Origin: a bacterium 1XD8-76 | GTDB lineage: Bacteria; Bacillota; Clostridia; Lachnospirales; Lachnospiraceae | Direction: 5' to 3' | DNA length: 64,000 bases | NCBI GenBank assembly: GCA_003611955.1 | Contig: RAZE01000007.1 | Coordinates: forward strand, 1 to 64,000 | Part shown: piece after piece, positions 1 to 64,000 of the stretch | How positions within the stretch are numbered: the first letter of the stretch is position 1 | Layout of the letters: every line of letters begins with the position of its first letter | The notes under the pieces: model-generated | What the model was told of the DNA's origin: nothing | Seen by the model: only the letters and a program-made list of their open reading frames with translations | The model's database searches: none | Translations under genes and position numbers: made by a program

Positions 1-407
1 GCCCGTCTGAGCTGTTCCCGGATGGGTACGCGGTCAGTCTTTGCCTTATCCAGCACCCGGCGGGAATACTCCCCAAAACAAGCGGTGATTGCATCCGCCT
101 GCCCGCTCTTGAAGAACAGCAGATATTTGTCCGGCCCGGTCTTGTAAAAGGCATAGTCAACATTCCACTTCCGGGCCACCCGGTCAAACTCCTTGGGGGC
201 CCCGGTGAGTTCGATGCTGTTCGTAGCCGCGCCGTGGGCCATGAGCTTTTTCACGGACTGCCTGCCGTGGGGCGTCTGGTGGGCCCGGTGCTCCTTTTGT
301 ATCTTCCGGCCAGCCGCCCGGAGCGCATAGGCCAGCACCCGGGCCGAAAGTTTTCCCGTTCTGATAGAAAGTGCTATCGTGCGCCGGGAAACATCCTCGT
401 CAATCAA
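1..407 (-). CDS. pcfB: PcfB-like conjugation protein (DUF3801), 3' end outside window
   Basis: The minus strand encodes an open frame from a TTG at 405-407 that leaves the window at position 1 (about 135 codons seen). It begins MIDEDVSRRTIALSIRTGKL and later reads FDRVARKWNVDYAFYKTG, which I recognise as the DUF3801/PcfB family. These proteins are encoded just before the VirD4/TraG coupling protein in Gram-positive conjugative elements and are thought to help deliver the relaxosome to the transfer channel (family knowledge). A GGAGG lies 9 nt before the TTG, and a stop codon in the same frame directly upstream of the TTG rules out a longer start. It follows ardA in the same direction. Confidence 0.8.
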   Translation of the reverse strand, partial: MIDEDVSRRTIALSIRTGKLSARVLAYALRAAGRKIQKEHRAHQTPHGRQSVKKLMAHGAATNSIELTGAPKEFDRVARKWNVDYAFYKTGPDKYLLFFKSGQADAITACFGEYSRRVLDKAKTDRVPIREQLRR

Positions 408-450
408 TCAAAACCGCCTCCTTTCATGGGGGATAGGCCCTCCGGCCTTT

Positions 451-465
451 GGGACATTTTGTCTC
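451..465. promoter_or_regulatory. GGGACA-N3-TGTCTC dyad, copy 1 (candidate ParB site)
   Basis: The 15-mer has near-perfect 6-bp arms (GGGACA/TGTCTC) around TTT and lies just after the ardA stop codon. The flanks (CTTT on one side, CGAAG on the other) extend the symmetry. The same motif recurs at 1814-1828 and 2808-2822, next to and inside parB. Use as a parS-like site is inference. Confidence 0.5.
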
Positions 466-469
466 GAAG

Positions 470-1171
470 TCACCGCTCGTCCCGGTTTGTTTCCGGGTGC
501 TTGCGTTCAGCCGCCAGAGAGGAACGGTCAATCACTTCCTTGTAGGCGGCCATCTGCTCCCGGATGGAGAGCCGGGGGAGGGCAAAAACCTTGTGCTCCT
601 TGGGAATATCCTCTATCCCGTGGTAGACTTCCTTAATATCGCCCGTCTGGACGATATAGCCGCCGGGGGCAAGGTGGCCGTCCTCGTTGATGGATATGTC
701 CCGCCCGTATGCCTCATAGTCAAAGTAGTCTTTCAGCTCGGCGGGGATCGGCAAATCCTCCGCAAAATAGCGGCCCAAATCCTCCTCGCTTTCAATCTCC
801 GGGTAAAATTCAAAGCAGTCCAGATTTTCCGCAAGGTTGATGATGTCCGCCACGCTGGAGGTATGCGCCCCCATATGGAGCGCGGCCTCGAATTTTTCAA
901 TCTCGCTTTGGGGGAGCTCCGAAAGCAGGCAGGCCAGATGGTTCAGCTCGTCCAGATTTTCATACTCGCCCAGATAGTCATAGAGCCCCAGCACATCGCC
1001 GTCAAAGCTGGTGATGAAAAATTCCCCGTAGCGTATGCCGTCCACGCCGATATTCTTTAACAGCGCCTCCACCGCCTGGGGGCTGGTGGGGAATTTCAGC
1101 GTTTCCCCCACCAGCTCGCCCTCGTTGTATTTCCCCAGATTGGTGATGTACGCCTCGAACAGCGCGGCCAC
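470..1171 (-). CDS. ardA: Antirestriction protein ArdA
   Basis: This 233-aa acidic protein has the ArdA look: MAALFEAYITNLGKYNEGEL at the start, then VDGIRYGEFFITSFD and a patterned Asp/Glu-rich body. ArdA proteins mimic B-form DNA and block type I restriction-modification enzymes when a mobile element enters a new host (family knowledge). The GTG start lies 1 nt after the stop of the upstream DUF4406-like gene, so the two are surely co-transcribed. About 180-190 residues match the family core; the Lys/Arg-rich tail after that is an extension. A GAGACAAAATGTCCC dyad follows the stop codon by 4 nt. Confidence 0.85.
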   Translation of the reverse strand: MAALFEAYITNLGKYNEGELVGETLKFPTSPQAVEALLKNIGVDGIRYGEFFITSFDGDVLGLYDYLGEYENLDELNHLACLLSELPQSEIEKFEAALHMGAHTSSVADIINLAENLDCFEFYPEIESEEDLGRYFAEDLPIPAELKDYFDYEAYGRDISINEDGHLAPGGYIVQTGDIKEVYHGIEDIPKEHKVFALPRLSIREQMAAYKEVIDRSSLAAERKHPETNRDER

Positions 1172-1172
1172 G

Positions 1173-1514
1173 TCAGCGGCGGCCCTGTCCCTTGACGGTC
1201 AAAATGCCCTCAAGGGTGGTGGCGGTGATGCCCAGCCGCTGGGCCACGGCGATGTCGTTCTTCATGGACTCGGTGACGGTATGCCCGCACACCACCAGCA
1301 CCCGGGAGCGGCGGAGCAGGTCGCGGCCAATGTCGATGCTGCTCTTGTGCTCCTCGGGAACCGCGTCATTGAGGAAAAGGGGCAGGAACAAGGCCGGGCA
1401 GATAGGGGCAAAGCCCGCATCGTAGACCGCCCGGCAGTACTGCGCGGCAAGCTCCGCATTTTCCGTATCGCCGCCATACCAAGCGGCGGTGATGTAAGCA
1501 AGGGGTCGTTTCAT
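1173..1514 (-). CDS. DUF4406/DUF7768-like protein (nucleoside deoxyribosyltransferase-like fold)
   Basis: The 113-aa product begins MKRPLAYITAAWYGGDTENA and later reads GHTVTESMKNDIAVAQRLG. This pattern (N-terminal beta strand, then a G-x-S-x-G-M-like loop and an A-x-x-x-G helix) resembles small nucleoside 2-deoxyribosyltransferase-like proteins that are common on phages and ICEs. The enzymatic role is unproven. The gene opens the short ardA-pcfB run and has a good ribosome site (GGAGG about 6 nt before the ATG). The ~320 nt upstream of it is a large structured repeat without a gene. Confidence 0.6.
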   Translation of the reverse strand: MKRPLAYITAAWYGGDTENAELAAQYCRAVYDAGFAPICPALFLPLFLNDAVPEEHKSSIDIGRDLLRRSRVLVVCGHTVTESMKNDIAVAQRLGITATTLEGILTVKGQGRR

Positions 1515-1560
1515 AGTCGTTTACCTCCGATATTTTGATAGTTGTCGTTCAGCCCTATCC

Positions 1561-1755
1561 CCCCGCCCTTTCCCATTCATGGGAAAGGGGGCGGCTCTGG
1601 AGGATATATCCCCCGCCGCGCCGGGAGGGGTGGCACAGCCGGGGCGGGCCGTCAAGGGCAAGCCGCCGCAGGCGGCGGGCGTTCCGCCCCTTGACTGCCC
1701 ACTCCCGGCTGTGCTCAGTAGTAGGCGGCGACGGGGGATATACCACCAGAGCCCC
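1561..1755. repeat. Large GC-rich inverted-repeat structure in the ICE
   Basis: Two nested foldbacks sit in the gap between parB and the DUF4406-like gene. The first is 1563-1594, a near-perfect hairpin with CCCTTTCCC opposite GGGAAAGGG. The second spans about 1592-1755: its left arm (GCTCTGG, TATATCCCCC, CACAGCCGGG, GTCAAGGG) is matched in order by the reverse complement of its right arm, and its centre is a short GCCGCC-GCA-GGCGGC hairpin. Arms are roughly 70-75 nt at about 80 percent identity by eye. Both strands are open in several frames, but this is a side effect of GC content. It could be a replication or transfer origin, or a structured RNA. Confidence 0.6.
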
Positions 1756-1813
1756 TCTCTAAAAGAACGCCATGCAAGGCGCGGGGGAGGGGCGCGGGAA
1801 AAAGAAAAACCTC

Positions 1814-1828
1814 GGGACAAAATGTCTC
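1814..1828. promoter_or_regulatory. GRGACA-N3-TGTCYC dyad, copy 2 (candidate ParB site)
   Basis: GGGACAAAATGTCTC on the plus strand lies 5 nt beyond the parB stop codon. Read so that the centre is TTTT, it becomes GAGACATTTTGTCCC with flanks CCTT and GAGG, which match those of the other two copies. Confidence 0.5.
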
Positions 1829-1833
1829 AAGGC

Positions 1834-3339
1834 TTACTTTTCCCGGTCGGTCTTTTTCTCCGGGGCGGTGCGCTCCGGGGGTTGTTTCTCTTTCCATTCG
1901 GCCAGCAGGGACATAATCTGGTCTTTCATTTCCCGGGGCGTGGCGTCCTTGCCGAAATACTTGTTCAGTTCAGCGGCGGAAATAATCACTTTGTCTACCT
2001 CCTTTTTTTCACGGCTCAAAATGCCGTCAATCACATCGCCGTTCAGTTTCCCGTCCTTATCCAGCTTGCGGAGCTCCTGGGCCTGGGAGAGCGAGGGGGA
2101 TGCCTGCTCGCCCTCAATGGAAACGGCGATAAACCTCTGGTTTTTGGGCTTGATGAACGAGATTTCCACGGCGGGGGTGAAAGACAGCTTTTTCTCGTTC
2201 ACCATAGACTGGAGCTCCGGCACAAGCTCGGTCAGCCGGATATACCGCTGTACCTGCTTGTAGTTCATGCCGTTGCGTTCCCCCACGATTTCCGTGGAGC
2301 GTTTTCCAACGTCCCCGGCGGCCACGCCCTCCATCTTCGTCCCCTGGTGGCTGATGGCCTCCACCTGCATTTTCAGGGACTGTGCCTTTTCCATCGGCAG
2401 AATTTTTTCCCGGTGGCGCAGGTTGTCGTCCGTCATCGCAAGGATGGCCTCGTCATCCGTCATGTTGCGGACGATACATGGCATATTTACGAACCCGGCC
2501 AGCTCACTGGCCCGCTGGCGGCGGTGGCCCGCGATGATTTCATAGCCGCCGCCCTCCCGGGGGCGCACCAGCGCGGGCTGGTGTACGCCATTGTCCTTGA
2601 CGGACTCCACAAGCCCTTTCATTTCCGCATCGTCCCGCACACCGAAAGGATGGTCTTTGAACGGGAACAGCTCCGAAAGTTTGAGATAGACAATCTCTTC
2701 CTTTTCAGCGCGGGTCGCGTCACGGGGCTGGGGCGGCGGCTCCGGCGCAGGAGCGGCAGGGGCTTCTTCCCTGCCCTTTACCGTGGCGGCCTTGGCCCCC
2801 TTGCTTTGGGACATTTTGTCTCGAGGTGGGGACGGGGGCCTGTCCGGGGCCGCCTTGTCAGCCTTGGCCGGGCGGCCACGGCGGGCCCCCGTCCCTCCCG
2901 GCTTACCGGGCTCCGCTTTTTCCTCCTTCGGCTTGCGGCCACGCCTGCCCTTGAGCTTATCCTCCGGGGCGGATGTTTTTTCCTCGGCGGCCTTTCCCTT
3001 TTTGGCGGGGGCCTTTTCCCCGGCGGTCTTTTCCTCCGGGGCCGGGGTGGGCGGCTGTTCCGGTTCGGGCGGCTCGTTCTTTTCCACCTCCGCACGTTCC
3101 GCCGCCCGCCGCTCCGCCATCAGCTTTTCAATCTGGTCAGCGGATACACTCACCTCGCCGGGAGCACCAGCCGGGGCATCCTGGGCGGGTGGTTCGCCGC
3201 CAGTCTGCTCGGGGGCGTTCTCCGGGGCCGGGGGCTCCGGCGCGGGAGCGTCCTGGGCAGGAGCACCCTCCGGGCCGGCATCGAACAAGCTGGGCTGGGG
3301 ATTTTCCTCCGGGCTCACGTTTAATTTTTCGTCTGCCAT
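1834..3339 (-). CDS. parB: ParB/RepB/Spo0J-family partition protein with long disordered N-terminus
   Basis: The 501-aa protein has a C-terminal ParB part starting near residue 216 (VYLKLSELFPFKDHPFGVRD). It contains the CTP-binding box GHRRQRA at about 271-277 and a ParB HTH region (YKQVQRYIRLTELVPEL). Residues 1-215 are a Pro/Glu/Ala/Lys-rich low-complexity tail with two AT-hook-like motifs, RRGRKPK near 132 and RRGRPAK near 153. ParB proteins load on parS sites and segregate or stabilise the replicating form of an element. No parA was found between it and the ICE edge, where a partner would be expected. AAGGAGG lies 6 nt before the ATG. A copy of the candidate site (2808-2822) lies within the tail and encodes RDKMSQ. 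Confidence 0.88.
   Translation of the reverse strand: MADEKLNVSPEENPQPSLFDAGPEGAPAQDAPAPEPPAPENAPEQTGGEPPAQDAPAGAPGEVSVSADQIEKLMAERRAAERAEVEKNEPPEPEQPPTPAPEEKTAGEKAPAKKGKAAEEKTSAPEDKLKGRRGRKPKEEKAEPGKPGGTGARRGRPAKADKAAPDRPPSPPRDKMSQSKGAKAATVKGREEAPAAPAPEPPPQPRDATRAEKEEIVYLKLSELFPFKDHPFGVRDDAEMKGLVESVKDNGVHQPALVRPREGGGYEIIAGHRRQRASELAGFVNMPCIVRNMTDDEAILAMTDDNLRHREKILPMEKAQSLKMQVEAISHQGTKMEGVAAGDVGKRSTEIVGERNGMNYKQVQRYIRLTELVPELQSMVNEKKLSFTPAVEISFIKPKNQRFIAVSIEGEQASPSLSQAQELRKLDKDGKLNGDVIDGILSREKKEVDKVIISAAELNKYFGKDATPREMKDQIMSLLAEWKEKQPPERTAPEKKTDREK
2808..2822. promoter_or_regulatory. GGGACA-N3-TGTCTC dyad, copy 3, inside parB
   Basis: GGGACATTTTGTCTC is identical in all 15 bases to copy 1, although this one is in coding sequence and copy 1 is not. 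The flanks (CTTT and GAGG) are conserved too. Confidence 0.5.
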
Positions 3340-3432
3340 TCGTTACCTCCTTTTTTAATTTCGTGAATGTTGCACAAATCTTGCGCTAAAAGTTTGTTAC
3401 TATTTTTTCGCCTCCCTCCCGGCTATCCACGC

Positions 3433-3468
3433 AAAAAAGCCGCCCGTTTTTTCATGCCGGACGGCTTT
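3433..3468 (-). terminator. Rho-independent terminator-like hairpin at ICE edge
   Basis: On the minus strand the stem AAAGCCGTCCG pairs with CGGGCGGCTT (one mismatch or wobble) around a loop containing ATGAAAAAA, followed by six T. It stands between the truncated PucR gene and parB, so it would stop read-through from the chromosomal gene into the element, or act as a leader attenuator for parB. Confidence 0.6.
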
Positions 3469-3545
3469 CTGCGTAATGTGATAGCTCAAATAATATTTTT
3501 TTGTGGGTGTAGGCTCCGAAAAGCCTTGATATTACAGTGTTCCTA

Positions 3546-4619
3546 TTAAAACTCATTCATACGGTAGATGATCGTATTCCGGTGAGTAAACATGCTCTGC
3601 GCCATCGCCTGTATGCTGCCGTCCTGTTCCAGATAGCACCGCAGCGTCTCCACATAGTTCGAGTTATGCCGCCTGTCATACTCCTCCAGCGCAGATAAGG
3701 TCTCCTGTTGAATCTCTGCCAGCAGCCCGGTATCCGTACAGCTGTACAGCAGACGGTACATCCCTATCTCCTCAAACTGCAAAAGTGCAGTTTTCGTCCG
3801 CATCGCCCTCTGCGCCGCCGCTTCCGCCCTGCGGTAGCTGACCGAAAGGTTTTCGATATCCGTTACCTGACTTCCCACGCCCACATAGAGCGGTCTATCC
3901 GGCATCCTCTTATGCGCCCTCTTCAGCATCCCCTCGCCCAGCTCGATCACAAGCTCCGGCTTTAACGCGTTTACAACGAGCACAAAAAACGAATTATAGT
4001 AAAAGAAACTCCCGTTGTGCGTGATCTGCTCCAGATACATCTGCAGCCTATAGGACAACTTTCTTCTGTCTACCGTATCCATCGAATCCAATCCCTCGCT
4101 GGCGATGAGCATGACCTGAAAGGTTCCGTCCACATCAAAATACGGCAACAGCGTTTTCCGGTATGCATCCTGATTGTCCGGCTGCTCCACCGCCGCGATC
4201 AGCGCATTCACAACCTGCTCATCGGTGCTCCCCTGCACAAAGATGCGGATGCTGAAATCCTTCATCATGTCGGAAAGATGGATCTCCCAGGGCACCGTCA
4301 GAAGCGGCAAATGGTTCTCCTCACAGTACGCAAGCAGACTCTCAGGCAGTTTTTCGATATAATTTCCGGTATTGACGATCAGCCCTGCCGCATGGCGCTG
4401 CACCAGATGCCTGGCTAACTCCATCATCGCCTCCTCCGTCGGAAAACCTAACCCCGTCGTGACCGCCAGCTCCTTCCCCCAGAAATTTCGTATGATCGTC
4501 GTATCCTCGATCAGATGTACCCAGCTGATCGAGTTGGACCACCCGTCCCTGCCCGCCAGATACTTCATCCGGTAGCGCTCCTCCGCGGCTATCATCATAT
4601 CCTGTATCGTAAAACCCAT
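3546..4619 (-). CDS. PucR-family transcriptional regulator, 3' end lost at the ICE junction
   Basis: 357 residues remain. The N-terminal PucR sensing domain (about 1-130, MGFTIQDMMIAAEERYRMKY) and the central CdaR/GGDEF-like region (VGVGSQVTDIENLSVSYRRA) are intact. The C-terminal HTH_30 begins (LRCYLEQDGSIQAMAQSMF, then THRNTIIYRMN) but stops at NEF, within or just after the recognition helix. Family members go on for roughly 30-40 more residues. The stop falls where ICE-type sequence begins, so I infer truncation by insertion. DNA binding is probably lost or altered. The start is an ATG with GGAGG 7-8 nt upstream. The matching 3' fragment should lie at the other ICE end. Confidence 0.8.
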   Translation of the reverse strand: MGFTIQDMMIAAEERYRMKYLAGRDGWSNSISWVHLIEDTTIIRNFWGKELAVTTGLGFPTEEAMMELARHLVQRHAAGLIVNTGNYIEKLPESLLAYCEENHLPLLTVPWEIHLSDMMKDFSIRIFVQGSTDEQVVNALIAAVEQPDNQDAYRKTLLPYFDVDGTFQVMLIASEGLDSMDTVDRRKLSYRLQMYLEQITHNGSFFYYNSFFVLVVNALKPELVIELGEGMLKRAHKRMPDRPLYVGVGSQVTDIENLSVSYRRAEAAAQRAMRTKTALLQFEEIGMYRLLYSCTDTGLLAEIQQETLSALEEYDRRHNSNYVETLRCYLEQDGSIQAMAQSMFTHRNTIIYRMNEF

Positions 4620-4724
4620 TTCTCACGCCTCCGTCTTTCATTTTTTCTTCCGTTCCTTATTCCATTCTACCACCTTTTGTGCTGACGGTACATATTTTGT
4701 CTGCATTTTTAGGTTTCAGACCCA

Positions 4725-4752
4725 TTGGATTTTCTTATCTTTATGTTATGAT
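4725..4752 (+). promoter_or_regulatory. SigA-type promoter for the 52-aa gene
   Basis: TTGGAT and TATGAT are separated by 16 nt. The -10 lies about 46 nt before the ATG at 4799. A putative PucR-type operator could lie here because the regulator is divergent, but none was recognised. Confidence 0.6.
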
Positions 4753-4798
4753 TATCTTACAAAGCAAACACAAATAAAAAATAAAGGAGGGGCATCTC

Positions 4799-4957
4799 AT
4801 GTTAACCATTTCAAACAACCTTGTAACCAACTACAGCTATACACCATCGTGGATCAAGTCCGAGCGTTATCTGTACTGCGACAACTTTGCACAGGATCTT
4901 GCCGGAAGCAGACATACGTCCTTCCTCGCATCTATCCGTAAACTGCTCCACAGATAA
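4799..4957 (+). CDS. Uncharacterised 52-aa small protein
   Basis: An ATG with AAAGGAGGGG 6-8 nt upstream opens a 52-codon frame starting MLTISNNLVTNYSYTPSWIK and ending SIRKLLHR. It has its own promoter (4725-4752) and a perfect terminator (4984-5014), so this is a complete small transcription unit. The product is basic at the C-terminus, rich in Ser/Tyr/Asn, has one Cys (about residue 28) and shows no signal peptide or membrane segment. I do not recognise a family. It is divergent from the truncated PucR gene, whose intact form may have regulated it. Confidence 0.6.
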   Translation: MLTISNNLVTNYSYTPSWIKSERYLYCDNFAQDLAGSRHTSFLASIRKLLHR

Positions 4958-4983
4958 ACGGAGCCGAATCGAATTTACACAAC

Positions 4984-5014
4984 AACGGGCTGTACGCCAA
5001 ACGTACAGCCCGTT
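4984..5014. terminator. Bidirectional terminator
   Basis: A perfect 13-bp stem (AACGGGCTGTACG with CGTACAGCCCGTT) surrounds a 5-nt loop. It serves the 52-aa gene on the plus strand and rsgA at the end of the long operon on the minus strand. Confidence 0.85.
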
Positions 5015-5018
5015 TATA

Positions 5019-5897
5019 TTAATACTTCCTTCTGTTTTTCAACTCCTCATACAGCACCGTATAATTATGATATCTCACATCACTGATCTTTCCTTCCGCC
5101 AGCGCCGCCTTCACACGGCAGTCCGGTTCGCTGATATGCGCACAGCCTCGAAACCGGCAGCCTCCCTCGTAATTTCGAAATTCCGGATAAAAATCCTTCA
5201 GATCCTCCTTCTCCATGTCGAAAAGCTGCAGCGAGGAAAATCCCGGCGTATCCATAATATAGCTGTCCCGGTCCAACACAAAGAGCTCCGAATGGCGGGT
5301 CGTATGTTTCCCCCGGTCGATCTTTTCGCTGATCGCGCCCGTCTCCATCGCCGCCTGCGGATGCAGATAATTGATCAGGGAGGACTTACCCACTCCGCTG
5401 GGTCCCGCCACAGTCGTCGTCTTTCCCTGCAAAAGAGCCCGGAGCGTCTCAAGTCCCTCCCGCTCTTTCACACTGATAAACAACACCTGATAACCGCAGG
5501 TCTCATAGGCGCTCTGCAAAGCCTTCCTCTCCCTCTCGGAAGCGATATCACTCTTATTAAAACAGATCATACAGGGAAGATCCTGCTGCTCCATCATGAT
5601 CAGAAAGCGGTCCAGCAGATTAAAATTCGGCTCCGGCTTCAAAACCGCAAATATCACCAACGCCTGGTCAATATTTGCCACCGCGGGACGTATCAGCCTG
5701 CTCTTTCTCGGCAGAATTTTCCGGATGCTTCCCTCATTTTCCGCCTCATCCAGCACTTCCAACTCCACCATATCCCCCACGAGAGGTTTCACATTCTCCT
5801 TCCGGAAGATTCCTCTGGCCTTGCATTCATAGATCTGTCCGTCCCCTGCATGCACGTAATAAAATCCGGCGATTCCCTTGATTATCTTCCCCTGCAT
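5019..5897 (-). CDS. rsgA: Ribosome small subunit-dependent GTPase A
   Basis: 292 aa, the usual length. It has an N-terminal OB fold (1-70), then a circularly permuted GTPase in the order G4 NKSD (about 113), G1 GPSGVGKSS (about 164-172), G3 DTPG (about 217). A C-terminal zinc knuckle follows with C-x5-C-x-H-x5-C (CRFRGCAH, then PDC). RsgA binds the 30S subunit and helps late maturation and release of RbfA. It is the last gene of the murE-to-rsgA operon, after prkC, as in many Clostridia and Bacilli. It starts 34 nt after prkC with a GAGAG ribosome site. Confidence 0.95.
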   Translation of the reverse strand: MQGKIIKGIAGFYYVHAGDGQIYECKARGIFRKENVKPLVGDMVELEVLDEAENEGSIRKILPRKSRLIRPAVANIDQALVIFAVLKPEPNFNLLDRFLIMMEQQDLPCMICFNKSDIASERERKALQSAYETCGYQVLFISVKEREGLETLRALLQGKTTTVAGPSGVGKSSLINYLHPQAAMETGAISEKIDRGKHTTRHSELFVLDRDSYIMDTPGFSSLQLFDMEKEDLKDFYPEFRNYEGGCRFRGCAHISEPDCRVKAALAEGKISDVRYHNYTVLYEELKNRRKY

Positions 5898-5930
5898 ACT
5901 GCGCTCTCTGCTCTCTGCATATTAAAACAG

Positions 5931-8018
5931 TCACCTTTCTTTTGTAAACTCTATCGTTCTCTCGATCGTCTTTTCCTCTCTGATCTCCTCCGGCTGAGAG
6001 TCCTCTCCGCCCTCCCCCGGCACGGATTTCACATTCGTATAATGGAAGGTGATCTTACCGGTCGCGGACTTTATCCCACTGTAGTTTACCGCAAACGGAA
6101 ACGATGCAGTCTGGGTATCCAGCAGTTTCGTGCCGTCCTCCGTCACGATCGTCACCTTTACCGTCGTCTCGCCGTCCCGATATTCCGGATCCTCCGCCAC
6201 GGTCGGCCCGGTGATATTCCCGCTGTAACTGTAAGTCTCTGCCTTTCCGCCCATGCTGATCTTGATATCGATCGGCGTCCCGGGATCCACAAAAGACCCC
6301 ACCGAATAACTCTGGTAGCAGACCTGATTTTCCGGGAAATCATCACTGTTGATGCGTCCCACGCTCCCCAGCGGCAGTCCCGCCTCCACCAGGATCGCCA
6401 TCGCCTCATCCTCTTCTTTCCCCATCAGATCCGGCACGCGAACCTTGGAATCTTCCGCGCCGGTGCTGACTACGATCGTCACCGCGGAACCTTTGGGGGC
6501 CTTGCTCCCGCTCTCCGGATTCTGGGAGATCACGTAATTGCTCTCCACCGTGGCGGAAGAACTCTCGCTTCTGTTCACCACGAAGCCCGCCTTCTCCAGA
6601 GTATTTTTCGCCTCCTCATAGGTGATGTCCGTCGCCTTCGGCACAGTCACGCCCTCGGTACCGGTGCTGACCGTCAGTGTGATGACTGTCCCGGGATCCA
6701 ACATCATGCCCTCCTCCACGTTGGCACTGATCACCTGATTCTGCGGATAAGCGGCATTTTCCACATATTTGATCTCCGTCTTTAACCCCAACCGCTCAAG
6801 CCTCTCCTGCGCGGTCCTTACCGGTATGCCCGTGACGGCGATCATCTCCACCTGCTCGGTCTGCTCTTCCTCCTGTACCGATTCCTCCTCCCGGCTTCCG
6901 CTCAGACGAAACAGCCCCAAAGTCCGGCCTACCAGCACGATGACGATGCAGCCGATGATGATCGCCGCCACGACAGCCAGTATCGTTGTAATCTTCTCCA
7001 TACGGGGATCATAGTCTTCCTCGTAGTCGTCCTCTTCCTCCTCCCCGTGATCCGTATGTCTCACCTTGTTCAGGCGCATACTCTCTTCCATGTTGTCCTT
7101 TGCCGCGGAAGCCTTTTTGATCCGCTCCATCTCCCGCTCCGTGATCATTCGGGTGGACGCCTTCCTGTCCGGCTCCAGCACCTTCACGAAATCCTCATCC
7201 GGATTTAACAGCGACTGCTTCAGATCGTCGATCAGCTCCGCCATGGACTGATACCGTCTGTCCGGGCTCTTCTGGCAGCACTTAAAGACGATCTGCTCCA
7301 CGCTGATCGGGATCTCCGGCACAAACTCCCTCGGTGAGGGCAGTTCCTCCTGGATATGTTTGATGGCGATCGCCACCGTCGTCTCGCCGTTGAACGGCAC
7401 TCTGCCGGTAAGCATCTCAAACATGGTAATTCCCAGAGAATAGATATCGCTCTTCTCGTCGCTGTAGCCGCCTCTCGCCTGCTCCGGCGACGTATAGTGG
7501 ACAGATCCCATCACGTTGGAGGTGATGGTATTGCTGGTAGCGGCCTTCGCGATGCCGAAGTCCGTCACCTTCACCTTGCCCTCCTTGGAAATCATGATAT
7601 TCTGAGGCTTGATATCCCTGTGGATGATGTGGTTATTGTGAGCCGCCTCAATGCCCATGGAAACCTGTATCGCTATGCTGATCGCTTCCTTCACAGAAAG
7701 CCTGGCCTTCTTTTCAATGTATTTCTTTAATGTAATACCTTCCACCATCTCCATCACAAAATAGTAGATGCCGTTCTCTTCCCCCACATCGTAGACATTG
7801 ACAATATTGGGGTGCATCAGCCCTGCCGCCGCCTGCGCCTCCGTCCGAAATTTGGACACAAAATTCGCATTTTCCGAAAACTCCTGCTTTAACACTTTGA
7901 TCGCCACAAACCTGTTCAGTTTATGACACTTCGCTTTATAGACATCTGACATGCCGCCCGTTCCGATCTTTTCCAAAATCTCATAGCGGTCTCCTATCAT
8001 CATTCCGATCTTAATCAT
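5931..8018 (-). CDS. prkC: PASTA-domain Ser/Thr protein kinase (PrkC/StkP/PknB type)
   Basis: About 695 aa. The cytoplasmic kinase domain (about 12-270) shows the glycine loop IGTGGMSDVYK, catalytic HRDIKPQN and DFG. A charged linker (EEEEDDYEEDYD) leads to one membrane helix (about 340-365, ILAVVAAIIIGCIVIVLVG). Three extracellular PASTA repeats follow (about 385-590), plus a beta-rich C-terminal extension of about 100 residues. The PASTA part senses muropeptides or lipid II, and the kinase controls wall growth and germination (family knowledge). A longer GTG start at 8036 exists, but it lacks a ribosome site; the ATG at 8018 has GGAGAAG upstream. It pairs with the phosphatase upstream. Confidence 0.92.
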   Translation of the reverse strand: MIKIGMMIGDRYEILEKIGTGGMSDVYKAKCHKLNRFVAIKVLKQEFSENANFVSKFRTEAQAAAGLMHPNIVNVYDVGEENGIYYFVMEMVEGITLKKYIEKKARLSVKEAISIAIQVSMGIEAAHNNHIIHRDIKPQNIMISKEGKVKVTDFGIAKAATSNTITSNVMGSVHYTSPEQARGGYSDEKSDIYSLGITMFEMLTGRVPFNGETTVAIAIKHIQEELPSPREFVPEIPISVEQIVFKCCQKSPDRRYQSMAELIDDLKQSLLNPDEDFVKVLEPDRKASTRMITEREMERIKKASAAKDNMEESMRLNKVRHTDHGEEEEDDYEEDYDPRMEKITTILAVVAAIIIGCIVIVLVGRTLGLFRLSGSREEESVQEEEQTEQVEMIAVTGIPVRTAQERLERLGLKTEIKYVENAAYPQNQVISANVEEGMMLDPGTVITLTVSTGTEGVTVPKATDITYEEAKNTLEKAGFVVNRSESSSATVESNYVISQNPESGSKAPKGSAVTIVVSTGAEDSKVRVPDLMGKEEDEAMAILVEAGLPLGSVGRINSDDFPENQVCYQSYSVGSFVDPGTPIDIKISMGGKAETYSYSGNITGPTVAEDPEYRDGETTVKVTIVTEDGTKLLDTQTASFPFAVNYSGIKSATGKITFHYTNVKSVPGEGGEDSQPEEIREEKTIERTIEFTKER

Positions 8019-8068
8019 TCTTATTCTCTTCTCCACTCTATAACAGCTATACGGGACTTCCTGATACG

Positions 8069-8797
8069 TCAGATATCAGGCTCGATCAATATCAGAGAAA
8101 TATTGTCCCTGCCACCATTTTGATTTGCCGCTCTCACAAGAGCTTCCGCCTTTTCCATGATGTCGCGCTGGGCATTTACTATCATTCTTATTTCTTCATC
8201 TTCCAGCATATTACTCAGTCCGTCCGAACACAGCAGAATAATGTCCCCCTCCTGCAGCCGGACCTCATAAAAATCCGCCGCAACCGCAGAGGTCACGCCC
8301 ACTGCCCTCGTGATAATATTCTTATTCGGATGGGTCCTTGCGCTCTCGCGGTCCAGCCCTCCTATCCGGATCATCTCCTCCACGAGAGAGTGATCTGTTG
8401 TGATCTGTCTGATGTTCTTTCCATTCACAATATAGAGACGGCTGTCGCCCACATTGCCCACTTTCAGGCAATCTCCGTAGACCACGGCGGCAACCACCGT
8501 AGTGCCCATTCCCTCCAGATCCCGGTTTTCGTTGGAAAGTTCAAAAATACCGGTGTTCGCCACGTTGATAGCGCTCTGGAGTATCTCCTCCGGGCTTCTT
8601 CCCGCAGAATGTTCCACCTCCCTGCAGATCGTATCCACCGCAAAGCGCGAGGCGAAGTCCCCCGCCTTATGACCGCCCATACCATCTGCGATGATAAACA
8701 GATTCGGCAGATTTCCCACCGGCAATTCCGAGGAGTACACCACATCCTGATTCAATTGTCTTCGTTTCCCCTTATCCGATAAGGAGGCTGTTTTCAT
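8069..8797 (-). CDS. prpC: PP2C-type protein phosphatase (Stp1/PrpC)
   Basis: 242 aa with all PP2C metal motifs: QLNQD (about 15-19), ADGMGGH (about 37-43), GNVGDSR (about 114-120), CSDGLS (about 190) and GGRDNIS near the C-terminus. It removes the phosphates that PrkC adds and is encoded directly before it (51 nt spacing), the standard pairing in Firmicutes. I chose the ATG at 8797, with AAGAAGG 5 nt upstream, over the TTG one codon earlier. A 143-nt gap separates it from rlmN. That gap is AT-rich and holds a possible weak promoter (TTATGT-17-TAGAAT on the minus strand). Confidence 0.93.
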   Translation of the reverse strand: MKTASLSDKGKRRQLNQDVVYSSELPVGNLPNLFIIADGMGGHKAGDFASRFAVDTICREVEHSAGRSPEEILQSAINVANTGIFELSNENRDLEGMGTTVVAAVVYGDCLKVGNVGDSRLYIVNGKNIRQITTDHSLVEEMIRIGGLDRESARTHPNKNIITRAVGVTSAVAADFYEVRLQEGDIILLCSDGLSNMLEDEEIRMIVNAQRDIMEKAEALVRAANQNGGRDNISLILIEPDI

Positions 8798-8943
8798 CAA
8801 AGCCTTCTTCCCCCTGAACCTGTCTTTTGTATCATTCTACAAATAAAAATACTACCACATAAATGACAAAGGGGCAAGAAAAATCCACTTCTGCCCTCTT
8901 TTTTATCATTTTATCAAATATTTTCCAAAATATGTATTCTTTT

Positions 8944-9975
8944 TCAGGATATAACCTTTCGTCTGAGCTGCCCGCAGGCCCCGTCGATATCCCGCCCCAT
9001 CTCCCGACGCAGCGTCACATTCATCCCCGCCTGCAGAAGCTTCGCCTGAAATGCTCTCACCGCCTCCCGGGCCGAAGGTACATAATCCCTCTCCTCCACC
9101 GGGTTGATCGGTATCAGATTCACATGGGCATGCACGAACCTTGCCAGCATGATCAATCCTTCGGCATCCTCCTTAGTGTCATTCACCCCACCGGCAAGGG
9201 CATACTCAAAGGTGATCCGCCGCGACGTCCTCTCAAAATAATACCGACAGGCGTCCATCAATTCCGAAATACTGTACCTTTCCGCTATGGGCATCAGTTT
9301 CTTTCTCTTCTCATCCGTCACGCCGTGCAAAGACAGCGCCAGCGTGATCTGCAGTTCTTCCTCCGCCAGTTTTTTTATATTCGGCACGAGCCCGCAGGTG
9401 GATACGGTGATTCCCCGCTGGCTGATATGCTGTCCTCTTTCGTCCGTAAGCATGCGGATAAACTTCAACAGATTTTCCATGTTGTCAAACGGTTCCCCTA
9501 TCCCCATGACCACCACGTTGGATACCCTCTCCCCGGTCAGCAGAGTCACCGCATAGATCTGGTCCAACATCTCCCCGGCACTCAGATTTCTGACAAGGCC
9601 CCCCAGCGTGGAAGCACAGAATCTGCACCCCATCCTGCAGCCCACCTGGGAGGAGATGCAGACAGAATTTCCGTGGTGATACCGCATCCAGACGCTCTCC
9701 ACCGTATTGCCGTCGGGAAGCTCAAACAGATACTTTTTCGTGCCGTCCACCTTCGACTCCTGCACCTGAACGGAGTGAAGCGTTGCCAGGTCAAAGTGCT
9801 CCCTGCATTTCTCCCGCAAGGAAAGTGACAGATTTGTCATTTCCGAAAAATCCCGGGCCAGCTTCTTATGTATCCACTCATAGAGCTGTGCCGCCCGGAA
9901 TTTCTTTTCTCCCATCTGTTCCATCTCCCTCTGCAATTCTTCCAGACTGAGAGATTTTATGTCCGTTTTATTCAT
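8944..9975 (-). CDS. rlmN: 23S rRNA (adenine2503-C2)/tRNA methyltransferase RlmN
   Basis: 343 aa, typical length. It contains the radical SAM Cx3Cx2C motif CRMGCRFC (about 113-120), GIGEPFDN for SAM binding, and the conserved catalytic cysteines (STCGLVPN in mid-protein and GACGQLRRK near the C-terminus). The enzyme methylates C2 of A2503 in 23S rRNA and A37 in some tRNAs, using two SAM molecules and a methyl-cysteine intermediate. It follows rsmB by 31 nt and has AGGGGCGG before the ATG. Confidence 0.96.
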   Translation of the reverse strand: MNKTDIKSLSLEELQREMEQMGEKKFRAAQLYEWIHKKLARDFSEMTNLSLSLREKCREHFDLATLHSVQVQESKVDGTKKYLFELPDGNTVESVWMRYHHGNSVCISSQVGCRMGCRFCASTLGGLVRNLSAGEMLDQIYAVTLLTGERVSNVVVMGIGEPFDNMENLLKFIRMLTDERGQHISQRGITVSTCGLVPNIKKLAEEELQITLALSLHGVTDEKRKKLMPIAERYSISELMDACRYYFERTSRRITFEYALAGGVNDTKEDAEGLIMLARFVHAHVNLIPINPVEERDYVPSAREAVRAFQAKLLQAGMNVTLRREMGRDIDGACGQLRRKVIS

Positions 9976-10006
9976 GTCCGCCCCTTTCCTTGTCCCCTCC
10001 GAAATG

Positions 10007-11362
10007 TCAGCTCCCCTCTCTTCTCAGACGTGCCAGAAAGAACCCGTCGCAGTCATGCACCCCCGGCACAAGCTGCAGCATTCCTCTCCCCGCCTCATCG
10101 CATATCAGCGCCTCCGGAAGATACGGGTTCAAGCTTTCCGGCACAAGCGGAAAGGATTCGCACATCCATTCCACCTGCTCTTCATTTTCCGCCCGGTGAA
10201 CCGTACAGGTACTGTAGAGAAGTATACCGCCCGGTTTCACGTAGCGCCAGCAGGTTTCTATGATCTCCCGCTGCAATCCCACAAGGGAGGCTAAGCTCTC
10301 CCCTGACACATGATATTTGATATCCCGCTTTTTTCCCAGGATACCCAGACCGGAGCAGGGAAGATCCAGATACAGCACATCCGCTTTCCCCTCCATCCCG
10401 CTGTCAAACACGCGGGCATCGTGGACTTTTACCCTCACGTTCGCCGCCTTTGTCCGCTCTGTATTTTCCCGCAGCAGACTTGCCTTCTCCTCCGACACAT
10501 CCCTCGCCTCCACCTGTCCGCTTCCCCGCAGTTTGCAGGAGGCATGCAGGCTCTTTCCCCCGGGCGCAGCGCAGACATCCAGAACAAAATCCCCAGGCTT
10601 TATCCCCGCGCACTGTGTCACCAGCATGGAGCTCACATCCTGCACCGTCACGTACCCTTCCGCAAATCCGGGCAGTCTCTGTACCCCGTCCACGTTCCGA
10701 CAGCGCCACGCATAGGGCAGCCAGGGATGTCTCTCGCACTGCAGGCCCTTTTTCCTCCACGCTGCCGCGATCTCCTCCTGCCTCTCCGGCGAAAGTTCCT
10801 CGGAAATCCTGAGGCTGACAGGCCTTACCTCCAGAAGCGCACGGCACATTCCCTCCGCCCGCTCTCTGCCGTAATCTTTCTCCCAGAGTTTCACCAGAAA
10901 CTCCGGCATCGAATAACGGACGGACAACGCCCGCGCCCAGTCTTTTTCCCGGTCGGGATACGTTATCTTTTCTCTGTTTCTCGCAATATTCCGCAGCACC
11001 CCATTGACAAACCCTTTCAGGGACTGGAAATGCCGCTTCTGTGCAAGACGCACCGCCTCGTTACAGACCGCGCTGTCCGGCACCGCATCCATATAGAACA
11101 ACTGATAGACGCTCATGCGCAGCAGCTGTCTGATAAACGGCTTCATTTTAGGGACGGGGACACTGGAGAACTGATCGATGATATAATCCAGTTCTATCCG
11201 GCGTTCCACCGTCCCTTCCGTCACCCGCTTGATAAAAGCTTTCTCCTGCGGCGGGAGATAATCATATTTCCCCAGCACCTGTCTGATCAGCACATTGCAA
11301 AAAACGGATCCTTTCTCCATCTCCGACAGGCAGTCCAATATAATTTCCCTTGTATTTTCCAT
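10007..11362 (-). CDS. rsmB: 16S rRNA (cytosine967-C5)-methyltransferase RsmB
   Basis: 451 aa. The N-terminal NusB-like RNA-binding domain (about 1-140) is followed by a Rossmann methyltransferase domain: motif I DVCAAPGGKSLHA (about 260), DLPCSGLGILGKK with the PC catalytic cysteine, and YSTCTVHRAENE with the TC cysteine. It methylates C967 of 16S rRNA. The start codon overlaps the stop of the upstream metallopeptidase (TGATG), showing translational coupling. Confidence 0.95.
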   Translation of the reverse strand: MENTREIILDCLSEMEKGSVFCNVLIRQVLGKYDYLPPQEKAFIKRVTEGTVERRIELDYIIDQFSSVPVPKMKPFIRQLLRMSVYQLFYMDAVPDSAVCNEAVRLAQKRHFQSLKGFVNGVLRNIARNREKITYPDREKDWARALSVRYSMPEFLVKLWEKDYGRERAEGMCRALLEVRPVSLRISEELSPERQEEIAAAWRKKGLQCERHPWLPYAWRCRNVDGVQRLPGFAEGYVTVQDVSSMLVTQCAGIKPGDFVLDVCAAPGGKSLHASCKLRGSGQVEARDVSEEKASLLRENTERTKAANVRVKVHDARVFDSGMEGKADVLYLDLPCSGLGILGKKRDIKYHVSGESLASLVGLQREIIETCWRYVKPGGILLYSTCTVHRAENEEQVEWMCESFPLVPESLNPYLPEALICDEAGRGMLQLVPGVHDCDGFFLARLRREGS

Positions 11363-12087
11363 CAGTCTCTGTCCCTTCCGCCCCTGCCGCCGAACAGCAG
11401 AACAAGACGCAGAAGCTGAAGGACGGAGGAGGCTGCAGCTGCCACATAGGTGAGCGCCGCCGCGCTCAGCACTTTTCGCACATGTCCCACTTCCTGCTGT
11501 CCTAGAATCCCGTACTGTCCCAGCATATCCATCGCTCTGTTCGAGGCGTTAAACTCCACCGGCAATGTCACGATCTGAAACAACACTGCCGCCGAGAACA
11601 CCCAGATGCCGATCTGTGCGAGGAAGGAACCAGCTCCTCCCAACAAAATGCCGAGCAGAATGATCGGTATTCCCAGTCTGCTGCCGATATTTGCCGCCGG
11701 GACGAGAGCCGCGCGGATCTTCAAAGGCGCGTACCCTTTCTGATGCTGCACCGCGTGCCCGCACTCATGGGCCGCCACGCCGATCGCCGCGACGGAATTG
11801 CTTCCGTATACCGCATCGGAGAGGCGCAGCACCTTCCTGGAGGGATCATAGTGATCCGTCAGATTCCCCCTGACATGTTCCACCCGGACATCATAGATGC
11901 CGTTTCGATTTAAAATACGCTGCGCCGCCTCGGCTCCCGTCATGCCGCTCATGCTGCGCACTCTGGCATATTTGCTGTAGGTGCTGTTCACCCTGGCGCT
12001 GGCGACCATGCACAAAACGGCGCCGATCAGAACAAGAATGTATGTCCAGTCCATATAATAATATCCGTATCCATATCCGTAACCCAT
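11362..12087 (-). CDS. Membrane zinc metallopeptidase (YugP-like)
   Basis: 241 aa. It starts with an unusual Gly/Tyr run (MGYGYGYGYYY), a membrane helix (about 14-32), then the zincin motif HECGHA (about 107-112) and two or three more hydrophobic helices (about 135-185). It belongs to the DUF/peptidase family of B. subtilis YugP, often found between fmt and rsmB in Clostridia. The substrate is unknown. A GGAGG lies 6 nt before the ATG. Confidence 0.88.
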   Translation of the reverse strand: MGYGYGYGYYYMDWTYILVLIGAVLCMVASARVNSTYSKYARVRSMSGMTGAEAAQRILNRNGIYDVRVEHVRGNLTDHYDPSRKVLRLSDAVYGSNSVAAIGVAAHECGHAVQHQKGYAPLKIRAALVPAANIGSRLGIPIILLGILLGGAGSFLAQIGIWVFSAAVLFQIVTLPVEFNASNRAMDMLGQYGILGQQEVGHVRKVLSAAALTYVAAAASSVLQLLRLVLLFGGRGGRDRD

Positions 12088-12122
12088 TTTTCACCTCCGA
12101 AAACTGCGACACCATTTATCCT

Positions 12123-13100
12123 CTATGTCAGAATCTCCCCGACCTTCAACGGACATCCCAGAAGAAAATCCCGCACAGGCATCCGTCTCTTTCCTTCCAG
12201 CTGCACCTCTTTCAGGACAAGCACTCCTCTTCCCGTCTGCACATGAATGCTGTCCTTCGCCACAGCCACCACCTCGCCGGGCGTTATCTCTTTCTCCTCG
12301 CTGTGCCGGAACAATCCCGCATGCGCGTTCTCCTCTCTCGGTTCCTCCGAAGCCGCTTCCGCCCTCCAGATTTTCAGGCCTTTGCCGCGCAGGCCGCAGT
12401 AAGCGCTTGGCCAGGGATTCATCCCCCGCACCAGCCTCTCCAACAGGACGGCATCCTTTTCCCATTCTATTTTACCCATATCTTTTGTCAGCATACGCAC
12501 ATGGGTCGCATCCTCCTCATCCTGCTTCACCGGAATGATTTCACCCGCCTCTATCCTCGGCAGCGTCTTTATCAGAAGTTCGGCGCCGAGCACGCTGAGT
12601 TTGTCGAACAGGCTCCCGCCGGTATCGTCGTCTTCCACCGGTATCGCCTTCATCGTCAGGATGTCCCCTGTGTCCATTCCCTCATCCATCTGCATGATCG
12701 TCACACCGGTCACATCATCCCCGTTTAAAACCGCGTACTGGATCGGAGACGCCCCCCGGTATTTGGGAAGCAGGGAGGCATGGATATTGACGCATCCGTA
12801 CCGCGGCATCTCCAGTATCTCCCTGGACAGGATCTGTCCGAACGCAGCCACCACAAAGATGTCCGCCTCAAATTTTCGAAGTTCCTCCACAGCCTCCGGC
12901 GCTTTGATCCTCTCCGGCTGCAAAACCGTGAGCCCATGGGACAGAGCGCACTCCTTGACCGGAGAAAACTGTACTTTCCGGTCCCGCCCCTTTTGTTTAT
13001 CCGGCTGCGTCACCACCGCCGTCACCTCATGTCCTGCCTTGAGCAGCGCTTCCAATGCTCCCACCGCGAAATCCGGTGTACCCATAAAAATCACTTTCAT
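12123..13100 (-). CDS. fmt: Methionyl-tRNA formyltransferase
   Basis: 325 aa with the 10-formyl-THF binding and catalytic motifs of the family: MGTPDFAVGALEALL at the N-terminus, NIHASLLPKYRGASPIQ (about 107-123), and MDEGMDTGDIL. The C-terminal OB-like tRNA-binding domain is present (RVLVLKEVQLEGKRRM-like region). It formylates Met-tRNAi to start translation and lies 27 nt after def, its functional partner. Confidence 0.96.
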   Translation of the reverse strand: MKVIFMGTPDFAVGALEALLKAGHEVTAVVTQPDKQKGRDRKVQFSPVKECALSHGLTVLQPERIKAPEAVEELRKFEADIFVVAAFGQILSREILEMPRYGCVNIHASLLPKYRGASPIQYAVLNGDDVTGVTIMQMDEGMDTGDILTMKAIPVEDDDTGGSLFDKLSVLGAELLIKTLPRIEAGEIIPVKQDEEDATHVRMLTKDMGKIEWEKDAVLLERLVRGMNPWPSAYCGLRGKGLKIWRAEAASEEPREENAHAGLFRHSEEKEITPGEVVAVAKDSIHVQTGRGVLVLKEVQLEGKRRMPVRDFLLGCPLKVGEILT

Positions 13101-13127
13101 ACTGATCCATCCTCTTCACTCCATCAT

Positions 13128-13628
13128 TCAGGTATCCTCTGCCTGCGTCTCCTCTTCCTCCTGCAGATCCTCCACGTCCATCAGATCTCCCTCCACCTTC
13201 TCCACATACAGATGTCCGTCCAGATGATCGTTCTCATGGCAGATCGCCCTCGCCAGAAGTTCTTCCCCCTCCAGCTCAAAATATTCCATATTTTCATCAT
13301 AGGCAGCCACCTTCACATGGTTCGGTCTCGTCACGATCCCTGTCTTTCCGGGCAGGCTCAGGCACCCTTCATGGCCTGTCTGCTCTCCGGAAGTCTCCAG
13401 AATCTTTGGATTGATAAAGACATGGGGATCCTCCCCCGTCACATCCACCACAAAGATCCTCTTTAAAACGCCCACCTGTACCGCCGCCAGTCCGACGCCG
13501 TTCGCCTCATACATCGTGTCCAGCATATCCTCGATCAGCTCCCTCACTCTGGGGGTCACTTCCTTCACGTCCTTGCTGATCTTTCCGAGAATCGCATCTC
13601 CCTGTTCCCTCACATTTCTCAGTGCCAT
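13128..13628 (-). CDS. def: Peptide deformylase
   Basis: 166 aa from the ATG at 13628, which has GGAGG 6 nt upstream; an in-frame GTG at 13661 would overlap priA and has no ribosome site. The three metal and catalytic motifs are present: GVGLAAVQVG (about 45-54), EGCLS (about 87-91) and HENDHLDG (about 130-137; most homologues have HExDH). It removes the N-formyl group from new proteins. It is followed by an acidic tail (DLQEEEETQAEDT). Confidence 0.95.
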   Translation of the reverse strand: MALRNVREQGDAILGKISKDVKEVTPRVRELIEDMLDTMYEANGVGLAAVQVGVLKRIFVVDVTGEDPHVFINPKILETSGEQTGHEGCLSLPGKTGIVTRPNHVKVAAYDENMEYFELEGEELLARAICHENDHLDGHLYVEKVEGDLMDVEDLQEEEETQAEDT

Positions 13629-13650
13629 CTTCTGCCTCCGCTCCTCCTGT

Positions 13651-15921
13651 TTAATATCCACTCATGGGGTCAACATCAAATTGTACCTGTTCCGGGCACT
13701 TTTGTAAAGCCTGTATGTATTCTTCCATACATTCCCGCTGCCCTGCAAGTATTTTAACATCACTGCTCTTTAAATAAAAGATAAAACGATAATGATCGCT
13801 CAATTTAGCCAGAGACGCCGTCCCCGGGCCCAGCACCGCCAGGTCCCCGCTCTCCTCTTTCCTCCTCGCGATCTTTGCCAGTTCCTTCGCCAGATGCTGC
13901 GCCCTCCCCTCATCCGGTCCGGTGACAAGCACCGCCATGATGTGGGCCGCGGGGGGATACAGACCGATCTCCCGGTACAGGATCTCCTCCTCATAAAATC
14001 CTTCGTAGTTCTGTCCTGCGGCGTGCACAATGCTGTAATGTTCCGGTTTATAGGTCTGAATGACAACCTCCCCGGGGAAGCTGCCCCGTCCGGCTCTCCC
14101 GGCCGCCTGGGTCAAAAGCTGAAAGGTCCGCTCCGCCGCCCGGTAATCCCCGGCAAACAACGACATATCCGCCGCCAATACCCCCACCAACGTCACCGCC
14201 GGAAAATCATGGCCCTTCACGATCATCTGAGTCCCCAGCAGAATGTCGGCCTCCCCGTCAGCGAAAGCGGAAAGGATCTTCTCATAACTCTCTTTTTTCT
14301 TTGTGGTGTCTCCGTCCATCCGCAGCACCCGCGCTTTCGGGTACATACGGTGAAGCCTCTCCTCCACCGCCTCCGTCCCGGCCCGGAACCCCAATATATA
14401 GGGAGAAGAGCAGACCGGACAATTCTTTACGGCCGGTTCCTCATAGCCGCAGTAGTGGCAGACCAGTTTCCCGTTTTTATGCTCCGACAGGGAAACGCTG
14501 CAGTGGGGACATTTCATCACATGACCGCAGCTTCTGCAGGAGACAAAGCCCGCATATCCCCGGCGGTTTAAAAACAGCATGATCTGCTGCTTTTTCTCCA
14601 GCCTGTCTTCCATCAACTCCTGCAGCTTCCTGCTGAAAATGGAACGGTTCCCCTCCCGCAGTTCCCGCCGCAGATCCACGGGGTACACCTTTGGCAGCAC
14701 ATTCCCCGTCAGCCGCTCCCCCAGGTAAAAGAAGCCGTACTCGCCCTGTTTCGCGCGATAGTAACTCTCCAGAGATGGGGTGGCCGATCCTAACACCACG
14801 CTGGCCCGGTGGAGGGACGCCAGATAGACTGCCGTCTCCCGCGCGTGATATTTCGGCATGGTCTCGCTCTTGTAGGAGGGCTCATGCTCCTCGTCTATTA
14901 TAATCAGCCCCACATTGTCAAAAGGCGTAAACAGCGCGGAACGGGGCCCTATGATCACATCGATATCCCCGTTTTTTGCCCTCTCGCACTGATCGTATTT
15001 CTCCCCCGCGGAAAGCCCTGAATGGAGCACCGAGACCCTGCCTCCAAAACGCTTTAAAAACCGCGAAACGGTCTGATAGGTCAGGGCGATCTCCGGGATC
15101 AGCACAATGGCCTGCCTTCCCCCTTTCAGACACTCTTCTATCAGAGCCATGTAGACTTCCGTCTTTCCGCTTCCCGTAATTCCATGTATCAGGTATGTTT
15201 TTCTGACACCAGCGTCATAATCCTTCCGTATGCTGTCAACGATATTCCTCTGGGCATCGCTGAGACGGATCCCGCCGCTTCCGGGCGCGCTTTTTTGCTC
15301 CGCCTCCCTCAGGCTGTTTATCGGATCCCGGTACACCCGCATCGTCTCCACAAGAAGAGCCCCCTGCTTTTCCAGACTGTTTATCGTGGAGGGAGAGATA
15401 TGCAGCTTTTCCCTCACCAGCTCCATGGGGATCCGCTCCTGCTCCGAGAGCGCCGTCAGCAGTCTCTCCATGGCGTTTCTATGTTTTCGGCCGCAGTCTT
15501 CCGCCAGCTTTTTTGTCTCCTCCGGTGAAAGCAGACGGCATATCTCTTTCTTCTCCAGATTCCGTTTTCTCTGTTTCGCCGGAAGCACCGTTTTTAACGC
15601 CGCAATCATAGTGGAGCCGTACTGCTCCCTGATCCATCCCGCCAGCCGCACCGAAACGGCCGACACCGTCGTATCCCCCGCCGCGATCCCGGCAATCTCC
15701 TTCACCCTGTTCTCCTCAAAAGAGATGCTGTCCCGCAGGGCGACCACATATCCCTGTCTTGTTCCCCCTCCTTTTCCAAACGGAACCAGAACGCTCACGC
15801 CCGGTTCCAGTTTTCCCTTCAGATGCTCCGGCACCCGGTAGCTAAAAGGGCGGTCCACACTCTCATGGGAAATATCCACTATGACATCCGCATAGGGAAA
15901 CTCTTTTCTTTCCTTGTTCAA
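13651..15921 (-). CDS. priA: Primosomal protein N' (replication restart helicase PriA)
   Basis: 756 aa. It has the N-terminal 3'-OH-binding domain (1-105), Walker A GITGSGKTEVY (about 243), the DEEHE box, helicase motifs to about residue 650, and the eight-cysteine zinc insertion (CRSCGHVMKCPHC, then CHYCGYEEPAVKNCPVC). PriA reloads the replisome at stalled forks. The TTG start overlaps the murE stop (TTGA), indicating coupling. Confidence 0.95.
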   Translation of the reverse strand: MNKERKEFPYADVIVDISHESVDRPFSYRVPEHLKGKLEPGVSVLVPFGKGGGTRQGYVVALRDSISFEENRVKEIAGIAAGDTTVSAVSVRLAGWIREQYGSTMIAALKTVLPAKQRKRNLEKKEICRLLSPEETKKLAEDCGRKHRNAMERLLTALSEQERIPMELVREKLHISPSTINSLEKQGALLVETMRVYRDPINSLREAEQKSAPGSGGIRLSDAQRNIVDSIRKDYDAGVRKTYLIHGITGSGKTEVYMALIEECLKGGRQAIVLIPEIALTYQTVSRFLKRFGGRVSVLHSGLSAGEKYDQCERAKNGDIDVIIGPRSALFTPFDNVGLIIIDEEHEPSYKSETMPKYHARETAVYLASLHRASVVLGSATPSLESYYRAKQGEYGFFYLGERLTGNVLPKVYPVDLRRELREGNRSIFSRKLQELMEDRLEKKQQIMLFLNRRGYAGFVSCRSCGHVMKCPHCSVSLSEHKNGKLVCHYCGYEEPAVKNCPVCSSPYILGFRAGTEAVEERLHRMYPKARVLRMDGDTTKKKESYEKILSAFADGEADILLGTQMIVKGHDFPAVTLVGVLAADMSLFAGDYRAAERTFQLLTQAAGRAGRGSFPGEVVIQTYKPEHYSIVHAAGQNYEGFYEEEILYREIGLYPPAAHIMAVLVTGPDEGRAQHLAKELAKIARRKEESGDLAVLGPGTASLAKLSDHYRFIFYLKSSDVKILAGQRECMEEYIQALQKCPEQVQFDVDPMSGY

Positions 15922-17399
15922 GAGACTTTAATCCCCTCCTCCTCCAGAATCTCCGCGATCAACACCCGCTCATCCATGGGGTACTGCACCCCTTTTATCT
16001 CCTGGTAATCCTCATGTCCTTTTCCGGCGAGCACCACAATATCCCCCGGCTCGCCGTGTGTGATCGCATAGCGGATCGCCTCCTTTCTGTCCGGAATTTC
16101 TATGTAGGCGCCCGTCGTCTTATGCATTCCTGTCCTGATATCTTCTATGATCGCGAGGGGCTCCTCAAACCTGGGGTTATCCGATGTTATGATCGTGAAA
16201 TCCGCAAGCTTCCCGCTGACTTCCCCCATCTCATAGCGGCGCAGTTTGGAGCGGTTGCCGCCGCAGCCGAAGACCGAAACCAGCCTGTGAGGTTCGTACT
16301 CTTTCAACGTGGTCAAAAGGCTCTCTAACGCCATCGCGTTGTGAGCATAATCGATCATCAGCGTGAAATCGTCGGAAACTTTCACCATCTCGATACGCCC
16401 CTTGACATGGGCCCGCAAAAGCGCCTCCCGGATATCCTCCACTCCCACCTGAAAATGGCGGCAGATCGCGATGGCGCAAAGCGCATTGTAGACGCTGAAC
16501 CGCCCCGGCGCAGGCACCTGCGCATGGAAATCCATCAGCCCTTCCACGTCGAAAGCCACTCCCAGCTCACCGGGTTTTTTCACCAGCGTGAGATGTTTGG
16601 CCCGCAGGGAAGCCTCCCCGTGGAATCCATAAGTCTCCAGCGCACAGGTGTGATCTTTCAAAACCTGTTCCCAGTGCTTATCGTCACAGTTGACGATCCC
16701 CGTCCTGCACTGTTTAAAGAGCAGTCCTTTGCAGGAGACATAATCCTCAAAGTCCTTATGCTCGTTCGGCCCGATGTGATCCGGCTCCAGATTGGTAAAA
16801 ATGCCCAACTCGAACAGAAAGCCCTGGGTTCTGTGCAGCATCAGTCCCTGGGAGGAGACCTCCATCACACAGACCTGGCATCCGGCATCCAGCATCTTTC
16901 GAAAACTTTCCTGCAGCAGATAGGATTCCGGCGTGGTATTGTGTGCCGGAATGTGCTCCTCCCCGATGATCATCTCTATGGTTCCGATCAGCCCTGTCTT
17001 ATATCCCGCATGTTCCAATATGGATTTCACCAGATAGGTGGTGGTGGTCTTTCCTTTCGTCCCGGTGACACCGATCACTTTCAACGTATCCGCCGGGTGC
17101 CCGAACCACGCCGCCGAGATAAATGCCATCGCATACCGTGTGCTCTCCACTTTTATCACCGTGATATCGGCATCCTCCGGCAGCTCCACCTCCTGCTCCA
17201 CCACAAGAACTGCCGCTCTCTTTTCCGCCGCTTCCGCCGCCTTGCTGTGGCCGTCAAAATTCGCTCCTCTGATACAGATAAACAGGCATCCCGGCGCAAT
17301 TTTCCGCGAATCCATCTCCACCGACGACACCTCCACGTCCACGCTGCCCCTGATACAGGTATATTCCAGTTTTTCTATTAAATCCTTACAACAAGTCAT
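15918..17399 (-). CDS. murE: UDP-MurNAc-tripeptide synthetase (DAP-adding MurE)
   Basis: 493 aa with three Mur-ligase domains. The P-loop GTKGKTTTTYL sits near 111-121, and DNPR (about 408) marks meso-diaminopimelate specificity rather than lysine. It adds meso-DAP to UDP-MurNAc-L-Ala-D-Glu in the cytoplasm during peptidoglycan synthesis. It is the first gene of the operon, with a clear promoter at 17491-17519 and GAGAGG before the ATG. Confidence 0.95.
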   Translation of the reverse strand: MTCCKDLIEKLEYTCIRGSVDVEVSSVEMDSRKIAPGCLFICIRGANFDGHSKAAEAAEKRAAVLVVEQEVELPEDADITVIKVESTRYAMAFISAAWFGHPADTLKVIGVTGTKGKTTTTYLVKSILEHAGYKTGLIGTIEMIIGEEHIPAHNTTPESYLLQESFRKMLDAGCQVCVMEVSSQGLMLHRTQGFLFELGIFTNLEPDHIGPNEHKDFEDYVSCKGLLFKQCRTGIVNCDDKHWEQVLKDHTCALETYGFHGEASLRAKHLTLVKKPGELGVAFDVEGLMDFHAQVPAPGRFSVYNALCAIAICRHFQVGVEDIREALLRAHVKGRIEMVKVSDDFTLMIDYAHNAMALESLLTTLKEYEPHRLVSVFGCGGNRSKLRRYEMGEVSGKLADFTIITSDNPRFEEPLAIIEDIRTGMHKTTGAYIEIPDRKEAIRYAITHGEPGDIVVLAGKGHEDYQEIKGVQYPMDERVLIAEILEEEGIKVS

Positions 17400-17490
17400 T
17401 TGTCATACCTCTCTTTTATTTTCGTTTTGTTTTTTATGCGTTTCTTTTATTGTATGTATCTGACAGCCGCAAAGTCATATCTCCTTAGCT

Positions 17491-17519
17491 ATCATATCAC
17501 AATCTTCTTTTTCTGACAA
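17491..17519 (-). promoter_or_regulatory. SigA promoter of the murE-rsgA operon
   Basis: On the minus strand TTGTCA and TATGAT are separated by exactly 17 nt. The ATG is about 90 nt downstream, which leaves a leader of roughly 85 nt with no recognised riboswitch. The gene-free gap 17400-17783 also holds the hairpins listed next. Confidence 0.75.
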
Positions 17520-17636
17520 TTTTGACGGTATATTATGACAAATTTGTTTTTTTATTTCTTTCTTTTTTTCATTTTCTTAATTTTCCTCACAAAATTTTCA
17601 TCTGGGGAACACAATTTCATCACATTTCCCGTTTAT

Positions 17637-17672
17637 AGTAGATAATGATAGTTGAAGTGATTCACTATCTCC
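17637..17672 (+). promoter_or_regulatory. Dyad GATAGT..ACTATC with Fur-box-like GATAATGATAG
   Basis: GATAATGATAG followed by a GATAGT-(T)-GAA...TTC-ACTATC dyad lies between AT-rich sequence and the strong terminator at 17681. It resembles half of a Fur/PerR-type operator and could also fold as an RNA hairpin. Its position upstream of superoxide dismutase makes metal or peroxide control possible, but this is inference. Confidence 0.3.
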
Positions 17673-17680
17673 CCCCTCAT

Positions 17681-17716
17681 AAGTAAAAACGCCCGGTAAA
17701 CCGGGCGTTTTTACTT
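17681..17716. terminator. Perfect 16-bp terminator hairpin upstream of sod
   Basis: AAGTAAAAACGCCCGG is followed by TAAA and its exact reverse complement, with T5 within the 3' arm. There is no protein gene immediately before it on either strand, so it ends a short non-coding transcript, or acts as an attenuator in front of sod. Confidence 0.8.
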
Positions 17717-17783
17717 CTATTCCATTCTTCCTTATCACCGGACATCCCTCCAGGGCATATCATATCAAAAACGGAGTCCTGCC

Positions 17784-18419
17784 ATGAACCAACAATACAA
17801 ATTTGTCAACACCCCTCTGCCCTACGCCTACGACGCCATGGAGCCTTATATCGACGAGAAGACCATGCGGCTGCACCACAACAGGCATCTGCAGACTTAT
17901 ATCGACAACCTGAACAACATACTCTGCAGATATCCGCTCCTCCAGAGCTGGACGTTGGAGCAGCTCATTCTGAACGTGCCAAGCCTCCCGGAAGATATCC
18001 AAACCCCGGTCAAACACAACGCAGGCGGTGTGTTTAACCACCGGTTTTACTTTTCAAATCTCGCAAATCCGGCTTCCCCGCACCCCGAAGGCGCGCTGTG
18101 TGAAGCCATCGAAAAGGAGTTCAGCAGTTACAAAGCCTTCCGGAACTGTCTGAAAGAGGCGGCTTCCTCTGTATTCGGCTCCGGCTATGCATGGCTCGTG
18201 GTCAACGCCGCCGGAAAACTGTGCATCACCACGACAAGGAATCAGGATACGCCTCTGCCTCTCGGCATGCTGCCCGTCTTAAACATCGATGTCTGGGAAC
18301 ACGCATACTATCTGAAACATTACAATTTAAGGGCGGACTATATAGACGACTGGTTCCATGTCATAAACTGGAAACAGGCGGGCAAAAACTATGCGGACTG
18401 TTTTCGCATGGCGTATTAG
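17784..18419 (+). CDS. sodA: Superoxide dismutase (Fe/Mn type)
   Basis: 211 aa. The N-terminal helical hairpin contains the first metal His (LHHNRH region), with NAGGVFNHRFYF giving the second. The C-terminal domain has GSGYAWLVV and DVWEHAYYL, which supply the Asp and His ligands. It converts superoxide to hydrogen peroxide and oxygen in the cytoplasm. The metal cannot be assigned with confidence from these motifs. It has a modest ribosome site (GGAG) and converges with recJ, whose stop codon lies 2 nt beyond. Confidence 0.9.
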   Translation: MNQQYKFVNTPLPYAYDAMEPYIDEKTMRLHHNRHLQTYIDNLNNILCRYPLLQSWTLEQLILNVPSLPEDIQTPVKHNAGGVFNHRFYFSNLANPASPHPEGALCEAIEKEFSSYKAFRNCLKEAASSVFGSGYAWLVVNAAGKLCITTTRNQDTPLPLGMLPVLNIDVWEHAYYLKHYNLRADYIDDWFHVINWKQAGKNYADCFRMAY

Positions 18420-18421
18420 AA

Positions 18422-20206
18422 TCAACAATAATTTGTTATCACAAATTCCACTTCCCTCTTTCCTCTGTATTCGTTGATACTCGGATAGTAGGTAATGGTA
18501 AGCGGCACACCGGCAGGCCCACCGGAAAACAGCCTGCCGGCATCCGCACCGTATTTATCCGAGAGAAAGCTCTCCAGTCCTTCCACATCCCCGAAATAAG
18601 TCAGTTTAAACCGCCTGCCCTCCTGGTCCGCCGCATCGAACTTCGCCACGCTTCTTTTTTTCCGGAAGATCTGCGCGGATTGGAGAAGCACATCTTTCTG
18701 AGCGAACACCGGCTTTGTATTCCCCGTCCCGAAAGGTGCCAGCAATTCCAGCTCCTCTATGAATTCTTCCGTCACATAGGATAACGGCATCGCCACATCG
18801 ATATGTACTTTCGGTATGAAATCTTCCTCCGTCAGGCCGCAGTTCTCATTCAGTCTTCTGCGCATTTCACCCACATTCTCGCAGGAAAGGGAAAGACCCG
18901 CCGCCATCTTGTGCCCTCCGAACTTGTCAAACAGATCTTTGCAGACCGAGAGCTCCGCAAACATGTCATACCCTTCTATGGAACGTCCGGATCCCTTGAC
19001 TCCCTCCTCCCCGTCGGTCAGAACGATCGTCGGTTTATGATATTTCTCCCGGATCCGCCCGGCGATGATGCCCGCAATACTCTCATGGCAGTCCGGCAGA
19101 TACAGGATCAGCACCTTGTCTCCCCGATCGGAGCTGAGTTTCTCCGCATTTTTTTTGGCCGGTCCGCTCCCCTCCAACAGCCTGACCGCCTGCTCTACGC
19201 CCGCCTCCGTCATCTCTTTTCTGCTGTCATTCAACTTTTTCAGCTCCGCCGCCATGGGCACCGCCCTGCTGTAGTCGTCCTCCATCCACAGCTGCAGGGA
19301 CAGCGTCGCGCTCTCCAGACGTCCGGAGGCGTTGATGCAGGGCCCTAACACAAACCCGATGTGATAGACATCCAGCTTCTCTTTCTTCAGCTCATTCACA
19401 TCGATCAAGGCCCGCAGGCCCGGATAGGACGTGCGGCGCATCCTCTTTAATCCCTCTTTGACAAGGATGCGGTTCTCATCCTTCAATTCCATCACATCGC
19501 CCACGGTGGCAAAAGCCGCAGGCTCCAGGAGAGCATCCAAAAGCTCTGCGGCAGTTCCCAGCGCCTGCGCCAGTTTATAGGCCACCACCGCTCCGCAGAT
19601 CCCGGAAAAAGGATACGTATCCCCGGGCTGTTTCGGGTCGATCACCGCATCCGCCGGCGGCAGATGATATACCCTCTCTCCTCCGGAAGCATCTGCCGTA
19701 AACGGCACTTCATGGTGATCGGTCACCACCACCTGTATCCCAAGGCTTTTCGCCAGTTCTATCTGGGACGCCGCCGCGATGCCGTTGTCGCAGGTGACGA
19801 TCAGATCTATCTGATCTTTCCGCGCCTGCTCGATCAGATGATCGTTCAATCCATAGCCATCCCTGATCCGATGGGGAATCGCCGTATCCACATCTCCCCC
19901 CAGCGACCGGAAGGAACGCACTAAAATACAGGCGGCACAGACACCGTCTATATCGTAGTCTCCGATCACCCTGATCTTCTTTTTCCCCTCTATCGCTTTT
20001 CGAATAACAGCGACAGCCTGATCCATCCCTTTCAACAGCCAGGGATCATACAGATCAGCCATCCCGCCGTGCAGATATCTCCTGATTTCCTCCTCCCCGC
20101 AGACATCTCTGTTGCGGATCACTCTCGCCAACACCGGCGAGATGCCAAACTCCTGCGCTATTTTCTGAAAATCCGCCCTCTTGGCGGTCACAAACCAGTT
20201 TCCCAT
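18422..20206 (-). CDS. recJ: Single-stranded-DNA-specific exonuclease RecJ
   Basis: 594 aa from the ATG at 20206 (MGNWFVTAKRADFQKIAQEF). The open frame runs on upstream to 20335, but that part is Lys/Arg-rich, overlaps secDF and has no ribosome site. DHH-family motifs are present: IRVIGDYDIDGVCAA, VTCDNGIA, VVTDHHEVPF, and the DHHA1 region with GPCINASGRL and the glycine-rich GSGRSIEGYD and FGGHKMAAG. It degrades 5' single strands during RecF-type recombination and base-excision repair. It is the last gene of the scfA-scfB-secDF-recJ cluster. Confidence 0.94.
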   Translation of the reverse strand: MGNWFVTAKRADFQKIAQEFGISPVLARVIRNRDVCGEEEIRRYLHGGMADLYDPWLLKGMDQAVAVIRKAIEGKKKIRVIGDYDIDGVCAACILVRSFRSLGGDVDTAIPHRIRDGYGLNDHLIEQARKDQIDLIVTCDNGIAAASQIELAKSLGIQVVVTDHHEVPFTADASGGERVYHLPPADAVIDPKQPGDTYPFSGICGAVVAYKLAQALGTAAELLDALLEPAAFATVGDVMELKDENRILVKEGLKRMRRTSYPGLRALIDVNELKKEKLDVYHIGFVLGPCINASGRLESATLSLQLWMEDDYSRAVPMAAELKKLNDSRKEMTEAGVEQAVRLLEGSGPAKKNAEKLSSDRGDKVLILYLPDCHESIAGIIAGRIREKYHKPTIVLTDGEEGVKGSGRSIEGYDMFAELSVCKDLFDKFGGHKMAAGLSLSCENVGEMRRRLNENCGLTEEDFIPKVHIDVAMPLSYVTEEFIEELELLAPFGTGNTKPVFAQKDVLLQSAQIFRKKRSVAKFDAADQEGRRFKLTYFGDVEGLESFLSDKYGADAGRLFSGGPAGVPLTITYYPSINEYRGKREVEFVITNYC

Positions 20207-20291
20207 CTTTCGTTCCCAGTCATTGTTCTCATATGACAACAACAGGCCAGAACTTATGCCGTCCTGCCCTGTTGTTTCCTTTTCTCTTTTT

Positions 20292-22460
20292 TTATTTCGC
20301 TTCTTCTTTCTGTTTGATCTTCGTCCTGAGCACATACCACAGCGCGCCCGTGATACATACCGATGAATACGTACCGCAGAGGATACCCGCCATCAGCGGG
20401 AGGGCAAACTCACGGATACTTGAAACACCGAACACATACAGCGCCGCCACCATGATGAACGTAGTCAGGGAGGTAAAGAGACTTCTGGACAGCGTCTGCG
20501 TGATGGAGTGGTTTACCAGCTCCTGCAGATCGTCCCGCCTTGTCATGCTCTTCATATTTTCCCTGATACGGTCGAAGATAACGATGGTCGCATTGATGGA
20601 ATAACCCACGATCGTCAGCATGCAGGCGATGAAGGTGGATCCCACGGAAACCCTGGTCACCGCGTAGAATGCCAGCACCACCAGCACGTCATGGATCAGC
20701 GCAATCACCGCGCTGGCGCCAAATCGGATATCCTTAAACCGGAACCAGATATAGAGCAGCATGCAGACCGTCGCGATGGCAACCGCCACGATGGCATCCA
20801 TCTGCGCCTCAGAGCTGATCGTGGAACTGATCGTCTCCGCTGTGATCGGGTAAGTTTCATCCAGTGTAAAGTTTTCTTCCAGCATTGTGTTGAGCTCTTC
20901 GCGCTCCTCCACACTCAGCGTTCTCGTCTTGAAGATAACCTGATTGCCGCCGGTCACTTTCTGTGCCTGCACATTGGCATCTCCGGTAATCTCTTCAATA
21001 CCCGGCACCACCTCGGCATCCAGCTTTTCAATAGAATAATCCTCCGCAAAGGTGACCGTGGTCTGTGTCCCGCCCATGAAGTCCAGAGAGTAATTCAACG
21101 CGCCGTTTCCGCCGCCTTTCTGCACTCCCATCACCACGAAACCGGCAAGGACAACCGCAGCGGAAACGCCGAAGAAGAGATGCTTCTTTCCGAGAAATCC
21201 GATGGGCTTTTTCTCTTTCGCCACACCGAAGAGTTTCACGGAATCTAAGCCCAGCCCCATCAGCGCATTTAAGATAATGCGGGTGATAAACACAGCCGTG
21301 AACATGGACAGGATGATACCCAGCGCCAGCGTCTGGGCAAAGCCCTTGACAGCGCCTGTTCCACGCAGTCCCAGCACGACAGCGGCGATCAGCGTTGTGA
21401 TATTTCCATCGATGATCGCGGACAGAGCCTTGTTAAAACCGATCTTCACGGAGGAGGAGACGGTCTTTCCGGTGGCCAGCTCCTCTCTAATCCTGGCAAA
21501 GATGATCACGTTGGCGTCCACCGCCATACCGATGCCAAGAATGATACCTGCGATACCTGGCAGCGTCAGGGTAATATTGAACGAACCCAACAGGATAACG
21601 ACCAGTTCCACGTACATTGCCAGCGCCAGAACTGCCGCCAGGCCGGGCAGAAAATATACTACGATCATAAATACCGCGATGATCGCAAAACCTGCCGCGC
21701 CGGCGATCAGAGCCGTCCGGATGGCATCGGAGCCGAGCTGTGCGCCTACCACGTTGCTCCGCAGCTCCTCCAGCGTCAGCGTCAGTCCGCCGATACGGAT
21801 CGTGGAAGCCAGATTCTGTGCCGCCTCGATGGATTCCATATTGGTGATCACGCAGTTGCCGTCGGTGATCTGCTGCTGAACCGCCGGATAGCTGATGATA
21901 GCGTTGTCATACACGATAAAGATCGGATCATGGTTTGGAGCCGCCTCGCCTGTGGCCCTGGAAAACTTCTCCGCGCCCTCATCCGTCAAAGTCAGACGCA
22001 CCTGATAATCGGTACTTCCCATTTCGGTCTGGCTGCTGGCCGCCTGGGCATCCACCACATCGGTTCCCTCCAAAACCAGCTCACCGTTCACATCATAAAA
22101 TTCCAGAGAACCGGGACGCCCAAGCGCCTCCAGAATCTCGTTGGCATCGTCCACGCCGGGAATCTCAATGCTGATCCGGTCGCTTCCCTCCTGGTAGACC
22201 TGAGCCTCCGTGCTGTAGCCCTCCACACGCTTCTGCAGCTTGTAGATCGTATCGCTCATATCCGCGGCGCTCGGATCCTCCTCGCCCACTACCTGATAGG
22301 TGATGCTTACGCCGCCCTCCAGGTCAAGCCCCAGCTTGATGTCCTCGCCGGAACCCGACTTTGTTTCTCCCCAGCCGTACACTGCAGTATATCCGAACAA
22401 CGCCAAAAGCGCTATAAAGATCACCAGTGCCACGACTGATTTTGCTTTGTTTTGTTTCAT
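20292..22460 (-). CDS. secDF: Protein translocase SecDF (fused)
   Basis: 722 aa with both halves fused. The SecD half (about 1-420) has an N-terminal helix (VVALVIFIALLALFGYTAVY), the D1 motif LGLDLEGGVSITYQV and the periplasmic P1 domain. The SecF half follows (about 430-722) with its own DFMGGTQTTVTF motif and TRVSVGSTFIACMLTIVGYS. Twelve membrane helices are expected in total. It uses the proton gradient to pull exported proteins through SecYEG. The ribosome site is AAGGAG. It lies 57 nt after scfB. Confidence 0.95.
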   Translation of the reverse strand: MKQNKAKSVVALVIFIALLALFGYTAVYGWGETKSGSGEDIKLGLDLEGGVSITYQVVGEEDPSAADMSDTIYKLQKRVEGYSTEAQVYQEGSDRISIEIPGVDDANEILEALGRPGSLEFYDVNGELVLEGTDVVDAQAASSQTEMGSTDYQVRLTLTDEGAEKFSRATGEAAPNHDPIFIVYDNAIISYPAVQQQITDGNCVITNMESIEAAQNLASTIRIGGLTLTLEELRSNVVGAQLGSDAIRTALIAGAAGFAIIAVFMIVVYFLPGLAAVLALAMYVELVVILLGSFNITLTLPGIAGIILGIGMAVDANVIIFARIREELATGKTVSSSVKIGFNKALSAIIDGNITTLIAAVVLGLRGTGAVKGFAQTLALGIILSMFTAVFITRIILNALMGLGLDSVKLFGVAKEKKPIGFLGKKHLFFGVSAAVVLAGFVVMGVQKGGGNGALNYSLDFMGGTQTTVTFAEDYSIEKLDAEVVPGIEEITGDANVQAQKVTGGNQVIFKTRTLSVEEREELNTMLEENFTLDETYPITAETISSTISSEAQMDAIVAVAIATVCMLLYIWFRFKDIRFGASAVIALIHDVLVVLAFYAVTRVSVGSTFIACMLTIVGYSINATIVIFDRIRENMKSMTRRDDLQELVNHSITQTLSRSLFTSLTTFIMVAALYVFGVSSIREFALPLMAGILCGTYSSVCITGALWYVLRTKIKQKEEAK

Positions 22461-22517
22461 CTTCTTTATTCTCCTTATTCTGGTTCTGTATTTATCTCAA
22501 CTCACTTTCAGCTCGGT

Positions 22518-23942
22518 CTATTCCAGTTCCGCCTCCGCGGCTTTTAACATGATCGCGCACTCGATCCGTTTTCGCTGCAGCTCACATCCGATCTCATAGA
22601 CGCCTGTGATATTCCCATGGAAATTGTAGGAATTGGCCGCACAGCCGCCGCTGCAGTAAAATTTTGCAAAACAGTCCCTGCATTTTTCCTTTGCATAGAC
22701 ATTGCATTCTTTAAAACTGTCTCTGATATCCGTCCGCAGAATCCCTTCGTCCACGTTTCCCATCAGAAACTCTTCCTGCCCTACGAACTGATGACAGGGA
22801 TAGAGATCCCCCCAGGGTGTCACCGCCAGGTACTCCGTTCCGCTGCCGCAGCCCGAGAGCCGCTTCGCCACACAGGGACCGCCTTCCAGATCTATCATAA
22901 AATGGAAAAAGTGGAAGTCTCTTCCCTCCCTGCGGCGGCGCAGCATCTCCTTCGCCAGCTTATCGTACTCCTCGAGGAGCACTGGGATATCCTCCTCCTT
23001 AAGCGCGTACTCCTGAGTCTTCTCCGCCACCACCGGTTCCACGGAGATCTGCTCAAAGCCCAGGTCCGCCAAATGCAGTACATCCTTTGAAAAGTCGAGA
23101 TTGTGCCTCGTGAAAGTGCCCCGCACATAGTAGTTCATCTGGTTCCGGCTCGCCGCCGTCTTCTGAAATTTCGGCACTACCCTGTCGTAACTGCCCTGTC
23201 CGCCCCGGAAAGGGCGCATCAGGTCGTGGATCTCCTTCCGTCCGTCTATGGAGAGAACAATGTTTCCCATCTCCCTGTTGCAGAATTCCAGTACCTCATC
23301 ATCGAGCAGAACACCGTTGGTGGTCAGCGTAAACCGGAACTTTTTGTGGTATGGTTCCTCCAGGCTTCTGCCGTAAGCCACCAGATCCTTCACCACCTGC
23401 CAGTTTAAAAGCGGCTCCCCGCCGAAAAAATCCACTTCCAGATTCACCCGGTTCCCGGAATTCGCCACCAGAAAGTCCAGTGCCTTCTTTCCCACCTCAA
23501 GGCTCATCAATGCCCGCCTGCCGTGGTACTCTCCCTCCTCCGCAAAACAGTATCTGCAGGCGAGATTGCAGTCGTGGGCGATATGCAGACAGAGCGCCTT
23601 CACCACGGTCTGCCTGTTCTTAAAGTCAAAAATATAATTCTCGTAGATATCCTTCGCGTAGAGCTGTCCCGCCTGCGCCAGCGCGAACAGTTCCCCGGCT
23701 ATCTCCCGCTTTTCTTCATCCGCGCAGGGAAGCTTTCGCAGAGCCTTTGCCGCTCTTTCCAGAAGATCCTCCGGAATGTCTCCCTCCCGCTCGGAAAATC
23801 CCCCATTTTCCTCCTGCCAGGCTTCCCAGACCGGCTCAAGCAGCGGCACCGCCTGATAGCTCAGCTCGTCCATCACATGAACGCTGCCGCTGTTGACATC
23901 CAGAACGACAGGATATCCGTTGTTGGTATACTGATGTATCAT
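22518..23942 (-). CDS. scfB: SCIFF peptide maturase (radical SAM, SPASM)
   Basis: 474 aa from MIHQYTNNGYPVVLDVNSGS. It has an N-terminal peptide-recognition (RRE-like) region, the radical SAM CxxxCxxC motif CNLACRYC (about 107-114), then a Cys-rich SPASM region (CGSGTEYL, LYPCHQF, CNVYAKEKCRDCF, YCSGGC) that binds two auxiliary 4Fe-4S clusters. It forms thioether bridges in the SCIFF precursor encoded just upstream (family knowledge). The precursor-maturase-secDF-recJ order is a signature of Clostridia. A longer frame to 23981 lacks a start site. Confidence 0.93.
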   Translation of the reverse strand: MIHQYTNNGYPVVLDVNSGSVHVMDELSYQAVPLLEPVWEAWQEENGGFSEREGDIPEDLLERAAKALRKLPCADEEKREIAGELFALAQAGQLYAKDIYENYIFDFKNRQTVVKALCLHIAHDCNLACRYCFAEEGEYHGRRALMSLEVGKKALDFLVANSGNRVNLEVDFFGGEPLLNWQVVKDLVAYGRSLEEPYHKKFRFTLTTNGVLLDDEVLEFCNREMGNIVLSIDGRKEIHDLMRPFRGGQGSYDRVVPKFQKTAASRNQMNYYVRGTFTRHNLDFSKDVLHLADLGFEQISVEPVVAEKTQEYALKEEDIPVLLEEYDKLAKEMLRRRREGRDFHFFHFMIDLEGGPCVAKRLSGCGSGTEYLAVTPWGDLYPCHQFVGQEEFLMGNVDEGILRTDIRDSFKECNVYAKEKCRDCFAKFYCSGGCAANSYNFHGNITGVYEIGCELQRKRIECAIMLKAAEAELE

Positions 23943-23983
23943 AAAATAATCCTTTTCCGCCAGACGCCTCCCACACCACAAAG

Positions 23984-24007
23984 AAGCAGCGAGATTTCCC
24001 GCTGCTT
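23984..24007 (-). terminator. Intercistronic hairpin between scfA and scfB
   Basis: A perfect 8-bp stem AAGCAGCG/CGCTGCTT with an 8-nt loop lies in the 119-nt gap. The T-tract is weak (CTTTGT), so partial termination or mRNA-end protection is likely. That would favour high peptide and low enzyme output. Confidence 0.5.
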
Positions 24008-24061
24008 ACCTGAAACCTGACAAACCCGCTTCCTGTTCCCTATGGCCGTGAGACGCAGTGC

Positions 24062-24208
24062 TTATTTCCGAACCTGTTCGCAGCTCTGATTGCCCACCGT
24101 ACAGGATGTCTTGCACGCTGACTGGCAGGATGTCTGACACTCGCCGCAGCCGCCTTTCTTCATGGATTCCTTTAAATCTCTTGTCGTCAATGTCTTAATA
24201 TGTTTCAT
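24062..24208 (-). CDS. scfA: SCIFF ranthipeptide precursor (six Cys in forty-five residues)
   Basis: 48 aa: leader MKHIKTLTTRDLKESMKK, then a core with six cysteines at about positions 21, 24, 28, 32, 36 and 43 (GGCGECQTSCQSACKTSC, then CEQVRK). This is the near-universal clostridial ranthipeptide, modified by ScfB to carry sulfur-to-carbon thioether links. It has been implicated in quorum-type regulation in some Clostridium species (family knowledge). AGGAGG is 8 nt before the ATG. It has its own promoter (24273-24301). Confidence 0.93.
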   Translation of the reverse strand: MKHIKTLTTRDLKESMKKGGCGECQTSCQSACKTSCTVGNQSCEQVRK

Positions 24209-24272
24209 AAACAGGACCTCCTATCTTACCGCCTTTTTGCCGCATCCGCTCTGTGCGGACACATCTTTTAGG

Positions 24273-24301
24273 AGTATAGCATAAAAATCCATGCCTGAAA
24301 A
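24273..24301 (-). promoter_or_regulatory. Promoter of scfA
   Basis: On the minus strand TTTTCA and TATACT are 17 nt apart. The leader between it and the scfA ATG contains a GTCCGC/GCGGAT hairpin. Confidence 0.55.
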
Positions 24302-24381
24302 GGGGGTTTTCAAATTTTTCTGTATTTATGCAAATACGGAAATACGCCGCTTTAAATGCTGCGATCAGATCTTCCGGCGGA

Positions 24382-24425
24382 TAAAAGAATACCCGGTCAT
24401 AGGATGATCCTATAACTGGGTATTC
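24382..24425 (-). terminator. Terminator of the sugar ABC operon
   Basis: GAATACCC pairs with GGGTATTC, and the inner part GTTATAGGAT/ATCCTATGAC continues the stem with few mismatches. TTTT follows. It lies 10 nt after the HAD gene. Confidence 0.8.
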
Positions 24426-24434
24426 TGCTTTGTA

Positions 24435-25235
24435 TCAATAGTCTTGCAGCGCATGCGCCACTCCGGCCTCATTATTCGTCAATGTGACAAAATCGGCTTT
24501 TTCTTTCAGTTCCTGTATGGCATTTCCCATCGCGATTCCGATCCCTGCCGTTTCGATCATGGGAATATCCAGCTCATGGTCCCCTATTGCGATCACCTGT
24601 TCCGTGCCGATATTTAAAACATCGCACAAAGATGCAACAGCTTTTCCTTTGTCCACATTTTTCGGAAATATTTCGAGATAATTTCCGCTGGACCTCGCAA
24701 CAGCAAATGTTCTGTTCTCCAACCGTTCCAACTCTGCCTGGATTTCGCCGATCTTCTCCTCCGGCGCCGCTATCAGAAATTTGTTGGGTTTTATCCCGGC
24801 TTTGTCCCAGTTTTCTGCCAGCTCATACGGATCCGCAACATCCGGCCTGTATTTTATGATATCCGTTTCCTTCTCCACAAAACTGTCCGTCTTGGTCACA
24901 TACCACCTGTATCCCTGAAAAATCCACAGCGGAACACGGTGCTTTCCGGCAATATCTGTATACAGCCGCCTCATTATATGAGTTGACATGACCTCTTCCT
25001 TCACGCACACCCCATCCACAATGATAAAGGTTCCGGCGTTGCATACTTTTATGCAGTCTATCTCAAGCTGTCTTTCGACCTGCGACACTGCCCAGGGCAT
25101 TCTCCCGGAGACAAGTGCAATTTTTCTGCCCTTTTCATACTGTCTCCTCACAGCCTTTTTTACCTCGGGCAGCACTTCTTTTGCATCATTTAAAAGTGTA
25201 CCGTCAATATCAATACAGATCAATCTGCAATGCAT
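24435..25235 (-). CDS. Cof-type HAD-IIB phosphatase
   Basis: 266 aa with the HAD motifs: DIDGTLLND (about 9-17, nucleophile Asp), VSGR (motif II, about 43), the lysine in DKGKAVASL (motif III, about 192) and GDHELDIPM (motif IV, about 216). Cap type IIB suggests a sugar-phosphate substrate. It is the last gene of the ABC transporter operon, 18 nt after the binding protein, and may dephosphorylate an intermediate of the imported sugar. The exact substrate cannot be read from sequence. A decayed relative of its 5' end lies at 34802-34885. Confidence 0.85.
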   Translation of the reverse strand: MHCRLICIDIDGTLLNDAKEVLPEVKKAVRRQYEKGRKIALVSGRMPWAVSQVERQLEIDCIKVCNAGTFIIVDGVCVKEEVMSTHIMRRLYTDIAGKHRVPLWIFQGYRWYVTKTDSFVEKETDIIKYRPDVADPYELAENWDKAGIKPNKFLIAAPEEKIGEIQAELERLENRTFAVARSSGNYLEIFPKNVDKGKAVASLCDVLNIGTEQVIAIGDHELDIPMIETAGIGIAMGNAIQELKEKADFVTLTNNEAGVAHALQDY

Positions 25236-25253
25236 ATCGTCCCTCTCGAAAGA

Positions 25254-26423
25254 TTAATCTTTCAGCAGAGCCAGTCTGTCAGGATCATCCGCGAATACCT
25301 CTTTTGCATTGTCCTTTGTCACAACGACAGGGGGCAGTTCATAAACGGGAACCTCCATCACGCCATTGTCCGCCTTCACATCGGTCGCCGGCATCCCGTT
25401 GCCGCCAAGCAGACTGTCAATAATGGAAACTGTCTCCGCCACAAGCGCATTGGTGGGTTTTGCAACTGTGGAATACTGTCTGCCGGACCATACCCACTCA
25501 ACAGATTCATTTTCTGCATCTAACCCCGATACTACAGGGATCGGCTGGCCTGCATTCTCACAGGATGTAATGATCGCGCGGGCAATCCCATCGTTGGGGG
25601 AGAGCACGCCATCGATCTCCATGTCGGAATAGTTACCCGCCAGGATGGCATCCATACGTGACTGCGCTTTGGAGTTATCCCAGTCAACTGTCGCACACTG
25701 TGTGAAATCTGTCTGCCCGGATACAACAACCAGTGTGCCGTCATCGATGAGCGGCTGAAGCACTGACATTGCGCCTGTGAAGAAATTCGGTGCATTCGGA
25801 TCAGCCGGACCGCCGCCGAAAAGTTCGATGTTGTAAGGAGCCTCGCCCTTCAATTCCTCTAATCCCTGCAGGAGCGCCTGCGCCTGTAACTCCCCTGTTT
25901 TCACACTGCCAAACTGCACTATGCCGTCAACGCCCGTGGTATTTTCCAGCAGTCTGTCATATCCGATCACGTAAACGCCCGCATCTTTTGCCTTCTCAAG
26001 CACCGAGCCAAGCTGGGAACCGTCAACGGGGCCGACAACGATAACCTGCGCGCCGTTCTCGATCATGGACTCGATCTGTTGCTGCTGCTGCGGAACTTTC
26101 TGGTCCGCTGCCTGAATGATCGCTTCATAACCCGCAGCCTCGAGCTGTTCCTTAAACATTACTTCCGCCTCCGCCCAGTTCTGTGTTCCGAGCCACGGCA
26201 GCGCCACGCCCACGATTCCGCCGCCTGCGGACGTATTCTCTGCCGCCTCTTCCGATTCTGCCGTCTCCGCGCTTTCGGCTTCAGCAGTCTCCTCCGCAGC
26301 TGCAGGTGTTTCAGCCGTCTGCGCAGTCTCCTCCGTTTCCCTGCCTCCGCCGCAGCCTGTCAGCACACCTGCCGCGAGAGCCGCCGTCACCAGAAGTGAT
26401 AATACCTTTTTTGCTTTCATCAT
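25254..26423 (-). CDS. chvE: Multiple-monosaccharide ABC transporter binding lipoprotein (ChvE-like)
   Basis: 389 aa. A lipoprotein signal ends at VLTGC (about residue 24), followed by a Glu/Ala/Thr linker to about 70. The pentose/hexose-binding domain then starts GIVGVALPWLGTQNWAEAE and includes ADQKVPQQQQQIESMI and LFGGGPADPNAPNFFTGAM, features I associate with ChvE/MmsE rather than RbsB. It is anchored outside the membrane and delivers aldoses (galactose, glucose, arabinose, xylose in characterised members) to the permease. Genes follow the order ATPase, permease, binding protein, phosphatase. Confidence 0.85.
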   Translation of the reverse strand: MMKAKKVLSLLVTAALAAGVLTGCGGGRETEETAQTAETPAAAEETAEAESAETAESEEAAENTSAGGGIVGVALPWLGTQNWAEAEVMFKEQLEAAGYEAIIQAADQKVPQQQQQIESMIENGAQVIVVGPVDGSQLGSVLEKAKDAGVYVIGYDRLLENTTGVDGIVQFGSVKTGELQAQALLQGLEELKGEAPYNIELFGGGPADPNAPNFFTGAMSVLQPLIDDGTLVVVSGQTDFTQCATVDWDNSKAQSRMDAILAGNYSDMEIDGVLSPNDGIARAIITSCENAGQPIPVVSGLDAENESVEWVWSGRQYSTVAKPTNALVAETVSIIDSLLGGNGMPATDVKADNGVMEVPVYELPPVVVTKDNAKEVFADDPDRLALLKD

Positions 26424-26458
26424 TCATTTCCTCCTTTTTGAATTTTAAATTCAGGATC

Positions 26459-27631
26459 TTACCCCCTGTTTTTCTTGTTATATACATCAAAGGCTACCGC
26501 TGCCAAAAGCACAAAGCCCTTTATAACCTGTGTTTTGTCCGCCCCGACGCCCATCAGCATAAGCCCGTTGTTTAAGACCGCCATCACCAGGCCGCCGACC
26601 ATCGTCGCGATGACGGTTCCGACACCGCCCGATACGGCCGCACCGCCGATAAATACGGATGCGATGGCGTCCATCTCCCAGGAAGTTCCGTCCGCCGGCC
26701 CTGCCGCCGTGGAGCGCCCCACAAACAATATTCCTGCCACAGCCGCCAGAACGGACATGTTGAGCATCGTGAGAAAATACGTTCTTTTTACATTTACGCC
26801 GGAAAGTTCCGCCGCCGCCTTATTTCCTCCCACCGCATAGACATGGCGCCCGAAGGATGTTCTCTCTGTGATCAGATAGTACAGGATGATCAGGATCACC
26901 AGAATCAGCCCGGGAATCGGAAAACTCGTGCCCGGCCTTCCGCTTCCGAAAAGCCATGTCGCATATCCGATCACCACCGACACGATCCCGATGCGAACCG
27001 CATACGGCCAGAACTCCTCTTTTTTCCCGGTAACATCCCCCGAATGGGTAAACTTCCTCATCTGGGCAGTCACAAACACAGCTATCGCAAGGATTCCAAG
27101 CAATAAAGTTGAGTTGTTCATCCCGGTAAAAGCAGGTCCCCATTCAGGAAGATAACCGGCACCAAACCATTTCAGCTCTGAGGGAACAGGAACTGAAATT
27201 GAGTTTGATATCCAAATAACACCGCCTCTGAAGATCATCATGCCGCCAAGCGTTGTGATGAATCCCGGAATGCCGAGCCTCGATAAGAAAAATCCCTGCC
27301 ACGCTCCGGCTATCATGCCGATCACCAACGCGATCAGAATCGCAATATACCACGGCAGGTTAAACTGGCGGGCGGTTATCGCCATTACCATGGAGGCAAA
27401 TCCCGCGACCGAACCCACCGACAGATCGATCTGTCCGATCACGATTACCATGAGCATTCCCAAAGCCAAAACCAATACATAAGCGTTTCCCGATATTAAA
27501 TTTTGAAAATTCGAGGAAGTAACCATCTTACCTCCCGATGCAATATTGAAAATTATGATGAGCGCTGCCAGAGCAACTACCATCGTATATTGACGAAGAT
27601 CTTCGCCCAACACCTTTTTAATATATTTCAT
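26459..27631 (-). CDS. gguB: Multiple-monosaccharide ABC transporter permease (GguB/MmsB-like)
   Basis: 390 aa, all membrane, with the BPD_transp_2 signature of ribose/xylose permeases. NLISGNAYVLVLALGMLMVI and IGQIDLSVGSVAG near the N-terminus and GGAAVSGGVGTVIATMVGG near the C-terminus stand out. About ten membrane helices are likely. It forms the sugar channel with the ATPase encoded 12 nt upstream. It has GAGGAG before the ATG. Confidence 0.88.
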   Translation of the reverse strand: MKYIKKVLGEDLRQYTMVVALAALIIIFNIASGGKMVTSSNFQNLISGNAYVLVLALGMLMVIVIGQIDLSVGSVAGFASMVMAITARQFNLPWYIAILIALVIGMIAGAWQGFFLSRLGIPGFITTLGGMMIFRGGVIWISNSISVPVPSELKWFGAGYLPEWGPAFTGMNNSTLLLGILAIAVFVTAQMRKFTHSGDVTGKKEEFWPYAVRIGIVSVVIGYATWLFGSGRPGTSFPIPGLILVILIILYYLITERTSFGRHVYAVGGNKAAAELSGVNVKRTYFLTMLNMSVLAAVAGILFVGRSTAAGPADGTSWEMDAIASVFIGGAAVSGGVGTVIATMVGGLVMAVLNNGLMLMGVGADKTQVIKGFVLLAAVAFDVYNKKNRG

Positions 27632-27643
27632 GATCGTCTCCTC

Positions 27644-29173
27644 TTAAGCCGTTATGGTCATCTTCTTCATTAATATTTCCTGATTTGCCTCTTTTGCGGA
27701 AATCTCTCCGGTAATCCTTCCCTCGAAAATCGTGTAAATGCGGTCCGCCATCCCGAGAAGTTCCGGGAGTTCCGAGGACACCAGAATGATCGCTTTCCCC
27801 TGATCCGCAAGTTCATGGATCAGTTTGTAGATCTCGTATTTCGCGCCCACATCGATACCCCTCGTGGGCTCATCCAGAATGAGAATATCCGGCTCCGTAA
27901 ACATCCACTTGGAAAGGACGACTTTCTGCTGGTTTCCGCCCGATAAAGTGTTCACGCCCACACCCACATCGCGGCACTTGATCCGCAGGGAATCTCTGTA
28001 TTTTTCCGAGGCCGCCCTCTCCTTGTCAAAGTCCAGAAGGCCTTTTGTTTTAATCGTGTCAAGATTTGCGGAGACAACCGTTTTTCTGATCGTGTCGAGA
28101 AGATTTAACCCCAGTCCCTTTCTGTCCTCCGGCACATAGGCGATCTTATTTTTGATCGCTTCCCTGACCGAATTGATCTGAACCTCCCTGCCTCTTATTT
28201 TCATGTTTCCGCCTCTGAAGATCCCCATATTCTTTCCGAACAGAGATCTCATCAATTCCGTTCTGCCCGCCCCCATGAGGCCGGCAAACCCGACGATCTC
28301 TCCGGCTCTGACATGAAATGCGGAATTTTTGCAGAGCATTTTTCCGGGAACCTTCGCATCCTCGACACTCCAGTCCGAAACCTCAAGGATCACTTCCCCG
28401 ATCTTTGGCGTATGCTCGGGATACCTGTTTTCAATCTCACGTCCCACCATCGCCCTGATAATTTTGTTCTCGTCAACCCTGCCTGCCTCCACGGCATAGC
28501 CATCCACGGTTTTCCCGTCCCTGATCACCGTCACATAATCGGAGACCGCCGCTATCTCATTTAACTTGTGGGAGATCATAATACAGGTAATCCCCTGCTT
28601 TTTCAGTCCAAGCATCAACCGCAGCAGATTTTCCGAATCCGATTCATTTAACGACGAGGTCGGTTCATCCAGAATAAGCACCCTGACATTTTTGGACAAC
28701 GCCTTTGCGATCTCGACAAGCTGCTGCTGCCCTACGCCCAGATTTTTGATGATCGCATTCGGATCAATATGTAAGCCGACTTCCTTAAGCAGCTCTCTTG
28801 TTCTTTTCCGCTGTTTCTCCCAGTTTATGAGCCCCTTTTCCACAATCTCATTGCCCATGAAAATGTTTTCCGTAACAGACAGCTCGGGAATCATCGTAAG
28901 CTCCTGATGAATAATAACGATCCCCGCGCGCTCAGAGTCCTTGATGTTTTTGAACGACATTTTTTCACCCTGAAAAAAGATATCGCCCTCATAACTTCCA
29001 TACGGATAGACGCCTGACAAAACTTTCATCAGAGTGGATTTCCCCGCGCCGTTTTCGCCGCATATCGCATGAATGGAAGCCTCTGAAACTTCTAACGTCA
29101 CATCGGAGAGCGCCTTAACCCCTGGAAATGTTTTGGTGATGTTTTTCATCTGCAAAATATAACCGTCACCCAT
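27644..29173 (-). CDS. gguA: Sugar ABC transporter ATP-binding protein (GguA/MmsA-like)
   Basis: About 509 aa with two fused ATPase domains, as in XylG/RbsA. Domain 1 has Walker A GENGAGKST, signature LGVGQQQLVEIAKAL and VLILDEPTSSL; domain 2 has a degenerate Walker A (GLMGAGRTE) and LSGGNQQKV with ILDEPTRGIDVGAKYEIY. The GGAGG lies only 1 nt before the ATG at 29182, so I favour the ATG at 29173 (10 nt spacing). A promoter and candidate regulator dyads lie at 29272-29332. Confidence 0.9.
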   Translation of the reverse strand: MGDGYILQMKNITKTFPGVKALSDVTLEVSEASIHAICGENGAGKSTLMKVLSGVYPYGSYEGDIFFQGEKMSFKNIKDSERAGIVIIHQELTMIPELSVTENIFMGNEIVEKGLINWEKQRKRTRELLKEVGLHIDPNAIIKNLGVGQQQLVEIAKALSKNVRVLILDEPTSSLNESDSENLLRLMLGLKKQGITCIMISHKLNEIAAVSDYVTVIRDGKTVDGYAVEAGRVDENKIIRAMVGREIENRYPEHTPKIGEVILEVSDWSVEDAKVPGKMLCKNSAFHVRAGEIVGFAGLMGAGRTELMRSLFGKNMGIFRGGNMKIRGREVQINSVREAIKNKIAYVPEDRKGLGLNLLDTIRKTVVSANLDTIKTKGLLDFDKERAASEKYRDSLRIKCRDVGVGVNTLSGGNQQKVVLSKWMFTEPDILILDEPTRGIDVGAKYEIYKLIHELADQGKAIILVSSELPELLGMADRIYTIFEGRITGEISAKEANQEILMKKMTITA

Positions 29174-29271
29174 CTGACTCATACCTCCCTTCCCTGCAGT
29201 ATTCCTTTTGCTCTCGTGGTCTTAACTGTCTTAATTGTAGAAAAATTACTGCGGTTTGCCTATTGCCGGAT

Positions 29272-29300
29272 GTCATATCTTTTCCGGTGACATTCGTCAA
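29272..29300 (-). promoter_or_regulatory. Promoter of the gguA-gguB-chvE-HAD operon
   Basis: On the minus strand TTGACG and TATGAC are 17 nt apart. Transcription would start about 90 nt before gguA. Confidence 0.55.
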
Positions 29301-29332
29301 ATAAAAAAACGGTTCGTATATGACAATTGTCA
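29288..29332. promoter_or_regulatory. Two TGAC-N4-GTCA dyads, 33 bp apart
   Basis: TGACATTCGTCA (29288-29299) overlaps the proposed -35. TGACAATTGTCA (29321-29332, perfect palindrome) lies three helical turns upstream. They fit binding of a dimeric LuxR/NarL-type regulator, such as the one encoded at 30677-31330. The second is also the tip of the terminator hairpin. Confidence 0.4.
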
Positions 29333-29348
29333 TCTACAAAACCGTTTA
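29305..29348 (-). terminator. Terminator after the sensor operon
   Basis: AAACGGTT pairs with AACCGTTT and encloses the ATGACAATTGTCAT palindrome. T7 follows on the minus strand. It starts 6 nt after the stop of the solute-binding gene. Confidence 0.75.
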
Positions 29349-29354
29349 AAGCAT

Positions 29355-30671
29355 CTATTCATTCAGGAAACTTCGGACCCGTTTTTCTGTCATCTGCAGC
29401 CCGATCTTCGAATCCGTTCCGTTCTTTACAATATCATCAATACCGGCGTCGATCATCTCCTTGACCGTTGTGGTATCCTTGAAATTATAATCCGGCTCGG
29501 CGTGATCCATGATGGATGTGATCAGGTTGATATCCATTCCGCCCTCCTCGGACAGCACCTGATTGATGCTAAGCATGGTCGTCATGGAATCGGTAACCGT
29601 TTTCAATACGGACGCGCCCTCTTTATAGGTATAGATCTCACTCTGAATCTCTATATCATAACAGAAAGTTTTGATCAGCTCCCAGGCGAGCTCCTCGTTG
29701 TTTGTCCTGGAATTCATGGCCAACAAAAGCGTGCTCATGGTTGATTTGTTGTCGCCTTTTTCTCCCCGCGGCAACGTGATACAGTCCAGCTCAAAGTTCG
29801 TATACTTTTTTATGTTCCATGGATAGGGCTTATAGGTCCTGTAATCCGACAAAAGCGCTGGCATAAAAGCCACATTCCCTCTGTCAAAGTCATCCGCCGT
29901 GACGACATTTCCCTTTGTAAGTCCGTTTATTTCCTTAATGAAATCCACGGCCTCTATCGCATTTTCACTGAGGAGATTGCAGCTCGTGCCGTCCATGTCA
30001 AAGACGTCCACACCGTTTGTGATAAAGGCGTGCTGCCAGGTATAGCCGCAGACGCCAAACTGATCCTCTATTCCGTTGCCGTCCGTATCTTTGGTAACCC
30101 TGTCGCAGATCTCATAAAAATCTTTCCATGTCCAATCTTCCGGTATCTCATCTATCCCTTCGTCCTTTAACAGCGTCTTATTGACAAACATCATCTGCGG
30201 CACACTCTCGAAGGGGATCCCGTACTGACTGCCGGAAATGTTTCCAAACTCGAAGGATGCGCTGTAATATCTGGATTTATCATAATCCGCATCCCTGTCG
30301 ATATACCCGTCCAGATTCATCAGGGCATCCGTACCTGCGAACGTGGAAAAATCTTCCGGCAGCACAAAGAAAACATCCGGCGCATTTCCCTTGATCAGAG
30401 CGGATGCAATATATTCCGAATAGTCATCTTTCTGGATTCCGCTGACAAACTTTACCTTTACGCCGGGATGGTCCGCCTCAAACTTCGCCACCGCATCATC
30501 GATGAGCTGATAAGTATAGGCATCCGGGACATCCCAGGGACTGCCGGTAAAAAAAACCAGCGTTATCGTCCTTTTCTGTTGGAAATAATAGACCGAAGCC
30601 GCCGCGGCCACCAAAACCGCCGCTATAAAAACGCCCGCGGCAAATTTTTTCCCTATGATCTTCTTTTTCAT
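29355..30671 (-). CDS. Extracellular solute-binding protein, family 1, membrane-anchored
   Basis: 438 aa from the ATG at 30671. An N-terminal hydrophobic helix (about 9-28, FAAGVFIAAVLVAAAASVYY) lacks a lipobox cysteine, so it is either an uncleaved anchor or a Sec signal. The mature part begins ITLVFFTGSPWDVPDAYTY and has family-1 features (APDVFFVLPEDF, GIPFESVPQMMFVNKTLL, WTWKDFYEICDRV). No permease of the matching MalF/MalG type is adjacent, so it may serve sensing or recruit other permeases. It starts 5 nt after the response regulator stop. Confidence 0.82.
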   Translation of the reverse strand: MKKKIIGKKFAAGVFIAAVLVAAAASVYYFQQKRTITLVFFTGSPWDVPDAYTYQLIDDAVAKFEADHPGVKVKFVSGIQKDDYSEYIASALIKGNAPDVFFVLPEDFSTFAGTDALMNLDGYIDRDADYDKSRYYSASFEFGNISGSQYGIPFESVPQMMFVNKTLLKDEGIDEIPEDWTWKDFYEICDRVTKDTDGNGIEDQFGVCGYTWQHAFITNGVDVFDMDGTSCNLLSENAIEAVDFIKEINGLTKGNVVTADDFDRGNVAFMPALLSDYRTYKPYPWNIKKYTNFELDCITLPRGEKGDNKSTMSTLLLAMNSRTNNEELAWELIKTFCYDIEIQSEIYTYKEGASVLKTVTDSMTTMLSINQVLSEEGGMDINLITSIMDHAEPDYNFKDTTTVKEMIDAGIDDIVKNGTDSKIGLQMTEKRVRSFLNE

Positions 30672-30676
30672 CAAGG

Positions 30677-31330
30677 TCAACCTCTCCTCCACTGTACGGC
30701 CCAGATCGCCAACTGTGTCCTGTCGCGCAGATCAAGCTTCTTCAGGACAGAGCTTAAATAATTTCTCACGGAGCCCTCCGTGAGGAAAAGCTCAGCCGCT
30801 ATCTCCTTATTGGACAGCCCCTTTGACACAAGCCCTATCACCTTCCACTCCGACTCCGTAATTTCCTTTATGTAATTCTCATCCACCGTAATAACTGCCG
30901 CGTTTTCCCTTGCCATCTGCGAGAACATCTTCACCACCTTCCCGGCGATATCCTCGTTTATCATGGCATTTCCATGATAAACTTTATGGATCGCCTCGAT
31001 CAGACGGTCCGCGGATATCCCTTTCAGCAGATAACCGCTGGCGCCATGTTTCAACGCGCTGAAAATGTATTCGTCGTCGTCAAAGGTCGTCAGGATAATA
31101 ATCTTTATCTCAGGATAGTTTTCCTTGATGATCTGAGTGCACTGCACGCCGTCCATCTCCGGCATTCTGACATCCATCAAAATGACATCCGGCTTATCCT
31201 TCCTGACAGCCCTGACCACCTCGATACCATTTGCCGCGGCATCTACCGAAAAATCCGGATTGCCCGCCAGCACGATGCGCAGGCTGTCTCTTATCAGTTC
31301 CTGATCGTCTGCAATGAGTATTTTAATCAT
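30677..31330 (-). CDS. LuxR/NarL-family response regulator
   Basis: 217 aa. The receiver domain (1-120) has acidic pocket ADDQE (about 7-11), phospho-acceptor Asp in VILMDVRMPEMDG (about 53), and conserved Thr (TTFDDDEY) and Lys (LLKGI). The C-terminal GerE HTH (about 150-212) contains GLSNKEIAAELFLTEGSVRN. It should be phosphorylated by the kinase whose gene overlaps it by 8 nt. Its targets probably include the adjacent transporter promoter. Confidence 0.93.
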   Translation of the reverse strand: MIKILIADDQELIRDSLRIVLAGNPDFSVDAAANGIEVVRAVRKDKPDVILMDVRMPEMDGVQCTQIIKENYPEIKIIILTTFDDDEYIFSALKHGASGYLLKGISADRLIEAIHKVYHGNAMINEDIAGKVVKMFSQMARENAAVITVDENYIKEITESEWKVIGLVSKGLSNKEIAAELFLTEGSVRNYLSSVLKKLDLRDRTQLAIWAVQWRRG

Positions 31331-32618
31331 TTTCCGTCCCCCACCTTATCGGAATTTCCGCCACCACGCAAAACCCGTCTTTTCCGTCAACCTGTATCTT
31401 ACCGCCGAGCATCTCCAAACGTTCCCTCATATGCGTAAGACCGAAGCCCGGCTCGATACTCTCGGCGCCGATACCATTATCCTTTATTATTATCGTCACA
31501 ATATTGTATTCCCGCGTGATCCGAATCCTCACCCTGTCTGCCTTTCCGTGCCGGATGGAATTGGTGATGCTCTCCTGAATGATCCGGTAGATCACTTCCT
31601 CCTCATCCTCGCCGAAGGAAAGCCTGCCCGCACGGTTGTCCAATGTGATATCCGCCTTGGAGGCGGCGCTCATCTGGGAAATCATTTGATGGATCGCCGA
31701 CAGCAGATCTCTCTGTTCGAGCGCATCGGGCCTTAACTCGTTGACGGAACGCCTTACATCCGTCATGCCCTGCCTTGCCACATCCGACACCAGGGAAAGA
31801 TACCGCTTTAACGTTTCGGGTGAGACATCGGCCACCGTCTGCGCCGCGTCGATCCCTGCGATAATGCCGGTCAGGGTGTGTCCCAGCGTGTCATGTATCT
31901 CTCTTGCCAGTCTGTTTCTCTCCCTTGTCTGCGCCAGTTTCTCCGACTCGGCGGCATACTTCTCAAGTTCTCTGTTGGCAGCCTGGAGCCGCTCGTTCAG
32001 AGAATTGATCTCATCCTTTTCATCCATCTGCTCCCGCAGGTGCAAAATGGTATACACGATAAAAAGAATGATGTTCAACGTCGCAAAAAGATTTTTAAGC
32101 AGAATCAGGATCGCTGCCACTGTCCCGATGTAGTACTCCATATAGGTCTCAAAAGAAATAATATTAAAAATATTGGAACAGGCATTGAAATCAAAGATCA
32201 GGAAAAATGTACTGCCCAATATGAGGGGGAGCAGTTTTTTACTGCTTCCCTCAAAATATTTCATGATATGCGCCACAAAGAGAAGGATGATGCCGTTATA
32301 GTTTACCTGCAGCGCGGCGATCACGGAAACGGTACAGATAAATTCCATGACAATAACAGCCCACTGATGTTTTATCTCATAATTATCATGCATGTACATC
32401 AAAACCATCAAAAGCACAAAAAAGCTGAGGGAAATGAGAAGCATTCTTCCCGGAACCGGAGGCAGCGTATTTACTTTTTTCAGAAACAGGACCGCTCCCC
32501 CGGAGTTTCCGATCTTTACAATGGTTGCCGCGGAAACAACGGAAATATACAGCACTGTTATGAAATTAAAGCTTTTCATAAAGCTTAATGCGGAATTTTT
32601 TAACGCCGATGTATCCAT
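31323..32618 (-). CDS. NarL-type sensor histidine kinase (HisKA_3)
   Basis: 431 aa. Six hydrophobic helices fill residues 1-195, with almost no extracellular sensor domain. A coiled coil (about 200-235, EINSLNERLQAANRELEKYA) leads to the HisKA_3 dimer domain with the phospho-acceptor His in REIHDTLGHTLTG, then an HATPase_c domain (IIQESITNSIRHGKA, IIKDNGIGAESIEPGFGLTHM). Lack of a large sensor domain suggests it hears the ligand through a partner, and the anchored binding protein encoded 3 nt upstream is the obvious one. Confidence 0.92.
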   Translation of the reverse strand: MDTSALKNSALSFMKSFNFITVLYISVVSAATIVKIGNSGGAVLFLKKVNTLPPVPGRMLLISLSFFVLLMVLMYMHDNYEIKHQWAVIVMEFICTVSVIAALQVNYNGIILLFVAHIMKYFEGSSKKLLPLILGSTFFLIFDFNACSNIFNIISFETYMEYYIGTVAAILILLKNLFATLNIILFIVYTILHLREQMDEKDEINSLNERLQAANRELEKYAAESEKLAQTRERNRLAREIHDTLGHTLTGIIAGIDAAQTVADVSPETLKRYLSLVSDVARQGMTDVRRSVNELRPDALEQRDLLSAIHQMISQMSAASKADITLDNRAGRLSFGEDEEEVIYRIIQESITNSIRHGKADRVRIRITREYNIVTIIIKDNGIGAESIEPGFGLTHMRERLEMLGGKIQVDGKDGFCVVAEIPIRWGTEND

Positions 32619-32621
32619 TTG

Positions 32622-33596
32622 TTACTGCCATCCTTTTGTACTGAATTCGTCTATATTTTCCTCACTGATCAGATTGACCGAGACTTTTATTTTCTTTTCA
32701 ACCGGCCTGCCCTCTATCATATTGTAAAGCTGATCCACCGCATTCTGTCCGATTTCGGACGGATACTGTGCCGACGTCGCGAGCATGATCTTTTCTTTTA
32801 TCATGGCCTTCGCCTCCGGCGCGCCGTCCACCCCGAGGACGGAAATGCCCTCCAGTCTCCCGTAGTCTTTCAGCGCTGCCATCACGCCGAGGGCGCCCAC
32901 ATCGTTAATGCAAAAAACAACATCAAAATCCGCATCCTTTTTCAGTTCGTCGATCATCAGCGGCATGGCGATCTCAAGCTGTCCCGCATAATCCAGCCTG
33001 CCTGCGATCTCAAAGTTCCCGTTCCCCTCTATCGTGTCTGCAAACCCTTCCACGCGGTCATTGGAGGATTTGGTCGTCGGATGTTCAAAGATCAGGATCT
33101 TTCCCTCCGTCTTTTTCTGCAGAAGATACTCGGCGCAGAGCACTCCCGCATGATAGTTGTCCGAGACAACGATGCAGTCCGCCAGACTCTCGTCATAGAT
33201 CTCCGTGTCCACAAATATGATTTTTATGCCCTTCTTCCTCCCATACTCGACAGCGGGAATGATCTTCTCGAAATCAACAGGCGCAATAAAGATAGCTTCC
33301 ACGCCCTCGTCTATCAGGTCATAGATCTGCTGCGTCTGTCTGACCGCGTCAAGCGCCGGATCTCTTGTGATCAGAATATCCCCGTTTGATTCCACGGTGG
33401 CGCGTATGGTTTCGTTGATCACCTCAAAGAAAGGATTGTTCATGGTCATATAGGTCGCCCCGAATTTATGTACATTCTCCCTCTGGGTAAGCGAAAAATC
33501 ATTGTCTCTGTCAAGAACAGCCAATACCCCCAGGAGAAACAGTGCCGCCGCTGTCGTATAAAATACCGTTTTCATCCGAATTAATAGTAGTTTCAT
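32622..33596 (-). CDS. Anchored sugar-binding-protein-like sensor (XylFII/RbsB-like)
   Basis: 324 aa. An N-terminal helix (about 9-28, VFYTTAAALFLLGVLAVL) without lipobox Cys tethers a periplasmic-binding fold of the Peripla_BP_4 type (FGATYMTMNNPFFEVINETI, EGVEAIFIAPVDF, VVSDNYHAGVLCAEYL, GISVLGVDGAPEA). It opens the sensor operon. A comparable anchored xylose-binding protein (XylFII) works with the LytS kinase in clostridia; the role here is inferred from that, though this kinase is of another family. The ribosome site is AAGG. Confidence 0.8.
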   Translation of the reverse strand: MKLLLIRMKTVFYTTAAALFLLGVLAVLDRDNDFSLTQRENVHKFGATYMTMNNPFFEVINETIRATVESNGDILITRDPALDAVRQTQQIYDLIDEGVEAIFIAPVDFEKIIPAVEYGRKKGIKIIFVDTEIYDESLADCIVVSDNYHAGVLCAEYLLQKKTEGKILIFEHPTTKSSNDRVEGFADTIEGNGNFEIAGRLDYAGQLEIAMPLMIDELKKDADFDVVFCINDVGALGVMAALKDYGRLEGISVLGVDGAPEAKAMIKEKIMLATSAQYPSEIGQNAVDQLYNMIEGRPVEKKIKVSVNLISEENIDEFSTKGWQ

Positions 33597-33632
33597 ATTG
33601 CCTTATCCCTTAAAAAAACAAAAGGAAAGAAC

Positions 33633-33655
33633 ATATAAGCCCGGCAGGCTTATAT
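33633..33655. promoter_or_regulatory. Perfect ATATAAGCC/GGCTTATAT hairpin upstream of the sensor operon
   Basis: A 9-bp perfect inverted repeat with a 5-nt centre lies 36 nt before the start codon of the anchored binding protein. It may be an operator or a leader hairpin. No further gene or clear motif was seen in the rest of the 281-nt gap. Confidence 0.4.
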
Positions 33656-33877
33656 TGATCTTCCCTCAATTATTCATCTGATCTGCGACAGGATACTTTC
33701 TCACCAGTCATTTTCTGCCATTGAGCATAGTATAACAATTAAGAAGATAAAAATCAATAGTTTCTTTCCGTTTGGATGACACCATTGACTACAGCGTGTA
33801 TTGCGGATATACTCTCATTACTGCCATAACAAATTAGTTTCCTTAAATTTGTCCAAACTCAGACATGGAGTAAACCG

Positions 33878-34777
33878 ATGCGTAAGATCATAAGCGGCAG
33901 CGTTAACGCTAAAGAGAACAATATGGAATTGGAAAGCTTTCTGAAAAACCGGCTCCATCTCACAAAAAACGAGATCAGCCGTGCAAAATTCCTGGAAAAC
34001 GGGATCTGTGTAAACGGGAAGCGAAGCAGGGTGAGCACACTTTTAGAAACCGGAGATCTGGTGGAAGTACTGCTGGAAACCGAAGACAGCATTTCTGAAA
34101 ATCTGACGGTTTCCGAAAAAGAACTCTCCATCCTCTACGAGGATGAGGACGTGATCGTTATAGATAAACCCGCCGGTGTTTCCGTTCACCCGGCAGGACG
34201 AAAAGAGACGGATACTCTGGCTAACCGTCTGGCCTTTTACCTGCGTGGCAAAAAAGAAGATTCCGTGATCCGGATCTTCGGCAGACTGGACAAGGACACT
34301 TCCGGCGCCGTGCTCGCCGTAAAAAACCGGGCGGCGGCCACCAGACTGGAGCGACAGAGAGAAAACGGCACTCTCTACAAAATCTATCTGGCAATCACCG
34401 AAAGAGTCCCCGATCCGCCGGCCGGAGCGGTCCGTCTCCCTATAGGGATCGATCCCGAAAACCGGAGGCGGATGCGCATTGCGGCGGATGGAAAAACCGC
34501 CGTCACCCACTATGAGACCCTGGCGGTAAACGAAGGGTTCGCTGTCGTCCGCCTCTCTCTGGAAACCGGCAGAACCCATCAGATCCGGGTGCACATGGCC
34601 GCCATCGGCTGTCCTCTTCTGGGGGATCCCGTCTATGGAGACGGAGCTGTCTCCGGGATAAGACGGACGGCGTTGCATGCCCGCAGTATCCATTTTCTGC
34701 AGCCTTTTACCGGAGAGGAGCTTTTGGTAGAAACCCCTGTTCCCGAAGCTCTGCTTCCGTACACTGGCTGTGTGTAG
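33878..34777 (+). CDS. RluA-family 23S rRNA/tRNA pseudouridine synthase
   Basis: 299 aa. An S4 RNA-binding domain (about 17-70) precedes the catalytic domain, with the family block GRLDKDTSG (about 129-137; catalytic Asp), YLAITERVP, ETGRTHQIRVHMA and LGDPVYGD. The target uridine cannot be read from sequence; RluD- or RluC-like function is possible. It is a single gene, divergent from the sensor operon. The longer N-terminus before the S4 domain (MRKIISGSVNAKENN) is ordinary for the family. Confidence 0.9.
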   Translation: MRKIISGSVNAKENNMELESFLKNRLHLTKNEISRAKFLENGICVNGKRSRVSTLLETGDLVEVLLETEDSISENLTVSEKELSILYEDEDVIVIDKPAGVSVHPAGRKETDTLANRLAFYLRGKKEDSVIRIFGRLDKDTSGAVLAVKNRAAATRLERQRENGTLYKIYLAITERVPDPPAGAVRLPIGIDPENRRRMRIAADGKTAVTHYETLAVNEGFAVVRLSLETGRTHQIRVHMAAIGCPLLGDPVYGDGAVSGIRRTALHARSIHFLQPFTGEELLVETPVPEALLPYTGCV

Positions 34778-34801
34778 CGCCACAAAAGCCGCCTGCATTT
34801 C

Positions 34802-34885
34802 GCCCTTCTCCTACTGTCTCTTCCCCTCCTTTTTCACCTCAGACAGCGCTTCTTTTGCATCATTAATAACAGTGTCCCGCCGTCG
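34802..34885 (-). pseudogene. Remnant of a Cof-type HAD phosphatase 5' end
   Basis: About 80 nt aligns by eye at roughly 75 percent with the start of the HAD gene at 25120-25200 (same minus orientation), including the shared run CTTCTTTTGCATCATT on the plus strand. The motif DxDGTLL is recognisable as GGGACACTGTTA, but stops and small indels break the frame. Nothing else of the gene is left, so this is a relic. Confidence 0.55.
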
Positions 34886-34970
34886 AAAATTTCACTTGGA
34901 AGAAAAGGGTTGAAAATATAAAAGTTCCTCCATCGAATGCATGGTTTACAGTTGCAATTTATAATTCAGA

Positions 34971-34998
34971 GGGGCGGCAGCATATGAACTGTCGCCCC
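34971..34998 (-). terminator. GGGGCGGCAG/CTGTCGCCCC hairpin after the flavodoxin gene
   Basis: A 10-bp stem with one mismatch or wobble and an 8-nt loop lies 38 nt beyond the stop codon of the minus-strand flavodoxin gene. The T-tract is poor, so termination efficiency is uncertain. Confidence 0.45.
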
Positions 34999-35035
34999 CT
35001 GACTACTTTACCCATCGTCAATATCAAATGAACCG

Positions 35036-35593
35036 TCAAATAGATTTTCCTAATTCCTCTGCCTCATTAAGCTGCTCTGCTTTGTTTAAAATTGCTCCTG
35101 TGTCCATATTTCCACCAGCATATACAATGCCAATGTTTTTCCAGCCTAAGTGAGAAGTCAATCCCTCATAAAAAGCCCTAACAGGGGCAAAATTACTTTC
35201 CGTGTCACCTTCAGCAGCCATAAGTAAAATGCAATCCTTTTTGGGGTTTTCATAGTTAGTGGTCATTTCTGCTACTGCAAACAGACGGTCAAAGGCACAT
35301 TTTAGTTGACCACTGATTCCCCAGTAATACATAGGGGAAGCCAGTACCACAACGTCTGCTTGTCTATAAACCGGATAGATTTGTGCCATATCGTCTTTTT
35401 GAACACAAGGACATTCTTCGTCTTTTCCACCTTTGCAACACCCTAAACAGCCATGTATATTCATTTTTTGCAAATCAAAGCAAGCTACTTCATGTCCGGC
35501 GGCTTTTGCTCCTTTCGTAAAACTTTTGATAAGTTCTTTTGTGTTCCCGTTGTTACGGGGGCTTCCGTTTAAGATACATATTTTTTTGCTCAT
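35036..35593 (-). CDS. Flavodoxin-family NAD(P)H-dependent FMN reductase
   Basis: 185 aa from the ATG at 35593, which has TTTGGAGG 10 nt upstream. The FMN loop is ICILNGSPRNNGNTKEL (about 5-21). HGCLGCCKGGKDEECPCVQ adds a Cys cluster typical of the iron-sulfur flavoprotein/NADPH FMN reductase group. ASPMYYWGISGQLKCAFDR is the second flavin-binding segment. Such enzymes reduce quinones, azo or nitro compounds. It is divergent from an HxlR regulator, a common pairing. Codon use is clearly more AT-rich than in neighbouring genes. Confidence 0.85.
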   Translation of the reverse strand: MSKKICILNGSPRNNGNTKELIKSFTKGAKAAGHEVACFDLQKMNIHGCLGCCKGGKDEECPCVQKDDMAQIYPVYRQADVVVLASPMYYWGISGQLKCAFDRLFAVAEMTTNYENPKKDCILLMAAEGDTESNFAPVRAFYEGLTSHLGWKNIGIVYAGGNMDTGAILNKAEQLNEAEELGKSI

Positions 35594-35618
35594 ACGCTGT
35601 ACACCTCCAAAGTTTATG

Positions 35619-35678
35619 CTATAATTATAGCAGCACATACAAAATAAAAAAGTACGCACATTTATGTTAGATACTAAC
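35619..35678. promoter_or_regulatory. Divergent promoter region with two palindromes
   Basis: GCTATAATTATAGC (35619-35632) is a perfect palindrome that supplies a TATAAT on each strand. GTTAGATACTAAC (35666-35678) is a perfect dyad just before the hxlR start. Both are suitable for an HxlR dimer, which would then control both genes. Confidence 0.5.
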
Positions 35679-35694
35679 CTAAGGGAAAGTGTAT

Positions 35695-36033
35695 ATGTTT
35701 AAAGATTATATTGACCAGTCAAATTTTGAGGAAACCGGATTTAGTTATACTTTGTCGTTGATTAGCGGAAAATACAAAATGGTAATTTTATATTGCCTAA
35801 TGGAATTTAGAATCGTCCGATACAATGAATTGAAACGCTATATCAAAACAATTTCACACAAAACGCTTAGCAACTCGCTAAAGGAATTGGAAAAAGATAA
35901 TCTTGTTATTCGTAATGAATATCCCCAAATTCCCCCAAAAGTAGAGTATAGTTTATCTCCAAAAGGACAATCCCTTATGGAAATATTAGACCAATTATGC
36001 ATATGGGGTGAAAAGCACAAAGACTTATCCTAA
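35695..36033 (+). CDS. HxlR-family transcriptional regulator
   Basis: 112 aa. The winged helix covers FSYTLSLISGKYKMVILYCL, then RYNELKRYIKTISHKTLSNSL and the wing around IRNEYPQIPPKVEYSLSPKG. These regulators usually sense reactive carbonyls, oxidants or quinones by cysteine (this one has Cys in LYCLME and LCIWGE). It probably controls the divergent FMN reductase. I chose ATG 35695 rather than the GTG two codons earlier. It is AT-rich like its neighbour, which suggests the pair moved in together. Confidence 0.88.
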   Translation: MFKDYIDQSNFEETGFSYTLSLISGKYKMVILYCLMEFRIVRYNELKRYIKTISHKTLSNSLKELEKDNLVIRNEYPQIPPKVEYSLSPKGQSLMEILDQLCIWGEKHKDLS

Positions 36034-36074
36034 AATATCATGCAGGAATGATGGGAATTTCGTAGTCGTCGGCA

Positions 36075-36110
36075 TTGTGGAAAAATCTAAACTTTTAGAT
36101 TTTTCCACAA
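36075..36110. terminator. 17-bp AT-rich inverted repeat after hxlR
   Basis: TTGTGGAAAAATCTAAA and its exact complement flank a 2-nt centre. T5 is inside the 3' arm. It can serve as terminator for hxlR and marks the right edge of the AT-rich block. Confidence 0.6.
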
Positions 36111-36147
36111 CATTTCATTATGCAGTATCCTCTTGTCGGAATAAATG

Positions 36148-36360
36148 TTATCGAATCATATCGACCAGCTTTTTCATCAGCGGGATATAGGTGAGCACAA
36201 AAACAACAAACGCCAGGATTCCCGCCTCTTTTTTGTCCTTTTTCGGTATCTGCATTCCCGCCAGAATCCCCAGAGAAAAGAGGCAGAATTTCAGCATCGC
36301 CATATCTTTCCAGGTGCTGTTCTCTATATACCTGTCCGCGTAATCCAATAATTTTTTCAT
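36148..36360 (-). CDS. Small two-helix membrane protein
   Basis: 70 aa starting MKKLLDYADRYIENSTWKDM. Two hydrophobic stretches follow (about 22-38, LKFCLFSLGILAGMQI; and 47-62, ILAFVVFVLTYIPLM). It resembles a short Lachnospiraceae protein often labelled permease of phosphate ABC transporter, a name with no functional support. The ribosome site overlaps the alpha-glucosidase stop (TAGGAGGGAAG), so it is co-transcribed with that gene. Function unknown. Confidence 0.7.
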   Translation of the reverse strand: MKKLLDYADRYIENSTWKDMAMLKFCLFSLGILAGMQIPKKDKKEAGILAFVVFVLTYIPLMKKLVDMIR

Positions 36361-36374
36361 ATGAATCTTCCCTC

Positions 36375-38036
36375 CTATCGATTCACCACTGCCGCCTCAT
36401 AGGGCCGTAACTTCATGTTCTTCTCAATCTCCGCATCCTCATAGTTCCCGATCAGGATCTCTCCTCCGAGAAACTCCTCCGGCATATCAAAGGAAACCTC
36501 CTTCGCCGTAAAATTGCAGGCAACTAAAAGTTTCTCGTCCCCCAGAGTCCTTGTGTAAGCATAGATCTCCTCCGACTCCGGCAAAAGCAGGTCGTATGTA
36601 CCGTATACGATCACCTCGTTTTCCTTCCTCAGGCGGATCAGCTTCCTGAAATAGTGAAATACGGAAGTCTCCCTTCCCCTCTGCTCCTCCGCGTTGATCT
36701 TTGTATAATTCGGATTCACCATGATCCACGGGGTCCCGGTCGTAAACCCGGCATTCTCTTCCGCGCTCCACTGGAACGGCGTCCTCGCGTTGTCCCTGCT
36801 CTTACAGCGCAGATACCGCAACATCTCCTCTTCTGAAAATACCCCCTGCCCCGTCAGCTCATGGTAGGCGTTGACGCTCTCTATATCCCGGAATTCCTCG
36901 ATGCCTGCAAAAGGTACATTGGTCATGCCCAGCTCCTGTCCCTGATAGATGTAGGGTGTCCCCTGCATCATGTAAAGGCAGGTCGCCAGCATCTTGGCGG
37001 AAGTCTCCCGATAGGTTCCGTCGTCGCCGAACCGGGACACCGAGCGGGGCTGGTCGTGGTTCTCCCAGTAAAGACTGTTCCACGCTGCATCCTCCAGGGC
37101 TTTCTGCCATTTTGTCAACACCGCCTTCAGATCCCTCAGATCCGCCCTGCGGTCCGTCCATTTACCCTTTTCCCCCGCATCCACATCCATATGCTCAAAC
37201 TGGAATACCATGTTCAGCTCGGTCTCATCACTGTTTGCGTACTTCCTCGCCTCTTCCACTGTCACACCGGAGCATTCTCCCACCGTGATGGTATCCGCGC
37301 GGTTTAACACTTTTTTTCTCATCTCCTGCAGATATTCATGCACGTGGGGGCCGTTTGCCGTCTCCTCAAAGCCCGCATACCCGTTGGCGCCGGGTACCCC
37401 GTCTTTAAACTGCGCCGGCTTGGAGATCAGACTGATCACATCCATCCGGAAGCCGTCCACGCCCTTGTCGATCCACCAGTTCATCATGCCAAACACTTCA
37501 TCCCTGACCACCGGATTATCCCAGTTCAGATCCGGCTGTTTTCTGGAGAACAGGTGCAGGTAATACATATCTGTCGCCCCGTCGTACTCCCACGCCGACC
37601 CTGAGAAACAGGAGCCCCAGTTGTTCGGCGCCCCGCCGTCCTTTCCCGGGCGCCAGATATAATAATCCCTGTATGGATTATCCGGAGACTTTCTGCTCTC
37701 CGCAAACCAGGCATGTTCGTCGGATGTATGGTTCACCACCAGATCCATCACCAGCCTGATGCCCCTCGCATGTGCCGCCGCCAGCATCTCGTCGAAGTCC
37801 TCCATCGTGCCGAACTCCTCCATGATCGCCTGATAATCGCTGATATCGTAGCCGTTGTCATCGTTAGGCGACTGATAGACCGGCGAGAGCCAGATCACAT
37901 CGATCCCCAGCTCCTTTAAATAGTCCATTTTTGAGGTGATCCCCTTGATATCACCGATACCGTCCCCGTTGCTGTCGCAAAAACTTCTCGGATAGATCTG
38001 GTACACCACACATTCTTTCCACCATCTCTTTTTCAT
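36375..38036 (-). CDS. malL: Alpha-glucosidase / oligo-1,6-glucosidase (GH13)
   Basis: 553 aa, the usual length. It has the GH13 (subfamily 31-like) blocks: KECVVYQIYPRSFCDSNGDG, DLVVNHTSDEH, nucleophile Asp in GFRMDVISL (about 200), acid/base Glu in TVGECSG (about 252), and NHDQPR (about 318-323). It lacks a signal peptide, so it cleaves isomaltose, panose or maltose-type oligosaccharides in the cytoplasm. The GFRMDVIS valine after Asp fits alpha-1,6/1,4 activity, but the exact specificity is open. There is no adjacent transporter in the same direction. Confidence 0.92.
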   Translation of the reverse strand: MKKRWWKECVVYQIYPRSFCDSNGDGIGDIKGITSKMDYLKELGIDVIWLSPVYQSPNDDNGYDISDYQAIMEEFGTMEDFDEMLAAAHARGIRLVMDLVVNHTSDEHAWFAESRKSPDNPYRDYYIWRPGKDGGAPNNWGSCFSGSAWEYDGATDMYYLHLFSRKQPDLNWDNPVVRDEVFGMMNWWIDKGVDGFRMDVISLISKPAQFKDGVPGANGYAGFEETANGPHVHEYLQEMRKKVLNRADTITVGECSGVTVEEARKYANSDETELNMVFQFEHMDVDAGEKGKWTDRRADLRDLKAVLTKWQKALEDAAWNSLYWENHDQPRSVSRFGDDGTYRETSAKMLATCLYMMQGTPYIYQGQELGMTNVPFAGIEEFRDIESVNAYHELTGQGVFSEEEMLRYLRCKSRDNARTPFQWSAEENAGFTTGTPWIMVNPNYTKINAEEQRGRETSVFHYFRKLIRLRKENEVIVYGTYDLLLPESEEIYAYTRTLGDEKLLVACNFTAKEVSFDMPEEFLGGEILIGNYEDAEIEKNMKLRPYEAAVVNR

Positions 38037-38212
38037 ATCTTAGCTCCTTTTGCCATATGTTATATTCTTCTTTCAATTCTTCCGCCAGATATTTGTCACT
38101 TATTTAAAATGTAAAACTTTTTTCATCTATATCTTAACAAAAAACCTCCATTTTATCAATCAAATTCCGTTGACACGACATTGGGGGAGCAGAAGGGAAA
38201 AACTTTAAACGT

Positions 38213-38264
38213 AAGGTTCCTGCAAGCCAAAAGAAAGGTTTCTTTAAGGTTGACGAGGTAAAAT
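38213..38264 (+). promoter_or_regulatory. AAGGTT direct repeats in 11-bp register before an ABC exporter
   Basis: AAGGTT occurs at 38213, 38235 and 38246; the spacings are 22 and 11 bp, and a weaker copy (AAGCCA) falls at 38224. TAAAAT at 38259-38264 is a possible -10. Same-face direct repeats of this kind are typical OmpR/VanR-class regulator sites. No two-component genes are adjacent. Confidence 0.5.
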
Positions 38265-38295
38265 ACTTCTCAGTTACAGAACAGGAGGTTTCACC

Positions 38296-39219
38296 ATGAG
38301 CGACTACATTATCAAAACAAAAAATCTCACCAAGCAGTACGGCGCCCTAAAGAGCGTAAACAGCTTGAATATCCACGTCCGGAAAGGACGGATTTACGGC
38401 CTGCTCGGCAGAAACGGCGCCGGCAAGACCACCACCATGAAAATGCTGCTCGGGCTCACAAAGCCCACCGTCGGGGATGTCATGATCTTTGGAAAATCCC
38501 TCTCCGGAAACGAGAAGAGCCTCCTTCCGCGCATTGGCTCTTTGATCGAGTCCCCGGGCTTCTATCCAAACCTGACGGGAGCCGAAAACCTGCAGATCTT
38601 TGCTGCCCTTCGAGGCATATCTGACAAATCCAAAATCAAGGATTCCCTGGAGCTGGTGAGCCTGCCCTATAAGGACAAAAAACTCTACTCCCAGTATTCT
38701 CTCGGCATGAAACAACGGCTCGCCATCGCCCTCGCCGTGATGCACGATCCGGAGCTTCTGATCCTGGACGAACCGATCAACGGCCTCGATCCCATCGGCA
38801 TTGCGGAGGTGCGCGCCTTCATCCGGAAACTCTGCGACGACAGAGGAAAAACTATCCTGATCTCCAGTCATATTCTGTCCGAGATCGCTCTGCTCGCCGA
38901 CGATATCGGCATTATCGACAAGGGCGTGCTGTTGGAGGAGGAAAGCCTCAGCGAACTGGAGGCAAAAAGCTCCAGACATGTCCGCTTCACCGTCTCCGAC
39001 GCCGCCCGCGCCGCAAAGATACTGGAACATCGATTCCATGAATACAGGTATGCCGTGCAGGATGCCCACTGTCTGCAGCTCCACAACCTGGATCTGTCCG
39101 TGGGCAGGATCATCAAGACATTCGTGACAGAGGGATTGGAAATATCGGAAGCCTTTATCCACGAGGAAAGTTTGGAAAACTATTTCAGGAGGGTGACGGG
39201 AGGTGAGGGCATTGCTTAA
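38296..39219 (+). CDS. ABC transporter ATP-binding protein (BcrA/lantibiotic-immunity type)
   Basis: 307 aa. Walker A GRNGAGKTT (about 39-47), signature YSLGMKQRLAIA (about 134-145), Walker B LLILDEP (about 154-160). The C-terminal third, with LLEEESLSELEAKSSRHV, is typical of bacitracin/lantibiotic self-protection exporters. It energises the two membrane subunits encoded downstream. AGGAGG lies 7-8 nt before the ATG, and an 11-bp-phased operator precedes the promoter. No precursor peptide or modification enzyme is nearby, so resistance or signalling is more likely than production. Confidence 0.88.
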   Translation: MSDYIIKTKNLTKQYGALKSVNSLNIHVRKGRIYGLLGRNGAGKTTTMKMLLGLTKPTVGDVMIFGKSLSGNEKSLLPRIGSLIESPGFYPNLTGAENLQIFAALRGISDKSKIKDSLELVSLPYKDKKLYSQYSLGMKQRLAIALAVMHDPELLILDEPINGLDPIGIAEVRAFIRKLCDDRGKTILISSHILSEIALLADDIGIIDKGVLLEEESLSELEAKSSRHVRFTVSDAARAAKILEHRFHEYRYAVQDAHCLQLHNLDLSVGRIIKTFVTEGLEISEAFIHEESLENYFRRVTGGEGIA

Positions 39220-39991
39220 ACTGATTCGATGCGAATTTTGGAAGATCAAACGAAAAAAATTATTTCATATCGCTTTTCTCACCACCTTTATCATACCAGT
39301 CTTTTATTCCATGATCATAAAGGACGCAAACCTTGATAATCTCATGTCGGTAGTGCAGGAGGAGAACGGTTTTCTGGTACTGATCCCCCTTTCGATCATT
39401 CTAGCCGCCAGTCTGTTTTTTGAGGAACAGGACCACGACACGCTGAAAAACCTGCTGTGCGTCCCTGTCACAAGGGGACGACTGTCCCTGGCAAAACTTT
39501 TTGTAGTGTTAGTCTTCGACATCGCCTATGAACTGGCAGGCTTTTTCGTCTCCCTGCTGCTGGCGCTCCTTTCCGGCATTCCCCTGAGCGGGATCGGGAG
39601 AGAACTTCTCCTGACAACCGCCTGCGGCGCGCTGCTTTGGGCAGCTTCGATGCCCTGCCTGCTCCTTGTGATCTGGTGCAACCGATCCTACATCATCTCC
39701 GTCATCATCGCCTTCGCTTACACGATGCTCGGCTATATTCTGCATATCAGCGACGCGGTGATCCGGGTGCCGCTTGGACTGAATATACCTACCTTTCTCC
39801 CGGTTCCCGTGATCTTCCGGTGGCTCTATCAATTTCACTCCCTGGAAGACGCCGGCCCTGTTATCACAACATTTTACGAAAGCTTCAGCCCCTATTTCGT
39901 GCCGACGCCGACGGTCTTTGCCATCCTCATGGGAGAGGCACTGCTCTGTATAATGATTATGATAAAAATTTATGAGAGACAAAAAATATAA
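39203..39991 (+). CDS. ABC-2 type permease subunit 1 (lantibiotic-immunity type)
   Basis: 262 aa, six membrane helices, with a basic N-terminus (LLKLIRCEFWKIKRKKLF). The GTG start at 39203 overlaps the ATPase gene by 17 nt; a TTG at 39212 is an alternative start. Motif EEQDHDTLKNLLCVPVTRGRL matches the short cytoplasmic loop of BcrB/MutE-type permeases. It pairs with the downstream homologue to form the exporter. Confidence 0.82.
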   Translation: MRALLKLIRCEFWKIKRKKLFHIAFLTTFIIPVFYSMIIKDANLDNLMSVVQEENGFLVLIPLSIILAASLFFEEQDHDTLKNLLCVPVTRGRLSLAKLFVVLVFDIAYELAGFFVSLLLALLSGIPLSGIGRELLLTTACGALLWAASMPCLLLVIWCNRSYIISVIIAFAYTMLGYILHISDAVIRVPLGLNIPTFLPVPVIFRWLYQFHSLEDAGPVITTFYESFSPYFVPTPTVFAILMGEALLCIMIMIKIYERQKI

Positions 39992-40006
39992 TGAGGAGGA
40001 GACACA

Positions 40007-40792
40007 ATGATCACACTGATAAAAACAGAATTCCAGAAAATAAAACGTTATCACATCCTGCTGATCGGCATGACCGGCATGATATGCTCACCGTTACTGC
40101 AATTTCTCTCTCAGCTCATCATGAACGAGGAACTGAGAGATCCCCACTACAACTTTGCCGCCCTGATCGAAAACACGATCTGGGGCAACACGCAGATTTT
40201 CATGCCGGTCCTGTTCACCCTGACCGCCGGCTATCTGATCAACCGGGAACACACCGACGACACGCTGAAAAATATCCTGACCGTCCCCGTTTCCTACCGG
40301 AGATTCCTCTGTGGGAAGCTTTTATCCGTCGGCATTCTGTCGGTACTTTTCGGCATCTACAGCCTGATCGTCGCCGCAGTGATCAGCGTCCTCGCCCATC
40401 TGCCCGATATCCGCTTCGCTGTCTTTATGAGAGCCCTGCCGCAGATGGCGGTCCTCTCCATCTGTGTGTACATCGTCGTCCTGCCGATTATCATATTCTG
40501 CAGCCGTAAACCCGGACTGTTCATGACAGGTTCGGTGGTTTCCTTCCTCGCCGGATACTGTGTGCTCTTTTTCAAGCAGGGACTGTTGCGGAACATCTAT
40601 CCTTTCTCGGCGGCGCTGACCGTGATCGGCTTCGACACCTCAGACTATGCCGGCACATCGGGAAACGGAAGTATGCCGCCTGCCCTCCTCTCCCTCGCCG
40701 CGATGCTCTTGATCAGCGCCATGCTTATTCTGACCGCCGAAGCGCCAAAAACCCTCCCGAAAAAGGAATGTGGCAGCTTCTATGAAAAATAA
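40007..40792 (+). CDS. ABC-2 type permease subunit 2 (lantibiotic-immunity type)
   Basis: 261 aa, six membrane helices. It is a paralogue of the previous subunit (shared KTEFQKIKR-like start and the REHTDDTLKNILTVPVSYRRF loop). The second subunit of MutE/MutG- or SpaE/SpaG-type systems. GAGGAGGAG lies upstream. There is no obvious terminator in the 66-nt gap to the convergent decayed gene. Confidence 0.82.
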   Translation: MITLIKTEFQKIKRYHILLIGMTGMICSPLLQFLSQLIMNEELRDPHYNFAALIENTIWGNTQIFMPVLFTLTAGYLINREHTDDTLKNILTVPVSYRRFLCGKLLSVGILSVLFGIYSLIVAAVISVLAHLPDIRFAVFMRALPQMAVLSICVYIVVLPIIIFCSRKPGLFMTGSVVSFLAGYCVLFFKQGLLRNIYPFSAALTVIGFDTSDYAGTSGNGSMPPALLSLAAMLLISAMLILTAEAPKTLPKKECGSFYEK

Positions 40793-40858
40793 AAGCGGCG
40801 TAAAAATGTTGATAACCGCCTGCACGATATATCCCACAAAACAGGCTGTGATCGTTCA

Positions 40859-41696
40859 TTATATTGATTGTTCGTGTTCCCCGACTACCCCTATCTCCCA
40901 AAGCTCATCCACATAATCGTCAACCCACTTTACCCCGTGGACAAACCAGTTCTGCCGCTCCTTCGGTCTGAGATGAGGGGAATCCAGCTGAGGCTGCCAG
41001 AGGATCATCCTGGCCGGGGGCGCCTCATAGATTCTATTGAGCACCTCCAGCTCCTCCGGATAGCCCAGCCACAAAGACCGGTCCGGATCGGGGTTTACCC
41101 GCCGCCACAGAACAAATTCGGCAAGAAAATTCCTGTATTCCGGCATCTCAAGTTCCCGGAAAACATCCTCCGGCAAAAGGATCTGAGCCAGGCAGTAAAG
41201 CTCATGCGCCAGTGTACAGAAGGGGCGCATCCCCAGCACATATTTCTGCGTTCTCGTATAACCCTTACACACAGCCAGCAGATCCTTGCTGCCCTTCTCC
41301 ATATCGCCATTTATCAGATCTAACAGAAAAGCGATCATGGCTTTTTCCAGCTGGCCGGACTTTTTCTTTCCCAAAAAAGCCTCCGAAACCCTCCATCATA
41401 CAGTGGAAATTTTTTTCGTGGTTATAACCGCCGTAGACGACGGGCATCATATCCCCTCTGCCCCGCTGGTTTATAATCCGGCACAGCCCGGGCCAGTCCT
41501 TCCTTTCGATACACTCCGCAGTCCAGGCATTCCAGGCGTCCGGCCGCGGCGCCAGAACGGAAATGGATGTTCTCTGATTATGAAACAGATACCACAGCCG
41601 CGCCTTCTCCTCCGGCTCATTGCCCTCATAGGTGAATTTTTCCATGATCTTCTCATACACTTCCCGTTAAAACGATGGATAGTCTTGTAACTGCAT
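40859..41696 (-). pseudogene. Decayed gene for a ~275-aa hypothetical protein (stop plus frameshift)
   Basis: A strong ribosome site (AGGAGG) precedes the ATG at 41696. The frame reads MQLQDYPSF, then hits TAA at codon 10 (41667-41669). The same frame then goes on through REVYEKIMEKFTYEG to GGF near 41380. At a run of six T on the minus strand (GGCTTTTTTGGG), translation must shift to reach LGKKKSGQLEKAMIAF and the rest (to HEQSI). Both parts are rich in Trp/Arg/Glu and look like one globular protein, family not recognised. Two lesions make decay more likely than a sequencing error, but the homopolymer could be one. Confidence 0.6.
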
Positions 41697-41746
41697 TTGC
41701 TAAACCTCCTGTGATCCGATCATGTTTCTGTTCCGTACTTACATAA

Positions 41747-42658
41747 CTAAACCGAATATGCGGAAAGTTTCCTTTTCCGATACTCAGTCGGTGTCAAATG
41801 ATAATGTTTCTTAAACAATCTGCAAAAATAATCTACGTTGTTAAATCCTGTTTCCTCTGAAATAGTAATGATTTTTTTCTCCGTTTTGGAAAGCTGTAAA
41901 GCCGCTTCATTTAAACGATAATTTATCAGGTAATTTATCGGCGTGATGTGTAAATATCTTCGGAACAGATTTAATACGGTACTTTTACTGATTCCTGCAT
42001 AAGAAGCAATATCATCCAGCGAAACATCCTGTGAATAGTTCTGATGAACATACTGCATCATTAATTGTAATCTCGCCTGGGAAGAGGCGGAATCATCTAT
42101 GTGGTTCTTTTTATATGAAATATCAGCATTTTCATACAGTTCCAGCCAAAGCCTCTGCACGAGGGCGGCTGTCGCAAGTTCACCCGACGAAACGTTATCC
42201 TGAACAGCCACGATCTGCTTCATGATCGATAAAACTTCCTCCTGCCAGCGGACTTTTTCCTGAAAGATCTGATATGTCAGAGAAGAAGAGAGAACTGGCA
42301 GGATGTATTTTTGATATATGAAACTGTCCTGCGCGGCAATAAAAGAAGGCATACATACAAAATTGGGAATAATGGCTTCGCCGGGGGAATAAAATCGATG
42401 CAGAATTTTGGAATTGATAAACACCCCGCTTCCCGCGGGCAGAATAAGCTGCTCCTCTCCGATCCAGGAAGTCACAGTTCCCGATTCCACATATACAAAT
42501 TCTAATTCGGTATGCCAGTGCCATTCGATACAGTGAAAATCAAACAGGGCTAAATTCTCATAATAAAAATGAAACGGATAGTTATTGCTTCCGTGTTGAA
42601 CCGTCTCCATCAGATTTTCATCTATGGCAATCCTGCTGCCGGGCGAATTGAAATGCAT
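41747..42658 (-). CDS. AraC-family regulator with cupin sensor
   Basis: 303 aa. An N-terminal cupin (about 25-120, WHWHTELEFVYVESGTVT, LILPAGSGVFINSKILHRF) probably binds a sugar. Two HTH motifs follow at the C-terminus (SLDDIASYAGISKSTVLNLF and KIITISEETGFNNVDYFCRL), ending in HLTPTEYRKRK. It is divergent from the 77-aa gene and MFS transporter and probably controls them. The promoter is TTGATT-18-TATAAT (42691-42720). Confidence 0.9.
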   Translation of the reverse strand: MHFNSPGSRIAIDENLMETVQHGSNNYPFHFYYENLALFDFHCIEWHWHTELEFVYVESGTVTSWIGEEQLILPAGSGVFINSKILHRFYSPGEAIIPNFVCMPSFIAAQDSFIYQKYILPVLSSSLTYQIFQEKVRWQEEVLSIMKQIVAVQDNVSSGELATAALVQRLWLELYENADISYKKNHIDDSASSQARLQLMMQYVHQNYSQDVSLDDIASYAGISKSTVLNLFRRYLHITPINYLINYRLNEAALQLSKTEKKIITISEETGFNNVDYFCRLFKKHYHLTPTEYRKRKLSAYSV

Positions 42659-42690
42659 GGCAAAATTCTCTCCAAATAAGTATTTACGAT

Positions 42691-42720
42691 ATTATACAAT
42701 AAATGTCGAATATAAATCAA
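42691..42720 (-). promoter_or_regulatory. Promoter of the AraC gene
   Basis: TTGATT and TATAAT on the minus strand with an 18-nt spacer. The divergent TATAAT at 42743-42748 on the plus strand has only a weak -35 (TGAAAA), as expected for an activator-dependent promoter. Confidence 0.45.
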
Positions 42721-42777
42721 TGAAAAATGAATTTTTATCCTTTATAATTCAAAAAGGAAGGACAAGAGGACTGTTAT

Positions 42778-43011
42778 ATGGAAGCGATCATAAAAACGGA
42801 AAAATATAAGTCAGGCAAATGTCTCGCCATCTATGTTGACAGCAAAGACAAGGTAAATGAATTGATGTTAACCCTGATAGAAACAGGGTTTATTGTTAAT
42901 TATGAACCGCGGCACACATCCGAAAACTATGAAGGATGTTTTTTGTGCGGTGATGAAAATGCAATTAAGGTTTGTTACAAAGAATCGAACAACAAAAAGA
43001 AAGGAAGCTGA
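42778..43011 (+). CDS. Uncharacterised 77-aa protein encoded before an MFS transporter
   Basis: It begins MEAIIKTEKYKSGKCLAIYV and includes DKVNELMLTLIETGFIVNYE and NYEGCFLCGDENAIKVCYK. The alternating beta/alpha pattern and three cysteines in the second half suggest a small ferredoxin-like fold, perhaps regulatory or metal-binding; no family was recognised. An AGAGGA site precedes the ATG. It is the first gene of the MFS operon (7-nt gap), divergent from the AraC gene. Confidence 0.55.
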   Translation: MEAIIKTEKYKSGKCLAIYVDSKDKVNELMLTLIETGFIVNYEPRHTSENYEGCFLCGDENAIKVCYKESNNKKKGS

Positions 43012-43018
43012 AACTATC

Positions 43019-44224
43019 ATGCCAAACTATCAAAAAACCAAAACCGCCTGTTACTTGGGATTTATCACACAGGCAATAGCCGCCAACTTTGCGCCGCTGT
43101 TATTTTTAAAATTCCATAGCGATTACCGCATTTCCCTTGGAAATATTGCACTGATCTCCACATGTTTTTTCTTTACACAGCTTTTAATAGATGTGTTTTG
43201 CGCAAAATTTGTGGACAGGATCGGATACCGTATATGTATCGTCATCTCTGAGGTATGTGCTGCCGCCGGACTGATCGGTCTGGCGTTCCTTCCGGATATT
43301 TTACCGAACCCGCTTGTGGGAATTATATGCAGCGTCATTCTGTACGCGATAGGAAGCGGATTGATCGAAGTGCTCTGCAGCCCTATTGTAGAGGCCTGCC
43401 CGTTCGAAAATAAGGAAGCGACCATGAGCCTGCTTCATTCCTTCTATTGTTGGGGCTCCGTGGGAACGATATTGATCTCAACCCTGTTTTTCCTGCTGTT
43501 CGGTATGGACAGCTGGAAATGGCTCACCTTATTATGGGCAATCATCCCGACAATGAATATCTATAATTTTGCGACATGTCCCATAGAACATTTAATGGAT
43601 GAAGGAAATGGAATGGGGATAAGAATGTTGTTCCGTAAACCGATCTTCTGGCTGTTCGTCTGTCTGATGGTTTGCTCCGGTGCATCGGAACTTGCTATGG
43701 CGCAGTGGGCGTCAGCTTACGCGGAAGCGGCGCTGGGATTATCAAAAACGATCGGAGATTTAGCCGGCCCCTGTATGTTTGCTGTCACGATGGGGATTAG
43801 CCGTGTGATTTTTGGAAAATATGGCGACAAAATGGATCTGATGAAATTTATGACCGGCTCCGGAATTTTGTGTGTGATTTGCTATCTTATCACCTCCCTG
43901 TCATCCAGCCCGCTGCTTGGACTGATCGGCTGTATTATGTGCGGTTTCTCTGTCGGAATCATGTGGCCCGGAACGATCAGTATTTCATCTGAAAAATTTC
44001 CGGCGGGTGGAACCGCCATGTTCGCGCTGCTTGCCATGGCAGGAGATTTGGGCGGGAGCATCGGCCCCGGCATCGTCGGCAGTATCACGCAGAAGGCAGG
44101 AGATAATATTCGTATCGGCATGGGCGTCGGGCTTGTATTTCCGGTTATTTTATTAACGATGCTCTTTATGCTCAGCAGGTCAAAAAAAGGAGCCTTTACG
44201 GCACATACCACTCCGCAATACTGA
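43019..44224 (+). CDS. Major facilitator superfamily transporter (sugar-type)
   Basis: 401 aa from MPNYQKTKTACYLGFITQ. Twelve hydrophobic segments are visible, with the MFS loop 2-3 signature degenerate (DRIGYRICIV). SVGIMWPGTISISSEKFPAGG resembles fucose/glucose permeases (FucP/YcaD-like). I chose this start because the upstream frame overlaps the 77-aa gene and AGGAAG precedes the ATG. It overlaps the 3' end of the convergent blaR1-like gene by 29 nt. Confidence 0.82.
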   Translation: MPNYQKTKTACYLGFITQAIAANFAPLLFLKFHSDYRISLGNIALISTCFFFTQLLIDVFCAKFVDRIGYRICIVISEVCAAAGLIGLAFLPDILPNPLVGIICSVILYAIGSGLIEVLCSPIVEACPFENKEATMSLLHSFYCWGSVGTILISTLFFLLFGMDSWKWLTLLWAIIPTMNIYNFATCPIEHLMDEGNGMGIRMLFRKPIFWLFVCLMVCSGASELAMAQWASAYAEAALGLSKTIGDLAGPCMFAVTMGISRVIFGKYGDKMDLMKFMTGSGILCVICYLITSLSSSPLLGLIGCIMCGFSVGIMWPGTISISSEKFPAGGTAMFALLAMAGDLGGSIGPGIVGSITQKAGDNIRIGMGVGLVFPVILLTMLFMLSRSKKGAFTAHTTPQY

Positions 44225-46442
44225 CAACCTCCCCGCCCTCCACCTCAAGCGACCAGAAAATCGGATAGTCCGCCTCTCTCAAATATACCGTGAACTCATC
44301 TTCCCCCACATCTACAGCCGGACCGGATCCGCCCGCCAGAACATGATAGGTGCAGTCGCTGCGGACCCGGTATGTGATATCCGCCCCCTCCAGATCGACG
44401 ATCTCAAAGCCCGCGTCCATGTCATACTCCGGCTTCCAGTCTCCGCTTTCCGGCGTCACCCAGTCCCTTCTGTCTACGGTAACCGTGTTGCTGCCGTAAT
44501 TGAAGTCAGATATATATCCCAGAACCTGCGCAGAGAGAGCACCTGTCTCCGTAATATGCTCTTCCGGCAGAAGCACTGCGAAAGTATCCGCAATCACAGG
44601 CAGCTCCATTCCCCAGCCTTCCTCCGCCTCCGAAGGGTAACAGAAAAATACGCACCATACGCCTGTCTGCGCCTCAAACAATCTGACATGATAGCTGCTG
44701 CCGTCTTCCTGTTTTGACATACCGGCTTTATCCGCCACATAGCCCTCATCCGCCAGAATCTGTTCGATCGAATAACCGCTCTCAAAACCTGCCACCCAGA
44801 GCCTGACGTCCTCATTCACCACCGCCCGCCAGGTGTCCGCCGACTCCTTCTGCCATTCCCCTTCGGGCAAATAAAGGATATAGCCATCCTCCGCAACAAG
44901 CTCCGCCTGTTTTTCCTCGGGTATGCCTTCCTTCATGATCGAAAGCGTGATCGTCTCCCCCGCTGTCTGCACAGCATCGCCAGTATTTTCGGCAGCGCTG
45001 TCCTCCCCGGCACTCCCCGCATCCTGTGACGCATTGCGCACCCAGTAAACATCCTCATCATACCAGTCCATCAGAATATATTCTGAACCGCCGTCATTAT
45101 GATACTGCAGAGTCAGTATCTCCTGTTCAGCGGTGAGATCCTCGTAAGGTTCCACCTCCACCGTGACAACGCCGCCCTGCTCTGCACACTGGCCGGTCCC
45201 GCCGACGCCGATACCGATATAATAGCTGAACGTCCCCGACTCCGACAGTTCCATGCTGTCCCCAAAGGATATCCCTGTCCCCCAGATCGTAGAATCCGTC
45301 CGATCAAAATCGATGATCCAACTCCCCGCCATCTTTGCGAACATCGTATCTCCTGCGTCTCCCGGGAAATTTTCTGCGGACTCCGTCAGACTCCCGTCAG
45401 AGTCCTCCGCCTTATCCTTCACCACGGAACATCCCATAAGCGTCCCCGCGCTGAGAGTCAGAAGCACCGCGCACACTAAGATATATCGGCCGTTTCTCTT
45501 TCCCGTCTTCCTCAGAATATTCTGAAATCGTTTCTTCATAACCTTCTTTCCCCCGTAAAATCCTGTCGATAAGGCCGTGCTTCTTTCACAGCCTTTATGC
45601 AGTGTAGAGAGCAAAGTCTCCGTATACATCTTCCGCATCGCAAGATCCGCTCCCTGAACCACCCTTTCATCGCAGGCAAGCTCCATATCCACCACCGCCT
45701 CTTTCCGCATTAGATGGACCAGCGGATTAAACCAGTGCAGCGCTCCCGCCGTCATAAACAACAGCTTACTCTGCAGATCTCTGCGCTTCAGGTGTACCAG
45801 TTCATGTTTCAGGATATAGAAAAGTTCCTGCGCATTGTACCGATCCTCCGGCAGGATCAGAACCGGTTTTAAAAAACCGAGGATCATCGGGCTCGCCGCG
45901 CCGGGATATTCCATGATGGGTACAACGCGCCTGATCTGCAGCTCGCGTTTACATGCCAAAAACTGCTGTAAGACCACAGGATCTTTTACAAGTGTCCCCC
46001 TCCGGGACACCCGCCTTCTATATATACAATAACTAGTTATATTAATAAATATATATACAAGGCAGCCGGATCCCCACATGTACGCCGCGATATCCAGTGC
46101 GGTAATGTTTTTTTCCGTCTGCACGGGGAGCGGCACAGTCATCTGTGCCGGCACTTCCACGACCAATCTTCCCGGAACAGTACCGGTATCCGTCGCCGTC
46201 TCCCCGGTTTTCTCCGCTGTCGTCGACGCTTTCTCCCTCCACTGCTGCCATACATCCGCCGCGGATCGTCCTGGCGCTCCCCCGAGCGGAACAGCCAGCC
46301 TGAGCGCCAGGACGATCCATATCAAATATTTCCATTTCGCCGCATATCGCTTATTCAAAAAGGGTGACAAAAGAAACAGGAGCACAATGAGCGCACTGAC
46401 CGACGCCGATGTTCCCAGCACAGAAAGAAACAGATCCGTCAT
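44196..46442 (-). CDS. BlaR1-like M56 metallopeptidase with non-penicillin-binding sensor
   Basis: 748 aa. Three or four membrane helices and a zinc-protease domain (HELVHLKRRD, about 213-222) occupy residues 1-315; SPFLNKRYAAKWKYLIWIVL is typical M56. A further helix (YILVCAVLLTLSAGTLMGC, about 320-340) leads into a secreted C-terminal part with two different beta-rich regions (WIIDFDRTDSTIWGTG..., LPEGEWQKESADTWRAVV...). No SxxK or KTG triad of a beta-lactam sensor is evident, so the signal differs. It cleaves or inactivates BlaI-type repressors (family knowledge). The start overlaps the blaI-like stop (TGATG). Confidence 0.85.
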   Translation of the reverse strand: MTDLFLSVLGTSASVSALIVLLFLLSPFLNKRYAAKWKYLIWIVLALRLAVPLGGAPGRSAADVWQQWREKASTTAEKTGETATDTGTVPGRLVVEVPAQMTVPLPVQTEKNITALDIAAYMWGSGCLVYIFINITSYCIYRRRVSRRGTLVKDPVVLQQFLACKRELQIRRVVPIMEYPGAASPMILGFLKPVLILPEDRYNAQELFYILKHELVHLKRRDLQSKLLFMTAGALHWFNPLVHLMRKEAVVDMELACDERVVQGADLAMRKMYTETLLSTLHKGCERSTALSTGFYGGKKVMKKRFQNILRKTGKRNGRYILVCAVLLTLSAGTLMGCSVVKDKAEDSDGSLTESAENFPGDAGDTMFAKMAGSWIIDFDRTDSTIWGTGISFGDSMELSESGTFSYYIGIGVGGTGQCAEQGGVVTVEVEPYEDLTAEQEILTLQYHNDGGSEYILMDWYDEDVYWVRNASQDAGSAGEDSAAENTGDAVQTAGETITLSIMKEGIPEEKQAELVAEDGYILYLPEGEWQKESADTWRAVVNEDVRLWVAGFESGYSIEQILADEGYVADKAGMSKQEDGSSYHVRLFEAQTGVWCVFFCYPSEAEEGWGMELPVIADTFAVLLPEEHITETGALSAQVLGYISDFNYGSNTVTVDRRDWVTPESGDWKPEYDMDAGFEIVDLEGADITYRVRSDCTYHVLAGGSGPAVDVGEDEFTVYLREADYPIFWSLEVEGGEVVSIAEWYVP

Positions 46443-46846
46443 CACACATCCTCCTCCCCGGCATGCTCCGCCTCTATCCTGTCCAGAAATTCCCGGAGTT
46501 CCTCCACATCGGAGCTTTTGATCGCCTTACTGTCGTAAAGACAGGCGATCAGATTCTGGATCGAATTGTCGTAGAGTCTCTCCAGAAAATGTCTGCTAGC
46601 CCCTGCCTTATACTCTCTCTCCGAAATAAGCCAGCTGTACAGATTGCTCCCCGTGGAGCGATCACAGCGCACAAAGCCTTTATCCGCAAGTCTGGTGAGG
46701 GACGTCATCAGCGTGGAGAGCTGCCATTTTCTCCGCCCCTGCAGTTCCTTTAATATGTAATTGGAGGTCACTGCCGTCTCAGCGTCCCAGATCACCTGCA
46801 TGATCTCCAGCTCGGCTTCCCCCAGCTTTTTGATTGTATCTGCCAT
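46442..46846 (-). CDS. BlaI/MecI-family repressor
   Basis: 134 aa. The N-terminal winged helix covers KLGEAELEIMQVIWDAETAV to RLADKGFVRCDRS, followed by the dimer region (SWLISEREYKAGASRHFLERL). It represses its own operon, and probably other genes, by binding two inverted repeats in front of itself. It is released by its protease partner encoded immediately downstream. GGAGATG lies before the ATG. Confidence 0.9.
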   Translation of the reverse strand: MADTIKKLGEAELEIMQVIWDAETAVTSNYILKELQGRRKWQLSTLMTSLTRLADKGFVRCDRSTGSNLYSWLISEREYKAGASRHFLERLYDNSIQNLIACLYDSKAIKSSDVEELREFLDRIEAEHAGEEDV

Positions 46847-46881
46847 CTCTACATCTCCAACTCGTAAATTTCGCCCAACAG

Positions 46882-46931
46882 GTTATACAACCGTATAACA
46901 CATTATACAATTGTATAAGCCGTTTTGTCAA
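46882..46931 (-). promoter_or_regulatory. blaI-like promoter with two 16-18-bp operators
   Basis: On the minus strand TTGACA (46926-46931) and TATAAT (46902-46907) are spaced 18 nt apart. TTATACAATTGTATAA (46903-46918) is a perfect palindrome covering the spacer and -10. TTATACAACCGTATAA (46883-46898) lies one footprint downstream. The 20-bp centre spacing puts both on one face of the helix, as in bla/mec operators. Confidence 0.8.
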
Positions 46932-47020
46932 CATAATCCGATTTAAATGGTGAGATTCTTTTCTTTTATCTGAAAATGCGCTATACTGGAACTATCATAA
47001 AGATAGTAAGGAGCAATTCC

Positions 47021-47920
47021 ATGTGCAGACGCCTCTCCATCTATTTTAAAGAAATGTATCCGATCCCATCAAGATTTGTCCTCGGACTGATCATCTTCGG
47101 AGAGATCCATTTTATCATCCTGCTGAACGCGGGGCTCAGGGATTTTAAGCCGGGATTACAGGAGTTGATCGGCGGGTTTACCGTGTTCAGCTTTCTTCTG
47201 TGGCTGCGGATCGCTGACGATTTCAAGGACTATGAACTGGATTGCCGCCTGTTCTCCCACAGACCCCTCCCCTCCGGCAGGGTACATAAAAAGGACCTTG
47301 CGATCTTTGTCACGATCCTCATCACAGTCACCGTGCTGCTAAATCTGATTTTTATGAACAATTTCGGATTTTTTCTGTTCCTTTATATCTACGGGACTCT
47401 GATGTCCCTCTGGTTTTTCAGCAAAAAAAAGATTCAGAAAAGCCTGCCTCTGGCGTTAGTCACCCACAATCCGGTGCAGATGATCATGAACATCTACATC
47501 ATCTCGTTCACCTGCTTTAAGTATGATCTCCCGCTCTTTACCCGGGTGAATTTTCTCGCCGCATGGACGCTCTACTTCCCGGCGCTGATCTGGGAGATCG
47601 CAAGGAAAATCCGGGCGCCGAAGGACGAGACGGAGTATGTGACCTACTCCAGTCTGTTCGGCTATAAAAAAGCCGCCCGGTTTATCCTGATCATCACCTG
47701 GGTGGATATCATCACTAATTTTTTGCTGGTGTGGAACTTAAATAAGATCACGGTGTTAGCGCTGTTTACAGACGTGTCCTGGATGACCGTAAAATTCTTA
47801 CAGTTTATGAAAGATCCGACCCGATTTACCATCGTGGAGAAGGTGGAGAGGTATACCTACATTCAGGAATCGCTGATGCTGTTGACTATACCGGTCTATC
47901 TGATCTTCGGAGCGATATAG
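47021..47920 (+). CDS. UbiA-family prenyltransferase-like membrane protein
   Basis: 299 aa, seven to nine hydrophobic helices. The first Asp-rich motif RIADDFKDYELD (about 65-76) is followed by HRPLPSGRV, both hallmarks of the UbiA superfamily, which binds prenyl diphosphate via Mg. The second motif is altered (WEIARKIRAPKDETEYVTYS, with KDETEY in place of DxxxD). The usual role is to join a prenyl chain to an aromatic or lipid-head acceptor. AAGGAG is 7 nt before the ATG at 47021; the frame continues upstream without a start. It heads a four-gene operon of unknown purpose. Confidence 0.75.
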   Translation: MCRRLSIYFKEMYPIPSRFVLGLIIFGEIHFIILLNAGLRDFKPGLQELIGGFTVFSFLLWLRIADDFKDYELDCRLFSHRPLPSGRVHKKDLAIFVTILITVTVLLNLIFMNNFGFFLFLYIYGTLMSLWFFSKKKIQKSLPLALVTHNPVQMIMNIYIISFTCFKYDLPLFTRVNFLAAWTLYFPALIWEIARKIRAPKDETEYVTYSSLFGYKKAARFILIITWVDIITNFLLVWNLNKITVLALFTDVSWMTVKFLQFMKDPTRFTIVEKVERYTYIQESLMLLTIPVYLIFGAI

Positions 47921-47965
47921 ATATGCCGGCAAATACCATGATCCTACCCAAACGGAGAACTGCCC

Positions 47966-50410
47966 ATGATCATCTGCCTTAAAAATCACACGACAACCGA
48001 ACTCGGCTCCAAAGCCCGAAATCTCTTCCTGCTCCTGGAGGCAGGCTTTTCGGTGCCTCCCCTTTTCTGTGTGGATCAGGCCTTCCGGGAGGAGGAGGTT
48101 CTCGGTTATCTGGCGGCGCACTTCCCCGATACCGCATCCTTTTCCGTCCGCTCCTGCGCCTCCCTGGAGGATTCCGATCGCTGTTCCTTCGCGGGACAGT
48201 TCAAAACCTTCCTGCAGGTGCCGCGGGAGGAAGTCTGTATGCGCATCCGGGATATTCTCTCCGACGCGGAGCGCCCCGAAATTCTCTCCTACTGCAAAAT
48301 CCATAAGCTTGACCCAGGAGCTCTCACAATGCACGTCATCATACAGGAGATGCTTAAGCCGGATCTCTCCGGCATTCTGTTCACCGCCAACCCGCAGGGT
48401 ATCCTGAACGAATCCGTCATCGTCTGCGGAAGAGGCACCGGCGATCAGGTCGTCGAGGACAGGACGGATACCACCACCTACTATTATCATCTCTCCGACC
48501 GGATCTGTTACTACGAACAGACCGGCGCCTCCCCCCTGCTGACGGAAAAAGAGACAGAAGAACTGATACGATCTTCCCGGAAGATCCGAGCGCTTCTCGC
48601 CCCGGAATCCGGCGTGCAGCATGAGGAGGAGTTCGATATAGAATTTGCGATACAAAACAAAAAACTATACTTTCTGCAGGTACGCCCCATCACATCCATC
48701 GATAAAACTGCCCCCGTCATCATTCTGGACAACAGCAACATCGTGGAGAGTTATCCCGGCATCACCCTGCCTCTCACCCAGAGCTTCATCCGGGAGGCTT
48801 ACTATCAGGTGTTTAAAAGCCTGCTGCTCCACCTGACCGGCGAACCAGAGACGGTGGCCCGGATCGACGAAACTCTGAAACACATGGTGGATGTGGCAAA
48901 CGGACGCGTCTATTACCGCATCAGCAACTGGTACGATGTGCTGCTCTTTCTGCCCTTTTCCGATCGTCTGATCCCCCTCTGGCAGGAAATGATGGGCGTC
49001 AAAGACAAGACCGTAAACTCCGACAGAAACGGACACATCCGCCGGAGCACCCGATTCAAAGTGACCTATTCCTTTTTCCGGCTTCTGTTCACCTGCCCCA
49101 GGGAAATGGATCGGCTGGATCTGTATTTCGCACAGATCATAGAGCGGTTTGAATCTCTGCGGACAGACACGGAAGGGAACCGGACTCTGTTGGCCCGCTA
49201 CCGCGAGCTGCAGGACATGACGGTAAAGCGCTGGGATATCACCCTGGTCAACGACATGTACAGTTTTCTATTCACGGGTCTCTTAAAATCCAGTCTGAAA
49301 GCCAAACACGTCCCCGCCTGTGAACTGGCGGCCAACCGCGCCATCTCCGGTGTGCAGAAACTGGAGAGCATGCGCCCGATCGAACATTTGCAAAAGCTGG
49401 CGTCCCGGGCGAAAAAAGAAAACCGTCTGCCGGAACTGAAATCACTCCGCGACAATGAGGCGTATTTCCGATATATCCGGCAAAACGACAACTCCTTTTC
49501 CCGGGCTCTGCAGGCCTATATCCAAACCTTCGGCGATCGAAATGTGGAAGAACTGAAGCTGGAGAGCAAAACTTTCCGCACGGATCCGATCCTGTTGATA
49601 CGCTGTGTCGTGCAGTGCGCCGAGACGCTTTCCGAACAGGACTACCCGGCCCAGGAGACAGCCGATCCTCCCCTCGCCGGCCTTTCCGCTTTCTTTGCGG
49701 GCAGAGCCGCCGTCGGCATCCGAAACCGGGAGAAATCCAGACTTCACCGGGGACGTCTCTACGGTATGATGCGTTCTCTTGTTCTGCAGATGGGACAAAA
49801 CCTGCGCCGACAGGAAAGGATCACGGATGCCTCGGACGTCTTCTGGCTCTACTGTGAGGAAATCGAAGCGGCGGATTCGGATCCCTCTCTCGACCTGAAA
49901 GAGATCATCGCCGGGCGGAAAAAAGAATACGACGGCTACGCCCAACTTCCCGCCTACTCCAGGCTTATCTTCTCCGGAAAGATAGCCGATAAACATCCGG
50001 GGAGAAATCACAGAATGCGTCATGACAGGACAGACGATATCCACACCGGCACCGCCTGTTCGCCGGGTATCGCGGAGGGAGAAGTGCTGTTGATCGATAA
50101 TCCCTCTCCTCTGCTCGACACAAAGGGAAAGATACTTGTCACAAAAATGACGGATCCCGGCTGGGTATTTCTGATCGCACCGGCAAAGGCCATCGTCTCG
50201 GAGAAGGGCTCTCTTCTCTCCCACACGGCGATCCTCGCAAGAGAACTGAAAAAACCTGCCGTGACCGGCGTGGAACATATCACGGAATATCTGAGAACCG
50301 GAGACCGCATCCGGGTGGACGGCGACACCGGCATCGTAACCATTCTGCACGGCGCCCGGAGTGAAAATACTCCGAAAGACAAACGGAGGGAAGGAGAAAA
50401 ACTGTCATGA
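47966..50410 (+). CDS. PEP-synthase-like / rifampin-phosphotransferase-like enzyme
   Basis: 814 aa in three parts. The ATP-grasp N-terminal domain (about 1-250) has GSKARNLFLLLEAGFSVPP, SVRSCASLEDSDRCSFAGQF, SGILFTANPQG and EFDIEFAIQNKKLYFLQVRP. A helical middle (about 260-700) follows. The C-terminal swivelling phosphohistidine domain has TGTACSPGIAEGEVLL and EKGSLLSHTAILAREL (catalytic His). The PEP-binding barrel of true PEP synthase is absent. The layout is that of rifampin phosphotransferases, which pass the beta-phosphate of ATP to a small-molecule acceptor. The acceptor here is unknown. It overlaps the next gene by 4 nt. Confidence 0.8.
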   Translation: MIICLKNHTTTELGSKARNLFLLLEAGFSVPPLFCVDQAFREEEVLGYLAAHFPDTASFSVRSCASLEDSDRCSFAGQFKTFLQVPREEVCMRIRDILSDAERPEILSYCKIHKLDPGALTMHVIIQEMLKPDLSGILFTANPQGILNESVIVCGRGTGDQVVEDRTDTTTYYYHLSDRICYYEQTGASPLLTEKETEELIRSSRKIRALLAPESGVQHEEEFDIEFAIQNKKLYFLQVRPITSIDKTAPVIILDNSNIVESYPGITLPLTQSFIREAYYQVFKSLLLHLTGEPETVARIDETLKHMVDVANGRVYYRISNWYDVLLFLPFSDRLIPLWQEMMGVKDKTVNSDRNGHIRRSTRFKVTYSFFRLLFTCPREMDRLDLYFAQIIERFESLRTDTEGNRTLLARYRELQDMTVKRWDITLVNDMYSFLFTGLLKSSLKAKHVPACELAANRAISGVQKLESMRPIEHLQKLASRAKKENRLPELKSLRDNEAYFRYIRQNDNSFSRALQAYIQTFGDRNVEELKLESKTFRTDPILLIRCVVQCAETLSEQDYPAQETADPPLAGLSAFFAGRAAVGIRNREKSRLHRGRLYGMMRSLVLQMGQNLRRQERITDASDVFWLYCEEIEAADSDPSLDLKEIIAGRKKEYDGYAQLPAYSRLIFSGKIADKHPGRNHRMRHDRTDDIHTGTACSPGIAEGEVLLIDNPSPLLDTKGKILVTKMTDPGWVFLIAPAKAIVSEKGSLLSHTAILARELKKPAVTGVEHITEYLRTGDRIRVDGDTGIVTILHGARSENTPKDKRREGEKLS

Positions 50411-51834
50411 AAAGCATCAGCGAATATCTGGAGGATGATAAAAACAAATGGGCACACCGCCCCTATATCAGCACAAAAGAAAACGGCGTCTGGCGTACCC
50501 GCACTTTCCGGGAAGTCATAGACGACATCCAGGGTCTGTCCAAATCCCTTCTCGCCCGCGGTCTGGAACAGAAAAACATCATGATCTGCTCGGAGAACTC
50601 CTACGAGTGGATTCTCCTGTACTTCGGCATCATGGGGTATGTCGGCACCTGTGTGCCGGTGGATAAAGAGTGGACAGCCTGGGATCTTCAAAACACCCTG
50701 TCAGCTGTTTCCGTCTCAGCCATATTTTACTCCCGCTCCCGGGGAGAACGGTTTCGGTCTGTCATGGAACAAACTCCGGACATCTCCTGGTTTTGCATCG
50801 AGGACGTTCTGACCGATCTGATCCGGGAGGGAAAAGCCTCCGGGACGCCTCTGTACGGCAAGGTACAGACGGAACAAACCGCTATGATCCTGTTTACCTC
50901 CGGTACCACCAACGTCCCCAAAGCGATCCCCCTGACACAGCATAACCTGTTTGCCAACTGGGAAACGCTGTACCGGCGGACCCCCATGACAGAACAGGAC
51001 ATCTCCTACGTATTTCTGCCCTTTCACCACGTCTATACGGGCGTGGCCAACATATTATACACCCTTGTCTCCGGCATGCAGCTTTTTCTCTGCTCCGATC
51101 TGCAGCGCATGCTCCCGGAACTGACGGAAGTCCGCCCCACCGTTGTATGCACCGTGCCATTGTTTTTATACCGTATGTACGACGCCATGAACGACGCGCT
51201 CCTGGATATGCTGCAAAACATCCGCTTTCTCTACTGCGGCGGCAGTTTTACGGACCCTGCTGTCAAGGAATACTTTATCAAGCAGGGCATCTGTCTTCTG
51301 GAGGCCTACGGCACCACGGAAACTTCCTCCGTCATCGCCCTCGCCCGCCCCGGCGATCCGGACCTCGCCGCAAACGGCGTTGTCCTCGAAAACCTCACAG
51401 TGCGGATCCTCACCCCTGACGAGAACGGCGTGGGAGAGATCGTCGTATCCGGCGAAAGTGTCTCCGAAGGATATCTGAACCGGAATGACCGCTACTCCGA
51501 GTTTGACAAGGACGGCTATCACACCGGAGATCTGGGTATTCTTTCCCCCGACGGGCATCTGTACCTGAAAGGCAGAAAAAAACGTATGATTCTGACTGCC
51601 AACGGAAAGAACATTTATGTGGAGGAGTTGGAAGCGCTGCTCTTACAACATCCTCAGATTAAGACCGCCGCTGTCTTTGAGGAAAACCACCACCCCGCCG
51701 CCGCCGTTACAGCCGGCCTTTCCGAGGAAGAGATGAGGAAATATCTCGCTCAGGTCAACAGCCGGCTGCCCCGCTACAAACAGATCCGTAAATTTTACTT
51801 AAAACCGGACATTCCCGGAGGACGTATCAAATGA
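50407..51834 (+). CDS. Adenylate-forming ligase (acyl-CoA synthetase family)
   Basis: 475 aa. A3 P-loop ILFTSGTTNVPKAIPLT (about 160-176), A5 LEAYGTTETSS, A7 YHTGDLG (about 372-378), A8 KGRKKRMILTANGKNIYVEE. The C-terminus ends IPGGRIK, where the family has a catalytic Lys (PSGKIKR), so Arg takes the A10 lysine's place and the protein stops right after. It would activate a carboxylic acid as an adenylate and perhaps pass it to CoA or an amine, but the A10 change may lower adenylation. AAGGAG is upstream. Its stop overlaps the GNAT start (ATGA). Confidence 0.85.
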   Translation: MKSISEYLEDDKNKWAHRPYISTKENGVWRTRTFREVIDDIQGLSKSLLARGLEQKNIMICSENSYEWILLYFGIMGYVGTCVPVDKEWTAWDLQNTLSAVSVSAIFYSRSRGERFRSVMEQTPDISWFCIEDVLTDLIREGKASGTPLYGKVQTEQTAMILFTSGTTNVPKAIPLTQHNLFANWETLYRRTPMTEQDISYVFLPFHHVYTGVANILYTLVSGMQLFLCSDLQRMLPELTEVRPTVVCTVPLFLYRMYDAMNDALLDMLQNIRFLYCGGSFTDPAVKEYFIKQGICLLEAYGTTETSSVIALARPGDPDLAANGVVLENLTVRILTPDENGVGEIVVSGESVSEGYLNRNDRYSEFDKDGYHTGDLGILSPDGHLYLKGRKKRMILTANGKNIYVEELEALLLQHPQIKTAAVFEENHHPAAAVTAGLSEEEMRKYLAQVNSRLPRYKQIRKFYLKPDIPGGRIK

Positions 51835-52913
51835 ATTACCGAGTGATCAGCTTTTCATCAGAAGAACAGTATATCCGCAAATTTCTGGAACTTCCCGGCA
51901 GACTTTATTCCCGGAAGGAAATCATGCAGCAGCCGGAGGAAGAACGGCGCATCCTGACGGGAACCCATGTGCTGAGCCATTATTTCACGGTCTTTCCGCT
52001 GCTTGTCCTGGACGAGGAGAAAAATCCCGTGAGCCGCGCAGTCCTGACGGTCTACCCCGGCGACAGGACAGCTTACCTCGGCTTTTTCGAGAGTGAAAAT
52101 AACGAAAAGGCGGCCTCCATGCTGCTCCAAAAAGCGGAAAAAATTGCCGTGAATCAGAACTGCGACAAAATCTGCGGTCCCATTGACGCCTCCTTCTGGA
52201 TCCGCTACCGCTTTAAGACAAACTGTTTCGACCGCTCCTACACCGGGGAGCCGTACAACAGGGATTACTATACCGCCCTGTGGCAAAAATCCGGATATGA
52301 GGTGACAGAACGTTACTACTCCAACCACTACCGGAGCGTGGAACGTTCTCATCAAAACGCCCTGTTCTCCGCCAGGCTTGCCCAAAAACAGGAGGAGGGC
52401 TACCGGATCGGGAGTCCCTCCAAAGATACTTTCGACCGCACGCTGATCGAAGTCTACGAGCTTCTGATCGAGCTGTATCAGAATTTTCCGGCCTACAAGC
52501 GCATCAGCAGAGAGGAGTTTGTCTCTCTCTACAGTTATCTGAAAATGCTGATCCGCTATCCCATGGTAAAAATGGCTTACTATCAGGGGAAAGCCGTCGG
52601 TTTTTTCATCAGCATTCCGGACTACGGGAACGCGGTGTACGGAAAACTCACCCTGCTCGATTATCTGCGCATCCTGAGAATCCATGCAAGGCCCGCCTCC
52701 TACGTGATGCTTTATATGGGTATAGACGCCTCCCACCATGGTCTCGGCAAAGCCATGGCCGAGGCCATAAAAGAAGAACTGAAAATCTCGGGCGTCCCCT
52801 CCGTCGGCGCGCTGATCCGTCAGGGCAACATCAACAAGGATTACTTTCAGGAGCTGATCGACTGCGAGTATGAATATGTATTGTTACATAAAAATCTGAC
52901 CGGCGGTTTTTGA
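51831..52913 (+). CDS. GNAT-superfamily acyltransferase, long form
   Basis: 360 aa, about twice a minimal GNAT. The N-terminal half has LGFFESENNEKAASMLLQKA and CDKICGPIDASFWIRY, reminiscent of FemX/BtrH-like two-lobed GNAT proteins. The C-terminal half contains VGFFISIPDYG and LYMGIDASHHGLGKAMAEA, the acyl-CoA loop (HxGxG/A-like), and ends VLLHKNLTGGF. It is the last gene of the operon and may transfer the acyl group activated by the ligase. GGAGG is 9 nt before the ATG. No signal peptide. Confidence 0.72.
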   Translation: MNYRVISFSSEEQYIRKFLELPGRLYSRKEIMQQPEEERRILTGTHVLSHYFTVFPLLVLDEEKNPVSRAVLTVYPGDRTAYLGFFESENNEKAASMLLQKAEKIAVNQNCDKICGPIDASFWIRYRFKTNCFDRSYTGEPYNRDYYTALWQKSGYEVTERYYSNHYRSVERSHQNALFSARLAQKQEEGYRIGSPSKDTFDRTLIEVYELLIELYQNFPAYKRISREEFVSLYSYLKMLIRYPMVKMAYYQGKAVGFFISIPDYGNAVYGKLTLLDYLRILRIHARPASYVMLYMGIDASHHGLGKAMAEAIKEELKISGVPSVGALIRQGNINKDYFQELIDCEYEYVLLHKNLTGGF

Positions 52914-53288
52914 TCAGCTCAACATTCCCCCCAGCATTCCGCCGCCCACACACAGCAGCACGGTCGTCGAAAAGTCCGTGGAAAGCTGTGGAAAGGAGCG
53001 ATTCACAATGACAGATACCGCAAACAGCACCACAAAATACAGCGCCCCCATTATGGCGCCCCAGAAGAATTTTTTCCTCCCTTTCTTTTTTCCGGTGAGA
53101 ACCCCCGCAAAAAAAGAGGCGGCGATATAGATCAGAATAATGCAGACATTTACCACCTTCTCCGACAGGTGCAGCCTGTAGAGCAAAAAGGCGAGCAGCA
53201 GCAAAAACCCTCCCGTCAGAATATAAGAAAACAGCAGGCACTTTAACGTAAATAATATCTGCGGCATATATTTTTTGGTGACAGACAT
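52914..53288 (-). CDS. TIGR04086-family membrane protein
   Basis: 124 aa with four hydrophobic helices (LFSYILTGGFLLLLAFLLYRL, VVNVCIILIYIAASFFAGVL, AIMGALYFVVLFAVSVIV, VLLCVGGGMLGGML) and the Lys/Arg loop TGKKKGRKKFFWG. I recognise it as TIGR04086, a small membrane protein of unknown role common in Clostridia. Its stop abuts the GNAT stop on the other strand. GGAGGGGGGAAAT precedes the ATG. Confidence 0.8.
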   Translation of the reverse strand: MSVTKKYMPQILFTLKCLLFSYILTGGFLLLLAFLLYRLHLSEKVVNVCIILIYIAASFFAGVLTGKKKGRKKFFWGAIMGALYFVVLFAVSVIVNRSFPQLSTDFSTTVLLCVGGGMLGGMLS

Positions 53289-53358
53289 ATTTCCCCCCTC
53301 CGGGAATAACTCCCAAATAAAAACTTTGTAATATTTTCCTTAAAGAAATATATGCTTC

Positions 53359-53422
53359 TTGACAACACAGTATTCTGTTTTATAATATATATCTTGTTCA
53401 GGGGTATATAATTTTGTATAAT
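53359..53422 (+). promoter_or_regulatory. Two tandem promoters for the CNNM gene
   Basis: P1 is TTGACA-16-TATAAT (53359-53386). P2 is TTGTTC-17-TATAAT (53394-53422). Both lead to the start codon at 53480. Confidence 0.65.
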
Positions 53423-53479
53423 ATCGGGCCAATATACCCCCTCTTTAAGGCAGGCCCCCATAAAAAGAAAGGAATTCTC

Positions 53480-54766
53480 ATGGATACCACCGGTGTCATA
53501 CAACTTCTTATCTTACTTATTCTTCTGATTTTATCAGGCTTCTTCTCTTCCGCAGAGACCGCGCTGACCTGCGCCAATAAAGTTCGCATTCGTTCCCTCG
53601 CCGACGAGGGCAATAAGAGAGCCCTGCGCGTGCAGATCATTCTGGAATCCTACAGCAAAGTCCTCAGCACGATACTGATCGGCAACAATATTGTCAACAT
53701 CGGCGCTTCTTCCCTCGCGACCACGCTGACGATCCGCCTGTTCGGCAACCGGTTTGTCGGTATCTGTACCGGGATATTAACTTTTCTGGTGCTGATATTC
53801 GGCGAGATCGTACCCAAGACCTGGGCCGGTTCCCACGCCGACAAAATAGCTCTTGCCTACAGCGGCATCATACATATCCTGATGACTGTGCTGACACCAA
53901 TCATCTGGATCGTGGACAATATCGCCCAGGGGATCATCCGTCTTTTTCATCTGGGGGCAAAACCGGGAGAAGGGAATATCACGCAGGAGGAGCTGCGGAC
54001 CTATGTGGATGTCAGCCACGAGGAAGGCGTCATCGAATCCGGAGAGAGAAAATTTATTCACAATGTGTTTGATTTCTCCGATTCCACTGCCGCGGAGATC
54101 ATGATTCCCAGGATCAATATGACTACCCTGTCCTCCGACTCTACCTACGAGGAGATCTTTACGCAGTTTAAGAAGACCATGTACACCAGAATTCCCGTCT
54201 ACGAAGACGATAATCCGGATAACGTTATCGGTTTTGTCCATATGAAGGATTTTATTCTGACGAAAGATTCTCCGAGATTCAAGGTAAATAAGATCCTGCG
54301 GAATGTCTATTACACATACGAGCGGAAAAAAACTTCCGATCTGTTTGTGGAACTCCGCGAGAAGGCGACCAACATTGCCATTGTTCTGGACGAATACGGC
54401 TCCGCCGTCGGTATGATCACGATGGAAGATCTCCTGGAGGAGATCGTAGGGGAGATCCGGGACGAATACGATGCGGACGAGGCGGAACTGATCAAGAAGA
54501 TCGACACGCACAGGTACCTCATCGAAGGCAGCATGAAGGTCGATGACGTCAACGAGGCGCTGAATCTTTCTCTGGAATCCGAGGATTACGATTCCATCGG
54601 CGGTATTATGATCGACAGACTGGATCGTCTGCCGAAAAACAACGAGACTGTAGTGCTGGAGAACGGTATTTCACTGCAGGCAAGGGGCATTTCACAGAAC
54701 AGGATCCGGAACGTACTGATCAAGTTTCCCCAGGTCCCGGACGATGAAAAGGATACGGACGGTTAA
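53480..54766 (+). CDS. Hemolysin C / CNNM-type ion transporter (DUF21-CBS-CorC)
   Basis: 428 aa from [24 protein letters not shown]21 membrane domain (four helices, with [19 protein letters not shown] and [17 protein letters not shown]) covers 1-180, then a CBS pair (about 200-330, [38 protein letters not shown]) and a CorC_HlyC domain at the end. Family members export Mg2+ or Na+; some are labelled haemolysin, without good cause here. AAAGGA precedes the ATG. Single gene between two promoters and a strong terminator. Confidence 0.92.
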
Positions 54767-54809
54767 TTTTCCGATTCGGCCATTCCCCATAGCGAGACAT
54801 TGCACATCC

Positions 54810-54868
54810 AAACCTGCCTTCGGTAATCAGACATGGAAGTCCTTACCGCACAGGCAGGTTTATTTTTT
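54810..54868 (+). terminator. Terminator of the CNNM gene
   Basis: AAACCTGCC pairs with GGCAGGTTT; within it CGGTAA pairs with TTACCG. T6 follows at 54863-54868. Confidence 0.8.
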
Positions 54869-54898
54869 CACAATACAGGAAGCCGGATTATGGCAATC

Positions 54899-55732
54899 TT
54901 ACAATTTCGCCTCCGACAACATAAGCTCTATCGTATCCATCTCCTTTTCGATGATCTTTTCTCTGTTTTCCAGGAGCCCCACAAATGCCTCCACCACTGC
55001 CGTCGCGCTCAGATTACTATAATTTTTATAGTAATCTGAGCGATCAAAATCCCCTTTGCATAGCAGCACATAGTCCGCCATCTCCCCCAGCACGGAATTC
55101 TCATATTCCGTGATCGCAATGATCGGAAGCCCTTTCTTTTTCGCCAGTTCCGCGCCCTGTAAGACCGTTTTGGTGATTCCTGATTTGGAGATTGCAAGCA
55201 GAGCGTCCCCCTGGTCCGCCAGATTGATCGTATTCAGATAATAATCCGCCAGTTCGCTGTAGACAGCCCTGATCCCGGCACGTCCCAGGCGAAAACTCAG
55301 ATGCTTTGCCAGTGTTCCGGTATCGCCCGCGGCAATGATATACACCTGTTTACAGTCATTCAGGATCCTGGCGGATTCTTTCATGGAATCGATATTTATT
55401 TTGCTGCCGAGAGTCTGCATCATCTCCGCGAAGGCGTGGAAAAATCCCCTTACCACGTCATCGCTGTCCCCGCCTTTTTTTTCTTCTTTTTTGATCGTCC
55501 CCATATCGCGCGCAAGCATCGTCCGGAATGCCCAGTATCCCTCGTAGCCCGCATGTTTGCACATCCGCATGACAGTCGCCTCACTCACGTCGCTCGCCTT
55601 CGCCAGATCTTTTACCGTGTACTCCACCACCAGATCCGGATATCTCAGAATATAATTCGCCGCCTTTTTCTCCATCGGTGAAAACTCATTATAAATTTTC
55701 TGAATCCCATTGATCACACCGTCTTCTCCCAT
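54899..55732 (-). CDS. MurR/RpiR-family transcriptional regulator
   Basis: 277 aa. The N-terminal HTH_6 (about 1-77) includes FSPMEKKAANYILRYPDLV and KASDVSEATVMRMCKHAGYEGY. The SIS sugar-phosphate domain (about 110-250) has VYIIAAGDTGTLAKHLSFRL, LLAISKSGITKTV and LPIIAITEYENSVL. It probably senses a phosphorylated sugar made by the adjacent operon (55878-62068), transcribed in the same direction, and binds its promoter. GGGGG precedes the ATG. A terminator separates it from the aldolase gene, so it has its own promoter. Confidence 0.9.
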   Translation of the reverse strand: MGEDGVINGIQKIYNEFSPMEKKAANYILRYPDLVVEYTVKDLAKASDVSEATVMRMCKHAGYEGYWAFRTMLARDMGTIKKEEKKGGDSDDVVRGFFHAFAEMMQTLGSKINIDSMKESARILNDCKQVYIIAAGDTGTLAKHLSFRLGRAGIRAVYSELADYYLNTINLADQGDALLAISKSGITKTVLQGAELAKKKGLPIIAITEYENSVLGEMADYVLLCKGDFDRSDYYKNYSNLSATAVVEAFVGLLENREKIIEKEMDTIELMLSEAKL

Positions 55733-55802
55733 CTGGTTACCCCCTGTTTATAATCTGATATATATTATATCTTTAACGAGTTCCAAATTCAATTTTTTTG
55801 AG

Positions 55803-55835
55803 AAAAAAATCGCTTAAGCCGCATGACCTAAGCAA
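55803..55835 (-). terminator. Terminator of the ABC-aldolase operon
   Basis: An 11-bp stem with wobbles (TTGCTTAGGTC opposite the GGCTTAAGCGA region) and T7 on the minus strand, 43 nt after the last aldolase gene. Confidence 0.7.
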
Positions 55836-55877
55836 TTTTTCCATAACGTTCTCCTTGTATTCCCACGATATAAATAT

Positions 55878-56732
55878 CTAAAACCTGCACAGCGCTTTCA
55901 TGCGCTCCTCCACATAAGGCTGCAGTCTGGCCTGTATGTACTCCGGATAATTTATTATCTTTACCGGATCGGGATTATCGGCATTCTCGTCCATAAACCT
56001 CTGCATGGCGTCATAGTATTTTCTCAGAAATTCCGTCCCGAGATTGAATTTTCGTATTCCCTTTGAAAAGGCAACGGTAAGCTGATCATCCGGGATGCCG
56101 CTCCCCCCATGCAAAACAAGAGGCACCTTTACGGCCGCCTTTATTTCCTCCAGACGTTTCAAATTCAGATGGGGCGTCTCCTTATACTCCCCGTGGGCAT
56201 TGCCGATGGATACGGCGAGAGAATCCACGCCCGACTCTCTGCAGAACCTCTCCGCTGCGTCCGGTTTTGTAAACAGATCTTCCCTGTAGTTATCTGCCTC
56301 CGCAGCGCTGCCGACATGACCGATTTCTCCTTCTACAATGGCACCAAGCTCATGCGCTCTCCTCACAACGGCTTTCGTCATGGAAATATTGGTATCCAGA
56401 TCATGCATGGAACCATCCATCATGACAGATCGGAACCCTTTTCCAACCGCATCTACAATGGAGTCGTATGTATAGTCATGGTCCCGGTGAAGTCCCACAG
56501 GTACTTTCACCCCGGACGCCAGTTCCTCCACCATGGCGGCATATCCGGATAAATTGCAGGTATGCTGCAGCGATGCATGCTCCGGATAAAGCATGACGAT
56601 AGCCGGCGTATTGGTTTCCTCCGCAGCGCATATGACGGAACGTGCCATAATGAAGTCCATGCAGATAAATGCGATGGCCGCCGTATTCTTCTCTTCCGCC
56701 ATTTTTAATATATTCTCTACTCTCTCATACAT
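55878..56732 (-). CDS. Class II ketose-bisphosphate aldolase, copy 2
   Basis: 284 aa from MYERVENILKMAEEKN; the upstream frame has no ribosome site. Zinc ligands and active site are visible: HRDHD in VGLHRDHDYTYD (about 82-86), EGEIGHVG (about 134-141), VLHGGSGIPD and the phosphate loop KFNLGTEF. It cleaves a ketose-1-phosphate or 1,6-bisphosphate into DHAP and an aldehyde. It shares the operon with a second, rather different aldolase, which suggests two substrates or a heteromer. 26 nt after the kinase. Confidence 0.87.
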   Translation of the reverse strand: MYERVENILKMAEEKNTAAIAFICMDFIMARSVICAAEETNTPAIVMLYPEHASLQHTCNLSGYAAMVEELASGVKVPVGLHRDHDYTYDSIVDAVGKGFRSVMMDGSMHDLDTNISMTKAVVRRAHELGAIVEGEIGHVGSAAEADNYREDLFTKPDAAERFCRESGVDSLAVSIGNAHGEYKETPHLNLKRLEEIKAAVKVPLVLHGGSGIPDDQLTVAFSKGIRKFNLGTEFLRKYYDAMQRFMDENADNPDPVKIINYPEYIQARLQPYVEERMKALCRF

Positions 56733-56758
56733 TCTTTCTGTTTCCTTTCGTTGTCTTT

Positions 56759-57955
56759 TTAGCGCTCTGCCAGCTCCGGCAGCAATCCCCCCGCAAAATA
56801 GTCTCCCAGTCCGACAACCGTCGGATGCTCCACAAAACTCATATCCTTTGTCGGAACACAACACATCGGAAGCTTCGATTTCCCGGTGATCTGCCGGCAA
56901 AATTCCGCGCTGATCTCCTTTTCCGGAAGCTTTCTTATTTTTTCATATTCCGAAACTCCGAACGTGTCTCCACAGCAAAAACGGGTGGAAGCCAGAGCGA
57001 CGCCGCCCTGTAGTGCTCCTTTCAGCATATTGGTCCGTTCGCCGCAGGCTAACGCCCACATGGCAGAATGCACGATCACAGTGGGAATGCCCGATTTTTC
57101 ATAGGCGTACTCCACCGCCTCAAGCACCTCGTCGGGATTCAGAATATCGATCCTGCGTCCCATATATTCCTGAAGTTCATCTTCGTTCATGCTGAGAATA
57201 TCGACCACTCCGCGCAGCTGTTCGTGCGCATAGCGGCGATGTTCTTTCACGATATAACATCCGTCCTCCATCACCACAAGCGCGTCCTCCGGAAGAGCGC
57301 GCAGAAGTTCGCGCACCTCCCCCATCCTCTCTTCCATAATCTGAAAGTCCAGCACCTCGCTGAAGCAGGACAGCAGAAATACTTTCGCGCTTCCGAGCAT
57401 CGGCGCAAAATCCTGGGATATCACCATATTCATGCTGTCTATATCCCTCGAAAACATCACCCTGTTCTCCCGCGGCGTCACAAAATCAATGTCATTTGCC
57501 CGCACGTGTACGTTCGCCTGATAGGACAGAATAACATGGGGCCAGGCATCTGTGTGATCCAGTCCGACACTCGGGAAATAGTGTATTCCCGGCATGACAA
57601 GTTCTTTTATATATCGGTTGAAACAGGTTGTCTGTATGACGCTCTCATATCCGATCTTCCGGATGGCTGTCGCCGCCCGCATGGCCGTTCCCCCGATCGT
57701 AATACGGTAGGTGAAGTGATTTGCAAAATCCGTACAGATCTCGGGAGTCTCCGGAATAATTTCTCCGCCGGTTCCCTCTGTCATATAGGCCAGACATACG
57801 ATCAATAAAGCCCTCTCGGAATCGAGCGCGATATCGCTCCGAATTTCAGACCGCCTGACATCAAATCTCCGGATCAAATCTTCTATAACAGAAAGATCCC
57901 AGTCCAGTTCATAGTCAACGCACGCGTGGAATCCCAACGCTATTTTTTCTCCCAT
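56759..57955 (-). CDS. ADP-dependent phosphofructokinase/glucokinase-like sugar kinase
   Basis: 398 aa from MGEKIALGFHACVDYEL. GGTAMRAATAIRKIG (about 95-109), LSMNEDELQEY (Mg-binding NxxE, about 256) and TVVGLGDYFAGG (catalytic Asp, C-terminal GxGD) place it in the ribokinase fold; the length and motif set fit the ADP-PFK/GK family (PF04587) better than PfkB. That family usually takes phosphate from ADP. It would make the sugar (bis)phosphate that the flanking aldolases split. GGGAGGAG precedes the ATG. The donor nucleotide is unproven. Confidence 0.7.
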   Translation of the reverse strand: MGEKIALGFHACVDYELDWDLSVIEDLIRRFDVRRSEIRSDIALDSERALLIVCLAYMTEGTGGEIIPETPEICTDFANHFTYRITIGGTAMRAATAIRKIGYESVIQTTCFNRYIKELVMPGIHYFPSVGLDHTDAWPHVILSYQANVHVRANDIDFVTPRENRVMFSRDIDSMNMVISQDFAPMLGSAKVFLLSCFSEVLDFQIMEERMGEVRELLRALPEDALVVMEDGCYIVKEHRRYAHEQLRGVVDILSMNEDELQEYMGRRIDILNPDEVLEAVEYAYEKSGIPTVIVHSAMWALACGERTNMLKGALQGGVALASTRFCCGDTFGVSEYEKIRKLPEKEISAEFCRQITGKSKLPMCCVPTKDMSFVEHPTVVGLGDYFAGGLLPELAER

Positions 57956-57978
57956 AATCTCCTCCCTTTTCCGGACAT

Positions 57979-58839
57979 TCAATATAACGCCGCCTTGCCG
58001 TCCGCCTGAAACAGTTTGATTTTTTCTGCTGCCGCTTTTTTCAGCACCTCGATACACGGCGGGTAGATCTGGTTCGGCTCGCGGATCGCATCGTCCTGAA
58101 GCATCTCCCGACATTTCCGGTAAAACGGATCTTTGATATCGCTGGAAATATTGATCTTATTCACACCGTGCTCCACCGCTTTCGCGATCTCGCTGTCCTT
58201 GTTGGAAGACCCCCCGTGCAGTACCAGCGGCACGCTGACCTGTCTTTTGATCTCGTCCAGTATATCGATGCGCAGCAGCGGTTTCTTATCTTTCGGGTAG
58301 ATCCCATGGCATGTCCCGATGGCTATCGCCAGCGCGTCAATGCCTGTTCTTTCCACAAAGTCTCCGGCCTGTTTTGGGTTTGTATAGAGAATCTCATCCG
58401 GCGGCGTCGTCTCATTGGAATCCGTATTCCCTATCGTCCCGAGTTCTCCCTCCACGGACACATTCACCGCGTGAGCCGCCTCGCAGACCTTTTTGCAGAT
58501 CGCCACATTCTCTTCATAGGTCTGTCTGGAAGCATCGATCATCACAGAGGTATAGCCGCATTGAACAGCCTCCATCACCTGCTCAAAAGAAGCCCCGTGA
58601 TCGAGATGGATACACACGGGCACGGACGCCTGACGCGCCTCCTCTATGACCGCCTTAATAAAAGACGGCTTCACAAAATGCAGCTCATCCGGATGAATCG
58701 CAATGATAACCGGCGAGCCGGTCTCTTCGCACGCCTCCATCACTCCGGTCAGAATCATATTGCTCGAAGTATTAAAAGCAGGTACCGCAAAATTGTTTTT
58801 GTTTGCGGGCCCCAAAATATCTTTCATATTCATTAACAT
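57979..58839 (-). CDS. Class II ketose-bisphosphate aldolase, copy 1 (GatY/KbaY/FbaA-like)
   Basis: 286 aa from MLMNMKDILGPANKNNF; AGGAGG is 8 nt before the ATG at 58839. It contains AVPAFNTSSNMI, zinc site HLDHGAS (about 79-85), VEGELGTIGN, LVLHGGSSNKDS and KINISSDIK. It resembles tagatose/fructose-bisphosphate aldolases. It lies between the permease and the kinase in the sugar operon; its partner aldolase is at the end. The exact sugar is not known. Confidence 0.88.
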   Translation of the reverse strand: MLMNMKDILGPANKNNFAVPAFNTSSNMILTGVMEACEETGSPVIIAIHPDELHFVKPSFIKAVIEEARQASVPVCIHLDHGASFEQVMEAVQCGYTSVMIDASRQTYEENVAICKKVCEAAHAVNVSVEGELGTIGNTDSNETTPPDEILYTNPKQAGDFVERTGIDALAIAIGTCHGIYPKDKKPLLRIDILDEIKRQVSVPLVLHGGSSNKDSEIAKAVEHGVNKINISSDIKDPFYRKCREMLQDDAIREPNQIYPPCIEVLKKAAAEKIKLFQADGKAALY

Positions 58840-58875
58840 CGTCAAATCCTCCTGTAAATTGAATCAAAATTTGTA

Positions 58876-59712
58876 CTAGCCTTTCACCGCACCGGATGTC
58901 ATACCGGCAATAAAATATCTCTGGAAAAAGATAAACAGAATCAGCACCGGCAAAGAACCCAGAAAGCTCATCGCCATCATCTGGCTCCAGTCGTAAGAAT
59001 GCTGTCCCATCAGCAGGTTGATGCCGATGGGCACCGTGCGCATATTATTTGTCTTTGTCAGAGCCAGCGCGAACAGATATTCGTTCCAGGCCTGCATGAA
59101 AGTGTACATTCCCACAGACACAAGCCCCGGCAGCGAGACAGGGACAAGAATGCGCCAGAGCGCTTTCCATCTCGATCCGCCGTCGATCATCACCGCTTCA
59201 TCCAGATCGATCGAGAGCGTGTTAAAATATCCCGTTATCATTAAAATACAGTACGGCAGCGTAAATACCAGATACGTCAGTATCAGGGCAAAATAAGTAT
59301 TGAACAGCTTCAGTGCCACGATCAGGCTCATGTACGGAATGAGCAGTACAATCGGCGGAACCGCCTGCACACTTACGATGACGGCATTGATCGCCCCTTT
59401 CAGCGGGAAGTCAAACCTGCTGAACGCGTATGCCGCCATAACACCGATCACCAATGTCAAAACTACAACGACAGCAGCCACGAAATAGCTGTTGACAAAA
59501 AAACGCACTTTCTCGGAATTTGTCACGATCTCCACATAGGCGTGCAGGCTGAACGATGAATCTATAAAAGTCGGCGGCCATGCAAATATCTGCGCATTTG
59601 TTTTCAATGACGATATCAGCATCCACAAAACCGGAAAGCCCGCAAAGAATCCTCCCATAAGGAGAAAGATGGTCAGCAATATTTTCATTGGCTTTTTGTG
59701 TTTTCCTACCAT
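58876..59712 (-). CDS. Carbohydrate ABC transporter permease (MalG type)
   Basis: 278 aa, six helices, with the EAA loop DGGSRWKALWRILVPVSLPG (about 185-204; contacts the ATPase) and the family ending RYFIAGMTSGAVKG. It forms the channel with the MalF-type protein encoded 3 nt upstream. No ATPase is in the operon; a shared MsmX/MsmK-type ATPase elsewhere is expected, as is usual in Firmicutes. Confidence 0.9.
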   Translation of the reverse strand: MVGKHKKPMKILLTIFLLMGGFFAGFPVLWMLISSLKTNAQIFAWPPTFIDSSFSLHAYVEIVTNSEKVRFFVNSYFVAAVVVVLTLVIGVMAAYAFSRFDFPLKGAINAVIVSVQAVPPIVLLIPYMSLIVALKLFNTYFALILTYLVFTLPYCILMITGYFNTLSIDLDEAVMIDGGSRWKALWRILVPVSLPGLVSVGMYTFMQAWNEYLFALALTKTNNMRTVPIGINLLMGQHSYDWSQMMAMSFLGSLPVLILFIFFQRYFIAGMTSGAVKG

Positions 59713-59715
59713 ATC

Positions 59716-60606
59716 TTATTCCCTCGCTTTCCTCTGTTGTCTCACATAAAAAACAGCAAACAGGATACACACCGCCAGGACAATGACCGCCGCCGTGGAC
59801 GCGTGAGCGTACTGCGTCCTGTTAAACGCCAGTTTGTAGATATAGATACTCAGCGTCTCTGTGGATTTCACAGGTCCTCCCCCTGTCAGCATCCATATGA
59901 CGGAAAAAGACTGTATCGTCCATATGAAATCCAACATCGCTATGCTGATCAGGATCGGTTTCAACTGCGGTATCGTAATATTCCAGAACGTTTTCCATGT
60001 ATTCGCCCCATCCAGCGCCGCGCTTTCAAACAGATCGGAAGATATCCCCTGCAGTCCTGCCAGAATACTGATCATATAAAACGGATAGCCGCACCAGATA
60101 TTGACAAAGGTGATCGTCGGAAGCGCCGTCTGGCGCGAGCTGAGCCACTCCGTGTCCTTTGTAGCCAAATTCACAAAAGACAGCAGATAGTCTATGATAC
60201 CGTGTGGCTGCAGCATCAGTTTCCACAAAATTGCAATAACAGACGCCGTAAATACCCACGGCAGAACGTAGATCACCCGGGCGATCGTCTTCGTCCTTCC
60301 TCCAAAATAATCCGTATTCAAAAGGAGCGCAAAACCCATTCCCAGCACAAGATGGGCGGCCACGCTGACCACAACAAAAAAGACCGTATTTTTAGCCGCG
60401 TTCCAGAAATCCTCATCCCCCAATATCTTTTCATAATTCTCAACTCCAACAAATTCAGGGGCTTTTACCACGATTGCATTGTCCTGAAAAGAATACTTGA
60501 TCACAAGACAGATCGGAATGACCAGCAAAACAATCATCAATATAAGCGTAGGGGAAAGAAACAAATATGGTGTGGCTTTTTTTCTGAATTTTGATTTCCC
60601 TTTCAT
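59716..60606 (-). CDS. Carbohydrate ABC transporter permease (MalF type)
   Basis: 296 aa from MKGKSKFRKKATPYLFLSPT; the frame extends to 60642, but GGAGGG lies 4-5 nt before this ATG. Six helices and the EAA loop ALDGANTWKTFWNITIPQLK (about 193-212) are visible. It works with the MalG-type partner. Confidence 0.9.
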   Translation of the reverse strand: MKGKSKFRKKATPYLFLSPTLILMIVLLVIPICLVIKYSFQDNAIVVKAPEFVGVENYEKILGDEDFWNAAKNTVFFVVVSVAAHLVLGMGFALLLNTDYFGGRTKTIARVIYVLPWVFTASVIAILWKLMLQPHGIIDYLLSFVNLATKDTEWLSSRQTALPTITFVNIWCGYPFYMISILAGLQGISSDLFESAALDGANTWKTFWNITIPQLKPILISIAMLDFIWTIQSFSVIWMLTGGGPVKSTETLSIYIYKLAFNRTQYAHASTAAVIVLAVCILFAVFYVRQQRKARE

Positions 60607-60624
60607 TTTCCCTCCATAATCCGT

Positions 60625-60661
60625 CAGAACACGTGCCTCCAAAACCGCGGCACGTGTTCTG
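60625..60661 (-). promoter_or_regulatory. Perfect 13-bp intercistronic hairpin after the binding-protein gene
   Basis: CAGAACACGTGCC and GGCACGTGTTCTG flank an 11-nt loop in the gap between the binding protein and permease genes. With no T-tract, it is likely an mRNA-stabilising hairpin that raises binding protein over permease. Confidence 0.6.
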
Positions 60662-60700
60662 CCCTGAATAACTATCGGGATCCTTATCCCATCCTGCTGT

Positions 60701-62068
60701 TTACTTTCCGTAAACCTCGTCGAGTGTTTCCTGCAGATTGCTCATGAAAGTATCCACATCCGTATCACCGTCCATATAGGTTACCAGCTCATCGATATAA
60801 TCCGTCATGATCGTATTTGCTTCTTTCATACCCGTAAATTCGTTGTACGGATAGCCGGACTGATACATTGCGTACACATCCTGGAATACCGGATCGCCGT
60901 TGCTGTAATCAGGTTTTGCCAGCGTACTGTTCGGGAATGCTGTCTGAGTCACCGCAAGATCCGCGCAGACACCGCCGTCGTCGGCATTCAGAAGCCACTC
61001 GATAAATTTCATGGCCTCTTCCTTATGCTCGCTGTTCTCCGTGATGCCGAGAGACCAGTTTGCCACGCACATTCCGCTTTCTCCGGTAAAATCATCTTTC
61101 ACGGGAATCGGAGCAGCCGTAAGGTTGAGATCGGGCGCATCTGCCCTCCACGCCGTGATAGCCGCCGCCGAATTGATGATAAAGCAGATATTGCCGCTGC
61201 TGAACTTGGAAGTCATATCCGTCTCCGTCAGGGAACTCATACCCGGATAGATGTAGCCTTTATCGTTCAGGCTCTTGATCCATTCCGCATACTCTTTCAG
61301 CTCCGGATTATTTACCACATCAAAATTGCCATCTTCATTTTTCATCTTAATATCGGATGCCCAGGCAAATCCCATGTATACGTTCTGGATGCCGGAGGGG
61401 GAAGATGTGTCAAGATTCAGCGCGTAAGGATAATAACCCTTGTCCACGATCTTCTGGCAGACTTCCTCAAAGTCAGACCAGGTCTTCGGCAGTTCCGTAA
61501 CTCCGCATTCATCGAGGATATCCTGATTTGCAAACATCGGATAGGCAAAGTTCAGTACGGGAACCGCATAAGTGCTGCCGTTGACATCCCACGTACTCGC
61601 CGGAAGGCTCTTGTCAAATCCGATCGAATCCATCAGTGTGCTCATATTGGTCAGAACGCCCTGGTCTGCAAAATCATATACCCAGCTTCCGTCCACACTG
61701 ACAATATCCGCCACCGTGCCTGTGCTTACGCCGGACACGATCTGCGTCTTTGTATCCGCGAAAGGCGCACTCAAAAGCTCTACCCTGACACCGGTCTCCT
61801 CATAATATTTGTCCACCATGTTCTGTACATATCCTTCAGGCGCTTCGACAGCCCACCATTGCTGCCATTCAAGAGTTACCTCCTCTCCGCCCTCTGCTTC
61901 TTCCGAAGCAGGCTCTTCAGCCTCACTCCCGGGCTCTTCCGCGCTCTCCGTCCGGCTGCTCTCCTCCGCAGGTGCCTCTTCGGCATTATTGCCACATGCA
62001 ATCAGGCCAAATGCCACGACCCCCGTCAATGTTACTGAAAACAACTTCTTCATCAAACTTCTTTTCAT
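60701..62068 (-). CDS. Carbohydrate ABC transporter binding lipoprotein (family 1)
   Basis: 455 aa. The lipoprotein signal ends LIAC (Cys about 25) and is followed by an acidic Glu/Ala/Ser linker to about 63. The binding fold starts VTLEWQQWWAVEAPEGYVQN and includes LPKTWSDFEEVCQKIVDKGY and GNICFIINSAAAITAW. It is the first gene of the operon, with a very good promoter. The ligand is unknown; Trp-rich start (WQQWW) fits stacking on a sugar. AGGAGG precedes the ATG. Confidence 0.9.
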   Translation of the reverse strand: MKRSLMKKLFSVTLTGVVAFGLIACGNNAEEAPAEESSRTESAEEPGSEAEEPASEEAEGGEEVTLEWQQWWAVEAPEGYVQNMVDKYYEETGVRVELLSAPFADTKTQIVSGVSTGTVADIVSVDGSWVYDFADQGVLTNMSTLMDSIGFDKSLPASTWDVNGSTYAVPVLNFAYPMFANQDILDECGVTELPKTWSDFEEVCQKIVDKGYYPYALNLDTSSPSGIQNVYMGFAWASDIKMKNEDGNFDVVNNPELKEYAEWIKSLNDKGYIYPGMSSLTETDMTSKFSSGNICFIINSAAAITAWRADAPDLNLTAAPIPVKDDFTGESGMCVANWSLGITENSEHKEEAMKFIEWLLNADDGGVCADLAVTQTAFPNSTLAKPDYSNGDPVFQDVYAMYQSGYPYNEFTGMKEANTIMTDYIDELVTYMDGDTDVDTFMSNLQETLDEVYGK

Positions 62069-62127
62069 ACATTTTCCTCCTTTTCTTTGTCTTTCACAGT
62101 ATGTGCATAGTATGAAGTTGTATTCTC

Positions 62128-62156
62128 ATTATAATTTTAACGAAATAAAATGTCAA
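62128..62156 (-). promoter_or_regulatory. Consensus SigA promoter of the ABC-aldolase operon
   Basis: TTGACA and TATAAT with a 17-nt spacer, both perfect matches to the consensus; such strength implies repression. Confidence 0.85.
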
Positions 62157-62182
62157 TATATTTATGAAATAAAATTTTATTT
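62142..62182. promoter_or_regulatory. Candidate RpiR operators: GAAATAAAAT repeats
   Basis: GAAATAAAAT occurs at 62142-62151 (in the promoter spacer) and at 62166-62175. The second is part of the perfect 16-bp palindrome AAATAAAATTTTATTT (62167-62182). RpiR/MurR-family operators often have GAAA...TTTC-type AT-rich dyads (family knowledge). Confidence 0.45.
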
Positions 62183-62218
62183 TAAATTATTTTGAATTTA
62201 TATTTTACAAACAGTCAA

Positions 62219-62248
62219 CAAAAAAAAGCCGCTCCTGTCCGGAGCGAC
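62219..62248 (-). terminator. Terminator after the EutH-like pair
   Basis: On the minus strand GTCGCTCC pairs with GGAGCGGC (one wobble), with loop GGACA and a run of eight T. It lies 25 nt after the stop of the first-listed EutH-like gene. Confidence 0.85.
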
Positions 62249-62273
62249 CTGCAAAATTTTTATCCTATAAAGG

Positions 62274-63335
62274 TTATTCTCTTCTCATTACAAAACCGAC
62301 TGCCAATAAAGCCAGCACACCCGCCGTCAATTTTCCCACTATCATCGCCGACAGATACCGGGGAGCTACATTCGCCGCATAGGCGAGAAAATCGCCAAAT
62401 ACAGCTGACACAGGAACCATCCATGCCCCGTTCAGAACAACGCCTTTCCGGTTCATTTTTTTCATTTCCGTAAAGACCGGGACAGCGTTTGCCAGCGCAA
62501 AGACAAGGCAGTCCATACTTGTGTCATCCACATGCATCCACAGTGCAAGGCGATGAAGCATTCCTTTCATCACTCTCGTCAACGCCTTTAAAAAGGGGTA
62601 GGCCCCCAGCAAAATGATCCCGCAGCCGCACACGATTTCCATGGCTTCTGTGATCGGCAGCATGCCGGGAATTACAACATAGCCCGTCAGATGAGTAACT
62701 GCCGCCGGTATGAGACCTATCGTCGCCAGAGCCGTGATCAGTTTTCCGAAAAGGATACATCCCCGGACCATCCTGTCAGGAATCTTTGCGAGCCCCACTG
62801 CGATCACAACAGCGATACAAAAAACAGGAAACACCATCTTCAACAGCAGCATTCCCGGCATCCTCATCACAATGCCTGCCGCCAGAGTCCCGGCTGGTAT
62901 CGTCAGGGTTCCGATCAGCATGCCCTGTGAAAACGGCTCCTTCTCCTCCTCCCGTATAATGCCGTATCCGGCCGGTATGATATAGACCAGAGTGCAGCCC
63001 AGCATAGACGCTGTCACAAGTCCGTTCAATACTCCCGTTTCTTCCGCCGCAGCAATTCCCTGTGCCAACGAAAATCCTCCCATATCCGCCGATAAAAAGA
63101 CAGAAAAAAAAGAAGGGTCCAGAAATCTCCCTGTTTTGATCATCCAGGGTCTAAACCGTTCCACAAGAGCCGGGGTAAGGCACAGTATCCCCGTCATACA
63201 CAGGGCAAGATCACCGAGCATCAGAAAACCTTTTTCAAATTCTTTTCCCAGCTTTAAGTGATTTCCTGTTATTTTATCCAATCCTCCGATCACCACAAAT
63301 AATGCGATGATCCTCATAAAAATTGTTCCCGCCAT
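62274..63335 (-). CDS. EutH-like membrane transporter, second of a tandem pair
   Basis: 353 aa, nine to eleven hydrophobic helices. GFLMLGDLALCMTGILCL, SADMGGFSLAQGIA, HLTGYVVIPGMLPITEAMEI and NAVPVFTEMKKMNRKGVVLN match the EutH ethanolamine-permease family. It starts in the TAATG overlap with its upstream homologue, so they are co-expressed. No ethanolamine ammonia-lyase or microcompartment gene is in the window, so the substrate could be another small amine. It is shorter than E. coli EutH (about 400 aa). Confidence 0.75.
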   Translation of the reverse strand: MAGTIFMRIIALFVVIGGLDKITGNHLKLGKEFEKGFLMLGDLALCMTGILCLTPALVERFRPWMIKTGRFLDPSFFSVFLSADMGGFSLAQGIAAAEETGVLNGLVTASMLGCTLVYIIPAGYGIIREEEKEPFSQGMLIGTLTIPAGTLAAGIVMRMPGMLLLKMVFPVFCIAVVIAVGLAKIPDRMVRGCILFGKLITALATIGLIPAAVTHLTGYVVIPGMLPITEAMEIVCGCGIILLGAYPFLKALTRVMKGMLHRLALWMHVDDTSMDCLVFALANAVPVFTEMKKMNRKGVVLNGAWMVPVSAVFGDFLAYAANVAPRYLSAMIVGKLTAGVLALLAVGFVMRRE

Positions 63336-64000
63336 TATTTCATATTCCTCGTCAAAACGATCGAGGCCGCAAATGCCGTCAGCCCTGCCGCGCTCTTTCC
63401 GGCAAGATATGGTACAACATACTCCTGCCCTATGCTCATAATCAGTCCGAGCTGACTTCCGAAAAGTGCCGCACAGCAGGTGATCCAGGCGGCGTTGATC
63501 ACTATCCCGCGCTTTTTCATTTCTTTCATACTGGAAAATACCGGCGCCGCACTCGCCATGGTGAAGATAATACCGCTGCAGCTTGCCCCATCCAGCCCTG
63601 TCCTTTTTTCCGCTTTTATCAGAAGCGGTTTAACCAGTCTTCTGAAAAGTTCCAGTATCGGGAACATTCCCAGCATTGTGACCGTCACGCTGCAGACAAC
63701 TCCCATCATTTCCAGAATATCCGCCATCCCGGGAATCACCTGTATTCCTGTCAGACTTGTGAAGGCCCCCAGTCCGATTCCGATCAGCCCGACCCAGTTG
63801 ACGATCCTTCCAAACCATTCCATCACTTTGACAGTCGTATCCTGCCAGAACAGCACTCCCAGCACGATGAGCAGAGAAAGTCCCAGCACGGGAATGTTGT
63901 TCCACAGCACCACCCGCAGGGGAAGCTTCAACAAAATCCCGGCTAAAATGCTTCCTACGGGTATCGAACTGATTCCGATCAGTATTCCCCTGGAAAAATA
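63335..64000 (-). CDS. EutH-like membrane transporter, first of a tandem pair, 5' end outside window
   Basis: The open frame reaches the right edge of the window; about 221 codons are visible, beginning YFSRGILIGISSIPVGSILA. GIQVIPGMADILEMMGVVCS, ASAAPVFSSMKEMKKRGIVI and NAAWITCCAALFGSQLGL align with the same segments of the downstream gene. The two are divergent copies, so a heteromeric transporter is possible. Its N-terminal half and promoter lie beyond 64000. Confidence 0.72.
   Translation of the reverse strand, partial: YFSRGILIGISSIPVGSILAGILLKLPLRVVLWNNIPVLGLSLLIVLGVLFWQDTTVKVMEWFGRIVNWVGLIGIGLGAFTSLTGIQVIPGMADILEMMGVVCSVTVTMLGMFPILELFRRLVKPLLIKAEKRTGLDGASCSGIIFTMASAAPVFSSMKEMKKRGIVINAAWITCCAALFGSQLGLIMSIGQEYVVPYLAGKSAAGLTAFAASIVLTRNMK

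Follow-up and report, generated by a model that had tools for sequence, protein, structure and literature searches.

A conserved four-gene operon of gut and rumen Clostridia as the candidate core of a membrane-lipid pathway

We propose that four adjoining genes in the window (the whole 64,000-nucleotide stretch of DNA that was analysed) form the core of a dedicated Clostridia membrane-lipid pathway with an amino head group, a reading to which we assign a probability of roughly 0.6. This core occurs in many gut and rumen Clostridia, and some of the enzymes look archaeal in type. The four open reading frames are co-directional on the forward strand. They encode a UbiA-superfamily membrane protein of the NF010118/PRK13592 type (47021..47920; assigned from profile matches, homologue alignment, and the nearest solved structure), an 814-aa rifampin-phosphotransferase-like dikinase (PPS; 47966..50410; profile, sequence, and structure matches), an adenylate-forming (AMP-binding) ligase (50407..51834; profile and motif matches), and a 360-aa tandem GNAT acyltransferase (51831..52913; a model with two GNAT domains). 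The ORF listing confirms the coordinates and the tight packing described in the initial annotation, a 45-nt gap followed by two 4-nt overlaps. The longest form of the UbiA frame starts from an ATG at 46976; we set the start at 47021 because homologues begin there and an AAGGAG lies upstream at 47008-47013. A scan for promoters and terminators found about as many sites as in shuffled sequence, with the exception of two perfect promoter-like sites, both outside genes.

The initial annotation held that the genes belong together, and the same arrangement indeed recurs in dozens of genomes, so we reject a chance neighbourhood; a co-occurrence check found homologues linked in relatives, the opposite of scattered and unlinked. 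We found 195 relatives of the UbiA protein and kept the best 80 loci by UbiA similarity. Across these best 80 of 195 loci, UbiA and the dikinase are present on one strand in 80 of 80, with the GNAT in 73, CarS (CDP-archaeol-synthase family, PF01864) in 67, DgkA in 62, PSD (a decarboxylase) in 39, PSS (a CDP-alcohol:serine transferase) in 38, and the ligase in 27; PSS and PSD thus lie inside the operon in about half of them. Each of the 67 CarS loci in this set has exactly one kinase candidate: DgkA in 62 and PPS2, a second paralogue of the dikinase, in the other 5. CarS is likewise accompanied by PPS2, with no visible DgkA, in six further loci, L169-L174, which belong to distant families. These neighbourhoods show that the predicted core (UbiA and the dikinase, nearly always the tandem GNAT, and sometimes the ligase) is passed on as one unit and that, outside the window's genus, it is mostly encoded with a lipid-kinase candidate and CarS, often along with putative PSS and PSD.

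For 27 of 28 gene pairs, gene-to-gene distances correlated more strongly than in any of 200 permutations, an outcome that kinship of the organisms can bring about by itself. CarS matches of at least 45 bits occur in six of 291 genomes of the class: four lie in the operon, one in a variant operon with a UbiA-like protein, the dikinase, and PSS, and the last beside a dikinase-PSD remnant. One variant operon, L231, encodes an HMG-CoA reductase fused to a kinase; HMG-CoA reductase was found in 1 of 28 genomes searched and is therefore rejected as a general partner. Non-bin carriers of the operon include Ruminococcus flavefaciens YRD2003, Pseudobacteroides cellulosolvens, and Lachnoanaerobaculum species.

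In the proposed pathway, the UbiA protein would work in the membrane, linking a hydrophobic group (by family, a prenyl group from a diphosphate) to a small acceptor with a hydroxyl. The dikinase would take phosphate from ATP onto His753 and pass it to a hydroxyl on one of the intermediates. The lipid would then be CDP-activated and take serine, which decarboxylation would convert to ethanolamine; in the window's genus, these late steps would depend on general CDP-lipid and kinase enzymes together with an unlinked PSS-PSD pair. The ligase would provide an activated acyl group, and the GNAT would transfer it to a lipid amine or hydroxyl, possibly the head-group amine. Building or modifying a prenylated lipid was one option in the initial annotation and is the best of those it listed, with the prenyl transfer itself putative. 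In most relatives, the unit shares an operon with genes of a CDP-lipid/serine/ethanolamine head-group pathway, which lies outside the window and was invisible to the annotation.

CarS is absent from 13 of the best 80 of 195 loci; ten of these are the window's genus group, and the link to phospholipids is therefore indirect in the window itself. None of nine genomes of this genus has CarS. Most of the genus keeps a PSS-PSD pair unlinked to the operon, and this pair matches in kind the second pair of genome G732, which is also unlinked. PSS was found in 25 of 26 type-1 operon genomes versus 7 of 26 genomes in which no operon was detected (Fisher 3e-7), and type-1 genomes without PSS in the operon have it elsewhere in 8 of 9 cases (Fisher 0.002), counts that share ancestry and are not independent, with one genus providing five of the eight unlinked cases. 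The unlinked PSS is paired with PSD in all seven of the eight genomes that we inspected; G003 has the operon and no PSS match.

This distribution of PSS would also suit enzymes that modify ordinary phosphatidylethanolamine (PE) or phosphatidylserine and, for instance, N-acylate or prenylate its head group; PSS and PSD would then co-travel because they make the substrate. The likeness of the genus's PSS-PSD pair to the second pair of G732 favors such a role, as does a GNAT whose nearest solved folds act on amines. We nevertheless consider it unlikely: the operon of most relatives has its own kinase and CarS, and two PSS genes are present in each of G732, G825, G1089, and G097, which together hint at a second lipid beside ordinary PE. 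A distant version of the operon, type 2, also retains the core without PSS (0 of 6 genomes). The type-2 core is encoded with a DUF3419 protein (210 and 236 bits), the domain family of the betaine-lipid enzyme BtaA; no N-methyltransferase gene was recognised beside it among the ORFs listed. A 440-aa type-2 membrane protein presumably resembles phytol or dolichol kinases; in L167 it has a sub-threshold CTP_transf_1 match (E 0.0011), and the tested halves of the L141 and L142 proteins gave no match to this profile.

The dikinase matches the PPDK_N and PEP-utilizers profiles, and the profile search found no PEP/pyruvate barrel in it. It matches rifampin phosphotransferase (RPH) structurally over its full length and has the same domain order: an ATP-grasp domain at approximately residues 1-250 (47966..48715; PPDK_N at 49-252, the RPH ATP domain of 5hv6 at 1-243), a central, mostly helical domain at approximately residues 251-690 (48716..50035), and a C-terminal phosphohistidine swivel domain at residues 691-795 (50036..50350; PEP-utilizers at 720-789, structural match at 689-795). 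The structural comparison of the middle domain identifies it as the counterpart of the rifampin-binding domain. We pair K16 with RPH Lys22 by position alone, presuming them equivalent, in a stretch outside the alignment. The RPH-Lm catalytic residues given in PMC4844700 (R117, R666, E667, and H825) align with R62, R588, E589, and H753 (codon 50222-50224), which are kept in 46 of 46 dikinase relatives. Alignment and structural matching show that the predicted protein shares the whole architecture of an RPH as well as its catalytic residues, in agreement with its first description as RPH-like and lacking the barrel.

Given its full-length match to a rifampin-inactivating fold and a BlaI/BlaR1 pair that adjoins the operon in the profile search, the locus might be read as a drug-inactivation cassette, as the initial annotation had allowed. 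This option found no support, and we regard it as exceedingly improbable: the dikinase scores 154.4 bits against a cut-off of 999 for the RIF_Ptrans_rph equivalog (NF041857), and its linkage to UbiA and lipid genes is conserved. BlaI/BlaR1-like genes lie near the operon in just 6 of 94 loci searched, and we rejected them as general regulators on the same count.

The ligase scores 186.1 bits against the AMP-binding profile and has ANL motifs A3, A5, A7, and A8. In canonical ANL enzymes, the A10 lysine lies in GK; here the motif is altered to GGRIK at the extreme C-terminus, as had been noted. GGR[ILM]K forms the C-terminal end of 19 of 27 type-1 ligases and 8 deviate; in every one of the 27, the final motif column is a lysine, two residues beyond the canonical GK place. 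The GNAT scores 20.4 bits against Acetyltransf_1 (cut-off 20.7). Its length had already appeared unusual, and the predicted model (pLDDT 93.5) accounts for it with two GNAT domains; among solved structures, it is best matched by tandem GNATs (5kf1; Z 20.2, rmsd 4.3, 289 aligned), and the nearest folds include glucosamine N-acetyltransferase and mycothiol synthase.

Adenylating ligases and GNATs are common in natural-product clusters, and PigC and RedH, two prodigiosin ligases, are among the closest biosynthetic relatives of the dikinase (scores of 154 and 144 bits, far below cut-offs). Both points would fit a product that is not a membrane lipid but a small molecule for secretion or signalling, namely a natural product carrying a prenyl or acyl group. 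We find this improbable in view of the recurrent coupling to CDP-lipid, serine-transferase, and decarboxylase genes and of the operon's presence in G1042, a genome of 1.2 Mb.

The UbiA protein scores 31.3 bits against PF01040 (cut-off 34.2) and 441.6 against NF010118 (cut-off 443), which the L083 relative passes with 446.1. NF010118 is the NCBIfam PRK13592 prenyltransferase, a name that states no function; as a query against 398 genomes of the phylum, it gave six matches at E 0.001 and none above the cut-off. Canonical UbiA prenyltransferases have two Asp-rich motifs. Here the first is ADDFKDYELD and the second reads RKIRAPKDETEYVTYSSLFG in the window protein (listed also as RKIRAPKDETEYVTYS). 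The initial annotation saw that this second motif is altered; because its residues E192, R195, K196, E203, T208, Y209, and G214 do not vary among 33 aligned relatives, the alteration is, by alignment, a family trait and not decay.

The nearest solved structure is DGGGP synthase (6m31, E 1.4e-5). Together with the CarS family and with PSS of several loci that score higher for archaetidylserine synthase than for pssA, this could mean that bacteria acquired the canonical archaeal ether-lipid route (G1P, GGGP synthase, DGGGP synthase, CarS, archaetidylserine). We think this very improbable. GGGP synthase (PF01884) is above cut-off in 0 of 34 operon genomes, four of which have sub-threshold matches of 20-22 bits, compared with a control in which it is above cut-off in 5 known genomes; this step of the route is already largely refuted. 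These PSS proteins also fall far below the archaeal cut-offs, that of L231 is closer to pssA, and PSD belongs to the bacterial PRK00723 type.

E-prenyl-diphosphate synthase (PF00348) is present in the window's genome and in all but one of 58 genomes, with one copy in 52. Two copies occur in G1181, G084, and G678, which have the operon, and in G030 and G636, where no operon was detected; no extra copy accompanies the operon in these 58 genomes, and we rejected a dedicated synthase. G1042, operon-bearing and 98% complete, has neither PF00348 nor PF01255 (E- and Z-type synthases), and this counts against UbiA drawing on an endogenous prenyl donor. More tentatively, and with the odds against it, the membrane-lipid pathway might yield a phospholipid with a non-diacylglycerol core, made without GGGP synthase in common gut and rumen Clostridia. 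That core could be an isoprenoid, or an isoprenoid-acyl hybrid, on which archaeal-type CarS and serine transferase would act; alternatively, it could be new altogether, made by the UbiA-fold enzyme with a donor other than endogenous prenyl diphosphate. The RPH relatives would be the lipid kinases.

We found no paper in the open-licence literature that describes the operon by title or abstract. If our reading is correct, a considerable group of bacteria from gut and rumen has a previously undescribed membrane-lipid pathway in which archaeal-type enzymes work alongside bacterial ones, with a bearing on the 'lipid divide' and on the lipids that hosts meet in the gut. The rifampin-phosphotransferase fold would stand in for a lipid kinase, giving a biosynthetic role to a dikinase branch that carries the NCBIfam name phosphoenolpyruvate synthase.

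The known systems each resemble this one in part. BtaA has its counterpart in the DUF3419 protein encoded with the core, but this is limited to the distant type 2 and is not in the window. The dikinase shares with RPH-Lm (5fbt, 5hv1) the three-domain order and the catalytic Arg, Arg-Glu, and His; in contrast, it is only ~20% identical, far under the rifampin equivalog cut-off, and is conserved inside a lipid-gene operon. RPH-like domains phosphorylate other small hydroxyl compounds in the two-component phenolic dikinase HpeHI, which, as described in PMC12167813, differs in being catabolic, in consisting of two separate proteins, and in acting on aromatic substrates. Compared with DGGGP synthase and canonical UbiA enzymes, the window family keeps the first Asp-rich motif, whereas the second is changed family-wide. 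The archaeal phospholipid pathway is matched by this UbiA protein, nearest to DGGGP synthase among solved structures, and by the joining of CarS, CDP-alcohol:serine transferase, and decarboxylase genes in relatives' operons; it differs in its GGGP synthase and unaltered UbiA motif, and these operons add the dikinase, tandem GNAT, and DgkA-type kinase. Finally, FCB-group bacteria also carry lipid genes usually termed archaeal, but according to PMC7852524 they have GGGP and DGGGP synthases without CarS, whereas here most relatives have CarS and GGGP synthase is absent.

We assign the four genes to a lipid pathway on the strength of comparative evidence found repeatedly; in the window the link is one step removed, since its own operon does not contain the head-group genes. 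The layout claimed by the initial annotation was borne out by an ORF check: on the plus strand, the UbiA-like gene (47021-47920) is followed after a 45-nt gap by the 814-aa dikinase (47966-50410), the ligase (50407-51834) and the GNAT (51831-52913), with two 4-nt overlaps. Its family labels likewise match the family scans, several scores falling just below curated cut-offs. For UbiA, 47021 is a better start than 46976: it is where relatives start, and AAGGAG precedes it. Window ORFs and the family scan place a convergent DUF3792 protein downstream and, upstream, a divergent BlaI/BlaR1 pair (penicillinase repressor and M56 peptidase; 44196-46846, minus strand) that is transcribed away from the operon. 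Imperfect inverted and direct repeats of 20-22 nt between this pair and the operon (46877-46924) look, by sequence, like BlaI operators, and they could conceivably reach to the UbiA promoter as well. A BlaI/BlaR1-like pair lies near the operon in six of the 94 loci searched (L037, L038, L040, L041, L044 and L170).

The core genes keep together across genomes. Among 98 relatives searched, the window genome and 5 of its 8 congeners carry long dikinase orthologues, and UbiA relatives occur in 21 of the 392 genomes of the order, the window's included. A scan of genome contigs yielded 195 UbiA relatives, and in the best 80 of these the dikinase is present at all 80 loci, the genes all on the same strand, with the GNAT at 73 and the ligase at 27. 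In four of the seven loci lacking a GNAT (L056, L061, L064 and L112) the contig ends close to the operon; in the other three (L042, L085 and L110) it does not. Gene-to-gene distances were correlated above 200 of 200 permutations in 27 of 28 gene pairs, the exception being PSS-ligase, where 13 of 200 permutations reached the observed correlation; shared ancestry of the organisms could by itself produce these correlations.

The neighbors of the core point to lipid synthesis. Ten of the best 80 loci, L037-L046 (the window's genus and nearest kin), have no CarS, DgkA, PSS or PSD in view; CarS is found in 67 of the remaining 70, missing from L059 (at a contig edge), L066 and L110. Over all 80, DgkA occurs at 62, PSS at 38 and PSD at 39. 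CarS exceeds the cut-off for PF01864 (64.9 bits) and resembles NF003114, CDP-2,3-bis-(O-geranylgeranyl)-sn-glycerol synthase, at 81.8 bits, below the cut-off of 148. At every CarS locus among these 80 there is exactly one of two genes, DgkA or a second paralogue of the dikinase that shares 19-21% identity with the window's; L169-L174, six further loci of distant families, combine CarS with the paralogue, and no DgkA is visible there. The exchange of one gene for the other suggests that in these operons a protein of the rifampin-phosphotransferase fold works as a lipid-alcohol kinase. In a variant operon with UbiA-like and dikinase genes, a 923-aa protein encoded between CarS and PSS (L231:5131-7902, minus strand) fuses an EcKL/APH kinase with HMG-CoA reductase (343 bits). 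In an apparent operon remnant of genome G890 (L232, 5876-8104), a CarS-like ORF precedes a single ORF that matches both the dikinase and PSD models.

Within the window's genus, CarS was found neither in the window genome nor in the 8 congeners. PSS is present in 5 of 6 operon-bearing genomes, the window's included, versus 0 of 3 operon-less genomes (E 1e-10; Fisher 0.048); one of the latter, G004, has a weak partial match at E 1e-5. All 8 stretches read around an unlinked PSS contain a PSS-PSD pair (G000, G001, G005, G006, G008, G811, G525 and G732). In G005 and G006 about 16 kb separate the operon from the pair, which lies downstream of it, and G732 has a PSS in its operon too.

Six genomes (G084, G074, G678, G908, G961 and G1159) have a distant form, type 2, in which a UbiA-dikinase pair is accompanied by a 440-aa membrane protein and a DUF3419 protein; DUF3419 is the domain of the betaine-lipid enzyme BtaA. 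PSS gave no match in any of these genomes. The same core with swapped head-group genes suggests that the core builds the lipid rather than the head group. GNAT and ligase are present in five of the six. The exception, G084, instead encodes, between UbiA and the dikinase, a protein with a condensation domain and a weak match to PapA5 (L141:11277-12608, minus strand), perhaps a substitute acyltransferase.

Which lipid is made and in what order the core enzymes act are matters of inference. The canonical archaeal route was rejected as the best reading: GGGP synthase was above cut-off in 0 of 34 operon genomes, four of which gave sub-threshold matches of 20-22 bits. The control genome Deinobacterium chartae matches NF010118 (below cut-off), PF01884 and PF01864; these archaeal-type lipid genes in a bacterium are perhaps worth examining. 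No extra E-prenyl synthase was found alongside the operon. In genome G1042 (1.2 Mb, 98% complete) the operon (in L172) is full and its UbiA motifs are intact, yet there is no match to PF00348 or PF01255, the E- and Z-type prenyl-diphosphate synthases, so the UbiA donor may be something other than an endogenous prenyl diphosphate; this is a single assembly, and incompleteness or scavenging may explain it.

Across five congeners UbiA is the most conserved of the four (mean identity 93%, versus 71% for the dikinase, 80% for the ligase and 78% for the GNAT), and its nearest solved structure is DGGGP synthase, a weak match (E 1.4e-5). The ligase has motifs A3 to A8, with A10 altered. The GNAT is modeled as a tandem GNAT (pLDDT 93.5), nearest to glucosamine N-acetyltransferase, a clavulanate-pathway GNAT and mycothiol synthase.

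Several dikinase genes depart from the usual form. In L145 (genome G097), one orthologue (6853-8493) is alignable only from residue 252 onward and seems from its sequence to lack the ATP-grasp domain; a second dikinase of 757 aa in the same cluster (2672-4945) has that domain, and the two are perhaps a split two-protein enzyme. In Roseburia inulinivorans DSM 16841 (L098, 10902-13008) the gene is spread over several frames, and in L049, L073 and L086 it is in pieces, through decay or assembly errors.

The window's dikinase model (pLDDT 90.5) has rifampin phosphotransferase 5hv1 as its best solved match (Foldseek, E 2.5e-32), and a profile search returns the same family (E 1.4e-80). The best VIA-align match, 5fbt, is likewise a rifampin phosphotransferase, with Z 28.0 over 658 aligned residues and a high rmsd of 13.6 A, probably reflecting differing domain poses. 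A role in rifampin resistance was rejected, the score being far under the resistance cut-off. PMC12167813 shows that further hydroxyl compounds are phosphorylated by proteins with this architecture. In rifampin phosphotransferase, Arg117, Arg666, Glu667 and His825 are tied to catalysis (PMC4844700). R62, R588, E589 and H753 of the dikinase align with these four residues, are invariant among 46 relatives and occur in 17 of 17 sequences compared from the type-1, type-2 and paralogue groups; the dikinase is predicted from its sequence to be a competent hydroxyl phosphotransferase.
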